Source: Siderastrea radians (lineage: Eukaryota; Cnidaria; Anthozoa; Scleractinia; Rhizangiidae). Taken from it: a stretch of DNA of 64,000 nt. Both the position numbers and the translations under genes were made by a program. Shown here piece after piece: positions 1 through 64,000 of this stretch (positions are counted from its first letter, which is position 1; each line of letters starts with the position of its first letter). The stretch is from contig OZ024896.1 of assembly GCA_964017195.1 (NCBI GenBank), positions 2,167,987-2,231,986 on the forward strand, given 5' to 3'. The notes under the pieces were generated by a model. The model saw only the letters and a list, made by a program, of their open reading frames with translations, searched no databases and was not told the origin of the DNA.

Positions 1-1567
1 GCAACATACAGTCTCTTTGTTGATCACAGGATACGAAGACGACACAGTAGAGATGTGTTAAAAAGGTACCGAAATCCAGTCGCTATATTTTTGGACTTCT
101 TTCTTCACGACTTGTGCTGTAAACAAACAGGTCAGTAAAAATTATGATTTCAGGACTGCGGACAAGGGACTTTCGGATTGCGAAATACGAACTTGAAACA
201 TGGGACTGGATATATAGCAAACTAGCGTAAATATTACACTGTTACAATCAATTTCACTCACTCAACTTTTTTAATCTGTGGACTTAGCAACGTATTTCCA
301 TCAGTCTCGAGCTGATTTGGGAAAGAATAAAAGTGTGAGCTCTAGTCTTCAAAACTTGTCTGGAAAATCGAGTGATTTTGCAGATGGAGTCTCGATCAGT
401 AACTTTCTGGCTCTCAGGGTGCAAGCATTATGCATTTCGAGCCAATTCTTGCGGCAGAATTGGTACAAATTATTTAAGCTAGCCAGAATTTTACTCTGTG
501 TCCAGGTATATAAACAAGTTTACAAAAAGTATAAACGTACTCGAAGTCCATGTTGAGTGGTCCGTAGTCCCCTACGCAATCTAGTTTTTGAGTGAATAGT
601 AAAAAACGCACAATGACAAGTTTATTTAAGTGACAACGCAGCACAAAATGTTGGCACCGTAGTTGATACACGGAAGCCTTTCAGTTCCTTCGTGAGATCT
701 TGAGTGTCAGGATTCCAGGTCCAGCATGACTTTCGACGCATGTAGCTTCAAGGAATGTCGAAAAAATTAGTTGTGGAAGTTCACGTGGTTTTTCAGAGCT
801 AAAAAAGTTATCGGAATGCCAAGATAGAATTACCTCGCACCTGGAGAGCTGTCATTTGTCCAAGTCAGGCTTGACTGAAGCTGAGCTGATCCTAGCGAGA
901 GCTGGTCACTTTGATCTGACAGAGGATCAAGTAGACAAGATGATAATCTGCTCGACACATCGACAAAACCTGGGAAGGTTTTGGCGACAACCGCGTTCTT
1001 GTCAATATCCGTCTCACAAAGGACCACGCAAAAAGCAGTGCAGCGATAGACACGTAATTGGTTTAACCATTGCGAAGGAGATACAATCTGTCTTTAAAGT
1101 TACCATCAGAATAGGATCACGTAAGGTTACACATTTTTTGATTTCAACTACACTGCATTCTTGCTTTAGCAATATGCGGACAGTGCAGATCGAAACAAAA
1201 GGAAATGATCAAGGGCAATGCAGGGTGGTTAGAAGCAGACCCAGGTACAGAAGATGATTTCCAAGAGTTTCCGGGTGTTTCAGGATATAACACAAGAAAA
1301 AGGTGAACTACATAATCAGTTGTATTGAACGTTAGCGAGGGAAGGGGAAGGGAGCGATGTTGAAATAATGTGTGGCCTTTGATCTTAGGCTGAGGCATCC
1401 TCTGTTGCACAGGACAGAGATAGATGGAGGGAATTGATTTCCCGCCGTATTGCCCGCACGCGGGAAATGGGGCGGGCAAGGTTTGCTCTGTGCACTATCT
1501 CGCCCCAGTCTTCCTCATTCCGACAGCACGATAATAGATGAAATGCCCAACTTGATGTCCAACTGCA
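1..1567. other. Non-coding DNA, no gene supported
   Basis: Only short open frames without recognisable domains, codon bias or splice context are present on either strand. I see no repeat structure, RNA gene or promoter that I can defend here. Confidence 0.5.
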
Positions 1568-1840
1568 TTATTCATCGAAGTGGAGGTGAATAGTGGTGGA
1601 TATTTGCCTAACCGCAACTGAGGCGAGGCAAATACCTACCACTCTTCATCGACATTGAGGTGAAAAATTATTTAAGTATATACCGAACCAGTGGTTAGCC
1701 AGCACCAAATTGTTCATTTTTTTTCTGAGAAACGATGGAACACTCGCGCGCGAAATCCAGAAAAATGCTGGGAAGTAACTAGCAGACATTATCCTGATTT
1801 TGAGTAGCCAATCAGAGCACGCGAAAAACACTATCCACTG
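1568..1840. repeat. MITE-like inverted repeat
   Basis: Around 1568-1610 the sequence ATTCATCGAAGTGGAGGTGA with a following TGGATATTTGCC block is mirrored at about 1620-1665 by GGCAAATACCTACCA followed by TTCATCGACATTGAGGTGA. The two arms are close together and imperfect, which suits a short non-autonomous DNA transposon. The right boundary is uncertain and I chose it where the AT-rich, GCGCG-containing tail ends. Confidence 0.4.
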
Positions 1841-1916
1841 ATTTGGTATATACTAATTACTTTTAGCCGATCACTTTAGATGTGTTTTGCCTAAGACGAG
1901 TTATTATGATTATTAG

Positions 1917-4900
1917 AAGAACATACAGCAGAAATATTTGCTGCAAGGACTGTTGTTGTTTCAAAATCTCACAGGCTGCCCAAGAAAACAGCCCAAACAC
2001 TAGCGCAGACAGAAGAACCTAAAACTCCTGAAACTCCACAACCTGATACAACTGCTGGATCCATTTGGACGCCAGGATTTTTGAGTGGCATGGGAAGCGG
2101 AAGCTCCCAGGAAGACATATCGGAAGGCTCTGGAGTTAAGAATGACGCCCTTCTAGATTATAACGAAGCGATGGCTAAAATAGCTATGCATTCCCAGAGA
2201 GAAAAGATCCAGCCATTGACATTCCAACTTACAACAACATGGGACGAATCAAAACCAGAAGAAAAGGAGCTGTGTATAGAAAAAGCAACAGAGGCGTGTA
2301 GTGTTGTCTGTAGTGTCATTGCCCCTAAAGACGGAGAGAAGCTATTTCAAGCCATACAACTGCCTGCCCCAGCTGAACATGTGGGTCCAACCGACGACTT
2401 AATTGCTTTAATGTTTGCTTACCGCGATGCCTCAACTAAGAACATGAAGACACAAATACTGAGTATATATGCCTACCGGTATACCATGAAGATGTTACAA
2501 AGTTTCCATGAACCTTATGAAAAGATCCGCCTACGGCAAATCAAGCAAGCCCGAGCGCACGCGCGGAAACTAGGCCCTGGGTCAAGCGTTCCTAAATTAG
2601 AGAGGCACCGTGTTCGCCTAGACGCTAACAAGGTTGATCACTTCATAGATTTCGTAAACCGGCCATACTTTTACCAGGATGTCGCTTTTGGCACAAGGAC
2701 ATTGACTCTCGACGATGGGAGCCAAATAACGATGCCTAACGTGATCCGCACTGTCACCAGATGAACCATGATTATGCAGTACCTTCAATATTGCAAGGAA
2801 GAGTCTTTTGAGCCTGTAAGTCGTGCCACGTACGGGAAGCATCACAACAAAAGTCTCTAAGTGGGCTCGACAACACTGCTGCAGAAGGAGTGTCATCTTT
2901 CGAACGACTGTCTGGTATACTAGAGGAGCTAAATCGGGCTGGTGCCGACAAAGATGAAACAGCAGAGCTAAAGAAGAAATTAAGCAATGGCAAAAAGTAC
3001 CTAAAAACAATGTTCAAAGTGAATTGTTCGAGTAATGAGAGCGAGTGTCCAGACCACTGCAGGCAATTTGCTCTAAGTGATTCAAGTGATGCAGACTTTC
3101 ATATCAGTTGCTCTCACTCACACAATATGGCTTGCAAACATTGTGAGGAGCTGAAGACAACGTTATACGAGATAGAAGTAAGAATCAAAAGTCATTCAAA
3201 CCATCTTTATAGTCAAGGGCAGAGGGATGATCTTCTTTATGATTTTACTAACGCCAAGAATGCGATTCGTCTGTGGAAATCTCACATACTCCGCTCTGTT
3301 AACCAAGAGTCTGCAAAGCAAGAGGTCCTTCAGAGGCTTGATGGCGAATCTGTCCTAGTTGTGACTGATTGGGCAATGAAGTTCCTTCAGATGAGGTACA
3401 GGGAAAGGCAGAGTGACTGGTGTGGGAAAGCGTGGTCTTAGCTGGCATATCAGCAGTGTTGTTGCTCATGATAGAGAAACTCAGAAAACGAAGGTCCTTT
3501 CCTATGCCCATTTGTTTGATTCTTGTTCTCAGGATTGGTTTGCTGTTGCTTCGATACTGGAAAACCTTTTCGAGAATATCAAACTTAACTTCCCGGAAGT
3601 GAAACAAGCATTCCTTCGTTCTGACGAGGCTGGTTGCTATCACAACAGCCATCTTATAAACAGCAGTCAAAGATATTGGAAATCGGGTTAGAGTTACCGT
3701 TGTGCGCTACGATTTTTCTGAACCTCAACAGGGAAAGGACATATGCGACAGAGTGCTTTGTCCGATGAAGGCCGCAATTAGGAAGTACTGTGCAGAGGGA
3801 CATGACATCATGACTGTGGCAGACATGCGAGAGGCACTGAAAGAGCGGCCCGTAAGAGGAACAACAGCAGCTGTAAGCATCTTGAATGAATAAAGCAGAA
3901 ATCTACAGATAAATAAAATCAAACATTTTAGCGAGTACCATAACTTCCAGTATGACGAGAGTGGACTGTGGGTATGGAAGGCTTATGCTGTTGGGCCGGG
4001 CAAGCTTATCCCTTGGCAGTCGTTGTACTCGAAGCATCAAGGACCTACAAATATTTCGCAAAAGGAAGGAGAGGGGTTTTTCGAAAGTACGGAAATAAGA
4101 GAACTTCCGACAAAAAAGTGTCAAGTGAATAAAGAAGAAACCGAAGATGACGGCGAAACATTAATGTTCGTGTGCCCCGAAGAAGGTTGTAGCAATGCGT
4201 TTGAATCGTTTTCAGAGCTTGAATTGCACATAGACGTAGGAGTACATGAGGTTGCTGTTAGAAAGACTGAAACTTTGTACGACAGAATACGGAGGGACTG
4301 GGCAGAAAAGTTTGCTTCTATAGATGATTATCAATTTAAAACTACCAAGAATCAACCTTGTGTGTGATGCGCCGGTTTCAAGCGAAGAAACGTTTTCGCC
4401 CTTGGATATTGGATGGGCTCTAGGAAAACCTAGAACGGGTGGTGTTCGCTTTTCGGAGAAAGTACGGATGTATCTGACGGCAAAGTTTGACATGGGAGAA
4501 AGAACAGGGAGAAAGGCTGACCCAGATCATGTTGCACATAGCATGCGTAATGCGCGAAATGAAAGAAACGAAAGACTGTTTGAAAGAGAGGAGTGGCTCA
4601 CAAAGACCCAGATTACAGGCTTCTTTTCACGTTTAGCTTCACGGCAGAGGTCCCGTAGCCAGGATGCTAGTGCTACGTCAAAGGATAAGGCAGTGCAGCC
4701 AGAAGAAGATGAAAGTCAGGATATCGAGGCCCTTATTCGGGAAACAGACCGCTGCGTCTTGATAGAGGATATAAATGAAGAAATCGGGCTGACGCATCCA
4801 GTAGTTTTTGACACCTATGACCTTTGTGATTATTATAAGAGTGGAAAAATAGGCGTTTTCAATGTTGCCATGCTCAAAACAATACTTCACCATTTTGAGG

Positions 4901-4983
4901 TACCTTTTCGAGCAAAAGATCGAAAGGCGGACCTAATTCGTTTGGTGGAAGACGTTATTCACGAGTGTCGGTGTTGTAAGTAA
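1917..4983 (+). pseudogene. Decayed multi-copy gene: conserved acidic/aromatic core, C2H2-like finger and SAP-like C terminus
   Basis: Consecutive plus-strand frames at 2081-2764, 2890-3441, 3413-3691, 3702-3893, 4023-4367 and 4324-4983 read as one protein broken by an in-frame TGA (2762-2764) and several frameshifts. The central part has VVTDWAMKFLQMRYRE, LRSDEAGCYHN and YDFSEPQQGKDICDR, whose spaced acidic residues could be a DDE-type transposase core, although that is only a guess. Next comes a C2H2-like finger (CPEEGC...H, near 4172-4235). The end (about 4810-4975) resembles a SAP helix-extension-helix domain. From memory this type of protein is repeated many times in anthozoan genomes, which is part of why I favour a cnidarian host. 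The true start is unclear because the first frame continues upstream of 2081 without an obvious ATG. Function unknown; inactive copy. Confidence 0.55.
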
Positions 4984-6832
4984 AAATGATGCTTAATCCT
5001 GGGACGTACAAGGTGGGGGGGAGGTGTCAATTTCTTCAAAAGGATTTTTTATCAGAACCTGCCTTTTTCAGTAACTTTACGCATCTCCCTTAGCCACATT
5101 ATGGCAAAGTTTGATACAAAATGCATGTTTTTCACCTTTTTTCGGTGTCACAAAGTATAAATGTCGACACAAAGCACCTACTGGAGCATGAAAAATTTTA
5201 AATTTCGGCCGTTTTAGAATAATTTCGAATTTTTTACCACATCTTGTGGAGCACATCAAGGCAATCTACCAAGGCAAAATCTTTTCAAAATATTGTAACA
5301 GAACGAAAACCCAAAAGTCCGTGCACCCCATCCCTTGTATCACGGTCGGGGTATGAGTTTGTTTGTATGTCCGAGAGTTAACGTAGATAGACAAAAATAC
5401 CCCCGAGGAATGTGGCAAGCTAATGCAAAAAGCGCATACGCAAAACGTACCCCATATGATAGAAACTTCACAAGCAAAAACAGCCCGTTATTTCTCGCGA
5501 GTTCGTTCGGCGAAACGGACGGGTGGAAATGGAATGAGCTTGAGAATTATATACAAGTAAGGATTAGGGACGCTCGTGCCCAAGCAAAGAGCCTCTTTCA
5601 CGTGTCAGGCATCGATATTTCACAACAACATCTCGAAGAAAAAAGAAACAGTTTTGGTGAATACTGACCTAAATCATTGACGCATTTAGATATTGCGTCG
5701 CATTTGTGTCTGTCTGGACATACCTTTACCCCGCCTCCCCTTTCAGGGCCACTCCTCTGTTGACGGGCCGCTGGATGAGTAATTGGCCGTCATGTCCTCT
5801 GTCTTGACGGGCGTTCCTTTTTTGAAGCTGGTTTCAGTTAGTCAAGCAAAGTGATTTTCTATCTACTACAGGGCTTAGAGGCTCACAGGGTAGAACAGCT
5901 CAGTTGGTTTCTGGTTGGTTTATGTATGTGGCTCCTCCCTGCTCGAGCTTCAGTCTGCCCCATGCTTCCTAGAATAAGTATAGTTTGAGAGTCTCAAGTT
6001 TTGTCGTACTATAACTTAAACTATTGTAACGTTTGCTCGTGCGATCACCACAAACAATGTAGTACATACATTCTGAAGGGTTGGGGAGGGTAAAAAAGTC
6101 CAAAATTTAAACTAAAAATTAATTTTGTATCCTGACCAAGAGAACCCTAAGTAATGTTACCATCTCCTCAGACACTTATTTTAATAAATAGATCCTGAAA
6201 CTCTTGCCGCATTTAGCTGCTTAATTTCATTGTTATTTTTTAAAAGTTAAAACTAAAATGTTGTTAGCGAACATCAAAATATCGTGTTACCAGTTTCACA
6301 GCGTAACGCAACTTCTGGGTGCATAATAAAATGCATGTGGTGACGTTGGGATCGTCTTCGTTTATCGTTTTCCCTGAAGCTAAAGAATCAAAGCGACTGG
6401 AACTCGTCAATTAAGTGCAGCTTATAGCTTCCTCGTGGTATCTCATGACCAGGAGAAAAAGCTTTTTCGTCACCTCAATGAAACCGCCGAATCCTTTGAC
6501 AGGAGCAGATTTATCTAAACAAGGTGAGTGGCAAATCAAGTCACTGCAGTATCTTCTTTGAGGCTATGGACCTCCAGAATCGGTTTTGTAGCAAAAACAG
6601 AGAAAAAATTATTAATTTTCGAACTACGATCAACCTTTCTTTAATTGGGTGGATAATTTGACTAAAAATACTAACAAAGTACGTACCAAACAGCGAGGTG
6701 TCCGACTGGAATGGGAATTCATGTCACGCAAGACGCCATTTGCGAAAATGGCTATCTAAACTTCGAAACAATTTTTCAGAATCGCATTCTGCCGCAAGTT
6801 TTATTGCATAATTCTCGAAGATAGTTCTTAAT
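4984..6832. other. Intergenic DNA left of Polinton 1; one unsupported 110-codon frame
   Basis: No recognisable gene. A plus-strand open frame at 5335-5667 encodes 110 residues with no domain I recognise and no clear context, so it may be chance or a decayed exon. The rest is AT-rich sequence with no clear repeat. Confidence 0.4.
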
Positions 6833-6838
6833 CTATGC
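6833..6838. repeat. Target-site duplication of Polinton 1 (left)
   Basis: CTATGC here matches CTATGC at 22756-22761 and directly abuts the inverted termini. Six-base duplications are the known hallmark of Polinton/Maverick integration. Confidence 0.9.
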
Positions 6839-7066
6839 AGTAGTTATATAGTTGGGGGTACGAGCGCATTTTTTCAAAAATCCGCTCTGAACTCCCCAAC
6901 TATAACTACTTTACCATATGTTGGCACAATTTCATGGGAAATCTATTTGGTATTATCTCATGGAAAAATCTATATGGCATTATCTCATGGAAAATCTATT
7001 TGGTATTATCTCATGGGAAATCTATTTGGTATTATCTCATGGAAAATATATTTGGCATTATCTCAT
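6839..7066 (+). repeat. Left terminal inverted repeat of Polinton 1
   Basis: Positions 6839-6950 are identical to the reverse complement of the right end. From about 6933 the repeat becomes a tandem array of a roughly 28-base unit (ATGGGAAATCTATTTGGTAT plus TATCTC), about five copies, that has diverged between the ends. The outer 80 bases also contain an internal inverted repeat (AGTAGTTATATAGTTGGGG / CCCCAACTATAACTACT), so each terminus could fold into a hairpin. Confidence 0.9.
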
Positions 7067-7123
7067 AGTTGGGAGTACGAGCGCAGTTTGCCATCGGATG
7101 AATATTACTTAAAAATATAATAT

Positions 7124-7139
7124 CATATAATAGTATAGA
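7124..7139 (+). promoter_or_regulatory. Candidate early-class start motif
   Basis: CATATAATAGTATAGA directly precedes the VLTF3-like ATG. Closely related motifs (TATATAG followed by A/T, then AT or ATG) precede the two-TM gene (minus strand, 8182-8199), the polymerase (18677-18696), and in Polinton 2 the VLTF3 remnant, BRO nuclease, AT-hook gene and polymerase. They lack the ATCTAAC box seen at virion genes. Promoter activity is inference. Confidence 0.5.
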
Positions 7140-7700
7140 ATGTATTGTAACTCAAATATTCACGATTACCTGAAAGAATCAGAAGTTGTTTGTCCTTTTT
7201 GTGACGAAAAAATAGAAGATTCTAATAAAAAACCGAAAGATGATGAATGCTGTGATAATCAGGAGGTTATAACAACTGATGGAATGCAAGTTTGTCGAAG
7301 TTGTGGTGTTGTACAAGGATATAATTATGCAAAAGAATATGTTGATTTCTATGAGAATAGACATAGATTTATAAGAAAATCTGTTTACCATCGAGAGTAC
7401 CACATTAACAACCTGTTACTGAAAATCGAAGAAAAATATAATATAGAAATATCACACCATCAAAAATGTAAAATTGAACGAGTTTTTGTAGAGATAGGTA
7501 ATATTATTGATCAAGTAAATGGTACAAGGAAAAGAATGATTAGCGTTAATTTTATTATGAGAAAGATATTCAAGATGATGGGAATACCTTACAAAAATAT
7601 TCCAATTAGCAAATCTAAAAAAACATTGGCCTTTTACGATCGGTATTGGGCAAAAATTATGTCTCTTATTGGTGATAAGATAAAATCTATTATTGGATGA
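7140..7700 (+). CDS. VLTF3-like late transcription factor with zinc ribbon
   Basis: A 186-residue protein. The N-terminal third holds a zinc-ribbon cysteine set (C18, C21, C37/C38, C52, C55 in CPFC...CC...CRSCG) like TFIIB-type ribbons. The rest carries the FYENRH and YHREYHINNLL signatures I associate with the poxvirus late transcription factor 3 family found in many large DNA viruses and Polintons. In that family it directs transcription of late, structural genes. It is the first gene inside the left terminus and convergent with the two-TM gene, which it overlaps by 11 bases at the 3' end. The ATG follows the early-class motif. It fits as a regulator of the distinct motif class upstream of the virion genes, which is inference. 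Polinton 2 has only the first half. Confidence 0.75.
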   Translation: MYCNSNIHDYLKESEVVCPFCDEKIEDSNKKPKDDECCDNQEVITTDGMQVCRSCGVVQGYNYAKEYVDFYENRHRFIRKSVYHREYHINNLLLKIEEKYNIEISHHQKCKIERVFVEIGNIIDQVNGTRKRMISVNFIMRKIFKMMGIPYKNIPISKSKKTLAFYDRYWAKIMSLIGDKIKSIIG

Positions 7701-8181
7701 ATACCTTATTATATTTATTTTCAAATTTGTCCGTTAACGGACACATATCAATGATTATATCATCGAGAACTTTGACATAATCAAGAAATTCTTCGTCATT
7801 ATACTCCAGTCCTCTCATAAAGGACCGCAAATCTATTAAAACCTTTTCATATGAGGTGTACGCGAATTTACACATCTCAATCTTTCTTTTGTCATTTTTA
7901 GCCTCTGAAAATGTTTTAAGCAATATACCAGTACCAGATATCGTTCCAAGAACAATGGGATTCAATGTTACACCACCAACTACTGTCCCTGTTACTACCA
8001 ATAAAACAGATCCAATATTACATGCAAGTTCTGCTTTTTTGAAATATTTGTAAGTCATTTTGAAAAGCCAGTATTTCTTATGATAGAATTTATACAATGC
8101 TTTTAACACAGATATTTGATCATCAGTTAATTTTCCTGACACATGGTTCCAGTAGAATATGCTTTTACGTTTATCAACCAT
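7690..8181 (-). CDS. Two-transmembrane protein of unknown function
   Basis: A 163-residue protein with a charged, helical N terminus, then two hydrophobic stretches around residues 53-90 (CNIGSVLLVVTGTVVGGVT and the following LNPIVLGTISGTGILL) joined by a short NP turn. A helical, charged tail follows. The layout (helices, TM hairpin, helices) recalls bacterial SLATT-type effectors, but I see no decisive motif and do not assign it. The ATG (complement at 8179-8181) follows the motif ATATAATATATAGA, the same class as VLTF3 and polymerase, so it is probably expressed with them. Polinton 2 has a copy truncated at the C terminus by a deletion. Confidence 0.6.
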   Translation of the reverse strand: MVDKRKSIFYWNHVSGKLTDDQISVLKALYKFYHKKYWLFKMTYKYFKKAELACNIGSVLLVVTGTVVGGVTLNPIVLGTISGTGILLKTFSEAKNDKRKIEMCKFAYTSYEKVLIDLRSFMRGLEYNDEEFLDYVKVLDDIIIDMCPLTDKFENKYNKVFIQ

Positions 8182-8208
8182 TCTATATATTATATTGATA
8201 GATAATTT

Positions 8209-8631
8209 TTATTCACTGGTGAAAGTTATGACATCAGCTGGGAGACCTGAATTTGTGTCCAATTTTAAACCAGCTATCTCTTGAACCTCAATTATGCTCA
8301 CAGTGTAACTGTTCCAACTTGCATTTTTATTATTAGCGACGGAATTCACTGTGAAGGTTCCCCCATCTGTTACTCTTGTCTGTAATTGAAATTTATGAAG
8401 CTTGTTTTTGTCTACAACTGTGAAAAAAGAAGCGTTTGAGAGTGTGGCGATGTTTTCATAGTCTGGAGCCAACTGAATACCAAAACTGGACCGAATTCTT
8501 TTTCCTAATAAAATGGAGCTAGTTGTATTGACTTGTATTATACGGGTATTTTCCACTTTCTTTGTCACTGGGTTGATAATATTGGCCACCCAACGACACC
8601 AAAGATTGCCTCCGTTTCTATCATTACTTAC
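8209..8631 (-). CDS. In-frame continuation of the fibre gene beyond its stop codon
   Basis: This open frame (140 codons plus stop) lies in exactly the same frame as the fibre gene and begins straight after its TAG (8632-8634). There is no in-frame ATG near its beginning; the first alternative start is a GTG at 8587-8589. The product is beta-rich, with many T, S, N and V residues, as expected of a fibre head or trimerisation domain. It could be made by stop-codon readthrough, or be the tail of a fibre gene that acquired a nonsense mutation. The codons around the stop read CTA TAG GTA. Polinton 2 has the same arrangement with a different sequence. Confidence 0.45.
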   Translation of the reverse strand, partial: VSNDRNGGNLWCRWVANIINPVTKKVENTRIIQVNTTSSILLGKRIRSSFGIQLAPDYENIATLSNASFFTVVDKNKLHKFQLQTRVTDGGTFTVNSVANNKNASWNSYTVSIIEVQEIAGLKLDTNSGLPADVITFTSE

Positions 8632-10200
8632 CTATAGATATGTTACCAGTTTCACGACATTGCCAACAGTTGGGTAATTGAAATTCACATAATAGTTGGT
8701 TAGGTCTTGCCAAGGACCATCTGTTAACCATGCGATATTAGAAACAATCTTATTTGTATACTTAACGATTCTCATTACATGGTTGTTGTGATCATAGTCG
8801 TACACTTCTGGATTGACAGTGTCTTGCCAATCTTTCACACCATAAATAATGATAAAAGCCTGTGGTGAGGATAATGTTGAGCTTCCGTGTAGGTTGAAAT
8901 AGATGTAATCAAGGGCATCCCTGCTCCCATTGTTGAATTGTACGAGAATCTTTACGTGATCTGAGAAGCTCTTTTGGATTGTTTTGTGAATATTAGCTGT
9001 GGTAGCCTGAGCGGATAGTTGGATGTTGGTATGTGGCCCTAGCGGATAATATTCCAAGACCGATGTGAATTTGCCGATACTGAGAGGATATAGATTGAAT
9101 CCGATTTTCGATTGATAATCATTGCTATTAGGATTTTTTAGCAGTCCGACTTTGTAAGCTAATTTATTCTTGTGAGGGCTTTGTGCGAAATCAGAGATGC
9201 CAAGAACCACTATATTATTCTCACTGGAGCTCTCATCCGCATCAAGGAGGTACTTCATTGCATTCTTTTTGTTGCTGGAATCGATATGAGATTGTGCCAA
9301 CGTTTCGTCAATGTAGCTCTTATTAGCAGCACTGCTATTGTATTGAGGTGTGCCGAGGTTGTTAATCTGTTTTTGATTATTTGGTAATGAAGATAGGAAT
9401 GTGATAGGATTTTTCATAACACCTCCTTTGTTTTTATTCAAAAAGGTGTCGTTAATATCTTTGAGATTGACAATATCTGATTCTGAATGAGAGGATGGAT
9501 CAAAATCTGGTACTTGTCTTCTTCCCTGAAATGTTTGTGTTGTTGTTTTTGAAAGGTCTGCTTTTGTACCCAATTGATTGTCAACATACTTCTTATTTAC
9601 TCCATGGTCTGCATTGACTGGGTCCTTGATATTTGTTATGAATTGATTGTTCATATCAAGATTGGCTTCCATTAATACTGAACCATCTTTTTTGATGAAT
9701 TTTGATGAATCAGTTATTGGAATCTTTCTTATCTCACTATCAACATACCCCTTATTACTAGCGTGATTAGAAGCAGTTGGTGATTTCAGATTTACGATGT
9801 TTAAACCACCCATGTCAATATGTTGCTCCATTCGACCTCCTTCCTTCTTTGACAAGAATATCTCTCTTTGCGATTCATAACTGATAACCTTGTTGAGATT
9901 ACCATGAACTGGATAATTGTCTTTTGGGACAATGAGTGACCCTGTCATCGTATCACCAGATATTGCAACAAATTTAGATGTATCCACACTTGGAATCTTG
10001 GCTATTTCACTATCTAACTGACTTTTTGTAACAACGTCGTTATTATTAGTTCCCTGTTTTACATTCACTAATTTTTTATTCTGCATATCATAATCATTAT
10101 TAGCATCTAATTTAAATCCAATACCAGGTAAACCTCTTGAACCTATCTTACCTAGTCCTTGAGAATCATCATGATTAAGGATACCGTTTGTATAACTCAT
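8632..10200 (-). CDS. Fibre / tail-fibre-like attachment protein
   Basis: A 522-residue protein. A short conserved N-terminal peptide (MSYTNGILNH) is followed by a vestigial collagen-like GSRGLPG segment. About five imperfect repeats of a phage-fibre-like motif (MNNQFITNIKDP plus a K.YVD element) run through residues 40-310. A beta-rich head follows. The repeats and trimer-type stalk indicate a virion fibre that would project from the vertex and bind host cells. The Polinton 2 homologue has a real collagen stalk. The upstream sequence reads ATCTAAAC...TATATG, the late-class motif, and overlaps the ATPase stop. Fibre assignment rests on architecture; the receptor cannot be guessed. Confidence 0.7.
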   Translation of the reverse strand: MSYTNGILNHDDSQGLGKIGSRGLPGIGFKLDANNDYDMQNKKLVNVKQGTNNNDVVTKSQLDSEIAKIPSVDTSKFVAISGDTMTGSLIVPKDNYPVHGNLNKVISYESQREIFLSKKEGGRMEQHIDMGGLNIVNLKSPTASNHASNKGYVDSEIRKIPITDSSKFIKKDGSVLMEANLDMNNQFITNIKDPVNADHGVNKKYVDNQLGTKADLSKTTTQTFQGRRQVPDFDPSSHSESDIVNLKDINDTFLNKNKGGVMKNPITFLSSLPNNQKQINNLGTPQYNSSAANKSYIDETLAQSHIDSSNKKNAMKYLLDADESSSENNIVVLGISDFAQSPHKNKLAYKVGLLKNPNSNDYQSKIGFNLYPLSIGKFTSVLEYYPLGPHTNIQLSAQATTANIHKTIQKSFSDHVKILVQFNNGSRDALDYIYFNLHGSSTLSSPQAFIIIYGVKDWQDTVNPEVYDYDHNNHVMRIVKYTNKIVSNIAWLTDGPWQDLTNYYVNFNYPTVGNVVKLVTYL

Positions 10201-10211
10201 ATATTAATGGT

Positions 10212-10859
10212 TTAGATTCTTTCATCGAAATTTCGGGCTACCTTTTTTTTAACCTTATCAACATACAAAAAACTATATGGATCCTTAGTAGCTTTCTGAT
10301 AATCTGATTTATTTATGTTCAGTTCTCGGCAAATCATCGATTGCTCGTTTATAGAAGGAAAATCAAAAACACAAAAATGTGAACTATTCAGTCTTATTGT
10401 TTTATCGGTTCCGTAATAGCTTTGACTCAAATATATACAACAACAATTTTTATTTCTTGAATTGGTGAAGTAGTCTCGTATCCGTTCGTCATTTTTCTTA
10501 CCTGTATTCAAATAGTCATCAAATATGATTAATTTTTGGTTTTCATCAGACAAATCTGTCAGAGGGATGATTTCATCGTTACTTGCTTCGATTACGTCAT
10601 AACCGACCTCTTTTGATTTTGATATTGGTTCAAGAGATTTCAACAGATGCTTATATTTGCTTTGTTGGAGATTGCGAGCGTAAAGATATATTTTATCAAA
10701 GTATAAGAGCCTGTATATCATATCAAGCAGAAGGTTTGTTTTACCACCACCAGATGGAGCACAAATAAGCATCCTGAAACATCGGTTTGGCATGAAACTC
10801 TTTAATTGAACAAAATCGTTGTTTTCATCATCTTGAATGTCGTAATTTTGAATCTTCAT
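10212..10859 (-). CDS. FtsK/HerA-type genome packaging ATPase
   Basis: A 215-residue P-loop ATPase. Walker A is APSGGGKT (residues 34-41), Walker B is LIIFDD (110-115), and the downstream LSQSYYGTD segment suits the sensor/arginine-finger region of A32-like packaging ATPases. This family pumps dsDNA into double-jelly-roll capsids in Polintons, adintoviruses and poxviruses. Length is typical for Polintons. It is transcribed away from the PPxY gene across a 128-bp shared promoter region. The copy is intact, unlike that in Polinton 2. Confidence 0.9.
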   Translation of the reverse strand: MKIQNYDIQDDENNDFVQLKSFMPNRCFRMLICAPSGGGKTNLLLDMIYRLLYFDKIYLYARNLQQSKYKHLLKSLEPISKSKEVGYDVIEASNDEIIPLTDLSDENQKLIIFDDYLNTGKKNDERIRDYFTNSRNKNCCCIYLSQSYYGTDKTIRLNSSHFCVFDFPSINEQSMICRELNINKSDYQKATKDPYSFLYVDKVKKKVARNFDERI

Positions 10860-10987
10860 ATGATAATATGTTATACAATTTTATCGCATGACGACACGCT
10901 ATGCGACACGCTATGCGAGCGTTTTTATATATGATAACCCTAATTTTTCCAAACAAAATACGAAATTTTATGTAAACAAATGATATA
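10860..10987. promoter_or_regulatory. Divergent promoter region with GC-rich 12-bp repeat
   Basis: This region separates the minus-strand ATPase and plus-strand PPxY gene. It holds two direct copies of GACACGCTATGC (near 10892-10915) followed by GAGCG, a striking GC island in AT-rich DNA. Late-like start motifs face outwards (TATAACATATTATCATATG to the left, TGTAAACAAATGATATAATG to the right). The same region is conserved at 32223-32350. It could be a regulator or replication-factor site. Confidence 0.5.
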
Positions 10988-11986
10988 ATGAGTTTACTCA
11001 AATGGAAAGAAATAGCTGAGAAACGATCCGAGCTTGGTAAAAAGATAAACACAGTAAGAGAGACAATAAAACAAAAAACGATATCTGATCAAATGGGTGA
11101 AGTAGAGGCAGAGAAACTTTTCAAACCTATAACATCTGAGTTAAAGGAACTCACATTACCTAAAATGCCATTGAGAAGATTACCAAAGAAAAAGCAACCT
11201 GTTCCAGATTATGGAATAGCTATTGATGATGAAGTGCCTGATTATGGATTGGATGATTTGTTTGATCAACCTGTTTTACCTGAAAATGACAAACAATTGG
11301 TTCCAAAACCTCCAAGTTATGAAGATGTTCTTAAGGATTTAGCATCAGGTGAAAAACAAATGTACATAGATCCAGAATTTATGTATGAACCTGAAGATCT
11401 TCCACCTGAATACGAAGAAGAAGAAGAAGGACCAGATTACGAAATTCTTGAAGAGGATAGAATAAATCAAGCTTTAGATGAACTTCAAATTCCTAACTAT
11501 GATGATATTGAATTACAACTTCAACAAGAAGATATGAATGACAAAAAGAGGAAATCTTATCTTACCAAGACCCTGAAGATAGCTAAAGAGAAACGACATC
11601 AACTAAATGGTTATTGGAGTGATATCACTAAAAAATTAAATAGTGGTTCAATCACTGAAGCTGAGGCTCAATATCGAAGAAAAATTATTCAAGATACAAG
11701 AAAGGTTCTAAATGATTATATCAATTACAACAATCAAAAACTGAAAAATATTAAAGGGTCTGGTTTGAAGAAAAAAACAAAAAAAGGTGGACAGGTAATG
11801 TTTTTCAATAATCCAACAGAAATGATGAAAAAACTTGAACTGATTATCGGATCAAAGGTTGCTGGTAATAATAGCATAGAGCTAAGAAACACAGGTGTCG
11901 CTCTTCTCGACATCTTGTTGAGAAACTCTATTTTGAACAGGCCACAATATAACAAAATATACAAAAACTATTTTAGTCTAAACTAA
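10988..11986 (+). CDS. Acidic virion-associated protein with two PPxY motifs
   Basis: A 332-residue protein. The N terminus (1-70) is basic and helical. The middle is acidic and proline-rich, with PPSY at 108-111 and PPEY at 139-142, plus repeated PDYG (73-76, 84-87) and a Glu run. The C terminus (240-332) holds a GSGLKKKTKKGG hinge and a compact helical domain. PPxY motifs bind WW-domain ubiquitin ligases of the NEDD4 family, and adenovirus protein VI has one. A virion or exit/entry role is therefore plausible but inferred. It opens the plus-strand structural block, and its stop overlaps the start motif of the penton-like gene. I do not recognise the family by name. Confidence 0.6.
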   Translation: MSLLKWKEIAEKRSELGKKINTVRETIKQKTISDQMGEVEAEKLFKPITSELKELTLPKMPLRRLPKKKQPVPDYGIAIDDEVPDYGLDDLFDQPVLPENDKQLVPKPPSYEDVLKDLASGEKQMYIDPEFMYEPEDLPPEYEEEEEGPDYEILEEDRINQALDELQIPNYDDIELQLQQEDMNDKKRKSYLTKTLKIAKEKRHQLNGYWSDITKKLNSGSITEAEAQYRRKIIQDTRKVLNDYINYNNQKLKNIKGSGLKKKTKKGGQVMFFNNPTEMMKKLELIIGSKVAGNNSIELRNTGVALLDILLRNSILNRPQYNKIYKNYFSLN

Positions 11987-11994
11987 TCATATAA

Positions 11995-12756
11995 ATGAAT
12001 AGACAACTTGTATTATCCAGTCATATCGTCAAAGGTATAAGTAGTAATAAACCATCAGATTTCACAATCAAATACAGTAATCCGATAATACTGGATTCAA
12101 ACAGACAATATGAAATCGGCCTAGATCGAATCATTTCGATGTCATTCACTTGGTTTAATGTGACAAGGGAACTTGATAATCAGAAAATCAGATATTCAAC
12201 AGATAGTGGTACTAATTGGACGGAAATTATATTCAACCCTGGGGTATGGAATTACATTGATTTTGACAATTTAATCAAAGAAAAAACAAAAACAGGGACC
12301 TCATCAAACCCTCAATATCCAATCACTCTGGAGTTTAACGATACTGTATTCAGGACAATAATAACACTAGCCTCAAATTACAGATTAGATCTTACTCAAA
12401 GTAATTTTAATGATCTTATTGGTTTCAATAAAAAGATTCTAACAAGTAGTGTAAATGTTGGAGATTACATTCCTAATCTCTCACAAGACAGAGAAATATT
12501 GAATGTTCATTGTGATTTGATAAGTGACAGTCTTGTCGATGGTGAAGAGTCAGATATTATATATAGTTTCAGTACCTCAACTCTCACCCCGAGTTATAGT
12601 TTCACACAAGACCCTCGACGAGTACAGTACAACCCGTGTAATAAAAATACGATTAATAAAATTCGGATTTATATCACCGACGGTAAACGAAGAATCATAG
12701 ATCTTAATCATAGTGACACTTCATTCAGTTTGATTTTAAGAGAGAAGAGAGATTAA
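11995..12756 (+). CDS. Penton-like minor capsid protein
   Basis: A 253-residue, beta-rich protein, nearly identical in Polinton 2. The ending (ITDGKRRIIDLNHSDTSFSLIL) has the form I associate with Polinton penton/minor capsid proteins, a single jelly-roll protein occupying vertices. It sits between the PPxY gene and a basic peptide gene, just upstream of the major capsid gene, as expected. The ATG is embedded in GTCTAAACTAATCATATAAATG, a late-class motif. Identification is by order and general sequence character rather than a catalytic motif. Confidence 0.7.
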   Translation: MNRQLVLSSHIVKGISSNKPSDFTIKYSNPIILDSNRQYEIGLDRIISMSFTWFNVTRELDNQKIRYSTDSGTNWTEIIFNPGVWNYIDFDNLIKEKTKTGTSSNPQYPITLEFNDTVFRTIITLASNYRLDLTQSNFNDLIGFNKKILTSSVNVGDYIPNLSQDREILNVHCDLISDSLVDGEESDIIYSFSTSTLTPSYSFTQDPRRVQYNPCNKNTINKIRIYITDGKRRIIDLNHSDTSFSLILREKRD

Positions 12757-12774
12757 TCTAACTAATAGTTATAT

Positions 12775-13125
12775 ATGTCGTCGTATGAATACAAGCGAAT
12801 TTATCACCCGAAACTAGGTCGTCTTGTGTATAAGCATAAAGGATCTGGGATTATTGTTGATAACATATTCAAACCAGTTGGAAGGGTGTTAAGTAAAGTT
12901 CCAGAAATGGTTTTAAAACCTTTTGCCAAAAAAGCGCTTGAATCTGGTATTTCACATGCTGGAGACAAACTGGGAAAAAAAGCAGCTGAAAAAAGCGGAG
13001 AGCTTATTATGAGAAAATTACATGGTTCAACTAAACAATCAATGAAACCAACCAAACCTACTAAACCAAAACAAGAAGACTACAACATGATTCTGAATAG
13101 ACTTATATCTGGTACTGGTTATTAA
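12775..13125 (+). CDS. Small basic virion peptide (core or membrane-active candidate)
   Basis: A 116-residue, lysine-rich protein. After an N-terminal YHPKLGR segment it has a GSGII linker and a long amphipathic helix (about 27-85, with FKPVGRVLSKVPEMVLKPF and a KKAAEKSGE stretch), then a T-K-P-rich tail. Size, charge and position between penton and capsid recall the adenovirus core/protein VI type. The function is inferred only. A late-class motif AATCTAAC at 12755-12762 precedes it. Polinton 2 encodes a 122-residue version with a six-residue insertion before the TKP tail. Confidence 0.5.
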   Translation: MSSYEYKRIYHPKLGRLVYKHKGSGIIVDNIFKPVGRVLSKVPEMVLKPFAKKALESGISHAGDKLGKKAAEKSGELIMRKLHGSTKQSMKPTKPTKPKQEDYNMILNRLISGTGY

Positions 13126-13137
13126 AAAGTGAATTTT

Positions 13138-13159
13138 ATCTAAACTACTCATATAAATG
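13138..13159 (+). promoter_or_regulatory. Late-class start motif of the major capsid gene
   Basis: ATCTAAAC (13138-13145) is followed by ATATAAATG (13151-13159), whose last three bases are the start codon. Equivalent boxes precede the fibre (minus strand, 10210-10217), penton-like (11976), basic peptide (12755), GG-rich protein (14505) and zinc-ribbon peptide (15816) genes, and the same set is kept in Polinton 2. The TAAATG core resembles poxvirus late promoters. An orphan copy at 17616-17622 no longer precedes a gene. Confidence 0.6.
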
Positions 13160-14446
13160 AGTTTCAGAACAAATGAAAATCTACAACGATATGAATACGT
13201 TCGTTTCCATTTGGATAATGTCATTGAGCAACCTGCTAACAATCAAAGCCAGAAAAAGACAGGTTACAGATTCACAATCAACGATAGGTCGACTATGTTC
13301 GATTTTTTTAATGGGTATTTCGAAGTAACTAAAGAGCTTCAAAAAAGGGCAGATGGTGCTGGATATGCTCAAGCGGATTGCATCACTATGATAAACGGAT
13401 CTCACAGTCTAATCAGACATATGGTTATCAAATCTTCAGGCAAAATTGTGTATGAGAGTGATAATTTGCATCGAATAACGAATGTCAAAAATCTCCTTGA
13501 ATACAGTGATGATTATAGCAGATCCGTTGGAAAGAATTCGTTCTGGTATCTTGATACTGACGGAACTACAGCAAATACAAACACAGGTTTTGAGGCCCGT
13601 CGTATTTTAACCCAAGCAGCACAAAACAACGGTGGTGGGGGAGCTAAAAGTATTAATGAGATGCTTCCCTTAAACAGATACAGCTTTTTTCAAGAATTAG
13701 AAAGAAAAATGTTGCCTCCGATGCAGCTCACAATTGAACTAACCCTGAACGACGATGATGAATTGATTCACAAAGCAGTAGCAGCAGACCCTGGTCGTGT
13801 TGTAGTAAAGAGATTGCATCTTTGGCTCCCAAGATTAATCCCAAAAGACAGCATGTATAGTAATTTCGTTTCAGAGTTTCTCAAACCAACAACCTGGACA
13901 TATATGAGAGATCTCTACAATCAGTCAGCAAATACCAGAGCTATTCAGAATATGTTTCAAATCAGTCCAGCTATCGATGACGTTAAACATGTTTTTATAT
14001 ATCTCCAGAGGACAGACGGACCAAATAATAATGAAACCGAGAGAAGTCCGTATTTGTTTGACACTTTCAAGTTGAATGCTGCTGACGCTAATAGCTCTCT
14101 ATCAAGCTGTAGGCTTGAATACGGGAATTACGTTTTTTACCCAGAGTTGGAATATGATAGTGACTCTAAAATACGGATATTTAATGATCTCATGTCATAT
14201 GCATTTCGTAAGAACGATTACAATTCAGGAACACAGCTTAATGTATCCAATTTCACTAGTTTGTATGGATTATTGTATTTCGATTTGTCATATCAGAAAG
14301 AGGTAGTGACGAGAGATCCTAAACAGTTGATTCTCCATTATCGTCTCAATGTAGCCCCGGCAGCAAACGTCCGAGCTCATAGCATCGTATTTTACGAGAG
14401 TGAGGTTGTAGTAAAGACAGTTGGAAACGAATTGATGATAGTTTAA
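13157..14446 (+). CDS. Major capsid protein (double jelly-roll type)
   Basis: A 429-residue protein of the Polinton/adintovirus hexon-like class. Features include FDFFNGYFEV near residue 53, INGSHSLIRHMVIKSSG around 77-93, a conserved central NRYSFFQELERKMLPPMQL segment, and the terminal SIVFYESEVV strand. Such proteins trimerise to form the icosahedral shell. The gene lies between the basic peptide and GG-rich minor protein and has the strongest late-class motif. The protein is highly conserved with Polinton 2; most differences are conservative, suggesting selection on the capsid. Confidence 0.88.
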   Translation: MSFRTNENLQRYEYVRFHLDNVIEQPANNQSQKKTGYRFTINDRSTMFDFFNGYFEVTKELQKRADGAGYAQADCITMINGSHSLIRHMVIKSSGKIVYESDNLHRITNVKNLLEYSDDYSRSVGKNSFWYLDTDGTTANTNTGFEARRILTQAAQNNGGGGAKSINEMLPLNRYSFFQELERKMLPPMQLTIELTLNDDDELIHKAVAADPGRVVVKRLHLWLPRLIPKDSMYSNFVSEFLKPTTWTYMRDLYNQSANTRAIQNMFQISPAIDDVKHVFIYLQRTDGPNNNETERSPYLFDTFKLNAADANSSLSSCRLEYGNYVFYPELEYDSDSKIRIFNDLMSYAFRKNDYNSGTQLNVSNFTSLYGLLYFDLSYQKEVVTRDPKQLILHYRLNVAPAANVRAHSIVFYESEVVVKTVGNELMIV

Positions 14447-14520
14447 ATAAATAAGTTTTACATCGATGAAAATTTAAATGAATATGTTTTTCAAAAGAGA
14501 ATTTATCTAACATATATTAT

Positions 14521-15363
14521 ATGACACAACTATACGAAATTAAAGTTAGTTTATCACCAAACCAGAAAAATAATCTTAGTAACGCGTATCATAAAAGAGA
14601 AACAATAGTTCTAAGGCTCACGAAGGACTCTCTATCTGGGAATGACACTCTATACGTACCTCAGAATATAGTTAAGCGATTGGAAAAAAATAGAAAATTG
14701 AAAAAGGGAATGGACATTAAACTTTCTAAAACAAACATTCGAAAGCAATTAGGTGGATCTCTTCTGTCTACAGTTCTGACGCTTGGAAGAACTTTTGGTC
14801 CAACGATTGCTAAGACTCTTGGATTGTCGGCTTTAGCTGGAGCAGCTAGTGAAGGAGCATCTCAGATTGTTAAGAAGATATCCGGAAAAGGTGTTCAAAC
14901 CGGTGGGTTTCTCATACCACAAAATAAAATCGATCAGTTGATAGCATATAAACATCTTTTGACAACCAAACAAAAGAAGGATATATTAAACGCTCTACAA
15001 ACAGGCTCTGGTGTTCATATAAAACCGACTAAAGTACAAACAGGTGGTTTCTTAGGTACTCTTCTTGCATCAATTGGGGTTCCTTTAGCTATTGAGGCAA
15101 TAAAGAAGATGACTGGTAAAGGTGCCCCTCAGATGGGACACCCCAAACAAAGACCACCCAGATCTATATCACAACTAACCAATGATAATCAGGATGGTGG
15201 TTTGTTAATGCCAATGTATAGAACTCCACCTTTTTATGGAAATTGGCCGAACGGTACAATCGGTATGGGGACTAAAAAAAAAGCTCAGAAAAAGGGCAAC
15301 GGTCTACTATTGGGCAAGAACTCACCATTCAAAAACGTCCCTCTTCTAAACATTCTATTGTAA
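14521..15363 (+). CDS. GG-rich minor virion protein, probable protease substrate
   Basis: A 280-residue basic protein. The N-terminal domain (1-75) is followed by hydrophobic, glycine-rich segments (LGGSLLSTVLTLGRTF and FLGTLLASIGVPLAI). VQTGGFL occurs twice, with further GG pairs, resembling adenain-type cleavage sites. The end (GLLLGKNSPFKNVPLLNILL) is strongly conserved in Polinton 2. The pattern fits a membrane-interacting, cleaved minor capsid protein. Its last 88 bases overlap the protease frame in -1, and a run of nine A (15274-15282, read as AAA AAA AAA) lies exactly where the -1 frame opens. Late-class motif ATCTAAC at 14505. Confidence 0.6.
   Translation: MTQLYEIKVSLSPNQKNNLSNAYHKRETIVLRLTKDSLSGNDTLYVPQNIVKRLEKNRKLKKGMDIKLSKTNIRKQLGGSLLSTVLTLGRTFGPTIAKTLGLSALAGAASEGASQIVKKISGKGVQTGGFLIPQNKIDQLIAYKHLLTTKQKKDILNALQTGSGVHIKPTKVQTGGFLGTLLASIGVPLAIEAIKKMTGKGAPQMGHPKQRPPRSISQLTNDNQDGGLLMPMYRTPPFYGNWPNGTIGMGTKKKAQKKGNGLLLGKNSPFKNVPLLNILL
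15276..15282 (+). promoter_or_regulatory. Candidate -1 frameshift site before the protease (A_AAA_AAA)
   Basis: The GG-rich frame reads ACT AAA AAA AAA GCT. The -1 frame has its last stop (TAA, 15273-15275) overlapping the start of this run and then stays open through the whole protease. In Polinton 2 the tract is duplicated (41121-41129 and 41136-41144). Homopolymer slippage in RNA polymerase could do the same job as ribosomal slippage. Confidence 0.4.
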
Positions 15364-15821
15364 AACCGAAATTCCATAAGAATGTCCCATTAAGCAATTA
15401 TGATTTAATAAAATGGTGTAAATATCTGAATATCCCAATCAAAGATGTTCTGTCTCGAGATGAAAATGTTCCTCACAATCATAGACAGGCTCTATTCATT
15501 TACAATCTTGAACCGAGTTATATGTCAGGGAGCCATTGGGTTGCTACATATGTAAAGGATGACGTCATTAATTACTTTGATAGCTTTGGTTTGCCTCCCT
15601 TCCAAGAAATGGTCAATCATGCGAGAAAAAAGAATTTAACATTGCTTCATCAGAACAATCAAATACAAAATTTACTAACGACAACATGTGGATATTTCTG
15701 TCTGTACTTTTTGAATGAGATGAATAAGGACAAATCATATTTTGATCTGTTGGAAGTTTTCGACATATATGATACGACGAATAATGAGAAATTCTTAGAA
15801 CAGTATTTCAAAAATATCTAA
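15276..15821 (+). CDS. Adenain-like cysteine protease (no own ATG before the conserved region)
   Basis: The open frame has 181 codons plus stop. Family features are LSNYDLIKW near the beginning, the catalytic His in GSHWVATYV (15529 region), the acidic residue in NYFDSFG, and the Gln/Cys pair with TTCGYFCLYFLNEM at the active-site cysteine. This family matures capsids in adenoviruses and Polintons. The first in-frame ATG (15522) immediately precedes the catalytic His and would delete about 45 conserved residues, so it is not a credible start. The frame is -1 relative to the upstream gene in both copies. I infer expression as a frameshift fusion to the GG-rich protein; non-AUG initiation or splicing are alternatives. 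Confidence 0.75.
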   Translation, partial: KKSSEKGQRSTIGQELTIQKRPSSKHSIVKPKFHKNVPLSNYDLIKWCKYLNIPIKDVLSRDENVPHNHRQALFIYNLEPSYMSGSHWVATYVKDDVINYFDSFGLPPFQEMVNHARKKNLTLLHQNNQIQNLLTTTCGYFCLYFLNEMNKDKSYFDLLEVFDIYDTTNNEKFLEQYFKNI

Positions 15822-15832
15822 CTCATATATAT

Positions 15833-16018
15833 ATGTTATCATATTGCGTGAAACAAAAAAGGGTCACAGAATGTGTACCCGGGAGTGAACGATATGAAAA
15901 GGCTAAAAATGGGAGGCTTATGCTTAAATGTAAATGCTCTGAATGCGGAATAAATAAGACTAAATTCGTTAAACAGGTGGGAAACGGGCTGGCCCGTCGA
16001 AAGGGGCGGGCGTACTAG
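15833..16018 (+). CDS. Zinc-ribbon-like basic peptide, 0-frame partner of PLA2
   Basis: A 61-residue peptide starting at an ATG 12 bases after the protease stop and preceded by ATCTAACTCATATATATATG. It contains YCVKQKR, NGRLML and KCKCSECGINKTKF, which resemble the small DUF5679-type zinc ribbons of large DNA viruses, with one expected Cys replaced by Gln. The last third is Lys/Arg-rich (GNGLARRKGRAY). From memory, related cnidarian proteins have such a ribbon joined directly to a PLA2 domain in one chain. That supports reading this ORF and the next as two products of one gene separated by frameshifting. Confidence 0.6.
   Translation: MLSYCVKQKRVTECVPGSERYEKAKNGRLMLKCKCSECGINKTKFVKQVGNGLARRKGRAY
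15979..16011 (+). promoter_or_regulatory. Probable programmed -1 ribosomal frameshift signal (G_GGA_AAC + stem-loop)
   Basis: In the zinc-ribbon frame the codons run GTG GGA AAC, giving the canonical heptamer G_GGA_AAC at 15979-15985. A 6-nt spacer (15986-15991) follows. Then comes a GC-rich hairpin, with GCCCGTC (15992-15998) pairing with GGCGGGC (16005-16011) around a 6-base loop, one pair being U-G. The -1 frame opens at 15973 and continues through the whole PLA2 gene. Polinton 2 has the same heptamer (41841-41847), spacer length and stem, although flanking third positions differ. Retroviruses use this heptamer type. Confidence 0.75.
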
Positions 16019-16680
16019 ATACAGTAGCATCAACTGGTACTGATTTATTGATTCACCACGGTATTCCTTGGCTGGGAAAAAAGGCTGTTGAAATGGGAAG
16101 ATATTATGGATCAGAAGCCTTGAGAAACGCAAAACTGCAGAAAAAGGCTATCGATTATGCTCTGGATAAGTTGAATCCAATGATTCAAAATGTCGGAAGT
16201 CAAGCTCTTGATCAATTATCAACCAAAATCAGACCAAATAGAAAGTATAAAACCGACAGAAAGGATTTGGATGGTGCTGGTGTTGATGTACATAAACTAA
16301 TTGGGAAAATACCGAAACCAAAAGCTGGATGGACTCCTGGAAAGTATAAATACATGGGACCATACAACCCTCTCGATAAACAGTTAGAGTATGATAGGAA
16401 CACTGGAGAGGTCACCAAATGGCACGTACAACCTTACAATAAAGTAGATGAAATAGCAGCTCATCATGATATTTGTTATGATATGGGGAAAAACAAAGGT
16501 GAATGTGACAAGAAAATGGTTAAGTCATTGGATGAAATACCTTATGGACAGATGCCAAAATGGGGACAAACAGCACGATTTCTAATCAACACGAAGCAGA
16601 AACTAGGTCTCGGTGTAAAACAAAGGAAGACAAAAAACGGGAAAGGCCGTCGAGTGAAGAAAACTGGCAAAAAGAATTAG
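15985..16680 (+). CDS. Parvovirus-type phospholipase A2 domain protein (-1 frame of zinc-ribbon ORF)
   Basis: The domain is centred on the Ca-binding YMGPYNPLDK loop and the catalytic HHDICYDMGKN motif (His-Asp at 16465-16470), followed by KGECDKKMV. Secreted-type PLA2 domains in parvovirus capsids and related elements cut endosomal membrane phospholipids during entry. The basic tail (QRKTKNGKGRRVKKTGKKN) suits nucleic acid or virion binding. No in-frame ATG occurs until 16093, within the conserved helical region. The frame is instead entered from the zinc-ribbon ORF through the frameshift signal. The 3' end overlaps integrase in the next -1 frame. Confidence 0.75.
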   Translation, partial: RAGPSKGAGVLDTVASTGTDLLIHHGIPWLGKKAVEMGRYYGSEALRNAKLQKKAIDYALDKLNPMIQNVGSQALDQLSTKIRPNRKYKTDRKDLDGAGVDVHKLIGKIPKPKAGWTPGKYKYMGPYNPLDKQLEYDRNTGEVTKWHVQPYNKVDEIAAHHDICYDMGKNKGECDKKMVKSLDEIPYGQMPKWGQTARFLINTKQKLGLGVKQRKTKNGKGRRVKKTGKKN

Positions 16681-17597
16681 CTGATGAATTACATAAACCG
16701 ATAAAGCGTAACTTCACCCGGAGGCGTGTTATTGTAAATCATATTGACGAAATTTGGTGCTCTGATATTATTGAGATGCATCAGTTCAGTCGATGGAACG
16801 CTGGCTACAGATATCTTCTTATGGTTTTAGATGTATTCTCTAAGTACGGTTGGATTGTCCCATTAAAAGATAAAAAGGGTGAAACCGTTATGAATGCTTT
16901 TAAAACAATCCTTAAAGAAGGTAGAAAACCGGAATATTTATGGACAGACAAAGGCAAAGAGTATTACAACAAACATGTTAAGGAACTACTCGATAAGAAT
17001 AAAATAACCTTGTACTCAACTGAGAATGAAGAAAAGTCTTCAGTTTGTGAAAGATGGAACAGAACAATTAAAACCAAGATGTGGAAACAGTTTACTGTTC
17101 AAGGTAATACACAGTATTTAGATATGCTACCTGAAATATTGAAACAGTATAACAACACTAAACATAGCTCTATCAAAATGACGCCGACAGAAGCCAGTAA
17201 AAAGAAGAATGAAGGGACTGTTTACTTTAATCTGTATGGTAATTTGAAGCAAGTATCATCTAAACCTAAATTCAAAATAGGTGATAAGGTTAGAATAAGT
17301 AAGTATAAACGGAATGTGTTTGATAAGGGCTATACACCAAATTGGTCTGAGGAAGTTTTTACAGTTGATAAAATCCAATATACAAATCCAATAACTTACA
17401 AACTAAAGGATCTCAGAGGTGAAGACATTCAAGGGAGTTTTTATGAACCTGAATTATTAAAAGCAAAACAAGAGGTATTCAGAATTGATAAAGTCATTCG
17501 GAGGGATTATAAGAAGAAACAAGCTTTAGTTAAGTGGAAGGGATATAGTGATGAATTTAACAGTTGGATACCATTCAAGGACTTGAAGGATATATAA
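16560..17597 (+). CDS. Retroviral-type integrase with C-terminal chromodomain
   Basis: The catalytic core has D69 (WCSDIIEM), D130 (WTDKGKEYY) and E164 (SSVCERWNR), the DDE triad of Polinton integrases. The C terminus (about 290-345; FRIDKVIRRDYKKKQALVKWKGY...WIPF) is a chromodomain, which may steer integration to marked chromatin. Conservation with Polinton 2 starts only around ERPSSEE (about residue 27 from the ATG at 16560). The preceding residues are simply the alternate frame of PLA2, so the ATG at 16560 is doubtful. Expression as a -1 frameshift extension of PLA2 from 16638 is the alternative I favour slightly. It makes the 6-bp target duplications. Confidence 0.88.
   Translation: MGTNSTISNQHEAETRSRCKTKEDKKRERPSSEENWQKELADELHKPIKRNFTRRRVIVNHIDEIWCSDIIEMHQFSRWNAGYRYLLMVLDVFSKYGWIVPLKDKKGETVMNAFKTILKEGRKPEYLWTDKGKEYYNKHVKELLDKNKITLYSTENEEKSSVCERWNRTIKTKMWKQFTVQGNTQYLDMLPEILKQYNNTKHSSIKMTPTEASKKKNEGTVYFNLYGNLKQVSSKPKFKIGDKVRISKYKRNVFDKGYTPNWSEEVFTVDKIQYTNPITYKLKDLRGEDIQGSFYEPELLKAKQEVFRIDKVIRRDYKKKQALVKWKGYSDEFNSWIPFKDLKDI
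16632..16638 (+). promoter_or_regulatory. Candidate second -1 slippery site (A_AAA_AAC) before integrase
   Basis: PLA2 codons ACA AAA AAC create A_AAA_AAC, among the most efficient eukaryotic slippery heptamers. The -1 frame from here runs uninterrupted into integrase. I see only a weak stem downstream (GGCC/GGC), so support is weaker than at 15979. The heptamer is conserved at the corresponding place in Polinton 2. Confidence 0.5.
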
Positions 17598-17777
17598 AAT
17601 GTTTTAAAGATAATTATCTAACATATATTATATCAATCGATACAGTATATGCTGTTATTGCTGCTAATGGTAGCCAAAAATATCATTGTTTCTGGCTATC
17701 ATCTGTTGTGGTGAATGACACTTAAGGAACATATACAAACACTTATAAAGAGATATTATTATATATAATTACAAGAT
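17598..17777. terminator. Hairpin after integrase plus scar of a deleted small gene
   Basis: GTAGCCAAAAATA...TGGCTATC (17670-17700) forms a hairpin also present, nearly perfect, at 43533-43563. It is a candidate transcript 3' end signal. Directly after the hairpin, the bases TATCATCTGTTGTGGTGA equal the last codons of the 98-residue gene found in Polinton 2 at 43585-43881. That gene has been removed here between copies of TATCA. An orphan late-class box (17616-17622) remains. Confidence 0.5.
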
Positions 17778-18590
17778 ATGGAAATTTTTACTTATGAAGG
17801 AAAAAAACTGAATATTATCAAAAAGGATGACGACATATGGTTCCGTGGTAAAACAGTTGCCGACATTTTGGGATATTTGAATTCACGAAAAGCGATTAAT
17901 GATCATGTTGATTCTAAAGATAAATATTCACTTAAGGAGCTTAAATCCAGGGGTAACGAAACGCCCCCCCTAACATGGAACCTCGGAAACACAATTTATA
18001 TAAATGAATCTGGCTTATTCTGTCTGATATTTGGATCAAAAATGGAAAAGGCTAAAGAATTCAAACTTTGGGTAACAAAAGTGGTTTTACCATCAATCAG
18101 AAAAACAGGACGGTATGAATTCAGCAACAAACCATACAAAATGCCAGCATTCAGCATCAAAACAGAATATGACCTACATGAAAAGGCAGTCAACTTTATA
18201 AGAAACAATTATCCTAAAGCAATTCTAACCGCATCATTGGGTGAAAACCAAATTAATGGTAACATGAGAATAGAATCATACAACATGGGTTATCAAAAGG
18301 GATCTCCTGATCTGATCATACAGAATTTACATTTGAATTACTCAGGTTTTGCAATTGAATTTAAAACACCAACTGGTTATGGAAAGCTTTCAGAAGAACA
18401 AAAGATGATGCTGCAAGAGTATGAAAACAACAATTACAAAATATTAGTGAGCAACGATTATGACGAAATCATAAAAGAAATCATACTTTATTTCCAGGGT
18501 GTGAGAATAAAATGCAAAAAATGTTCCAGAAAATTCAAGTCATCGGAAACATTGAGCAATCATACAAATTTCATACATGAACACCAATAA
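17778..18590 (+). CDS. BRO-N / VRR-NUC / C2H2 fusion protein
   Basis: 270 residues with three parts. Residues 1-110 are a BRO-N DNA-binding domain (DDDIWFRGKTVADILGY, INESGLFCLIFGS, WVTKVVLPSIRKTG). Residues about 135-235 are a VRR-NUC type nuclease fold (SPDLIIQNL..., AIEFKTPTGYGKLSEEQ, YKILVSNDYDEII), where the Asp and the E-x-K pair are the expected metal-binding residues. Residues 246-268 form one C2H2 finger (CKKC...H....H). VRR-NUC proteins are structure-selective nucleases of virus replication and repair. It lies just before the polymerase and has a non-late start motif, consistent with a replication role. It is intact in both elements. Confidence 0.75.
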   Translation: MEIFTYEGKKLNIIKKDDDIWFRGKTVADILGYLNSRKAINDHVDSKDKYSLKELKSRGNETPPLTWNLGNTIYINESGLFCLIFGSKMEKAKEFKLWVTKVVLPSIRKTGRYEFSNKPYKMPAFSIKTEYDLHEKAVNFIRNNYPKAILTASLGENQINGNMRIESYNMGYQKGSPDLIIQNLHLNYSGFAIEFKTPTGYGKLSEEQKMMLQEYENNNYKILVSNDYDEIIKEIILYFQGVRIKCKKCSRKFKSSETLSNHTNFIHEHQ

Positions 18591-18606
18591 ATAAAATCAA
18601 CTATAG

Positions 18607-18636
18607 TTCAAAGGATCCATATGTGGACCATTTGAA
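18607..18636. terminator. Inverted repeat between nuclease and polymerase genes
   Basis: TTCAAAGGATCC and a GGACCATTTGAA counterpart form an imperfect hairpin. The equivalent at 45159-45188 in Polinton 2 (TTCGAAAGATCC / GGATCATTTGAA) keeps pairing despite base changes. It could be a terminator or an RNA-processing signal. Confidence 0.4.
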
Positions 18637-18696
18637 TTCTTGACTACTTAAAGACACAACCAAAAGAGGCTTAAAGAAATAATATTATTATATAGT

Positions 18697-21600
18697 ATGA
18701 AGATAATGAATAAGAAAGATCTTAAGAAACTCAGTAAAAGTCAATTGATAGAAATGCTCCTGAAGCAATCTATTATGAAACCGGTTCCAACACCAAGAAC
18801 CAAAAAACCAATGGATAAACCTATTCCAGCACCTCGCAAGAGTGTTAAAAAAATGGTAAAAGAGTATGAAGACAACATCATTCTTCCGCCTCTAGAATTC
18901 AGGGATGATTACAAACCTATTCCAGCACCTAGAACTAAGAAACTATTGGATAAACCAGTTCCAACACCTAGAACCAAAATAGAACAAACAAACAAAGCCT
19001 TAAAAGGTTACACTAAGTCTTATGAAATCAGCATCAAAAACAATAAAGACCCCCTGACCCAAATGCAAAACACTAGATTGGCTCTTAATTATAGAATAGC
19101 AAATTTGTTGAATGAGATGAAAGGCTTGAAATACGTTGAAACACTAAAAGTCACTTTCGAAAAGATGTCAGGTGATGAAATAGTTAATAAGACGGCATAT
19201 TTCAATAGCACACCTCAGACAATAATCAACCAAACGGAAATCACTGATTCATCACAATTATCAAAACAGCAGATAACGAACAAGATAGCTCAATGGATAT
19301 CGGAAGGATCCGGCTGGACCATCCAATCTGTTGACGAACATTATCTGAACGTTGTTATATACAAGCCCATGGAAGGGTCATCATATATTAAACTACCTTA
19401 TGAATTGCAAAACAGTTCCAAAGGCTTAATAAACATGAAAAATGATGATCTCGAATGCTTCAGATGGTGTCATATAAGACATTTGAATCCACAAGATAAA
19501 GACCCACAAAGAATCAAAAAGAGGGACATGCCATACATTGAAAAGTTAAATTATGAAGGCATTGAATTTCCAGTAACTATTAAACAGATCAACAGAATTG
19601 AGAAGCAAAACAGCATTAATATAAATGTATTCGGGTATGAAGACAAACAAACGTATCCGATCTATGTTTCCAAAGAAAAGTATGAAGATCACATGGAACT
19701 ACTGCTAATAACAGATGATGAAGACGAGCATTATGTTCTCATAAAGGATTTCAACAAGTTCATGTACAATAAAACAAAACACAAAGAAAAAAAGCATTTT
19801 TGTATGCACTGTCTGCAATGTTTCAGTTCCGAAAGGGTATTAAATGATCACAAAGTTATTTGCATTCAAGTAAATGGTGAGCAAGCAATAAAAATGCCTG
19901 AAAAAGGAGACAACATACTGAAATTCAATAATTTCCACAAGCAGCAACCTGTGCCATTTGTTATCTACGCTGATTTTGAGGCTATAACTGAAAAGGTGCA
20001 AGGATGCCAACCTGACCCCAGCAAATTAAACAACAAATCATATACTGAAGCCTACCAAAGACATACAGACTGTGGATATGGCTATAAAGTGGTTTGCTGT
20101 TATGATGACAAATATACTAAACCAGAGCAGATATATAGAGGTGAAAATGCTGTTTATCAATTCATGGAAAATATGTTAGAAGAAGTTAAATATTGCAAAA
20201 ATATTATGAAGAAACGTTTCAACAAACCATTGAGAATGACAAAAGAGAATGAAGAGAAATTTGAAAAAGCAACAACATGTCACATCTGTGATAAAAAATA
20301 TACTGAAAAAGACATACGAGTCAGAGATCATTGTCATATTACTGGCAAATACAGAGGCTCAGCTCACCAAGAATGTAATCTCAAACTCAGAATAAATCCA
20401 CAAGAAATTAAAATTCCAGTGATCTTCCACAATTTAAGAGGATATGACAGCCATTTTATAATGCAGCAGATTGGTGAAATAGTTAAAAAGCATACATACA
20501 AAAACAAACAAATGAATATCAATGCTATTCCCAACAACATGGAAAAATACATGGCATTCATGCTTGGTAATCATCTGACATTCATTGATAGTTTCCAGTT
20601 TATGAGCTCAAGTTTGGATAAATTAGTCAGTAATTTACCAGCAGAAGCTTTTAAATATACAAGCAAAAAATTCAAAGGTGGAAAATTCGAATTGATGACG
20701 CGTAAGGGAGTTTATCCGTACGATTACATAGATAGTTTCGTAAAATTCAATAAAACAGAATTACCAACAAAAGAAGAATTTTACAGCATATTGAGTGATG
20801 AACACATAACAGATGAAGATTATCAACATGCTAAAAACGTTTGGAACACTTTCAAATTACAATCAATGGGTGAATATCATAATCTATATCTTAAGTCTGA
20901 TATTCTTCTGTTAGCCGACGTGTTTGAAAACTTCCGTAAAACATGTCTTCAGTATTACAAACTGGACCCCTGTCATTATTTCACATCTCCTGGTTTGTCA
21001 TGGGATGCTATGTTAAAGATGACTGATATCAAACTGGAGCTAATGACTGACATCGATATGTTCCTGTTCATCGAAAGAGGAATGAGAGGCGGTGTATCAT
21101 ATATAGCAAACCGATATGGGAAAGCAAACAATAAGTACATGAAAGAATACGACGAGATGGCGCCCTCAAAGTATATCATGTACCTGGATGCTAATAATTT
21201 ATACGGTTGGGCTATGTCACAGCATCTACCTACTGGCGGTTTCAAATGGCTGACAGAAAAGCAGATTAATAAAATCGATTTGACTCAGTATAATGAAGCC
21301 AGTGAGAAAGGATTGATACTTGAAGTCGATCTTGAATATCCCAAAGAACTGCATGACCTTCATAACGACTATCCTCTAGGACCAGAAAAGGTTAAAGTAA
21401 CTGATAGCATGTTGTCTGGATACTGCAAGAAAATACAAAACAAGTTCAAAATATCAACAGGGCTTGTACATAAGCTAATCCCTACTTTATGCGATAAACA
21501 AAAATATGTTCTGCATTATAGAAATCTACAGTTGTACCTTGATCTCGGTTTGAAACTGAAGAAAGTCCATGGAATTCTAGAGTTCGACCAGTCTCCATGG

Positions 21601-22443
21601 CTCAAGCAATACATCGATTTCAATACACAAAAACGTACCCAAGCTAAAAATGCATTCGAAAAAGACTTCTTCAAATTGATGAACAATTCAGTATTTGGTA
21701 AAACGATGGAGAATATCAGAAAGAGGGTTGATGTTAGGCTTATCACTGATGTACAGAAATTGAAGAAAATGGCATCTAGACCAACTTACGTCAGCTGCAA
21801 GATATTCAATGAAAATCTAGTAGCAATGCATAAGATCAAGCAAACGTTGACTCTAAACAGACCGGCATATGTAGGCATGTGTATTCTCGACCTAAGTAAA
21901 ACTCTGATGTATGATTTCCATTATAACTACATAAAAGAAAAGTATGGAGACAAAGCCAAGCTGCTCTTCACTGACACAGACAGTCTGACATACGAAATTG
22001 AGGCTGAAGATGTGTACCGTGACTTTTGGAATGACAAAGACAGATTTGACAACAGTGATTATCCAGAAAACTGTCAGTATTTCGACAAAACAAACAAAAA
22101 GGTAATCGGCAAATTCAAAGATGAAGCGGCTGGTGTACCAATAACAGAATTTGTCGGTTTACGATCAAAAATGTATAGCTATATAAAAAACAACCAAAAA
22201 GGAGGAAAAACAGCCAAAGGAATAAAAAAGAACATCATAAAGAACAAAATCAAACATGAGGACTACAAAAATGTGTTGACCAATAACAAGCAGATACATC
22301 ATACTATGAAAACAATCAGAAGTATAAATCATCAGCTAGCCAGTTATGAGATCAATAAAGTATCACTCAGCTGTTTTGACGACAAAAGATATATATCAAA
22401 CGATGGAATCAACAGTTACGCATATGGCCATAAAAACATATAG
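18697..22443 (+). CDS. Protein-primed family B DNA polymerase
   Basis: 1,248 residues. The N terminus has four proline-rich PxPxPR motifs (PVPTPR, PIPAPR) resembling SH3 ligands, then a region typical of adintovirus/Polinton polymerases. A C2H2 finger lies near 369-390. Exo I is YADFEAI (D426), an endonuclease-VII-like zinc cluster is at about 528-560 (CHICDKKY...RDHCHITGKYRG), and Exo II is HNLRGYDSHF. Palm motifs are YLDANNLYG (829), NSVFGKT (996) and TDTDS (D1093, D1095). All catalytic residues are present, so the enzyme appears functional. It would copy the linear element from its termini with a protein primer. It is the last gene before the right terminus. Confidence 0.95.
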   Translation: MKIMNKKDLKKLSKSQLIEMLLKQSIMKPVPTPRTKKPMDKPIPAPRKSVKKMVKEYEDNIILPPLEFRDDYKPIPAPRTKKLLDKPVPTPRTKIEQTNKALKGYTKSYEISIKNNKDPLTQMQNTRLALNYRIANLLNEMKGLKYVETLKVTFEKMSGDEIVNKTAYFNSTPQTIINQTEITDSSQLSKQQITNKIAQWISEGSGWTIQSVDEHYLNVVIYKPMEGSSYIKLPYELQNSSKGLINMKNDDLECFRWCHIRHLNPQDKDPQRIKKRDMPYIEKLNYEGIEFPVTIKQINRIEKQNSININVFGYEDKQTYPIYVSKEKYEDHMELLLITDDEDEHYVLIKDFNKFMYNKTKHKEKKHFCMHCLQCFSSERVLNDHKVICIQVNGEQAIKMPEKGDNILKFNNFHKQQPVPFVIYADFEAITEKVQGCQPDPSKLNNKSYTEAYQRHTDCGYGYKVVCCYDDKYTKPEQIYRGENAVYQFMENMLEEVKYCKNIMKKRFNKPLRMTKENEEKFEKATTCHICDKKYTEKDIRVRDHCHITGKYRGSAHQECNLKLRINPQEIKIPVIFHNLRGYDSHFIMQQIGEIVKKHTYKNKQMNINAIPNNMEKYMAFMLGNHLTFIDSFQFMSSSLDKLVSNLPAEAFKYTSKKFKGGKFELMTRKGVYPYDYIDSFVKFNKTELPTKEEFYSILSDEHITDEDYQHAKNVWNTFKLQSMGEYHNLYLKSDILLLADVFENFRKTCLQYYKLDPCHYFTSPGLSWDAMLKMTDIKLELMTDIDMFLFIERGMRGGVSYIANRYGKANNKYMKEYDEMAPSKYIMYLDANNLYGWAMSQHLPTGGFKWLTEKQINKIDLTQYNEASEKGLILEVDLEYPKELHDLHNDYPLGPEKVKVTDSMLSGYCKKIQNKFKISTGLVHKLIPTLCDKQKYVLHYRNLQLYLDLGLKLKKVHGILEFDQSPWLKQYIDFNTQKRTQAKNAFEKDFFKLMNNSVFGKTMENIRKRVDVRLITDVQKLKKMASRPTYVSCKIFNENLVAMHKIKQTLTLNRPAYVGMCILDLSKTLMYDFHYNYIKEKYGDKAKLLFTDTDSLTYEIEAEDVYRDFWNDKDRFDNSDYPENCQYFDKTNKKVIGKFKDEAAGVPITEFVGLRSKMYSYIKNNQKGGKTAKGIKKNIIKNKIKHEDYKNVLTNNKQIHHTMKTIRSINHQLASYEINKVSLSCFDDKRYISNDGINSYAYGHKNI

Positions 22444-22527
22444 ATGGAAAACTGTGCTGATACCTTCAGCTATAATATATGTTATATAAATCTCCATATA
22501 TGGAAAACTGCGCTGGAATCCTCCAGC

Positions 22528-22755
22528 CCTGATATAATGCCATATAGATTTTCCATGAGATAATGCCAAATAGATTTTTCATAAAATAATACCAAATAGA
22601 TTTCCCATGAGATAATACCAAATAGATTTTCCATGAGATAATGCCAAATAGATTTCCCATGAAATTGTGCCAACATATGGTAAAGTAGTTATAGTTGGGG
22701 AGTTCAGAGCGGATTTTTGAAAAAATGCGCTCGTACCCCCAACTATATAACTACT
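22528..22755 (-). repeat. Right terminal inverted repeat of Polinton 1
   Basis: Reverse complement of 6839-7066: 22644-22755 is identical to the left outer 112 bases, and the inner part is the same tandem 28-base array with point and copy differences. Short open frames within it are artefacts of the array. Confidence 0.9.
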
Positions 22756-22761
22756 CTATGC
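22756..22761. repeat. Target-site duplication of Polinton 1 (right)
   Basis: CTATGC, identical to 6833-6838. Confidence 0.9.
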
Positions 22762-25700
22762 CTAGAAAGGGTCTTCACTTCTGGCTTAGGTGCCTCAATT
22801 GAGAATTTTGGCATGTTTTAAAAGCACTATTTCGTGCAGTTCGAGTCACTTATTCAATTAGTTCATTCATCAGTTTCAATTTCTTGGGATTTCGATCGGA
22901 AAAATGCTTAACTGACACAGGAGCGGTAAAAAGAAGTAATAATCTGTCAAATGTGTGTAAATTTGAAGGTTCTGAATGCGCGAAGTCTTTTAAATCGATA
23001 ATTGAAAAACCCTGTACAACACCTCTCAAAATAGGCAAATTTTAGACAGATGCCCTGTTATAAAAGTTGTGATTGCACAAGCATGTATCTTTATTCATTT
23101 TTGTGCTGTTGTTCTTCTATTCTTTGTGAAAACAGTAGTTGTATGCTTTCGATTCTAAAGAAGGGTGGGGCAATTTGCAAAAAACCCCGGATCTTTCCTA
23201 GTGTCCTCAGTTTTACCGATTTTCTTTTTAGTGTGCGGCTGGGGACTGACACTAGCTATGCACGCACAATGTCGAGTTGTGGAATTCAGATGTTCATCCT
23301 CATTATTTCATCAATATAGCGGCACGAAATGCTGCAAAACAGCGTATGACAAAATACCATCCACAAAAATCACTTAGCAACAGTGCAAGATCTGTAGTTA
23401 AGAATCTCCCTCCCTCAAGTTACAAAATCCCTTTTTCACGCTGATGTGAGATTTATTCTGGATGGCTATTTGGTTAATTAACTTAATGCAGAATGAATCA
23501 AACAGTTAAACCATGTTCCCATGATACCGGTATGAACTCACCCAGGTATGACTCACACTGTTACGAGATTTTGTGCTGTAATCATGTAACAAATACAGGG
23601 AAACAAGAGGGAACCGGGGTGAACTTGTATCAGAATGAAAACCACACAATGTACTGGTATCATGTAAACACACCCTCAGACTAAAGTTGAGCAGCTCTCA
23701 AGAATGTTTAACAACATCCTCAGATACCCAGGGGCAGTAAAACCCTGATTTATTAAAGTGGTGGAAACTCAGACTGGTACAATTTGTTTACATGAGACCT
23801 GTCTGAAAGTCAGACTGGCGTAAATATTTACATGAGACCAACCATCTCAAGTAAAAATACCTTTACCTCTTATCCACCAGCTCGGAATGCTTTAATGCCA
23901 CTTATTTAAATGCACATGCTCAAAACAAATATGTTAAAAAATGGTTGTAGTTTTCATGTGAGCGCGCATGCTCAGTGCATGACGTGACATGACATTGCCA
24001 TGTGAATTGGGGGTGCAGTATGGATGCCCAGAAAAAATAGCGCAAATGTCCTTAGAACCTCCCTAAACCCATGGGTTTACTTTTGGCAATTGAGATAATT
24101 AAAATCTGCTTTGTTTTCCATACAGGTTTTTATTCCATCAACCTGATGTCAGAAAAATATGGCAGTTTATTGTAAGGTTTTAGTTGAGAAATTTGTACTC
24201 TTAGCTACATGTATGTTCCCAGGCAGACATTATCAATTTAAATAAGAAAAATAAAGAGCAGTTATGAAAAAAATGTTTTATATTTTTTGTCTTTTTCTGC
24301 GAAGTGTTTTGATGTTGGTGATAAGTTTGACTGTATCCACATACACTTTTTGTTCCGTCAGTGACACATCCATACACCAGTAACATTTATTTGGGAGTAA
24401 CCCTACTCCTCCCCCCCCCCCCACACACACGCAACTAACTTCCCAGGAATGGTGATTCAGACTTATTTGATTGAATTTACTTGACAGGGAAAACTATTTC
24501 AAATGATAGATTCACCACCGTCTGATCCCCTCTTGTCACTTCATTACCTGATAGGTTTCTGACTATTCTGAAATGATTTATGAAGAGCCTTTTCTTTTTG
24601 TTTTTCTTTGCTACCAGATTATGGCAATCAGTAACATTGCTCATTGGTGACATTAGATGCAGTGTTAAGGCTAATGATCAAACCAAAAACAAATCAAAAC
24701 ACAAGATTTACTACCATTACTGTCAGGGGTAGTAACGGAGTGAGTCACAATCTGTGCATCAAATTAAGGCACTAGTGATTACTGGACCATTTGTTATTCG
24801 CATTGGCAACACTGTTAGTCACAGATTGGTTAATTGATTGATTGATTTTTAACTGCGTGATTTATCTAGTAAGTGGTTAAGTGGTTGATTGATGACTGAT
24901 CTGTACTTACATGTAAAGAGATTGATTTTTATATAATAGTCCTTGGGCATCAATAAGAGTAAACAGGGTACATTATTATTCCACTATAGTATCAGTTTAC
25001 CATATATGGAGGAAACACGTGACAGTGTGAGAGTGTATTGCACTGTAGAAAACGTATTGCACTGTTGTGTCCCGATTTCGAATCACTCATTGAATAAATC
25101 ATTTAAAATGATAGGCAAATATTGTAGTGGAATAATAAATATCATTCAGTGGTTTTACAGATAATACTTGAGGACATTTTACTCATTGCTCGCATTTTTT
25201 TCTCGCACCATGGTCCATACTACACAACTTATCTGTCAAACCATCGAATAAGGTGGATGTATTCTTCAATTAGTACCTTGCCTATACAATTTCTCTCCTC
25301 TGACAACTCTGCAAAAATGTAAATAAATTAAACCGTAGACTTGTGGCAGATAAAAGACTGAGGAAAGGTGAACAAAAATAATTCTTGTGCCCAATAATTA
25401 AGTTTACAACCTAAAGCTGGGGCTTATTTAGAATTTTGTTAATCAGGTTCAGACCTGCCATCCGTCCCGATTTAATGGGAATTGTCCCAATTTTTGAGTT
25501 TCAAAACCTAAAAAAATTGGGAAATTCCGATTTTCAAGAAAAAAAGACAAATTGGAACTGGGCTGTTTAAGATTGGTCTTGACTCTTCTACATCCTATTG
25601 TTTTGTGCAATACATGTGGTGCTTGAGACCATTAAATAACACCTGAGAATTCTAATTGTAAAACAGTACAGTACAGGCAATATTTTTAAGAATTAATGCA

Positions 25701-25862
25701 AAAACCCTGGAGCATCCTGGACCCTGCTCAGTGTTGGGAGGCAGGGTACTAACCCAGGACTGGGGTGAGCGCGGGGGGGGGGGGAGGGTCCCTATTTCTG
25801 ATTTTATAAGGTTGGCAGGTATGCAGGTTCTAAATTGATGAGAGGTGTATTTACTAATAATA

Positions 25863-25900
<38 letters not shown>

Positions 25901-27432
25901 TTATTGGAGTTCCGCTTTTAGGCTTGGCTAAATCTATATATTAAATTTTAATGTTGCAACCTCGTCGCCAAGGACTTCTCGGTTATTAACATGGCGGCGG
26001 CTGGGCAAAGATCCTGGCACACAGCAAATCAAGGAACCAAAATGGCGAGAGTGAAAAGATATGGGTACGAGATAACGGCTGAGGAGAAAATATACAAAAC
26101 GTCGGGAAAGGTTGAAGTTTTGTTCAAGCCTAGCCTGATTCTCAGACGCTCGACTGACCTGGGACCGTCTGAGAATAAGGCTAGTCTACAACACGAGCGA
26201 AAAAGCAATGAAACAGTCCCCCCAAAAAACAAACAAATAAATCAACTAGTTCCACACATGCGAGCATCAGAGCAAAAATGTTAAAAATATGGAAAAATGT
26301 ATGGACTCAACTAAAAGTTTTATTTCCAATTTCTCTCTCTACATTTTCTTTTGTATTTCTATAATTACCTTATTTACACTTAAAGTAACAGGTTGAACAA
26401 AGATGGTCGTCCCTGTTGATACGTGACACTTATAAAATTAAACTAACAAACTAAAGTAAAACGAAAAAATGGGGGTAAATTAGTGAAAAGGGTCATTTTC
26501 TGAAATTGCACAACAGTTCCGGGTTCCATTCGTGTCACTAAATCTCACCTTAAACTCGATAGAGTGATTTCACTTGACTTGCGGTTGTGAACTAGTTAAA
26601 GTTAAAAAAAAGAAAGACAAATAAAAAATGTATGAAGTTACTAAAGGTCTTGTTTTACAATTTTTCTCTTTCAATTTGCAATTTTATAAGACAGTATCTA
26701 TTTATTTACAGTTATTGATACCTGTCAATTAATTTACCCTTAAAAGCTTTTGCTTCAATTGTTTGCTCTCGGACGGCTTGCAGATCGCAAGGCTTTAGAA
26801 TGTCCTTGCCAACTGTTAATGCGCAGCCTCGGGTGATACACACACAGTGATTGCGCATGTTCAACTCATTCAACGAGTACGTGACGAGTAAGAAATGTAG
26901 ACGAAAATAAGGCACGTGTAATAAGAAATGCAATACGTTCCTTTCATGAACGATTCTCAAACATTTTGTAGGATATGGTAAAAATCTCTGTTAGAACTTT
27001 GAATGTATTTGTATTTGTTTTACTCGCCTGCTACTTTTCCTCTTTGCAAGATTTGCAAATGCCCTTAATAAATCTTTAATTTAGTAAACTAGAAATGGTG
27101 ACATAAATTGGGAATATTACAGTAATAAAAGTTATCAAAGATATTCGAGACAAGAACGTTAGGAAGACAGGAACATTAAATATTAAATAGTTTTCACTTA
27201 AAATTCATTTAGAGAAATTACCCAATGTTCTAAACGTCAAGAAATGCAAGCATTTGAAATAGATCAGTTTCAACATATCTTTTGAGGTTAACAACGCCGT
27301 TTATCTGTATTTGAAACAAACATCTCTTAACTTTTTTAATTTAAATGTTGCAGATAATATATAAACAATCATTAGTCTTATTTGTGGTATGAAGACGGGT
27401 CTGGCAGCAAGTTTGTCCACATAACTGACTAT
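22762..27432. other. Intergenic DNA downstream of the RPTP gene
   Basis: No gene recognised on either strand. Contains a C-run followed by CA repeats (about 24410-24430), a G-run (about 25770-25785) and a TAA microsatellite. The open frame at 25991-26284 has no domain and no splice or promoter support. The part nearest 27432 probably includes the 3' UTR of the phosphatase gene. Confidence 0.5.
25855..25897. repeat. (TAA)n microsatellite
   Basis: A nearly pure run of TAA/AAT triplets with one TAG interruption. Confidence 0.85.
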
Positions 27433-27513
27433 TCAGTAGTTTGAAAAGTTTGAATAGGCGTTAAAAGAATCCAGGTAAGCTAGGATTGTCTTGTAGCAGA
27501 ACATGTATTGCTC
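27433..27513 (-). CDS. RPTP terminal exon (end of D2)
   Basis: Acceptor TTTTTTCAG at its upstream side, then EQYMFCYKTILAYL, the usual last helix of a PTP domain, and a TGA stop at 27433-27435. Phase 0 joins the exon ending at 28604. Confidence 0.85.
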   Translation of the reverse strand, partial: EQYMFCYKTILAYLDSFNAYSNFSNY

Positions 27514-28603
27514 CTGAAAAAATGCAATAAAAACAAATAAGCAAAAAGTCAAGGTTTAAATAACAACTTATCACTGTAACTAAAATTGCTAGGTATCAAT
27601 GGCGACATAGTATAGTGCCTGGGCAAGGACCCAAATTCAAACTGTGGGTACTATAGACTACAAGTGCTCAATTTAGATCCGATGCAAAATTTTTATAGAT
27701 TTGCAATCCATTGACAGTCAACTTTGGTTATAACGAACTCCATAAGCTCCAAGATTTTGTGTACATCATGCCGATAAAGCACCTGAAAAATGCTAATACT
27801 GTCAAGATTATAATTGGTCGGTCTAGTAGAAGCACTGTTCAGATTTGCATTGTTACGAAGGACACACTTCGTAACAGAAATGAAAACGGTGAAAACGTTT
27901 TTTGTGCGACTTTTCGTCCCAGGTTTCTCAAACTTTCCTAAGGATACTAATTCTAATACACTCTTTCACTATGGTACGTGACGGATCATTGCGTTATCGA
28001 TTGTTGTCTAGGGTAATGTTGATTCAGGCCCAAATCCCTACTCATTTCTAAGGCGGCGAATGGACACTTGCTCTAGTGGAAATTATGTACCAATCAAACA
28101 GAGGCCATTGTTTAAAAACAATATAGTACTCATTGTAGGTTCTTAAGATTACAACTGCCCAAAGCCTGTTCACATTTAATGCCCAGAACCTTGTCAGAAC
28201 TTCAAAAAGTTGTGGGTTAACGACAGCTAAGAGCCCTGGTGTGTGAATAAAAAAGTGCTTGAGCACTCATAAAAATTGTGTGCAGACTGCTGCCCGTGCT
28301 CGATCCAGTGCCCTTTATAAAAGATTGCCACTGTTTACATTAGTGCCGTCCGGCCGCTGTAGTTTAGATCCGTTACAAAATTTCTAAGGATTCGCAATGT
28401 ACACACAATCAACGTTGATTATAACGAACTCCATGAGCACCAAGATTCAGTCGTAAACCCCTATTCATTTCTAAAGCGGCGAATGGGCACTAACTCCAGA
28501 TAAGAAGAAAAAAATTAATGTACCAGTCAAACAGAGACCATTGTTGCGTATTTTTTTAATCTTAAGCACGCTTTTAAAAACAAAATAGTGTTGAGTATCT
28601 TAC
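27514..28603. other. RPTP intron with duplicated segments
   Basis: Two blocks occur twice in the same orientation. About 27700-27760 resembles 28393-28450 (ATAACGAACTCCAT core). About 28028-28110 resembles 28455-28545 (CATTTCTAA.GCGGCGAATG core). They are probably remains of an older local duplication. Confidence 0.5.
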
Positions 28604-28734
28604 CGCGTTAGCCACGGCTCCTGGTCTTTTGACTCGAATCATTTTTGTTGTCTGAAAGACATCAACAGTGTGCTCGGTCTTAACTCGCTCAATCGCTGAC
28701 ATTATGGTGGACACGGTGCCGCTGCGGCCCACAC
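28604..28734 (-). CDS. RPTP D2 signature exon, 3' portion (separated by insertion)
   Basis: Reads GVGRSGTVSTIMSAIERV and then a VDVFQTTKMIRVKRPG segment, ending at a GTAAGA donor. With the five bases at 49548-49552 the exon would be 136 bp and phase 2 to 0, exactly like its D1 counterpart at 54266-54401. The copy of the duplicated target next to it (28735-28740) lacks the acceptor A, so the native splice site is lost here. Confidence 0.85.
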
Positions 28735-28740
28735 CGTCAC
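28735..28740. repeat. Target-site duplication of Polinton 2 (left)
   Basis: CGTCAC, matching 49548-49553. On the gene strand it is GTGACG, which spans the last base of the intron and the first five exon bases. Confidence 0.92.
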
Positions 28741-28997
28741 AGTAGTTATAGAGTTGGCGGTTCTGGCGCAGTTTTATAAAAACTTCGCTAAAACCGAACC
28801 AACTCTAACTACTTTCCATCGGATGGTAATCATTTTTATGGAGACATACATATAATAACAATAATATGGAGATATACATATAAGAACAATAATATGGAGA
28901 TATATATATTGTAAAATAATATGGAAATTTATATGTTTTTATTTCATGTGGAAAACGAACGCATTTTCCATTGCGTGACTTCATACAACAGGAAGTC
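28741..28997 (+). repeat. Left terminal inverted repeat of Polinton 2
   Basis: 257 bp with no difference I can find from the reverse complement of 49291-49547. It begins AGTAGTTATAGAGTTGGCGG. It contains an internal inverted partner (CCAACTCTAACTACT, about 28798-28812) and three copies of an AATAATATGGAGATATA-type repeat. The terminal ten bases are shared with Polinton 1. Confidence 0.92.
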
Positions 28998-29061
28998 TTA
29001 AAATTCTCGGAAAACAGGAAGTTTGAATCATATAAAAAAATATCTCATATAATAGTATAGA

Positions 29062-29442
29062 ATGAATTGTAACAAGGAATTACATGATGAACTGAAAGAA
29101 TCAGGAGATATTGTTTGTCCTTTTTGTGACCAAAAATTGGAAGATTCTAATGAAAAACCGAAATATGATGAATGCTGTGATAATCAGTATATTATTAATG
29201 ACGATGGGATGTTAGCCTGTCTAAGTTGTGGTATTGTTCAAGGATATAATTATGTGAAAGAATATGTTAATTTTTATGAAAATAGACATAAATTTTTAGC
29301 CTCTGAATATGATTTAAGCAAGAGCCCAGAACCGGATATCACTCCAAGAGGAATAGGGTTTAGTGTTACACCACCAACTACAGTCCCAGTTACTATCAAA
29401 AAAACAGATCCAATATTACATGCAAGTTCTGCCTTTTTGTAA
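29062..29442 (+). pseudogene. Truncated VLTF3-like factor
   Basis: The first 75 or so residues match the Polinton 1 factor, including the zinc-ribbon cysteines. Near 29295 the frame leaves homology and reads antisense sequence of the neighbouring two-TM gene. Everything after the FYENRH motif is lost, so the conserved C-terminal domain is absent. The start motif CATATAATAGTATAGAATG is kept. Confidence 0.75.
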
Positions 29443-29576
29443 TATTTAAATGTCATTTTTGCAAGCCAATATTTTTTATGATAGAATTTGTACAATGCTT
29501 TCAACTCAGATATTTGATCTTCCGTTAAATTTTCTGAAACATGGTTCCAATTGAATATGCTTTCACGTCTATCCAT
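29274..29576 (-). pseudogene. Truncated two-transmembrane protein
   Basis: The N-terminal 92 or so residues match the Polinton 1 protein at 7690-8181, keeping both hydrophobic segments. The C-terminal helical tail is removed by the same deletion that truncates VLTF3. The frame then runs into VLTF3 antisense and stops. A shortened membrane protein might still be made. Confidence 0.65.
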
Positions 29577-29581
29577 ATATA

Positions 29582-29704
29582 TTATATGGTTACATTTTTT
29601 TCTTTTTTGAACGATTTCTTAATACTGATGTATAATTTTCTGATGTTTCGAACTATTTTTTCTATATTCTCAATAATTTCGTTGATTAAAATAGCTGTTC
29701 TCAT
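29582..29704 (-). CDS. Possible 40-residue basic peptide with late-class motif
   Basis: A small open frame with a helical, basic, Ile-rich product (two I-x-x-I-x-x-I runs, lysine-rich end). I list it because the ATG is preceded by AATCTAACTTTATAATATA, a good match to the box upstream of virion genes. No homologue is present in Polinton 1, and it has no recognised domain. The surrounding stretch 29705-29934 holds no other convincing gene. Confidence 0.35.
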   Translation of the reverse strand: MRTAILINEIIENIEKIVRNIRKLYISIKKSFKKEKNVTI

Positions 29705-29934
29705 TATATTATAAAGTTAGATTATTCATTATCTTCTTCGGAATCCTCATTATTTCTTTTGGGATAATAATATATTCTAGAAAGCATTCCATGCTCCAAT
29801 CAGATGGATATCCTGCATTGTGCTATATAATAAATGTAAATTTTTTTGTGGAAAGTAATCACGCACTTGTTTGATACTCGATACGAAGTATAATTGCGTT
29901 GTAACTTTTCCAAATATCATCATTCATATTTAGT

Positions 29935-30297
29935 TCAAAAGCCAAAATCCCGGACGAAGGCATTTGGAAAGAATTTGGGTTTATCGTTTGATACCACCCA
30001 CTTTTTTCTGAGGTAAAATTTCTTGAAGAGCTTAGAGTTCCAGTAAAAAAAATTCCGTAAAGATGTTTTGAGTTTCAAAGATATTTTTTTGTGTCTATGT
30101 ACAGTGACATGAGAATCCGAAGAAGTGATTGGACGCGTACAATATATATCAATATTTTTCAAAATCGCTTCACCCGGCAATGAAATTATTTCGGCACCAT
30201 TTAAAACAAAATTTTTGTCCCCTTTTGTTGAATTTAAAAAACCGTTTATGTGGTGAATGGAAGAGCGTAGTTGGTGTCCGTTTAAAGACAAATCTGT
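29935..30297 (-). CDS. In-frame continuation of the Polinton 2 fibre gene after its stop
   Basis: 120 codons plus stop, in the same frame as the fibre and starting immediately after its TAA (30298-30300). The first residues (TDLSLNGHQL) look like another copy of the fibre's repeated M..DL.MNN element, so the TAA seems to interrupt a once longer protein, or to be read through. No ATG lies at the start. Sequence is unrelated to the equivalent in Polinton 1, suggesting swapped fibre heads. Confidence 0.45.
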   Translation of the reverse strand, partial: TDLSLNGHQLRSSIHHINGFLNSTKGDKNFVLNGAEIISLPGEAILKNIDIYCTRPITSSDSHVTVHRHKKISLKLKTSLRNFFYWNSKLFKKFYLRKKWVVSNDKPKFFPNAFVRDFGF

Positions 30298-31560
30298 TTA
30301 CATAACCATTTTTCCGTTTTCAATAACAAAAGCGGTGTCATAGACACTTGGGTCAACATTTGAAATTGTTTCTTTAACACCATAGACAATTAAATGCCCA
30401 ATTGTTAATAACGATTGCTTACTGACTGTACCGTGCAGATCGAGATATATAAATTGTGGGGGTGAGCTACCCCATCTGTGAAAATGGATAACTGTTTTGG
30501 TGTACTTCTCGAATGTTTTGGTTGTTTCATCAGAAATTGAAATCGTTGTTCCTTGAGCTGTTACACTTATCTCATTCATTTCCGGCGGAAACCATTCAAC
30601 GACCATTGTGTAATACCCCACTAGTAGTTTATATAAGTTAAAACCAAGACGTGAGCGGTACTGGAAGGGTGAGCTTTTTTCAAACAAGAGTTTAAGTTGG
30701 TAAGCTTTTTTATTAATTTGATGTGGAGAATTGGGAAAATCGAGAATACCCAAAACCTCGATATTGTTTTCACTCGAAGATTCATCAGTGTCTTCCATCA
30801 AGTATCTGAAGGCGTCTCGTTTTTGTCCTGAGTTATTGATCTGAGATTCACGAATTTTTTGAGTGACAAGATTTCTCAAATCTTTTATTTCCTCTTGCAC
30901 AAAATCAACATTAACTGCGGATTTTGAATCTCTGTAATCGGTTTGTAAGTTAATAATTTTATTGTTATTTAAATTCAAGTTTCCAGTCATATTGTTGGTG
31001 CCATCAACTTTGAGAAACTTTTTTTGTGTCATGTCATCAATTCTGTTGTTAACAAACTCGACACATGCGGCGTCTCTTTGGTTTGATGGAAGATCAAGAT
31101 TGGTAATTGATTTATTTTTCATATCAATATCAGCTCCTTTATCCAGTTTTTTTTCAAGCTGATTTTCGACATACTTTTTGTTTGTGGCTTGATCTGCCTG
31201 TGTTCGGTCTTTTACGTTGTAGATTGTATTATTGTTCATATCAATGCTTGCCTCCATTTTTCCACCCTCTTTTTTCGAAAGAAAGATATTTCTCGTGTCC
31301 TGATAGTTTATTACCTTTGACAGATCACCGTGGATAGGATAAGGATTGCTTTTTAATCGCAAAATCTCGAACTTATTTTGCATGTCAATATCAGCAGAAC
31401 CGCTGGCACTACCCTGAGGTCCACGATCACCTTTGTCGCCTTTGTCGCCTTTATCGCCTTTATCGCCTTTAGGACCAGGTAACCCAGGCAACCCTCTAGG
31501 GCCTATCTGACCTTGTCCTTGAGAATCAACATGATTAAGAATACCGTTTGTATAACTCAT
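30298..31560 (-). CDS. Fibre protein with collagen-like stalk
   Basis: A 420-residue protein sharing the N-terminal MSYTNGILNH peptide with Polinton 1. Residues about 20-50 form ten consecutive Gly-X-Y triplets (GPRGLPGLPGPKGDKGD and more GDK repeats), a collagen triple-helix stalk. Three or four phage-fibre-type MNNN repeats and a beta-rich head follow. The start region has ATCTAAACTAATATTATATTATATG, a late-class motif. It probably trimerises and forms the attachment fibre. The head is divergent from Polinton 1 while the anchor is conserved, as expected if receptor choice changes. Confidence 0.7.
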   Translation of the reverse strand: MSYTNGILNHVDSQGQGQIGPRGLPGLPGPKGDKGDKGDKGDKGDRGPQGSASGSADIDMQNKFEILRLKSNPYPIHGDLSKVINYQDTRNIFLSKKEGGKMEASIDMNNNTIYNVKDRTQADQATNKKYVENQLEKKLDKGADIDMKNKSITNLDLPSNQRDAACVEFVNNRIDDMTQKKFLKVDGTNNMTGNLNLNNNKIINLQTDYRDSKSAVNVDFVQEEIKDLRNLVTQKIRESQINNSGQKRDAFRYLMEDTDESSSENNIEVLGILDFPNSPHQINKKAYQLKLLFEKSSPFQYRSRLGFNLYKLLVGYYTMVVEWFPPEMNEISVTAQGTTISISDETTKTFEKYTKTVIHFHRWGSSPPQFIYLDLHGTVSKQSLLTIGHLIVYGVKETISNVDPSVYDTAFVIENGKMVM

Positions 31561-31576
31561 ATAATATAATATTAGT

Positions 31577-32222
31577 TTAGATTTTTTGGTCGAAATTTCG
31601 GGCTACCTTTTTTTTGACCTTATCAACATACAAAAAACTATATGGATCCTTAGTAGCTTTCTGATAATCTGATTTATTTATGTTCAGTTCTCGGCAAATC
31701 ATCGATTGCTCGTTTATAGAAGGAAAATCAAAAACAAAAATGTGAACTATTCAGTCTTATTGTTTTATCAGTTCCGTAATAGCTTTGACTTAAATATATA
31801 CAACAGCAATTTTTGTTTCTAGAATTGGCAAAGTAGTCACGTATCCGTTCGTCATTTTTCTTACCTGTATTCAAATAGTCATCAAATATGATTAATTTTT
31901 GGTTTTCATCAGACAAATCTGTCAGAGGGATGATTTCATCGTTACTTGCTTCGATTACGTCATAACCGACCTCTTTTGATTTTGATATTGGTTCGAGTGA
32001 TTTCAACAGATGCTTATATTTGCTTTGTTGGAGATTGCGAGCGTAAAGATATATTTTATCAAAGTATAATAGCCTATATATCATATCAAGCAAAAGGTTA
32101 GTCTTGCCACCACCAGAGGGAGCACAAATAAGCATCCTGAAACATCGGTTTGGCATGAAACTCTTTAATTGAACAAAATCGTTGTTTTCATCATCTTGAA
32201 TGTCGTAATTTTGAATCTTCAT
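31577..32222 (-). pseudogene. Packaging ATPase broken by a 2-bp deletion
   Basis: Nearly identical to the intact ATPase at 10212-10859, with Walker A and B kept. Near 31733 two bases (the AC of AAAACACAAA in Polinton 1) are missing. The frame ends after 164 residues and the last quarter is out of frame (total 646 bases instead of 648). Loss of this gene should prevent self-sufficient packaging. Confidence 0.88.
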
Positions 32223-32350
32223 ATGATACTATGTTATACAATTTTATCGCATGGCGACACGCTATGCGACACGCTATGCGAGCGTTTTTATATATGATAA
32301 CCCTAATTTTTTCGAACAAAATACGAAATTTTATGTAAACAAATGATATA
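32223..32350. promoter_or_regulatory. Divergent promoter region (copy of 10860-10987)
   Basis: Keeps both GACACGCTATGC copies and the outward start motifs almost unchanged, although the genes on both sides are broken. Confidence 0.5.
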
Positions 32351-33066
32351 ATGAGTTTACTCAAATGGAAAGAAATGGCTGAGAAACGATCCGAGCTTGG
32401 TAAAAAGATTAACACAGTAAGAGAGACAATAAAACAAAAAACGATATCTGATCAAATGGGTGAAGTCGAGGCAGAGAAACTTTTCAAACCTATAACATCT
32501 GAGTTAAAGGAACTCACATCTCCAAAAATGCCATTGAGAAGATTACCAAAGAAAAAGCGACCTGTTCCAGATTATGGAATAGCTATTGATGATGAAGTGC
32601 CTGATTATGGATTGGACGATTTGTTTGATCAACCTGTTTTACCTGAAAACGAGAAACAATTGGTTCCAAGACCTCCAAGTTATGAACACGTCCTCGAGGA
32701 TATAGCATCAGGTGAAAAACAAATGTATATAGATCCAGCATTTATGTATGAACCTGAAGATCTTCCACCTGAATACGAAGAAGGACCTGATTATAACATT
32801 CTCGAGGAGGATGCAATTAACCTAGCTTTAGATAAATTGAATATTCCGAACTACAATGATGTTGAATTACGTCTAACAGAAAAGGATATGGATAATAAAA
32901 AGAGTAAAGCTTATCTGAAAAAAATCTTGAAAGATGCTAAAGTTCAACGTTTGAAACTAAATGGTTATTGGAGTAATATCACTAAAAAATTAAATAGTGG
33001 TTCAATCACTGAAGCTGAGGCTCAATATCGAAGAAAAATTATTCAAGATACAAGAAAGGCTCTTAA

Positions 33067-34645
33067 GAGCCATTTTCTGAGAATATCGAGAATCGAAAGA
33101 CACTCAGAAAAAATCGATTTTTTTTTATTTTGCCAAAACATCCCTTTGGGTAAGCTAATTCAAGAAAAAATAATCCAAAGTTCCAACGAGGTATTTAACG
33201 GACGAAAATATAAAAAGTTCGAAAAATGCATAAAATGGCGGTTTTAGGGTCTCTAAACGGCTCAAATTCTCACTCAACTTTAGGAAGCCGGTGAGAGCGT
33301 AAAAAAGATTCTTTTAAAACGAAACAAACCACGAACATTATTTAACCTTTCTACTTTAAAACTGTGTAATAAATTTGCCAATGTTTGGTTTCGAACATTT
33401 TCAAGCGGCGTTTTTATCGAACCGCTCTTAACCTTGTTTATCACAAGGTAAAATGAAGGCCAACTTCGGCCGCTTAAAACGGCATCTGGTATGTATCGTT
33501 CAATGATTAAGACTACACAGAAAGAAAGCTCTGTCATTGTACTTTTCACCAGGAAAGTTACAGCTTTGGGAATCAAATACTTCCCCGTCAGTAAATTTTT
33601 ACTGTTTAGTGATCTGAGCGGGTAGAATTATATGCAAATTACAGATTTAAATTCCTGGAACACTGCTAACAATTACAAAGGTCGTTTAAGACAGGCTCAC
33701 CATTAGTTACATATGCACGCACAATGTTTTTCCTGATCTTTGAAAGAAAGTTCTCCGTTCTTGAGTCTTGCTGAGTCTTAATATGTTAAAACAAAGCAGA
33801 TTTTTAACGGCACTTCAACAAGACAGGAATCCACTCATTCAACTTAACCAAGATAACATCGAAAACACAGAGAAACGACGTACTACGCCGCCTACCTTGC
33901 CAATCGAAAACGCAACAATACAACAGAAAAACATTCCAAACTGTAAACAAACGAATTTTCAGTTTCCTGATTGAGCGAAGATATTTTAAACTCATCGCCT
34001 AGAGGAATACGCGGAAAGACAGGTGACCTCTCCACTGACCCGCACATGTCACACCACACTGAAAGAGAGAGTCACGTATTCGATTTCTGTTACGTGATTT
34101 GAGATAAAAACTTGGTGGGAAGTTAAAAAGAAAAAAACTTGCAACAGATAGCTAGTACTTTGTTGGATTACATGTTAGCATAAGCTCCACAAAGGAGTTT
34201 TCACGGTCACGACTCTCTCTATTAAGCGCGGAAATTTCGCAATGTACGTGCTGTTGTAATTTTACTACTAATTTAATTACAGCTCATGAAAGAAAATAAA
34301 TATTGCATTAAGTTACATTCACAGTGTGTAAGTACTGATATATGGCGTCGCGTAGTTTTTCCACTCTTCTGGAGAGGGTTACTGCCTGTGGATTAAGCAG
34401 TTATTACCCAGGCCACGTTGAAGTTGTTTCCCTAAAAGAACGCACTAGACACATCTCGCGGCATCTTCAGTTGCACGGACTAAGTGCAGATAAAGCGGTT
34501 GACAGTGAATTCAAGTTGTTGTTAGCGGGTAATGTTATTGCATTTTGTTCTGGAATTACTGTGTTCCATAATTTTGGCCACAGATACTTCATGGCACTCG
34601 GCGTCCCTTAATCTAGGTTCTGCAGAGTCGCGCCACTCCCATGCC
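33067..34645 (+). repeat. Left palindrome arm, outer part
   Basis: Near-identical to the reverse complement of 35890-37468 (1,579 bp each). The symmetry continues inward after the SINE, from about 34937 to 35330 against 35400 to 35850. Confidence 0.88.
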
Positions 34646-34669
34646 CACGGGCGCCCGGGGGGTTGGGGG

Positions 34670-34936
34670 TGGCAGGGATGGCGCAGTGGTGAGAGCACTC
34701 GCCTTCCACCAATGTGGCTGGGTTCGATTCCCGGTCCCGGTGTCATATGTGGGTTGAGTTTGTTGTTGGTTCTCGCCCTTGCTCCGAGGGTTTTTCTGCG
34801 GGTACTCCGGTTTTCCTCCCTCCATAAAAATTTCCAGATTCCAATTCGACCTGGACGTAGGGTCATAAGGGAGACTACAGTTTGACGGTAATTATGCAGC
34901 CTACTGAAATAAAGTGTATTTATTTATTTTTATTTT
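34670..34936 (+). repeat. tRNA-derived SINE inserted in the left palindrome arm
   Basis: Starts with a tRNA-like head carrying an A box (TGGCGCAGTGG) and B box (GGTTCGATTCC) at normal spacing, followed by a tRNA-unrelated body and an AATAAA/TATTTATTTATTTTTATTTT tail. The right arm lacks it, so it arrived after the palindrome formed. It is not a functional tRNA gene, since no cloverleaf 3' half closes. Confidence 0.75.
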
Positions 34937-35889
34937 GACCAATGTTTGGGTGTAGGGGTGACGCTGCGGGTTTGACACCCTGGCCCTGTTTAGGACAGAA
35001 AAACGAAATGGAATGTCAATCGTACTGACCATACCCGGCTGGGGAAGACGGGCATAAAATTATATGCCATGTCTAGCGGCAAACCCCAGTATAGTCCACA
35101 TAAGGGAGTAACCCTCCCTTCCGGACGGGGGGGGGGGGGTGGTGCCGTGTTTAGCATGACGATAGCACGATGTAATTTCGCTTCAAAGCAATCTTCCTTG
35201 GTAGCAGTTCGAGCGAGCAAGACGCGGAAGCCACGCAGGCCCATGCGAGAACTCGCCCACATGATACCTTTTCTCGCTTTGCCATTTTAGCTAGCCCTTT
35301 TTTGGTTTTTGCGTCATGGGGTTGAAAGCTTAGACTCTTCTACTGAAAAAATGCCTAAATAACCAAAAATCAAAGATAAATATACTTTGAACTCTAGGCT
35401 TCCAACCTCATGACGCAAAAACTAATTAGCAAAGCGAGAAAGGGTATCATGTGGGCGAGTTCTCACACGGGCCCGCGTGGCTTCCGCGTCTCGCTCGCTT
35501 AAACTGCTGCCAAGGAAGATTACATCAGGGGACGTTCAATAATCACATCGTGCTATCGTCGATGAATATTGTGCTGCAGTTGAGAGAGTTAAGGCTAAGC
35601 ACGGCACTCTCCCCTCCCCCGGAAGGGAGGGTTACTGCCTAATGTGGTCTATACTGGGGTGTGCCGCTGGACAGGATATGGTTTTGGTCTCTGTCCCTAA
35701 ACATGGTAAATTATTTTATGCGCATCTTCCCCAACCGGGTATGGTCAGTACGATCGACATTCCATTTCGTTTTTCTGTCCTAAACAGGGCCAGGGTGTCA
35801 AACCCGCAGAGCGTCACCCCTACACCCAAACATTGGTCAAAAGACCCTTTCACCCCCCCCTCCCACCTTCGGGAGCCGGAGGGCACAGG

Positions 35890-37468
35890 AGTAGCGCGAC
35901 TCTGCAGAACCTAGATTAAGGGATGCCGAGTGGTATGAAGTATCTGTGGCCAAAATTATGGAACACAGTAATTCCAGAACAAAATGCAATAACATTACCT
36001 ACTCGGGCTAACAACAACTTGAATTCACTGTCAACCGCTTTATCTGCACTTAGTCCGTGCAATTGAAGATGCCGCGAGATGTGTCTTGTGCATTCTTTTA
36101 GTGAAACAACTTCAACGTGGCCTGGGTAACAACTGCTTAATCCACAGGCAGTAACCCTCTCCAGAAGAGTGGAAAAACTACACGACGCCATATATCAGTA
36201 CTTACACACTGTGAATGTAACTTACTGCAAAATTTATTTTATTTCATGAGCTGTAATTAAATTAGTAGTAAAATTACAACAGCACGTACATTGCGAAATT
36301 ACCGCGCTTAATAGAGAGAGTCGTGACCGTAAAAACTCCTTTGTGGAGCTTGTGCTAACATGTAATCCAACAAAGTACTAGCTATCTGTTGCAATTTTTT
36401 TTTCTTTTTAACTTTCCACCAAGTTTTTATCTCAAATCACATAACAGAAATCGAATACGTGACTCTCTCAGTTAGTGTGGTGTGACACGTGCGGGTCAGT
36501 GGAGAGGTCACCTGTCTTTCCGCGTATTCCTCTAGGCGATGAGTTTAAAATATCTTCGCTCAATCAGGAAACTGAAAATTCGTTTGTTTACAGTTTGGAA
36601 TGTTTCTCTGTTGTATTGTTGCGTTTTCGGTTGGCAAGGTAGGCGGCGTAGTACGTCGTTTCTCTGTGTTTTCGATGTTATCTTGGTTAAGTTGAATGAG
36701 TGGATCCCTGTCTTGTTGAAATGCCGTTAAAAATCTGCTTTGTTTTAACATAATAAGACTCAGCAAGACTCAAGAAAGCAGAACTTTCTTTCAAAGATCA
36801 GGAAAGACATTGCGCGTGCATGTGTAACGAATGGTGAGCCTGTCTTTAAACGACCTTTGTAATTGTTAGCAGTATTCCAGGAATTAAATCTGTAATTTGC
36901 ATATAATTCTACCCGCTCAGATCACTAAACAGTAAAAATTTACTGACGGGGAAGTATTTGATTCCCAAAGCTGTAACTTTCCTGGTGAAAAGTGCAATGA
37001 CAGAGCTTTCTTTCTGTGTAGTCTTAATCATTGAACGATGCATACCAGATGCCGTTTTAAGCGGCCGAAGTTGGCCTTCATTTTACCTTGTGATAAACAA
37101 GGTTAAGAGCGGCTCGATAAAAACGCCGCTTGAAAATGTTCGAAACCAAACATTGGCAAATTTGTTACACAGTTTTAAAGTAGAAAGGTTAAATAATGTT
37201 CGTGGTTTGTTTCGTTTTAAAAGAATCTTTTTTACGCTCTCACCGGCTTCCTAAAGTTGAGTGAGAATTTGAGCCGTTTAGACACCCTGAAACCGCCATT
37301 TTATGCATTTTTCGAACTTTTTAAATTTTCGTCCGTTAAATACCTCGTTGGAACTTTGGATTATTTTTTCTTGAATTAGCTTACCCAAAGGGATGTTTTG
37401 GCAAAATAAAAAAAAATTCGATTTTTTCTGAGTGTCTTTCGATTCTCGATATACTCAGAAAATGGCTC
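35890..37468 (-). repeat. Right palindrome arm, outer part
   Basis: Inverted copy of 33067-34645 with only scattered substitutions and small indels. Confidence 0.88.
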
Positions 37469-37754
37469 TTAATGATTATATAAATTACAATAATCAAAAA
37501 TTAACAAATATTAAAGGGTCTGGTTTGAAGAAAAAAACAAAAAGAGGTGGACAGGTAATGTTTTTCAATAATCCGACAGAAATGATTAAAAAACTTGAAC
37601 TGATTATCGGATCAAAGGTTGCTGGTAATAATAGCATAGAGCTAAGAAACACAGGTGTCGCTCTTCTCGACATCTTGTTGAGAAATTCAATACTCAATAA
37701 GTCACAATACAACAAAATATACCAAAACTATTTTAGTCTAAACTAATCATATAA

Positions 37755-38516
37755 ATGAATAGACAACTTGTATTATCCAGTCATACCGTCAAAGGTATAA
37801 GTGGTAATAAACCATCGGATTTCACAATCAAATACAGTAATCCGATAATACTAGATTCAAACAGACAATATGAAATCGGCCTAGACCGAATCATTTCGAT
37901 GTCATTCACTTGGTTTAACATTACGAAAGAACTCAATAATCAGAAAATAAGATATTCGACAGATAGTGGTACTAATTGGACGGAAATTACATTCAACCCT
38001 GGAGTATGGAATTACATTGATTTTGACAATTTAATCAAAGAAAAAACAAAAACAGGGACCTCATCAAACCCTCAATATCCAATCACTCTGGAGTTTAACG
38101 ATACTGTATTCAGGACAATAATAACACTAGCCTCAAATTACAGATTAGATCTTACTCAAAGTAATTTTAATGATCTTATTGGTTTCAATAAAAAGATTCT
38201 AACAAGTAGTGTAAATGTTGGAGATTACATTCCTAATCTCTCACAAGACAGAGAAATATTGAATGTTCATTGTGATTTGATAAGTGACAGTCTTGTCGAT
38301 GGTGAAGAGTCAGATATTATATATAGTTTCAGTACCTCAACTCTCACCCCGAGTTATAGTTTCACACAAGAGCCAAGACGAGTACAGTTCAATCCTGTCA
38401 ATAAAAATACGATTAATAAAATTCGGATTTATATTACCGACGGTAAACGAAGAATCATAGATCTTAATCATAGTGACACTTCATTCAGTTTGATTTTAAG
38501 AGAGAAGAGAGATTAA
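37755..38516 (+). CDS. Penton-like minor capsid protein
   Basis: A 253-residue homologue of 11995-12756 with about a dozen substitutions, clustered near residues 55-62 and 210-220. Same late-class motif overlapping the preceding stop. The frame is intact. Its role as a single jelly-roll vertex protein is assigned by position and family resemblance. Confidence 0.7.
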   Translation: MNRQLVLSSHTVKGISGNKPSDFTIKYSNPIILDSNRQYEIGLDRIISMSFTWFNITKELNNQKIRYSTDSGTNWTEITFNPGVWNYIDFDNLIKEKTKTGTSSNPQYPITLEFNDTVFRTIITLASNYRLDLTQSNFNDLIGFNKKILTSSVNVGDYIPNLSQDREILNVHCDLISDSLVDGEESDIIYSFSTSTLTPSYSFTQEPRRVQFNPVNKNTINKIRIYITDGKRRIIDLNHSDTSFSLILREKRD

Positions 38517-38534
38517 TCTAACTAATAGTTATAT

Positions 38535-38903
38535 ATGTCGTCGTATGAATACAAGCGTATTTATCATCCAAAACTTGGACGATTTGTTTATGAACATAAA
38601 GGATCTGGGATCATTGTTGATAACATTTTCAAACCGGTTGGAAGGGTGTTAAGTAAAGTTCCAGAAATGGTTTTAAAACCTTTTGCCAAAAAAGCGCTTG
38701 AATCTGGTATTTCACATGCTGGAGACAAACTGGGAAAAAAAGCAGCTGAAAAAAGTGGAGAGCTTATTATGAGAAAATTACACGGTTCAACTAAACAATC
38801 AATGAATAAAACCATGAAACCAACCAAACCTACTAAACCAAAACAAGAAGATTACAACACAATTCTGAATAGACTTATATCTGGTACTGGATTAAGACGA
38901 TAA
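38535..38903 (+). CDS. Small basic virion peptide
   Basis: 122 residues. It matches the 116-residue peptide of Polinton 1 with a short insertion (SMNKTMKP region) and a different last few residues (GLRR). About 100 bases of extra non-coding sequence, including a partial duplicate of the gene's 3' end, separate it from the capsid gene. Confidence 0.5.
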   Translation: MSSYEYKRIYHPKLGRFVYEHKGSGIIVDNIFKPVGRVLSKVPEMVLKPFAKKALESGISHAGDKLGKKAAEKSGELIMRKLHGSTKQSMNKTMKPTKPTKPKQEDYNTILNRLISGTGLRR

Positions 38904-39001
38904 AATGTTATTAAAAAGTGAATTTTATCCAATTATAAATAGACTAATAAGTGGGAAATTGTTTATATAAAAAGTGAAATTTATCTAAACTACTCATATA
39001 A

Positions 39002-40291
39002 ATGAGTTTCAGAACAAATGAAAATCTGCAACGATATGAATACGTTCGTTTCCATTTGGATAATGTCATTGAGCAACCTGCTAACAATCAAAGCCAGAAA
39101 AAGACAGGTTACAGATTCACAATCAACGATAGGTCGACAATGTTCGATTTTTTCAATGGGTATATAGAAGTAACCAAAGAGCTTCAAAAAAAGGCAGATG
39201 GTACTGGATATGCTCAAGCGGATCGCATCACCATGATAAACGGATCTCACAGTCTAATCAGACATATGGTTATCAAATCTTCAGGCAAAATTGTGTATGA
39301 GAGTGATAATTTGCATCGAATAACGAATGTCAAAAATCTCCTTGAATACAGTGATGATTATAGTAGATCCGTTGGAAAGAATTCGTTCTGGTATCTTGAT
39401 ACTGACGGAACTACAACAAATACAAACACAGGTTTCGAAGCCCGTCGCATTTTAACCCAGGCTCATCAGAATAACGGCGGTGGAGGAGCTAAGAGTATTA
39501 ACGAAATGATTCCCTTAAACAGATACAGCTTTTTTCAAGAGCTAGAAAGAAAAATGTTGCCCCCAATGCAATTAACGATCGAACTCACTCTTAACGGAGA
39601 CAGTGAAATGATTCACATGGCAAATGGCACAGACGCTGGTCGTGTTGTTTTAAAGAGATTGTATCTTTGGCTCCCTAGATTAATCCCAAAAGACAGCATG
39701 TATAGTAATTTCGTTTCAGAGTTTCTTAAGCCAACAACCTGGACATATATGCGAGATCTCTACAATCAGTCAGCAAATACCAGAGCTATTCAGAATATGT
39801 TTCAAATCAGTCCAGCTATCGACAACGTTAAACACGTTTTTATATATATCCAGCGGACAGACGGACCAAATAATGATGAAGCTGAAAGGTCTCCGTATGT
39901 ATTCGACACTTTCAAGTTGAATGCTGCTGACGCTAATAGCTCTCTATCAAGCTGTCGTTTAGAGTATGGTAACAATACATTTTACCCAGAGCTGGAATAT
40001 GATGCGGATAGTAAAGTAAGAGTATTTAACGATTTAATGTCATATGCATATAGAAAAAATGATTTTAATTCAGGGACACAATTGAATATAGCCAATTTCA
40101 CCAGTTTGTATGGATTAATATATTTCGATTTGACATATCAAAAAGAGGTAGTGACAAGAGATCCTAAACAGTTGATTCTCCATTATCGTCTCAATGTAGC
40201 CCCGACAGCAAACGTCCGAGCTCATAGCATCGTATTTTACGAGAGTGAGGTTGTAGTAAAGACAGTTGGAAACGAATTGATGATAGTTTAA
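39002..40291 (+). CDS. Major capsid protein (double jelly-roll type)
   Basis: 429 residues, the same length as in Polinton 1, with an intact frame and late-class motif (ATCTAAAC then ATATAAATG). Differences concentrate around residues 155-215 and 300-360, probably surface loops, while the N-terminal and C-terminal strands are unchanged. Confidence 0.88.
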   Translation: MSFRTNENLQRYEYVRFHLDNVIEQPANNQSQKKTGYRFTINDRSTMFDFFNGYIEVTKELQKKADGTGYAQADRITMINGSHSLIRHMVIKSSGKIVYESDNLHRITNVKNLLEYSDDYSRSVGKNSFWYLDTDGTTTNTNTGFEARRILTQAHQNNGGGGAKSINEMIPLNRYSFFQELERKMLPPMQLTIELTLNGDSEMIHMANGTDAGRVVLKRLYLWLPRLIPKDSMYSNFVSEFLKPTTWTYMRDLYNQSANTRAIQNMFQISPAIDNVKHVFIYIQRTDGPNNDEAERSPYVFDTFKLNAADANSSLSSCRLEYGNNTFYPELEYDADSKVRVFNDLMSYAYRKNDFNSGTQLNIANFTSLYGLIYFDLTYQKEVVTRDPKQLILHYRLNVAPTANVRAHSIVFYESEVVVKTVGNELMIV

Positions 40292-40364
40292 TGAATAAGT
40301 TTTACATCGATGAAAATTTAAATGAATATGTTTTTTAAAAGAGAATTTATCTAACATATATAAT

Positions 40365-41225
40365 ATGACACAACTATACGAAATTGAAGTTAGTTTATCA
40401 CCAAACCAGAAAAAGAATCTTAGTAACGCGTATCATAAAAGAGAAACAATAGTTCTAAGGCTCACGAAGGACTCTCTATCTGGGAATGACACTCTATACG
40501 TACCTCAGAATATAGTTAAACGATTGGAAAAAAATAGAAAATTGAAAAAGGGAATGGATATTAAACTTTCTAAAACAAACATACGAAAGCAAGTAGGTGG
40601 ATCTCTACTGTCTACAGTTCTGACGCTTGGAAGAACTTTTGGTCCCACTATTGCTAAGACCATCGGTTTGTCAGCTTTAGCTGGAGCAGCTAGTGAAGGA
40701 GCATCTCAGATTGTTAAGAAGATATCCGGAAAAGGTGTTCAAACCGGTGGGTTCCTCATACCACAAAATAAAATCGATCAGTTGATAACATATAAACATC
40801 TTTTAACAACCAAACAAAAGAAGGATATATTAAATGCTCTACAAACCGGTTCTGGTGTTCATATAAAACCAACAAAAGTACAAACAGGTGGGTTCTTAGG
40901 TACTCTTCTCGCATCAATTGGAGTCCCTTTAGCTATTGAGGCAATAAAGAAGATGACTGGTAAAGGTGCCCCTCAGATGGGACAACCTAAACAAAGACCA
41001 CCCAGATCTATACCAAAACCAACTACTGTTAACAATCAAGATGGTGGTTTGTTAGTCCCAATGTATAGAACTCCACCTTTTTATGGAAATTGGTCTGATC
41101 AAACATTAGGTATGGGGACTAAAAAAAAAGCTCCCAAAAAAAAAGCTCAGAAAAAGGGCGAAGGTCTACTATTAGGCAAGAACTCACCCTTCAAAAACGT
41201 CCCACTGTTAAACATTTTGTTGTAA
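40365..41225 (+). CDS. GG-rich minor virion protein
   Basis: 286 residues, homologous to 14521-15363, with both VQTGGFL sites and the conserved LLLGKNSPFKNVPLLNILL end. A KKKAPKK insertion duplicates the nine-A tract. The protease frame again overlaps its end in -1. Confidence 0.6.
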   Translation: MTQLYEIEVSLSPNQKKNLSNAYHKRETIVLRLTKDSLSGNDTLYVPQNIVKRLEKNRKLKKGMDIKLSKTNIRKQVGGSLLSTVLTLGRTFGPTIAKTIGLSALAGAASEGASQIVKKISGKGVQTGGFLIPQNKIDQLITYKHLLTTKQKKDILNALQTGSGVHIKPTKVQTGGFLGTLLASIGVPLAIEAIKKMTGKGAPQMGQPKQRPPRSIPKPTTVNNQDGGLLVPMYRTPPFYGNWSDQTLGMGTKKKAPKKKAQKKGEGLLLGKNSPFKNVPLLNILL

Positions 41226-41683
41226 AACCAAAATTCCATAAGAATGTCCCATTAAGCAATTATGATTTAATAAAATGGTGTAAATATCTGAATATCCCAA
41301 TTAATGATGTATTGTCAAGAGATGAAAATGTTCCTCACAATCATAGACAGGCTCTATTCATTTACAATCTTGAACCGAGTTATATGAGCGGTAGCCATTG
41401 GGTGTCAACATATGTCAAAGATAACGTCATCAATTACTTTGATTCATTTGGTTTGCCTCCCTTCCAAGAAATGGTCAATCATGCTAAAAAGAAGAACTTA
41501 ACATTGCTTCATCAGAACAATCAAATACAAAATTTACTGACGACAACATGCGGTTACTTCTGTTTATACTTTTTAAATGAGATGAATAAGGGCAAATCAT
41601 ATTTTGATCTGTTGGAAGTTTTCGACATATTTAACACGGTTAAAAATGAAAAATTCTTAGAACAGTATTTTAAAAATATCTAA
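41123..41683 (+). CDS. Adenain-like cysteine protease (no own ATG before the conserved region)
   Basis: Open in the -1 frame of the GG-rich gene from 41123 (last stop 41120-41122 within the first A tract). It has the catalytic His in GSHWVSTYV, the acid in NYFDSFG and the TTCGYFCLYF cysteine motif. As in Polinton 1, no ATG precedes the conserved LSNYDLIKW region; the nearest upstream start would be a TTG at 41312. The shared arrangement in two diverged copies argues against a sequencing or decay artefact. Confidence 0.75.
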   Translation, partial: KKSSQKKSSEKGRRSTIRQELTLQKRPTVKHFVVKPKFHKNVPLSNYDLIKWCKYLNIPINDVLSRDENVPHNHRQALFIYNLEPSYMSGSHWVSTYVKDNVINYFDSFGLPPFQEMVNHAKKKNLTLLHQNNQIQNLLTTTCGYFCLYFLNEMNKGKSYFDLLEVFDIFNTVKNEKFLEQYFKNI

Positions 41684-41694
41684 CTCATATATAT

Positions 41695-41880
41695 ATGAGA
41701 TCATTTTGCGTGAAACAAAAAAGGGTCACAGAATGTGTACCCGGGAGTGAACGATATGAAAAGGCTAAAAATGGGAGGCTTATGCTTAAATGCAAATGCT
41801 CTGAATGTGGAATCACTAAGACGAAATTCGTCAAACAGGCGGGAAACGGGTTGGCCCGTCGAAAGGGGCGGGCGTACTAG
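41695..41880 (+). CDS. Zinc-ribbon-like basic peptide, 0-frame partner of PLA2
   Basis: 61 residues as in Polinton 1, with the same KCKCSECG cluster and basic end. Upstream ATCTAACTCATATATATATG. Contains the conserved frameshift signal. Confidence 0.6.
   Translation: MRSFCVKQKRVTECVPGSERYEKAKNGRLMLKCKCSECGITKTKFVKQAGNGLARRKGRAY
41841..41873 (+). promoter_or_regulatory. Probable programmed -1 frameshift signal (G_GGA_AAC + stem-loop)
   Basis: Codons GCG GGA AAC give G_GGA_AAC at 41841-41847, followed by a 6-nt spacer and the same 7-bp GC stem (41854-41860 with 41867-41873). The only change from Polinton 1 within the signal is one spacer base, whereas neighbouring codons differ at several third positions. 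Confidence 0.75.
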
Positions 41881-42518
41881 ATACAGTAGCATCGACTGGT
41901 GCTGATTTATTGATTCACCACGGTATCCCATGGTTGGGAAATAAGGCGGTTGAAATGGGTCGATATTATGGATCAGAAGCATTAAGAAACCCAAAACTGC
42001 AGAAAAAGGCTATCGATTATGCTCTGGATAAGTTGAATCCAATGATTCAAAATGTCGGAAGTCAAGCTCTTGATCAATTATCAACCAAAATAAGACCGAA
42101 TAGAAAGTATAAAACTGACAGGAAGGATTTGGATGGTGCTGGTGTTGATATACATAAACTAATTGGGAAAATACCGAAACCAAAAGCTGGATGGACTCCT
42201 GGAAAGTATAAATACATGGGACCATACAATCCTCTCGATAAACAGTTAGAGTATGATAGGAACACTGGAGAGGTCACCAAGTGGCACGTACAACCTTACA
42301 ATAAAGTGGATGAAATAGCAGCTCATCATGATATTTGTTATGATATGGGGAAAAACAAAGGTGAATGTGACAAACAAATGGTCAAGTCATTGGATGGAAT
42401 ACCTTATGGACAGTTGCCAAAATGGGGACAAACCGCTCGGTTCTTGATTAACACAAAGCAGAAACTAGGTCTTGGTGTAAAACAAAGGAAGACAAAAAAC
42501 GGAAAGGCCGTCGAGTGA
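41847..42518 (+). CDS. Phospholipase A2 domain protein (-1 frame of zinc-ribbon ORF)
   Basis: Same domain as 15985-16680 with the GPYNPLDK loop and HHDICYD catalytic motif intact. One G is missing just after the A_AAA_AAC heptamer compared with Polinton 1. The basic tail is therefore cut short (ends KAVE), while the alternative tail now lies in the -1 frame. Confidence 0.72.
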   Translation, partial: RVGPSKGAGVLDTVASTGADLLIHHGIPWLGNKAVEMGRYYGSEALRNPKLQKKAIDYALDKLNPMIQNVGSQALDQLSTKIRPNRKYKTDRKDLDGAGVDIHKLIGKIPKPKAGWTPGKYKYMGPYNPLDKQLEYDRNTGEVTKWHVQPYNKVDEIAAHHDICYDMGKNKGECDKQMVKSLDGIPYGQLPKWGQTARFLINTKQKLGLGVKQRKTKNGKAVE

Positions 42519-43461
42519 AGAAAAAAACTGGCAAGAAAAATTAGCTGATGAGCTTCATAAGCCCATAAAGCGTAACTTTACTCGACGGCGTGTTATTGTA
42601 AATCATATTGACGAAATATGGTGCTCTGATATTGTTGAGATGCAAAAGTTCAGTCGATGGAACGCTGGCTACAGATATCTTCTTATGGTTTTAGATGTAT
42701 TCTCTAAATACGGTTGGATTGTCCCTTTAAAGGACAAAAAAGGAGAAACCGTTATGAATGCTTTTAAAACAATCCTTAAAGAAGGTAGAAAACCGAAATA
42801 TTTATGGACAGACAAAGGCAAAGAGTATTACAACAAACATGTTAAAGAACTACTTGATAAGAATAAAATAACCTTGTACTCAACTGAGAATGAAGAGAAA
42901 AGTAGCGTATGCGAACGATGGAACAGAACAATTAAAACCAAGATGTGGAAGCAGTTTGCTATTCAAGGTAATACACAGTATTTAGACATGCTACCCAAAT
43001 TAGTGAAACAGTATAACAACACTAAACATAGCTCTATCAAAATGACACCCACGGAAGCCAGTAAAAAGAAGAATGAAGGGACTGTTTACTTTAATCTGTA
43101 TGGTGATATGGAAACATTAAAACAGAAACCGAAATTCAAAATAGGTGATAATGTCAGAATAAGTAAGTATAAACGAAATGTGTTTGATAAGGGCTATACA
43201 CCAAATTGGTCTGAGGAAGTTTTTAAAGTTGATGAAATACAACACACCAATCCAATCACATACAAACTAAAGGATCTCAGAGATGAAGACATTCAAGGGA
43301 GTTTTTATGAACCTGAATTACTGAAAGCTGAACAAAAGGTATTCAGAATTGATAAAGTCATTCGGAGGGATTATAAAAAGAAGCAAGCTTTGGTGAAGTG
43401 GAAGGGGTATAGTGATGAATTCAACAGTTGGATACCGTTCAAGGACTTGAAGGATATATAA
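42502..43461 (+). CDS. Integrase with chromodomain (start uncertain)
   Basis: The conserved part begins at about 42502. DDE residues (WCSDIVEM, WTDKGKEYY, VCERWNR) and the chromodomain are intact. Because of the one-base deletion after the heptamer, this frame is +1 rather than -1 relative to PLA2. The postulated frameshift route would therefore fail here, and the first in-frame ATG (42640) lies after the first catalytic Asp. The gene may thus be silently broken in expression, or use another start. Confidence 0.8.
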   Translation, partial: ERPSSEEKNWQEKLADELHKPIKRNFTRRRVIVNHIDEIWCSDIVEMQKFSRWNAGYRYLLMVLDVFSKYGWIVPLKDKKGETVMNAFKTILKEGRKPKYLWTDKGKEYYNKHVKELLDKNKITLYSTENEEKSSVCERWNRTIKTKMWKQFAIQGNTQYLDMLPKLVKQYNNTKHSSIKMTPTEASKKKNEGTVYFNLYGDMETLKQKPKFKIGDNVRISKYKRNVFDKGYTPNWSEEVFKVDEIQHTNPITYKLKDLRDEDIQGSFYEPELLKAEQKVFRIDKVIRRDYKKKQALVKWKGYSDEFNSWIPFKDLKDI

Positions 43462-43532
43462 AATTGTTTAAAGATAATTATCTAATATATATTATATCTA
43501 TTGATACAGTATATACTGTTTATTTGCTTTTG

Positions 43533-43563
43533 GTAGCCAAAAATATAATTGTTTTTGGCTATC
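43533..43563. terminator. Hairpin after integrase
   Basis: GTAGCCAAAAATA...TTTTTGGCTATC, a near-perfect inverted repeat, equivalent to 17670-17700. Confidence 0.5.
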
Positions 43564-43584
43564 AATAATATATAACCATATTAT

Positions 43585-43881
43585 ATGAATCTATTGTTTG
43601 GAGAAGATTTCGATACTTTAAAATTCAGAGCCAAAAACTTGTACGATGCTAAGGATCTGAGATATTCAAACCGCAGAAATAAGAAATATGTTCTCACTCT
43701 CAAAAACGGTAAAAATATATATTTTGGAGACAAGATGCATGAAGATTTTTTACTGCACCAAGATCCAGAAAGACGTTTACGATATCGTAAAAGAGCCTCC
43801 AATATAAAGAATAAAGATGGTAAATTGACATATAAGGATCCTAAATACGCTAATTACTGGAGTTATCATCTGCTGTGGTGA
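43585..43881 (+). CDS. Small DUF5754-like protein (lost from Polinton 1)
   Basis: 98 residues: KKYVLTLKNGKNIYFGD, EDFLLHQDPERRLRYRKR and a terminal YWSYHLLW. This resembles the DUF5754-type proteins of large DNA viruses (recognised from memory of the pattern), function unknown. Preceded by ATCAATAATATATAACCATATTATATG. Only its last codons survive in Polinton 1. Confidence 0.6.
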   Translation: MNLLFGEDFDTLKFRAKNLYDAKDLRYSNRRNKKYVLTLKNGKNIYFGDKMHEDFLLHQDPERRLRYRKRASNIKNKDGKLTYKDPKYANYWSYHLLW

Positions 43882-43924
43882 ACAGGTTTAAACAGAAAAT
43901 AATATATAGAATTAATACATATAT

Positions 43925-44791
43925 ATGGAAAAATTCATTTATGAAGGAAAAAAACTGAATATTATCAAAAAGGATGACGATATTTGGTTTCGTGGTAAAA
44001 CAGTTGCTAGCATTTTGGGATATTCAAATTCACGAAAAGTGATTAATGATCATGTTGATGAAGAAGATAAATGTTCACTTAAGAGGCTCAAATCCAAGGG
44101 GGGTGATTCGTCCCCTTTGACTGAGGTTGGTGAAAATGACCAAAAATCCAAGAGTAACGATTCGTTACCTTTGACTGGGAACCTCAAAAACACGGTTTAT
44201 ATAAATGAATCTGGATTGTACAGCCTAATATTGAGATCAAAAATGGATAAAGCTAAAGATTTCCAACGATGGGTTACTAAGGAGGTTTTACCATCAATCA
44301 GAAAAACCGGTAAGTATGAATTCAACAACAGGTCATACAAAATGCTGACATTCAATATCAACACAGAATATGATTTACATAAAAAGGTAGTCAACTTTAT
44401 TAGAAACAATTATCCTAAAGCAATCCTAATCCCAACATTAGGTGAAAACCAAATTAATGGTAACATGAGAATAAAATCATACAACATGGGTTATCAGAAG
44501 GGAGCTTGTGATCTATTCATTGGAAATATGCATTTGAAGTACTCAGGTTTTGCAATCGAATTTAAAACACCAACTGGTTATGGAAAGCTTTCAGAAGAAC
44601 AGGAGATGATGCTACAAGAGTACGAAAACAACAATTACAAAATATTAGTCAGCAACGATTATGATGAAATCATTAAAGAAATCATACTTTATTTCCAGGG
44701 TGTAAGAATCAAATGCAAACATTGTTCCAGAAAATTCAAGTTAACAGAAACATTAAGCAATCATTTGAAATTCATACACAAAAACTTATAA
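43925..44791 (+). CDS. BRO-N / VRR-NUC / C2H2 fusion protein
   Basis: 288 residues, colinear with 17778-18590. A linker of about 18 extra residues (two near-copies of a KSKG/SPLT segment) lies between the BRO-N halves, probably a small in-frame duplication. VRR-NUC E-x-K and the C2H2 finger (CKHC...H....H) are intact. Confidence 0.75.
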   Translation: MEKFIYEGKKLNIIKKDDDIWFRGKTVASILGYSNSRKVINDHVDEEDKCSLKRLKSKGGDSSPLTEVGENDQKSKSNDSLPLTGNLKNTVYINESGLYSLILRSKMDKAKDFQRWVTKEVLPSIRKTGKYEFNNRSYKMLTFNINTEYDLHKKVVNFIRNNYPKAILIPTLGENQINGNMRIKSYNMGYQKGACDLFIGNMHLKYSGFAIEFKTPTGYGKLSEEQEMMLQEYENNNYKILVSNDYDEIIKEIILYFQGVRIKCKHCSRKFKLTETLSNHLKFIHKNL

Positions 44792-44817
44792 AGAGAAAAA
44801 TAATATAGTATTAATAT

Positions 44818-45141
44818 ATGGAACAAATAAATGTCAAGAGAGGTCGAGGAAGACCGTTAAAGTATTCAACTGAAGAAGAGAGGATTGAAGCTATTAGAAA
44901 AAACAAAGCCAATTACAGAGCAAAACAAAGGGGAGAAAATCAGATTATAATAAGAGGTAGACCTAAAATGTATTTCACTGAAGAAGAGAAAAAACAAGCT
45001 AAAACTAGATGTATGCTGAACAAAGAGTGGTGTTGTGATGTTTGTGATGGTCATAATTACACCCTTGCAGGAAAGCATTGTCATTTAAAAACAATGAAGC
45101 ACATCAGAAATGTCATAGAAAAAACGAGTAATATTGAATAA
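44818..45141 (+). CDS. AT-hook / single zinc-finger protein (absent from Polinton 1)
   Basis: 107 residues. Two AT-hook cores (RGRGRPLK near 8-15 and RGRPKM near 44-49), each followed by a Y/F-T/S-EEE segment, then a C2H2-like finger (CDVCDGHNYTLAGKHCHLKTMKH). It probably binds AT-rich DNA minor grooves, and the element itself is AT-rich. It sits between nuclease and polymerase with a non-late start motif, so a replication or chromatin role is plausible. Confidence 0.6.
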   Translation: MEQINVKRGRGRPLKYSTEEERIEAIRKNKANYRAKQRGENQIIIRGRPKMYFTEEEKKQAKTRCMLNKEWCCDVCDGHNYTLAGKHCHLKTMKHIRNVIEKTSNIE

Positions 45142-45158
45142 ATCTTTCAATAATATAG

Positions 45159-45188
45159 TTCGAAAGATCCTTGTCTGGATCATTTGAA
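45159..45188. terminator. Inverted repeat before the polymerase gene
   Basis: TTCGAAAGATCC and GGATCATTTGAA arms around a six-base loop, counterpart of 18607-18636. Confidence 0.4.
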
Positions 45189-45261
45189 TTTTGATGATAC
45201 TTAAAACGCAGACCAACAATGACTTAAGAGAATATTTATAATATTATATATAGAATAAAAA

Positions 45262-48200
45262 ATGGAAAAAATTTTATCTAACCCTATATATATGAATAAA
45301 GCTAGTTTGAAGAAACTCAGCAAATCGGAACTTATCAAATTGCTTGTGAAGCAGGAGAAGAAGAAGCCAGTTCCAGCACCAAGGAGACCAATACCAACAC
45401 CTCGCAAGAGTGTTAAACAGATGGCTAAAGAATATGAAGAAAACATCATTCTACCACCTCCAGAATTCAGGGATAATTATAAACCGGTTCCAGCACCAAG
45501 GAGTAAAAAACCAGTTCCAGCACAAAGAACCAAAATAGAACAAACAGACAAAGCTTTAAAAGGTTACACTAAGTCTTATGAAATCAGCATCAAAAACAAT
45601 AAAGACCCCTTAGCCCAAATGCAAAACACGAGAAAGGCTATAGAACATCGTGTAATAACTTTGTTGAATGAAATGAAAGGCTTGAAATACGTTGAAACAC
45701 TGAAAGTTACTTTCGAAAAAAATTCAGGTGATGAAATAGTTGAAAAGTCAGCATATTTCAATAGTACACCTCAAACAATAATCAACCAAATGGAAATCGC
45801 TGATTCATTACAATCATCAAAACAACAGATACTGAATAAGATAGCTCAATGGATATCAGAAGGTTCAGGATGGACCATCCAATCTGTTGATAGCCACTAT
45901 TTAAACATTGTCAAATATAAGCCTATGAGTGGATCATCCTATATCCAATTACCTTCTGAACTGCGAAATGGTAAAAAAGGCTTAATAAACATGAAAAATG
46001 AGGATAATGAATGCTTCAGATGGTGTCACATCAGACATTTAAACCCACAAGACAAGGACCCTCAACGTATAAAAAAGACTGACAAACAATACGTTGGAAA
46101 GTTAGATTATTCAAACATTGAATTTCCGGTTAATGTCAAACAGTTCAACAAAATTGAAAAGCAAAATAAAATTAACATCAGTATATTTGGATATGAAGAA
46201 AAGCAACCATTCCCCATTTATGTTTCCAAAGAAAAGTTTGAAGATCATATGGAACTACTTCTGATAACAAAAGACGAAAACAAGCATTATGTTCTCATAA
46301 AGGATTTCAACAAGTTCATGTACAATCAAACAAAACACGAACATAGGAAACACTTTTGTATGCACTGTCTGCAATGTTTCAGTTCTGAAAGAGTATTAAA
46401 CAATCATAAAGATATTTGCATTCAAGTGAATGGTGAACAAGCAATAACAATGCCTGACAAAGACAATAACATACTGAAATTCAATAATTTTCACAAGCAA
46501 CAACCTGTGCCATTTGTTATCTATGCTGATTTTGAGGCTATAACTGAAAAGGTACAAGGATGTCAACCCGACAGTAATAAATCATACACCGAAGCCTATC
46601 AAAGACATACAGACTGTGGATATGGTTATAAAGTGGTTTGTTGTTATGATGATAAGCATACAAAACCAATACAACTATATAGAGGGGAAAAGGCTGTGTA
46701 TAATTTTATGGAAAATATGTTAAAAGAAGTAAAATACTGTAAAAAAGTAATGAAAAAACATTTCGATAAACCATTGAGAATGACAAAAGAGGATGAATAT
46801 GAATTCAAAAAAGCAACAACATGCCACATCTGCAATAAAAAATATACTGAGAAAGACATTCGAGTCAGAGATCATTGTCATATTACTGGTAAATACAGAG
46901 GCTCAGCACATCAAGACTGTAATCTGAAACTCAGAATAAATCCAGAAGAAATAAAAATTCCTGTTATATTCCATAATTTGAGAGGTTATGACAGCCATTT
47001 CATGATGCAAGAAATTGGAGCTATTGTTAATAATAATACATACACCAAAAACGGAAAAGAGATTAAAATGAACATAAATGCAATTCCAAACAATATGGAA
47101 AAATATATGGCATTCATGCTTGGTAACCATCTGACATTCATTGACAGTTTCCAATTCATGAGCTCAAGTTTGGATAAATTAGTCAGCAACTTACCCGCAG
47201 AAGCTTTAAAGTATACAAATAAAAAATTCAAAGGTGGAAAATTCAAGCTTATGACGCGAAAAGGTGTTTATCCTTATGATTACATGGACAGTTTTGAGAA
47301 ATTCAATAAAACAGAATTGCCAACTAAAGAAGAATTTTACAGCATATTGAATAATGAGCACATAACAGATGAGGATTATAGCCATGCTCAAAAGGTATGG
47401 AATATATTCCAATTACAAACAATGGGTGAATACCATAATCTATATCTAAAGTCTGATATACTTCTATTAGCCGACGTGTTTGAAAACTTCCGTAAGACCT
47501 ATCTTCAGTATTACAAACTCGACCCCTGTCACTACTTTACATCTCCTGGTTTGTCCTGGGATGCTATGTTGAGGATGACCAATATCAAACTGGAACTAAT
47601 GACAGACATAGACATGTTTCAATTCATTGAAAAAGGTATGCGTGGTGGTATATCTTATATAGCCAATCGATATGGAAAAGCAAACAATAAGTACATGAGA
47701 GAATACGACGAGAAGGCGCCCTCAAAGTATATTATGTACCTTGATGCTAATAATTTATACGGTTGGGCTATGAGTCAATATCTCCCCACTGGTGGTTTCA
47801 AATGGATGACAGAAAAGCAGATTAATAAAATCAATTTAGCTCAGTATAATGAAGACAGTAATAAAGGATTGATACTAGAAGTTGATATGGAATACCCCAA
47901 AGAGTTGCATGACATTCATAATGACTATCCTCTAGGGCCAGAAAAAGTGAAAGTAACTGATAATATGTTGTCTGGATATTGTAAGAAAATACAGAAAAAG
48001 TTCAACATATCGACAGGACTGGTGCATAAACTGATCCCTACATTATGTGACAAAGAAAAATATGTTCTACACTACAGAAACCTACAGCTATATCTTGATC
48101 TTGGATTGAAAATAAAGAAAGTCCATCGAGTGTTAGAATTCAACCAGTCTCCATGGCTAAAGCAATACATTGATTTCAATACACAAAAACGTACTCAAGC

Positions 48201-48999
48201 GAAAAATTCATTCGAAAAAGACTTCTTCAAACTGATGAATAACTCAGTATTTGGAAAAACGATGGAGAACATAAGAAAGCGTGTTGATGTCAGACTTATT
48301 ACTGATAGAAATAAACTATTGAAAATGGCTTCCAAACCAACTTATGTCAGCAGTAAGATATTCAATGAAAATCTAGTTGCGGTGCATAAGATCAAAGAAA
48401 CGTTAACTCTAAACAGGCCGGCATATGTAGGTATGTGTATTCTTGATCTGAGCAAGACATTAATGTATGATTTTCATTACAACTACATAAAAGAAAAGTA
48501 TGGAAGCAAAGCCAAGCTGCTCTTCACTGACACAGACAGTCTGGCATATGAGATTGAAGCTGAAGATGTTTACCAAGACTTTTGGAATAACAAAGATCTA
48601 TTCGACAACAGTGACTATCCTGAAAACTCACTTTATTTCGATAAGACAAACAAAAAGGTAATCGGTAAATTCAAAGATGAAGCAGCTGGAATACCAATCA
48701 TAGAATTCATAGGTTTGCGATCAAAAATGTATAGTTACATAAAAGACAACCAGAAAGTAGGAAAAACAGCCAAAGGAATCAAGAAGAACATAATAAAGAA
48801 CAATATCAAACATGAAGACTACAAAAATATTTTATTAGAAAACAGACAAATGCATCATACTATGAAAACCATCCGAAGCAACAATCATCAACTCGGAAGC
48901 TATGAAATTAATAAAGTGTCACTCAGCTGTTTTGACGACAAAAGATATATATCAAACGATGGAATCAATAGTTTCGCTTACGGACATTATGCAATCTGA
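45262..48999 (+). CDS. Protein-primed family B DNA polymerase
   Basis: 1,245 residues with an open frame throughout, colinear with 18697-22443. N-terminal PxPAPR-type motifs, C2H2 finger, DFE exonuclease motif, endonuclease-VII-like cluster, YLDANNLYG, NSVFGKT and TDTDS palm motifs are all kept. An eight-residue or so insertion (TKNGKEIK region) follows Exo II. Intact polymerase in an otherwise damaged element suggests either recency or selection on the replication module. Confidence 0.95.
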   Translation: MEKILSNPIYMNKASLKKLSKSELIKLLVKQEKKKPVPAPRRPIPTPRKSVKQMAKEYEENIILPPPEFRDNYKPVPAPRSKKPVPAQRTKIEQTDKALKGYTKSYEISIKNNKDPLAQMQNTRKAIEHRVITLLNEMKGLKYVETLKVTFEKNSGDEIVEKSAYFNSTPQTIINQMEIADSLQSSKQQILNKIAQWISEGSGWTIQSVDSHYLNIVKYKPMSGSSYIQLPSELRNGKKGLINMKNEDNECFRWCHIRHLNPQDKDPQRIKKTDKQYVGKLDYSNIEFPVNVKQFNKIEKQNKINISIFGYEEKQPFPIYVSKEKFEDHMELLLITKDENKHYVLIKDFNKFMYNQTKHEHRKHFCMHCLQCFSSERVLNNHKDICIQVNGEQAITMPDKDNNILKFNNFHKQQPVPFVIYADFEAITEKVQGCQPDSNKSYTEAYQRHTDCGYGYKVVCCYDDKHTKPIQLYRGEKAVYNFMENMLKEVKYCKKVMKKHFDKPLRMTKEDEYEFKKATTCHICNKKYTEKDIRVRDHCHITGKYRGSAHQDCNLKLRINPEEIKIPVIFHNLRGYDSHFMMQEIGAIVNNNTYTKNGKEIKMNINAIPNNMEKYMAFMLGNHLTFIDSFQFMSSSLDKLVSNLPAEALKYTNKKFKGGKFKLMTRKGVYPYDYMDSFEKFNKTELPTKEEFYSILNNEHITDEDYSHAQKVWNIFQLQTMGEYHNLYLKSDILLLADVFENFRKTYLQYYKLDPCHYFTSPGLSWDAMLRMTNIKLELMTDIDMFQFIEKGMRGGISYIANRYGKANNKYMREYDEKAPSKYIMYLDANNLYGWAMSQYLPTGGFKWMTEKQINKINLAQYNEDSNKGLILEVDMEYPKELHDIHNDYPLGPEKVKVTDNMLSGYCKKIQKKFNISTGLVHKLIPTLCDKEKYVLHYRNLQLYLDLGLKIKKVHRVLEFNQSPWLKQYIDFNTQKRTQAKNSFEKDFFKLMNNSVFGKTMENIRKRVDVRLITDRNKLLKMASKPTYVSSKIFNENLVAVHKIKETLTLNRPAYVGMCILDLSKTLMYDFHYNYIKEKYGSKAKLLFTDTDSLAYEIEAEDVYQDFWNNKDLFDNSDYPENSLYFDKTNKKVIGKFKDEAAGIPIIEFIGLRSKMYSYIKDNQKVGKTAKGIKKNIIKNNIKHEDYKNILLENRQMHHTMKTIRSNNHQLGSYEINKVSLSCFDDKRYISNDGINSFAYGHYAI

Positions 49000-49074
49000 A
49001 GATGTGACGTCACGACACAGCTGTGTTGGCCTCCATACAAGTTCCGCAAACACAGTCTGCTTTTCTGTTCACTA

Positions 49075-49176
49075 CAAACTTTACTGACAAACTTTACTGA
49101 CAAACTTTACTGACAAACTTTACTGACAAACTTTACTGACAAACTTTACTGACAAACTTTACCAACAAACTTTACT
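49075..49176 (+). repeat. 13-bp tandem array
   Basis: About eight copies of CAAACTTTACTGA, the last two degenerate, between the polymerase stop and the right terminal repeat. Absent from Polinton 1. Confidence 0.85.
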
Positions 49177-49290
49177 TCAAATACAAGTTCATCTGATATT
49201 ACATGACAATCTGATGACTCATCGGGAAAGTCCCATTTCATCATAAACTTCCTGTTTTCACCAGACATGTCCAGACTTGTTTCTCGGTAT

Positions 49291-49547
49291 GACTTCCTGT
49301 TGTATGAAGTCACGCAATGGAAAATGCGTTCGTTTTCCACATGAAATAAAAACATATAAATTTCCATATTATTTTACAATATATATATCTCCATATTATT
49401 GTTCTTATATGTATATCTCCATATTATTGTTATTATATGTATGTCTCCATAAAAATGATTACCATCCGATGGAAAGTAGTTAGAGTTGGTTCGGTTTTAG
49501 CGAAGTTTTTATAAAACTGCGCCAGAACCGCCAACTCTATAACTACT
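49291..49547 (-). repeat. Right terminal inverted repeat of Polinton 2
   Basis: Reverse complement of 28741-28997 with no difference seen. Confidence 0.92.
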
Positions 49548-49553
49548 CGTCAC
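49548..49553. repeat. Target-site duplication of Polinton 2 (right), includes RPTP splice acceptor
   Basis: CGTCAC. On the gene strand the native acceptor TCTACAG ends at 49553 and the first five exon bases follow (49552-49548) before the element. Reading on into the element gives a TAG stop within the next five bases. Confidence 0.9.
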
Positions 49554-50118
49554 TGTAGAAGAAAATAACACCCATGCAAAAATTAACTGCAAACAACATA
49601 AAAGTAGAAAAATCCAATAATATTGATTGTTTTATGCTTTGGAATGGTGCTACTTAGGTATCTGAATACAGTTCGCTACTCTTTTGTTTCAGGGCAAAAA
49701 GATATACTGAGATGTGGCACCCTTCATAGTGACCTTCTTTAATGCTGAACTTGTCAAGCGGTTTTGTTTAAAACAAATATATCTTTACCCTTCTGACAGA
49801 TGTTGGTGAAGGCAATAAAAAATAAGCCGAGTTTAGTCTCTGATCACTAAATAGTGAGATTGAATAACAGGACAGCTAGGAATAATGTCCTTGGGTGACC
49901 TTCGTGACAGCTAATTAGGCATGCATTTTGATGCAAGATTCTAGGGTTTCTTTACCTCTGCTCATAATTAGCTGTCTTAGTGGTCACATAAGCAGATTTA
50001 GCCGACCTCTTCTCTCGGATGTTCAGGAGCCTCTATTCACTGATCTTGACTGTTCTCCGAAATATTCAGTAGAAGGAGAAGCTAACTATGAAACTATGAA
50101 TCTAAGAGATAACCGTAC

Positions 50119-50273
50119 CTGCACTGAAAAACAATGACGCCATTTCCGGTTTGTTGCTGAGACTTCTGTACAGCAGTTAACAGTTCTAGTATTTCCTGGG
50201 GATCTGGGCACGAGTTAGGATCAGTCCATCCAGTGAACTGTAAGTGCTGAACAGTTGATTTCTTCTCGGGAGG
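50119..50273 (-). CDS. RPTP D2 exon with WPD-like loop
   Basis: PPEKKSTVQHLQFTGWTDP... then GNGVIVFQC at the donor. The WPD loop is WTD, and the residue before the catalytic Cys is Gln rather than His, both common kinds of change in weakly active D2 domains. Phase 2 end. Confidence 0.85.
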
Positions 50274-50707
50274 CTGTGTGTGGTGAACAATCACAATGAA
50301 CGTAAGAACATTCAAAAATTACTGCTACACATCCAGCAAGGAGGTGACCATATACAGTTTAAGAGGCTGCACGACCTCTATACTGTAAAACTTATTTCAA
50401 TACGCCAGTTCCGCTCCTGATTAATACTTCACTTTCAAGATCTTTTTAGCTCAAAACAGGAGGGAATGTAGTGGAGGAGGAGGATGGGGGGAGGAAGGGG
50501 GGGGGGGGGGGGTGGGTGGTTGGGTCACCTTTCGGCCTAGTAGACCAAGTTTACACTTTTTACACTAACCGTTTTGGTGATCGCGAAAGATTATTAAATG
50601 GTTGGAAAAGCATTAGCAGTGAGCCAAAATTTTATATTTTCTCTTAGTTTAATAATTTGTGGCACTTCTCATGGACTCTTGAAGCTATCAAGAAATAAAA
50701 ATTATAC

Positions 50708-50830
50708 CTTTGCATCCAATACGCTGAACTTCCTGGTCGTGACGTTGCTTGTACTTGTTTCTGACAGCATCTCTAAAGTGACTTTACCGTACCTGACAGT
50801 ACCTTTAGATGGCCAGTATTGTGGGTAACT
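50708..50830 (-). CDS. RPTP D2 exon
   Basis: Reads SYPQYWPSKGTVRYGKVTLE and continues to a GTATAA donor. YWP is a standard PTP landmark. 41 codons, phase 0 both sides. Confidence 0.85.
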
Positions 50831-51291
50831 CTGCAATGTTATAAGGCAGATACCAGTCAACAACTTGGCAGAGAAATGACGCAACAGTTAACTTGTAGAA
50901 GAAAATTAAAAGCGGTTATTCATCCGTGATAATTGTATGTTACTCCTGTACCAAATGACGAATGTCTGCTTTCTTTCTGTGTTCTGCGATTAGCGTCAGA
51001 ACTCTTAGTATTAAAAGTTAAAGGGACCTTGGGGAAATGCATCGGTCTACCGCTAGAGTTACAGATGCAATAAGCAGAACGGAACAAGCCTAGGTAGATA
51101 CATAACAGGCCGGGTGTTTACTGGCCAGCCGAAACATTCACAATGTCCTCTTGACCCTTTTCAATTTCAATTAATTTTAAACCACCTATTCAATTGTGAG
51201 AGGTTACAGAGAGGGCCGAAAATATACCATTACATTCTTAACATTCTTAGCAACTGGACATAAAAGGAATATTCGGTAAAATGCAATCTAC

Positions 51292-51426
51292 CTCTTTTCC
51301 TTCTTTTGAGTTGTTCAGCATCACCACTGTGCCGATATCATATTGCGATACCATGTTCCAGAAGTCTTCAATAGTGTTGTTTAATGGCGCTTGGGTCAGG
51401 ATATAGGCGTTACGTTTAATGTAGTC
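51292..51426 (-). CDS. RPTP D2 exon
   Basis: Reads DYIKRNAYILTQAPLNNTIE and then DFWNMVSQYD up to a GTAGAT donor. TQ.P....DFW is the PTP core motif. 45 codons. Confidence 0.88.
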
Positions 51427-51910
51427 CTGTTAGAAGGTGAAAATATATATGAAACACCGTGGCATCGCTACATAATTTACAATTTCAACCACTAAAAGGG
51501 GTAAAGCACGATAAGGTGAAATATTTGAATTGTTAGTGGGGATAGAAATTCGGTAAGGGACCTGTCATTACTTTGAAGCGGGGGAGGGCTGGCGTAAATA
51601 GTGGGAGGGTCAATGATTTTTATGCAGGGAAAAAAAGGGGGGAGGGAGGCACATAAATTTATGCACACGTATTGGGATGCTTTGTTATACAAAGGGGGGG
51701 GGGGAGGTAAGAGGGGGAGGGTCAGCAAAAAATGTGCCTCACAAAGAGGAGGGTCAGGAGAATTTGAGCATGGCCTCCCCCCATTTGCACCAGCCCTCCC
51801 CCCCTCTAAATAATGACCCGTCCCTAATAAATAGATAAAGAGTATGAAAATAAAACGTTTAGCATTAGCTCGTCCTTAACAAAAATGGTATTGTATGTTT
51901 ATGTACTTAC

Positions 51911-51981
51911 GTCAACAAAAGAAGCGTTGATGTAATCGTAATCTGGTTCAGAAGACCTCAAGATTACTCGAGAGGGATCCA
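51911..51981 (-). CDS. RPTP D2 exon
   Basis: Reads DPSRVILRSSEPDYDYINAS (phosphotyrosine-loop region) and ends at a GTAAGT donor. Confidence 0.88.
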
Positions 51982-52215
51982 CTAGTATCAAATGGAATAA
52001 TTATTAAAGAGAAGGAATATCCTGAAGACTTTTATAAATTAAGTCTACAAGTGGGACAAAACACGCAACAACATTTTGATAAGGAAATGAGTAGAAAATA
52101 CTATTTAAATCTATCTCTGCTTTACTTGCTTTAGTCAAGGTCTACAAAGAGATCGGTGACTTTTGGTGAACTCAACTAAATGCAATTTATAAACGCAGGT
52201 TCTTCAATTGCTTAA

Positions 52216-52582
52216 GGCTGGTTTTCACTAGCGACGGAGTCATAGTCGGAGTCGTAATCGGAGTCGTATGAGCGCTTGCGATCTAGTGAAAACCAAACAA
52301 CGGAGTCGTAAGCGGAGTCGTAAGGGCGACGGAATCGGAGTCGCAAGAATTGTCGGAGTAGTAGCAGAAGCGGAAGAATAAACCAATCAGAACGTTTCCA
52401 TTTTTTTCCGCATCTGCAAAGGACTCCGACAATCTGGTTTTCCCTTGATCGTAAGCTACGAAATCGTAAGCGCAATCGGAAACTCTGCTTACGGCTCAGT
52501 TGCTTGGTTTTCACTAGATCATAACGCTTCACGCTTCTGATTATGACTCCGACTCCTACTCCGTCTCTAGTAAAAATCAGCC
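52216..52582. repeat. MITE with CGGAGTCGTAA-type internal repeats
   Basis: GGCTGGTTTTCACTAG at 52216 is mirrored by CTAGTAAAAATCAGCC ending at 52582. The interior is a degenerate array of CGGAGTCGTA units whose orientation flips in the second half. Lies in an RPTP intron. Open frames inside follow the repeat and are not genes. Confidence 0.7.
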
Positions 52583-53013
52583 GTTATTATTAACGTTGAT
52601 ACTGTAGACTGCTACTCCGTTGATAAAGATATACATCATAGTAATCTGGAACTGGAAATAAGCTCGTTTAGAAAGGCCGTTTTTATCAGACATTTTGTTT
52701 ATAAATATAGATATATTATGGACTACCGAGAAAGTGCTCACAGTTCTAACTTTTGAGTCTGTGAATAGAAGTTTGATTATATCTTGTGACTAATTATACG
52801 GCAACTGTCTTGGCGGCGAGTTCAATAGGGCACGAAACACGCTTTTCGTCATAACAAGAGCCACCATTCATTCTAGTAGAGTTGTTTGTTTAAAGCAGTG
52901 CTGTAGTTTCGTTTAAATTTTGCAAATTTATACAACCATGTGGGCTTCTGCCACCGATAATAAGCCATGCAATAGAAGCTACTGGGAGTCTACAAAAAAA
53001 CGCCAAACCTTAC

Positions 53014-53116
53014 ATGGTACAATGTTGGGAAATCTGTTCTTGTTGATGTTTGTTGGCTTAAGTGCTGCTGTTGATTCCTCTTCTGAGCCTTCGGTGTCAC
53101 AGATCAGCTGCAAACG
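53014..53116 (-). CDS. RPTP D2 first exon
   Basis: Acidic linker, then a KPTNINKNRFPNIVP segment, the standard KNR start of a PTP domain. Phase 0 to 1, donor GTAAGG. Confidence 0.85.
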
Positions 53117-53586
53117 CTAAAGGATCACATACATTAATTAAGTAGTATTCCACGAACCCACATTAAACTGTGAAGGTGGGTAGTAGTAACTTGGTGACTT
53201 TTTAGTTTTCTTTTTACACGTACCGTTGTCGTTCATGTGCCATTCTGTAAACTGAGTACCATGATCACTGAGTGAAAACTGCTTTATAGCGTAATGTTGG
53301 GCTTGTTATTTTATTTGCACAGTATCTTTTGTCATACGAAATTATGGAACAAAAAAAAGGAGAACTTTGAAATGTTCAATTGCTAATCATCAGTCGTCAA
53401 ATAAAACTAAGACGGACTAGTTCATCTTCCATAAATTAAGGGTATATGTAAATAGAACTTCCACATGGATTTTAGCCTAAATTCGTAAGTGGTGCATAAG
53501 TTTTATTAAAGCCATTTAGAAGTGGTTTCCAGCCCATCTTGCAAACAGGCTTGGCCGGGAAAACACACGTCAGAGGGAACAGCTAC

Positions 53587-53736
53587 CTTGAATTCGTCAG
53601 CATATCCTGTTTGTTTGGACGATTTATGAACCCTGGCCAGCTTGTTCATTCTAATCAACAGGTCGTGAGGGGAAATCTCTGTATTTCCACAAACCAAAGC
53701 TTCCACCACTGCTTTGTGCCAAAACACATACTGATC
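53587..53736 (-). CDS. RPTP exon joining D1 and D2
   Basis: Reads DQYVFWHKAVVEALVCGNTE (last D1 helix) and a linker ending DEFK at a GTAGCT donor. 50 codons, phase 0. Confidence 0.85.
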
Positions 53737-54265
53737 CTGCAGAAAGGCAAAAAATAGGAAACCGTGTTACGAACCAAAGAAAAAAAAAACGAAATAACTA
53801 TAAATCATTATTTTTGTAACCTTTTTCTCTTCATCTTTGTTTTGTCAATGTTCCAGACTGAAAATCCAGAACTAAAACTCGTTAGAGAGCTCTTTGGATG
53901 ATTTAAGATTAAACAAAAATCTGCATGTACTACGTTAAATTATTGCAGCGTGATCGTATTAGGATGTCGGCATTTCTCAGCCTGAAAGATCTTACCTAAG
54001 TGTTTGTTGTATTGAGTTAATATTTTCGACTATTAGTCGAGAAATTAAATTTTTGTTCAATGGATCTCTTTTTAACTTTTGTTGACTAGTTTACAATTAA
54101 AAAAGTAACTTTTCTTTTTCGAGTTAGCAACAGTTGGTTTCTTTAACCAACCCAGCCTAAGTGTTCATAAAAACCAAACTAGATGACACAGAAAAAGATG
54201 GAAAACTATGTTATCATTATGCTATAATTAATATTAAAATATGTATATTTATAAAGTCTTTTTAC

Positions 54266-54401
54266 CTCCTTTTGTACCATATGGAGGCGTTGTCTGCGCA
54301 TGACTTGCAAGTAATTAGATATAAACACTCTGCCCTGCTCCTTAGCACCTTCCAACATGGCGTCAATTCCAATGTAGGTACCCGTACGTCCAACACCAGC
54401 A
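54266..54401 (-). CDS. RPTP D1 signature exon
   Basis: Completes HCSAGVGRTG from the previous exon and continues TYIGIDAMLEGAKEQ...RRQRLHMVQKE. 136 bp, phase 2 to 0, the same as the disrupted D2 equivalent. Catalytic Cys and Arg are present. Confidence 0.92.
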
Positions 54402-54634
54402 CTAGCAGTAAAGAAATACAGAGAAACATCAACTTTTTTGGTAAGCAAGCAGTGTAAATGAAGGAATACCCCATGTTGGGTTATGTAATAAAACCATGCT
54501 ACTTAATTTCACCTCACAATGTTTCAAGTTAACCGTCTCGCAAAATAAATTGCATAAAGGTTATACCACCTAACAGCATCTTTAAAAATATGATAATTTC
54601 AAGCTTCTAGCTGTGGTTCAGAGTGTATGTTTAC

Positions 54635-54783
54635 CTGCAATGCACAACCAGTGGTCCACCAGTAAGCTGATGTCTGACGTGAACCTTCCATCTAAATGCC
54701 AGTAAAGCTGTGGAATGATGAGGAACTCCCCTGTCAGGCCATGTAGTGTAATGAAACTGAACCACTTCACGCTTCTCTGAGCC
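54635..54783 (-). CDS. RPTP D1 WPD-loop exon
   Basis: VVQFHYTTWPDRGVPHH with the general acid Asp, ending GGPLVVHC at the donor (phase 2). Confidence 0.92.
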
Positions 54784-55298
54784 CTAAACAACAAAGTCAC
54801 ACGATTCTATTTTTTAAATGTTTTTAATTCTAAATGTTAAAAAAATTTCTTCGATAGGCATTTGATGATAAAACCTAGTGATAAAAAGAACGACGTTTCG
54901 ACCTCTCTGAGGTCATTTTCAAGTTAATAATAAAAGGTTTGACGCGAGGAGTCGTGGGTTTTTTTGGCGAGGAGGGGGGGGGGGGAGAAGTCGTCAGATC
55001 GAGATAGTCCTCAAACCAGGCTGTTGTTGATGTTTAGTTTCAAACTACTGACTAAACGACAATCGTTCTAAGGAACATTCTCACTCGGACGAGTACACTA
55101 GACAAACTACCAACACTCCTGGGTCCAAATTTTCAACTTGTTTCCGGACATCCGAACTACAGAATCGTTTACCTTACAAATTGAATACCCTTCTGAACTT
55201 TGAAATTTGTGAGTTTCGCTGTCTTCAGCGTAGACAGCGAAATATATGGATTTTGGAAATAAACATACAGTGAGTCTTTCACTTTGCATTTCTCGTAC

Positions 55299-55415
55299 CT
55301 TCACCAATATAATTGTTCGAACGACGTAGTCAGCAAAGGTTTCAGTCTTTAGTAAAGTTACGTTAATGGCGCCAAATCTGGAAGTACTTTCCGGCCAATA
55401 TTGCTCGCACTTGAC
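55299..55415 (-). CDS. RPTP D1 exon
   Basis: VKCEQYWPESTSRFGAINVT, 39 codons, phase 0. Confidence 0.9.
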
Positions 55416-56071
55416 CTGAAAAAGATGGAAAACAATATTTTAACAAGTCTGAGCGCCCATCTTTTTTGTGTAATCGGTGTTATTTGACAAACACGCACAA
55501 AAGGCATTAATTTTACGTTTGAAAATATACACTCTGTGCATCGTAGCTTCAAGAATGAAAAGCTTCTCAACTTGTACATGTATACACCGTACAGGTGAAC
55601 ATCATCTTACTCACATCATCCTTTTTATGTAGAGAGTTGTGCTCTTCAGATTCTATAAGAGTCCAGGTTCCTTCAGAAAAAGGGACCTTTCAGGACACTG
55701 TAGCCCTCTTATTTAACAACCTCCCTAAAAATCTAAAACGTCGCACGTATTTGAATTCTTAAAGAACCGCGCACTGGCACGTTTATAATTGTAGTAATGT
55801 TCAATTAGATGATATTTCTGTTCTCTATAATCATAAGGTACAGTATTCATTTATTCGTTATTTACTATATATTTTATATTTCAAATGTAATATTTGGCAT
55901 TTTTAGCTGGTAACAGATGAAGAGCCACTACGTGGATACTCTGTTAATAAACCAATTACTTACTTACTCACTTACACCTACGTGTAGCGCCTGGAAGTTA
56001 TTACTTATCAAACAAAAAATTCATAAAACTGCTACTTGACCTATAGAGAAACTAGAGGAATACTATAGTAC

Positions 56072-56169
56072 CTTTCCTTGTTCCACTAGGTTTGTTAGCA
56101 TAACAATAGTCGTACATTTCTCTTGCCAGACCATTCGCCAGAAATCACTAACTGTTGCGGGATTGGGAC
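56072..56169 (-). CDS. RPTP D1 exon
   Basis: [20 protein letters not shown] then [12 protein letters not shown], the highly conserved D1 core. Confidence 0.92.
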
Positions 56170-56247
56170 CTAACAAGGCAACATTAAGAAGTAAAGTACG
56201 CCAGCATTAAACAATCAATAGGCTGGTTCGACTGTATCAGCATTTAC

Positions 56248-56287
56248 CTTGAGTTGCAATGTAACACACTGATTCCTCATCATATGT
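56248..56287 (-). CDS. RPTP D1 short exon
   Basis: TYDEESVCYIATQ, 40 bp, bracketed by CTCTTTAG and GTAAAT. Confidence 0.88.
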
Positions 56288-56791
56288 CTAAAGAGAAACG
56301 AATCGTAAAAGTGAAAGGAATTAGTGTTCATGAACTGATAGGATAATAACTACAAAGTAAAAATTTGAATATTTTATCAGCTAAACGCAACTTCAGAAGT
56401 AATAGGCTTAGTGTTAGGGATTTTCACAGCTTTACTTTATTGAAAAACACCTAGGCTATTCTTCCTAAAGAGCCTGCTAGACAAAATAATACGCCGCTCT
56501 GATTGGTTGCCTGGCCATCCTAGCTTGGGTATGACGTCACTTGACTTTGTTGGATTTGTTTGATCAGGGAATTAAGCGCTACGAATTTTGCATTTGGAGT
56601 TTTCAAAAGTGTTCATTTATATTTCTTTTGCTTTGGCTTTATCTCACATAAATTTGGAAATTCCTCCCAACTTGCGTGCATCGGATTAAGTACGCATGCC
56701 AATTTAAATTTCTGATTAAATTCAAAGGAAATCATTATATTTTGGAGCTGGGTAGAGATTTTGAAGGCGATGGGTATATGGGTATACGTAC

Positions 56792-56868
56792 TGGAATGTA
56801 ACTGGCGTTGATGTAGTCGGACTTTGGGTCTCCATTTATTTTCTCCAGGGTCACACGAGAATGATCAT
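56792..56868 (-). CDS. RPTP D1 exon
   Basis: Completes YDHSRVTL and reads DPKSDYINASYIP. Confidence 0.92.
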
Positions 56869-57159
56869 CTAAGAAAAGTAAATAAGCAAATAAAATAATA
56901 AATAATGTTAGAGGTTTTCATAGTGCGAATCCATAAAGAGTTTCTCTGCAATATTTCAAATTTTGTCCTTTTATCTGCAACGTTCTCAGCCGAAGGTTAA
57001 TTTTGCAATTAAGTGGTGAAAAGCTTTTGTTTATTAACTTGTTCATTTTATCAATTGTGGAAAAACATTATACCGCCTCCTTGTTACCCTTGGAAAGTTA
57101 ATAATGAAAAAGACAAAATTTACACCACAAAAATTCAGCTATCTTCTTAGAAAACTTAC

Positions 57160-57241
57160 AAGAGACTATGTTGCCATATCGATTTTTAATCTTGTTATTC
57201 TTGGCAATTTCCCAGGGTGACGTCATACCTCCTGGTAAATT
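57160..57241 (-). CDS. RPTP D1 exon
   Basis: NLPGGMTSPWEIAKNNKIKN then RYGNIVS, the D1 N-terminal segment, with donor GTAAGT. Confidence 0.9.
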
Positions 57242-57368
57242 CTAGGAAAAGAATAACGGATATAAATATTGATTTAGTTCGTTCCTTTTACAACAGAATC
57301 ATTAAGCAGTTTAGGATTACACATTTGTATTACTAGACTATAATAAATAAAGTGATTTACGTCCTTGC

Positions 57369-57520
57369 CATGAATTCTTCTCGCAACACTGGTGCTCCAT
57401 TACTCGACTTGCTCTTAAAGTACGCTGCAAACTCTAACGCGGGAACTGCTTTGGGCTTGCCATTATGAGCTTCACTATACAGAGGTTCTTTATCCTGCGG
57501 AGGAGTTGCTTCAACGGCAC
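57369..57520 (-). CDS. RPTP juxtamembrane exon with GC donor
   Basis: Cytoplasmic linker ending LREEFM. Phase 0 joining to the next exon requires the donor ATG|GCAAGG; no GT donor near it keeps the frame. A GC-AG intron is therefore the simplest reading. Confidence 0.75.
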
Positions 57521-58445
57521 CTGAGTAGAAATTATTGCACAAATTACAAACAGTTAGTTACTGATTGTCAGTCTGAGCGATCGATTAAATGAATGAATGA
57601 ATGATTGATTGATTGATTGAGTTAGCCATGCGTTTAAACAGTTCCACAAAGAAGGCCCAAAGAGACGGGCCAGCCACTGCCAAATTAAAGCCAACTTAAC
57701 TTGGCGTAACACTGTTTCCAAGCACGAACGATCTCAAGAAAAAACAAAACAAAACAAAACAAAACAACACAAAACAAACAAACAAATGATAATAAAACCA
57801 AGCTTGGAAACATGGACCTAATTTATTAGTTTACACTAATCTTAAATCTAGCTGATTTTTTGCTTCTCGGCATTGACTATTGTGGGGGAGCGAATTGTGG
57901 AGGAAGGAGGAAAAATGTATTTAAACGTAACAGGGGGAGAAGACGAAGGAAAGGCCAATTCCGCCAGCGCCCCACCCCTCTCTACGTGGAATTTTCACCA
58001 TGCAATTACTCCGGACTTTTTTATTGTTCCACCTTTTTTTTTCCTGCATAGTATAAGAGCACTAACAAAAAGGCTATTTCAAGCTTGTTTTAAAAGTGCG
58101 CTGTATAATTAGTTGCGAGGTGTGACCTGTGCCGATGATGTCGTAAGAAATGTGGTTATTTGTCTTCTTTGGTGTTAAATAATAATAAATTGTATAATTG
58201 TTTGTCTTACAGAGGTTTTTCTTGAGACATAGATCGATAAGGTACGACTGCTTCCTGCTAGTCTTCATCAGGCGATGAGGTTGAATGGTTAGGCAACACT
58301 ACCAGCATCACGAGCAGTCGGAAGAATCTTAGTCTGGGAGACATAGGATTATGCAGTTTCTTATTTTGGAGACAATTTTGCCAGATTACTTGCGGTAACT
58401 ATACTTAACATATGAAGCATATGCAACATATGTAACTATACATAC

Positions 58446-58592
58446 CAGCTGCAAAAATGGGCGATACATACCTCCGATAGAAAAGGAACACAATAACCAG
58501 TACTGGTACAAGGAGTAATATCAGGACCACAGGCACAGCTATGGCAGCGGGAGAAACCGACGAACCTTTAGCTTCGTTGGTTCCACCAATCT
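58446..58592 (-). CDS. RPTP transmembrane exon
   Basis: A hydrophobic helix (AAIAVPVVLILLLVPVLVIV plus FLF) followed by YRRYVSP stop-transfer residues, entered in phase 1 from an unseen extracellular exon. Donor GTATGT. Confidence 0.85.
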
Positions 58593-60235
58593 CTGCAGTC
58601 ATTGCAAAAACGACTACTGTTAATTTATGTATTCTTATGAACAAAGGCGATGGCATGAAGCGGTGGAACGGTACGATTGTTCACCTTAAGGGTTACAATT
58701 CTACAGTAACTAAGAGCTAGAGAGTAAGCATATTACCATTACTAAAGAAAGTGATTATGGATTTGCCAAGTGTTTTAGTTTTTCATAGTTTTGCTAAATA
58801 AAGATATAAATGAGCTGGTTTTTTTCAGCAGAACTCCACGTTTGTTATCTTTTATGTCATCCGGATTTTTTTAATGAATAGAGTTTAAGTGGCTGTCTGC
58901 GTAAGAATCGACCATTGAATTTTGATCAAATTTTTGATTTCCTTCAAACTTTCTGTGCCAGACAAGGTTGGTATAGGATTAATGAAAATACATTTCGTTT
59001 GTTGGTTATCTTCCGAAGACCCGAGATCTTGAGGCAAATGTTTCCCAAAATTCTGACTTACTCTGACAATCTTTGGTATTTTTCTAAAGAGAACTAGGCT
59101 AGTGTCCATAAACTAGTAGATAATTTTTAATGAATCTCTAACATGCGAAGAGATACAGTTGCAACAATTTTGGAGAAATCCGTTATTCGGCAACTACTGC
59201 AGTGTGACCGAGTGTGACAGCGAGCGTCTTCGTCTTTTGCACTGGCGAAAATGGACAAACATGACTAAAAGGGTAAGAATTAAAATCGTACCTCAAAAGT
59301 TGCCCAGCTTTACTTCTACGACTGTATTTCAACGGCGAACCGGCTGCAAATTCGATCTTTATGTGGAGGTTTCTATCAATTTTCGACGTCTTCTTTCGTT
59401 CGCTTCCAGGCGGTGATCTCGTGAGCTAAAAACCTGAAGAGCTCCATTATGTTGCGTGAAGAGAGTGATATATACATTGCAACAATCTGCTGACTTAGGA
59501 AACGCCAGTATACCACCGTCCATCTTGTTTCAAGTGTACTGCCGCTGACCGCAACAACACATTTCCTGCTTGATCGTACCGGAAATTTAAACCGGAAATG
59601 AGCAAACAAGTGACCAATAATTTGCTTGCTTTGTAAACCACTCAAATAAAATAATTCACTATCAGAGTATAGTTTTGACTTCTGACTACAGAGAGGTTTC
59701 TAAAAGAAGTGAAAAGATATTTTTTTTTTGATTGCCAAAAGTTATTCGGCTTGCTGCTGGCTTTTCACTCTCTGGTTCAGACGTTACTGTGTGACCTTGG
59801 CCCCAGTTTCACGAGGATTACCATAAGAAATAACCTCTACAGGTACTAAAGGTAAACTCTGTCAAAGTCAACGTAAGATTTGCCAGCAATCTGCAGCCAC
59901 CTTCCATTTATCTCGGCCGCCAGGGGCGTTCGCGCTGACATCTTGACTCACTGCGGGGTCTGTTGACTGACTGAACGACTGTTTTGAATGATTAGTTGAT
60001 TGACTGGCTGACTGACAGATTGACTCACTTAATGACTGGATGAATCTATGATTGATTGATCGATGGATGAATGGATTGGTTGATTGGTCTTTTTACTGAT
60101 TGATTGATTGCGATCGGTCGATCGATTGATCCAAGTCTTTTTTTTTCACGAAGGCATGTGAGTAAATTGAAACCTCGGGCTTTCAGGATAGGGGTGCTGT
60201 AACAGTCTAGGTTGGCTGCGTAAGGACAGGACGAC
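58593..60235. other. RPTP intron / unassigned; TGAT-rich low complexity at 59960-60125
   Basis: No further phosphatase exon recognised. The last part is rich in TGAT/TGAC tetranucleotides. A terminus of the third Polinton-like element may lie here, but I cannot identify inverted repeats without its other end. Confidence 0.45.
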
Positions 60236-63200
60236 TTGTGTCTGTGGCGCTGCATTGCAGTACACCGCGGTGCAAGACCAGATCGAAGCACAACAGCAGC
60301 CCGCTGTCTTGCTAAGAGTTTCTTCAAACTCAGAGCTGCTCCAAACGACAGCCCGAAAACATTGCTCGATGAACTTGATTGGGTTGAAAGACACCTGAAT
60401 CAGGGAGCAGCTTTCTCGAATTGGCTCGGTATCCGTGTCTATGAGCCTGTGTGCGTGGAGGGTGAAGTGGTATGGCACCTTAGACGAAACCCGCCAGCCA
60501 AGTTGACGAACATTCTGACAATCGGAATTTACGAGGGGCACGCGTTCGTCACCGAGGATATTTCGAAGCTTGCAAGAACGTACCCATGTGTTCATTGCCG
60601 TGCAAGATTCACTCAAGCTTGCAGCCTTCAACGGCATACCGAAAGGTGCGCCCAAGGGAAGACGGTGATCGAATGCCCGGCCGAAAGAGTCGAAGCACCG
60701 CAGACAGCTTTCGAGAAGGCCTTCTTTCCAAAACATACAGCTTCTCCAGAATCTCTTCGCTGGCTCGAACAAGAAGCGGCGCGGCGGAAAATTCACATTC
60801 ACCACGCGGCATGCGGGCACGGCGGCGAGCGGTTTATTGAGCGCGCCCCTGTGGACGGATACGACCCGAAAACAAGGGCTGTATTTCAATACCACGGCTG
60901 TCACTGGCACGGATGCCGAAAATGTTACCCGAACGATCGTGATAAAATCATTACCCACAATGACCAAACACGAGAAGACCGGTTCAAAGCAACTGTAAAA
61001 CGCACAAAAGCGCTCCGAGCTGCTGGCTACCACGTAATCGAGGCATGGGCGTGTGAAGTAGGGGAAATAGATGTGGAGCTGCCACGGCCTCAAACGCAAA
61101 GCTTCCCACACGCGATCTTGTACGATTTTGAAGCGTATGGGGATAAGAATCAGCGGAAGGAGCCGACAGCCACGCTCACGATCGAGAACGCGCACGTGCC
61201 AATCTCGGTGAGCACCGGGGGCACCCTTGCTCGCTAGCCCACACACATCTGTGAAGAAAACCCAGCGGAGACGGTCCGCAACTTTATGGAAGAACTGGAG
61301 CGGCGAGGGGAAAATATTCGGACCAAAGTACGAGCAGCGTTCATGCCTGATGACGTGAAGATGCTTCCAAAAGCGCAGCGCATCAAAATCGAAGAATGGT
61401 GAGTGACCAAGTGCCAGTTCTCGGGTTCGACTCCGGGCGATACGATCTGAACCTGATCAGAGAACATTTCGCAGAGCGCCTATCTGACACAACCGGCAAA
61501 GCCAGAGTGGCGAAAAACGGAAACAAGATCATGTTCCTGCTCACTCAGAAATTCCGCTTCCTTGACATCATCAGCTACCTCGGCTCGGGAACCAGCTATG
61601 AAAAGTGGACGAAAGCTTATGAAAGCACAGCCGAGAAATCGTGGTTTTCATACGAGTGGTTTGATACCCCCGAAAAGCTCGACCACCCTGGGTTGCCGGA
61701 CTATTTAGCGTGGTACTCACGCCTGAAGGGCGGCTACGTGCTCACTCGGGATGAATGGGAGGGGTGTCAGCGTCTGTTCAAAGAAAAGGGGATGCGCACT
61801 TTCGCAGACTGGCTGCGCTATTACAACAACCTCGACGTGGCCCCCGGACTGGAAGCTTTGGAAAGAATGCGAGCCTTCTACACTGAGAAGGGGATCGACA
61901 TCCTGAAAGACGCGGTCAGCATTCCGGGGGTTAGCTTACATTACCTGCTCCGAGGGGCGGTTGAGCGGGGCTCGGAGCTTTACAGCCCCGGCAAAGAAGC
62001 ATACGAGATGTTGAAAGGGGCTGTTGTCGGGGGGGCCGAGCCTCGTGTTCACACGGTACCACGAAGTCGGGGTCACGAAGATTAGGTCTCATCGGATAGC
62101 GGAACCCAGTCTTTGCAAAAATGTCCTGGGTTACGACGCCATCGCCCTTTATCTAGACCATGCTCAGAGACATGCCTTGCGGGAAGGAAAGGGTCGTGCA
62201 CTACAACGACGAGTACCAAGCGGAGGCGGCTCCTGTACTAACGCACAGGCTCAAAGAAGGAAAATGGTTTGAAGTTGAGATAGAGATCCCAGAGCCCCTG
62301 CGGTCAAAATTTGAGGAGATGTGCCCGTTCTTCTACAACAAAAAGGTGCCTGTCGAAGCCGTGCCGCAGCAAATGCTTGACTACCTGAAGCGCACGGGGC
62401 GAAACCGTGGGGACGAAAAAAGTTAGAGGGAGCGCTTTCCGCCCAAAAGCTGCTGGTGTACCCCCCTCTGCTACGCTGGTATGTCGATCGTGGGGTGGTG
62501 ATCATGGCTGTCTATCGAACGATCGACTATACCCCGGTAAGGTCTTCGACTGGCTTGTGAAGCAGGTAACAGAGGCTCGCCGTACAGGAGACGTTGAAAA
62601 GAGCAAGGCGCTGCTTGCTGAGGTGTTCAAACTTCTGGGAAACAGCGGGTACGGGAACCTCATCGAAGCTTTGGAGCGGCAAACGAACGTGATCTACACC
62701 AAAGACGAGAAGGTCGTTGACAGAGCCTTGCGAAGCGCCTATTTCAGTGATCTAGACGAGGTCGGTCAAGCGTACGAGCTGGAAAACCGAAAGCCTCGGA
62801 TCACAATCAGACGGCCGTTCCAGATCGGAATCGCTGTCTACCAGCTCGCAAAGCTTCGAATGCTTGAATTTTATTATGACTTTCTTGACAGGCATTTTGA
62901 CAGAAGAGACTTCGAGCTGATCCAGATGGACACGGACAGCAACTACATGGCCATTTCTGCCGAGTGGCTTGAGGACATTGTTCGGCCGTAGCTGCAAACA
63001 GAATTTGAGGCAAAAAAGCAAGAGTGGTTAGCTTGGGACAAGTGGAGCGGCCGCACTCCTGGGCTCTTCAAGCTCGAATGCGAAGGTAGCAGGATGATTG
63101 CGCTCTGCTCGAAATGTCATTACATCGGGGAACTGGAGGGCGAAAAAAAGAAGTTCAGCACGAAGGGGATGTCAAAGAAACAGAACGAGATCACGTGGCA

Positions 63201-63366
63201 GCGTTTGAAGTCAGCGTTGGATGGCAGCAAGGACATGGCAACGAACATTGGTTTTCGTATGAACAACGGGAGGATGGTTACGTACGAGCAGCAGAAGCTG
63301 GGGCTGAGCGCTTATTACGACAAACGCTGGGTATTGGAAGACGGCATTCACACAGAGCCGATCTAG
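60236..63366 (+). pseudogene. Decayed family B DNA polymerase of a third, GC-rich Polinton-like element
   Basis: Fragments in several frames form one protein. 60236-61237 holds a C2H2 finger (CVHCRARFTQACSLQRH), an endonuclease-like YHGCHWHGCRKC cluster and an exonuclease I-like YDFEAYG. 61396-62085 has Exo II-like GFDSGRYDLN. 62024-62272 has an altered palm motif A (GYDAIALYL). 62160-62426 and 62407-62991 continue through KLLGNSGYG and QMDTDSNYM, the catalytic DTDS. 63094-63366 is the tail. In-frame TAG codons (61235-61237, 62989-62991) and at least three frameshifts disable it. GC content is far above that of Polintons 1 and 2, and the protein differs in layout, so this is another lineage. 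Confidence 0.8.
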
Positions 63367-63374
63367 TTTCATAG

Positions 63375-64000
63375 TTAGATTGCTGGCGGTAGCTGTGTAT
63401 CGGGAGGGACAACCAGCAGCTCTTCACGGACAAACCCGCGTTTTGGGCCGTCAAGCAAATAATAGATAACCGGTGCGTTCGGTTTTATCATAATCTTTTC
63501 AATCTCCGAAACTTTCAGAGACCAGATTGGGTCGGTAGCCCTTCGGCGGCCGCCTTCAAGTTCACCGGGTTGGTAGAGATAGCGAACACTTGAACCAGAG
63601 GGGAGCTTTTTTTCATTCACACCAACGGGTCTCAAATAAGGGGTCAAGGGATTTGCTGAAACAGTTTTCTTTTTGATGGCCTCAGCGGGTTTCTTACCGG
63701 TCTACCGTGCCACCCATTCACTCAATCTTTTGACGTCTGGGAGGCGTATTTCAACCCCATATTGGTGTCCCTGGCTGAACAGTCGTTCAGCCAGGGTGCG
63801 GTTGAATCTTTCAACGATAGCTTCATCACGGTTAATATCCACACGACCGCGTCTTACCTCGACATTATGTTTCGAAAGCAGCTGCTTCACAGCGCCCATA
63901 AAATCACGACCAGGATCTACCTGAAGCAGTTTTGGCCAACTCAAGGGACTCCGGCTATAAATCCGTTCCAGTGCAGCTGCGACTTCTCTGGCTTCTTTTG
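63375..64000 (-). pseudogene. Integrase of the third Polinton-like element (partial, nonsense mutated)
   Basis: Convergent with the polymerase remnant. It reads LLQVDPGRDFMGAVKQLLSK and DEAIVERFNRTLAERLF, the second Asp and the Glu of an integrase core. An in-frame TAG follows at about 63701-63703, and the same frame continues into a C-terminal SH3-like segment (RYLYQPGELEGGRRRATDPIW...FVREELLVVPP). The N terminus is beyond the window. The single nonsense codon suggests less decay than in the polymerase. Confidence 0.8.

Follow-up and report, generated by a model that had tools for sequence, protein, structure and literature searches.

In Siderastrea radians, a Polinton-type element appears to carry two -1 frameshift signals in tandem. 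The sequence supports the view that the signal first noticed in the window (the whole stretch of 64,000 nucleotides analysed here), between a small zinc-ribbon ORF and a phospholipase A2 (PLA2) frame, is followed by a second one that leads from PLA2 into the integrase. The best reading of this arrangement is tandem -1 programmed ribosomal frameshifting, like that of retroviral gag-pro-pol, and we regard it as very probable. Most ribosomes on the ribbon ORF would terminate at its end; a fraction would slip back by one base on the heptamer G_GGA_AAC, paused by a stem 6-7 nt downstream, and would continue into PLA2. For a fraction of those, a second slip would follow on A_AAA_AAC (in family 2, a related group of elements, on U_UUA_AAC), aided by a 14-bp stem, and lead into the integrase. 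One message would then give the ribbon, ribbon-PLA2 and ribbon-PLA2-integrase, the two enzymes being made as minority C-terminal extensions. How the frames relate, the heptamers with their spacers and stems, the purifying selection that acts on the -1 frames before their first ATG, and the replacement of signals between families can all be read in the sequences described below; the model further predicts that slippage occurs, at a certain frequency, and that its fusion products are stable and enter virions.

Two Polinton-type elements in the window

The window holds two such elements, A (positions 6839-22755) and B (28741-49547). Both, like all the features described here, are on the forward strand, and both have terminal inverted repeats and perfect 6-bp target duplications. 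The inverted repeats of A start with AGTAGTTATA and its target duplication is CTATGC; that of B is CGTCAC, and the aligned blocks of B are 80-97% identical to A. An integrase of the rve-chromodomain type, an A32-type ATPase and a parvovirus-type PLA2 score above the Pfam cut-offs in the two elements. The 1248-residue ORF of A at 18697-22443 has an Endonuclease_7 match above the cut-off and no polymerase match in Pfam or among PDB sequences; it is a candidate for the protein-primed DNA polymerase B. The candidate for the double jelly-roll major capsid protein, the ORF at 13157-14446, has no Pfam match, and the names given here to the protease and to the ribbon, both below their Pfam cut-offs, are putative. 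A also carries, above Pfam cut-offs, a Bro-N/VRR-nuclease/C2H2 ORF (17778-18590) and a poxvirus VLTF3-like ORF (7140-7700). In B, a large inverted repeat at 33108-37426 of the window, with arms of up to 543 nt that are 98% complementary, splits the region equivalent to the A ORF at 10988-11986.

The junction between the ribbon and PLA2

The ribbon ORF of A (15833-16018, 61 residues; DUF5679, PF18930, 19.6 bits, below the 27-bit cut-off) provides the 0 frame of signal 1. The slippery heptamer GGGAAAC lies in this frame at 15979-15985 and is followed by the 6-nt spacer GGGCTG and a stem-loop at 15992-16011, whose arms (15992-15998 and 16005-16011) form seven pairs, one of them G-U, around a 6-nt loop; the initial annotation had placed each of these parts correctly to the base. 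The PLA2 frame (PF08398, 33.5 bits for a cut-off of 23.9) is in -1 relative to the ribbon; it opens after a TAA at 15970-15972, runs from 15973 to 16680, and has its first ATG at 16093, 45 nt after position 16048, within conserved sequence, as had been remarked. The ribbon ORF of B (41695-41880; DUF5679, 17.8 bits, again below the cut-off of 27) repeats the signal at 41841-41873 (heptamer 41841-41847, stem 41854-41873) with the single spacer change relative to A that had been reported, and leads to a PLA2 frame (41832-42518; PF08398, 33.3 bits, cut-off 23.9) that stops eight codons earlier than that of A. That the -1 frame opens just before the heptamer, as also proposed, holds for A, but not for B, where CAA replaces the TAA and the frame is open further upstream. 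The DUF5679 cut-off is passed by places in the same genome that carry the ribbons of a third family. An AlphaFold model of the PLA2 frame was too poor to use (mean pLDDT 43.6).

When the 46-nt overlap of A was shuffled 20,000 times, a canonical in-frame heptamer of any kind arose in 0.9% of the shuffles and GGGAAAC in 0.3%. Conservation among copies, described below, tests the signal more strongly than these chance figures. A folding program gives the named stem a probability of 0.47 in A and of 0.99 in B; it favours a competing stem at this site in A only.

Copies of the element were searched for in the genome from which the window comes (804,772,777 bases). Among 2332 PLA2 candidates, 150 places were scored and 88 of these examined, including all five with open frames of at least 282 residues; together with B, the 88 places make up the family-1 set of 89 copies. 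These copies are close kin from a single genome (median PLA2 nucleotide identity 94%, minimum 86%), so that counts of junctions are not counts of independent events and overstate independence. Independent weight comes instead from the replacement of signals from family to family.

PLA2 is in -1 relative to the nearest ribbon in 83 of the 89 family-1 copies, in the same frame in 5 and in +1 in one; a single frame in most relatives, which the initial annotation had named as evidence against its reading, is thus not what is found. A first filter detected GGGAAAC in 81 of the 83 -1 copies; L062 has GGGAAAT, and L047 has GGGAAAC in an anchored scan. When junctions were aligned on the stem (107 junctions, 66 of them distinct), the heptamer was exact in 102 and differed by one change in 5; it was exact in 93/95 family-1 and 9/12 family-2 junctions, three of the five altered ones being of family 2. 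This alignment leaves out L049 (no heptamer), L126 (no ribbon), L134 (ribbon cut), and L124, L132 and L133, whose sequences have the heptamer and end before the stem. Over the 66 distinct junctions, the entropy of the heptamer columns is 0-0.31 bits, versus 0.72-1.67 bits for the six spacer columns; the spacer keeps a constant length of 6-7 nt while its letters are free. A perfect 7-bp stem is present in 65 of these 66 junctions, compared to a mean of 0.7 (maximum 5) after shuffling of the downstream sequence. The two codons within the heptamer are nearly invariant among 57 distinct ribbon tails (GGA in 57, AAC in 56); other Gly, Asn, Thr and Ile codons nearby vary.

The signal also changes form between families. 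Three different self-complementary stems occupy the same place (GCCCGTC/GGCGGGC, GCCCTCT/AGGGGGC and, in family 3, GCCCTCC/GGAGGGC). In family 2, the ribbon stop codon comes immediately after the heptamer in 12 of 12 junctions. In family 3, whose ribbon is 53% identical, GGGAAAC lies in the ribbon frame in 15 of 18 junctions, with a direct stop in 14 of the 15; the other three (L172-L174) are indel copies that had been selected for long open frames, and the count leaves out L159 and L161, in which the ribbon is in frame with another domain and there is no PLA2. The -1 relation is common to families whose ribbons are only 52-66% identical, with stems and heptamers swapped for equivalents. Copies with ribbon and PLA2 in one frame do exist (L049-L053 and L172-L174), and since they were picked partly for long open frames, their number gives no rate; the heptamer is lost in L049 and L173.

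These observations bear on two ways of explaining the frame change without slippage. The first is decay: an indel would have broken the frame long ago in an element already dead, and copying would have spread it. Some copies are plainly broken by stops or lost frames (B, L036, L084, L166 and L170), but purifying selection acts on both sides of the junction (see below), and the same frame relation recurs across the divergent families just described, with equivalent stems and heptamers in place of one another; we consider decay highly improbable. The second is a short intron, or RNA editing, that joins the frames. By eye, the junction of A has a good donor, CAG/GTGGG, and family 3 has a donor-like AGGTGAGC, which is however located after the ribbon stop. 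The GT of A is a GT in at most 3 of the 66 distinct junctions, which speaks against the intron that the initial annotation had envisaged as an alternative, and the overlap, rich in GC and in structure, has been conserved where an intron could have diverged freely. Joining of this type has very little chance of being correct.

Several copies of the element (L014, L016, L020, L031, L039, L047, L049, L064, L071, L079 and L087) have two ribbons: the second bears signal 1, and the first forms, in frame, the N-terminal part of a distinct protein some 133 residues long. In family 3, the C-terminal domain of that protein sits in frame behind PLA2 instead; beyond PLA2, the reading frame changes at an A run in L183-L185 and stays single throughout in L179, L181, L182 and L186. 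A PLA2 type that has no ribbon match (most of L089-L118; open frames of 93-150 residues) occurs in the same genome, belongs to a different element group and was set aside because it has no bearing on the junction. Its PLA2 overlaps an upstream ORF, and a short stretch of L118 inspected by eye has its own ATG just past that ORF.

Outside this genome, no relative of the element was found in viral contigs queried with PLA2, PolB, integrase and a four-sequence PLA2 alignment, nor in the genome contigs or phage records scanned.

The junction between PLA2 and the integrase

In A, the integrase frame (16560-17597; rve and chromodomain) is in -1 relative to PLA2, with an ATG at 16560 that falls within the PLA2 gene. 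The heptamer A_AAA_AAC lies in the PLA2 frame at 16632-16638. The 5' arm of a stem begins 7 nt after it (16646-16659), and the 3' arm (16712-16725) is within the integrase coding sequence. This is a weak example of signal 2: 12 of the 14 pairs form, and the minimum-energy fold of A itself does not contain the stem. B has A_AAA_AAC at 42494-42500; its integrase is not in -1 relative to PLA2, the frame being broken after the heptamer.

The integrase is in -1 relative to PLA2 in 87 of the 89 family-1 copies, and in 86 of these 87 A_AAA_AAC is present in the PLA2 frame within the overlap, the exception (L018) having one letter changed. The layout is a 7-nt spacer and then a 14-base arm whose pairing partner lies some 52 nt downstream of it, within the integrase gene. 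Among 65 distinct stretches, 14 pairs form in 37, 13 in 25 and 12 in 3, versus a mean of 0.4 in 50 shuffles; a good part of the variation is between G-C and G-U or between A-U and G-U, and one of the pairs is replaced by an A-C mismatch in 25 of the 65.

In family 2, signal 2 is U_UUA_AAC. L104 and L112 have a stop directly after it and the same 5' arm as family 1. Among 20 further stretches, 16 have U_UUA_AAC with the integrase in -1, one of them (L155) without the direct stop; the rest are L153, with A_AAA_AAA and without stem 2 of that sequence, L144, which belongs to family 1, and L157 and L158, in one frame. A single open frame of 531 residues covers PLA2 and integrase in L116, L157 and L158, and the fused PLA2-integrase order therefore occurs in nature. 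Unless slippage itself is selected, it is difficult to see why one canonical slippery heptamer should have given way to another at the same place. Family 3 differs: its PLA2 continues without a change of frame into a different conserved domain, and no integrase follows in the stretches seen. The full two-signal cascade is accordingly a feature of families 1 and 2.

Selection on the -1 frames

The PLA2 frame, upstream of the ATG that usually comes first in it, has a pN/pS ratio of 0.25 and no stop in 38 distinct sequences. The integrase frame before the ATG of the core has a ratio of 0.16, with stops in 2 of 59, and the protease frame (see below) a ratio of 0.18 ahead of any ATG. The other two frames of the PLA2 and integrase regions give 0.77-2.55. 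The value of 0.46 for the ribbon is inflated by small in-frame indels left in the alignment. In all three frames, PLA2, integrase and protease, the sequence before the ATG is selected for the protein it encodes.

This selection has to be set against a model in which the heptamers are incidental and PLA2 and integrase are each translated on their own, whether by leaky scanning, from a non-AUG codon or by reinitiation once the ribosome has passed the upstream stop. The short ribbon would favour reinitiation; the integrase of A has its ATG at 16560, and at least 39 copies carry an ATG somewhere before the core of the integrase; a PLA2-frame ATG occurs 6 nt before the position of 16048 in 8 of 88 copies. 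Yet in 68 of the 88 the first PLA2-frame ATG is at +45, downstream of a stretch of frame that is under purifying selection, and an integrase ATG before the core is absent from at least 46 of the 89 copies. Nor do separate starts predict fixed GGA AAC codons, a spacer of constant length with free letters, or a switch between canonical heptamers. We therefore judge separate initiation very improbable. The joining of ribbon and PLA2 by -1 programmed frameshifting, as the initial annotation proposed, is backed by the frame relation, the conservation of heptamer and stem, and purifying selection.

A third candidate: the capsid-like ORF and the protease

Upstream in A, a capsid-like ORF, possibly a minor virion protein (14521-15363; no Pfam match above cut-off), contains A_AAA_AAA in its frame at 15276-15282, within a stretch of nine A. 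In the -1 frame (15276-15821) is an adenain-like protease (Peptidase_C5, 14.7 bits, below the 21.3-bit cut-off) that has no ATG before its GSHW motif. At about 41125-41160 in B, two A_AAA_AAA runs are found between the capsid-like ORF and a protease frame without ATG. This is a weaker candidate for -1 frameshifting, from the capsid-like ORF into the protease. It is based on 28 of the 89 copies, those whose sequence around this junction could be parsed: across the A run, the protease is in -1 relative to the conserved capsid-like tail in all 28. Of these, 16 have the capsid body in the frame of the tail, 6 have it in that of the protease, and in the other 6 it matches neither. For this junction only, slippage of a polymerase on the A run, at transcription or otherwise, is a serious competitor to ribosomal slippage, with a chance we would place somewhat short of even. 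The length of the run does differ between copies, putting the capsid body in the protease frame in those 6 of 28; the constant relation to the tail and the selection on the protease frame ahead of any ATG argue against it.

Relation to known systems

Known -1 frameshift signals have a stem or pseudoknot about 5-9 nt downstream of the slippery site. At both junctions, a canonical X_XXY_YYZ heptamer lies in the 0 frame within the overlap of the ORFs, the spacers are of 6-7 nt, and the -1 ORF is coding, selected and devoid of its own AUG, except for an upstream ATG in a minority of copies. G_GGA_AAC drives gag-pol type frameshifting in retroviruses. Betaretroviruses and deltaretroviruses produce gag-pro-pol through two -1 frameshifts and use G GGA AAC, A AAA AAC and U UUA AAC. 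The coral element would resemble them in having two successive -1 shifts, canonical heptamers, structure 6-7 nt downstream and the integrase last. It differs in being a double-stranded DNA transposon or virus, in that its first product is a zinc ribbon rather than Gag and its middle enzyme a phospholipase, and in the structures of its signals, a short hairpin for signal 1 and a stem with a long loop for signal 2. A DDE/rve-type recombinase is also made by -1 frameshifting in the bacterial IS3 family (OrfA/OrfB transposases); unlike the present case, these are bacterial insertion sequences with one shift, no PLA2 and no virion genes.

Frameshifting of -1 type is itself of a known kind, and in adintoviruses it has been suggested before for other genes, namely Penton and Hexon-Adenain, from slippery sites predicted by KnotInFrame (PMC11071296). 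The statement of the initial annotation that it knew of no such description in Polintons or adintoviruses is to be narrowed accordingly; what stands is that no report of ribbon-PLA2 or PLA2-integrase frameshifting was found in the open-licence papers searched. Those adintoviruses form a related virus group, in which the protease would likewise extend a capsid protein; the available excerpts of PMC11071296 contain neither a ribbon-PLA2 nor a PLA2-integrase junction, nor a comparative test across copies. In an insect Maverick, the PLA2 domain is found in the N-terminal region of a capsid-like protein (PMC5803895); this is likewise a parvovirus-type PLA2 in a Maverick/Polinton, and the excerpts of that paper do not mention a frameshift.

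Implications

A broader reading, which we hold tentatively and would put at a little under an even chance, is that the protease, the phospholipase and the integrase are all made solely as -1 extensions of virion proteins, through three separate shifts, and carried into the particle in small set amounts, in convergence with retroviruses. If so, the incoming virion would breach a membrane and integrate by means of its preloaded integrase.

If the tandem model is correct, gene callers will split or miss such frameshifted genes. Tandem -1 frameshifting would serve eukaryotic double-stranded DNA transposon-viruses too, beyond RNA viruses and retroelements. The integrase and PLA2 of Polintons would be predicted to be packaged in virions as minority fusion proteins, and the question of whether Polintons form infectious particles could therefore be addressed through peptides that span the junctions.
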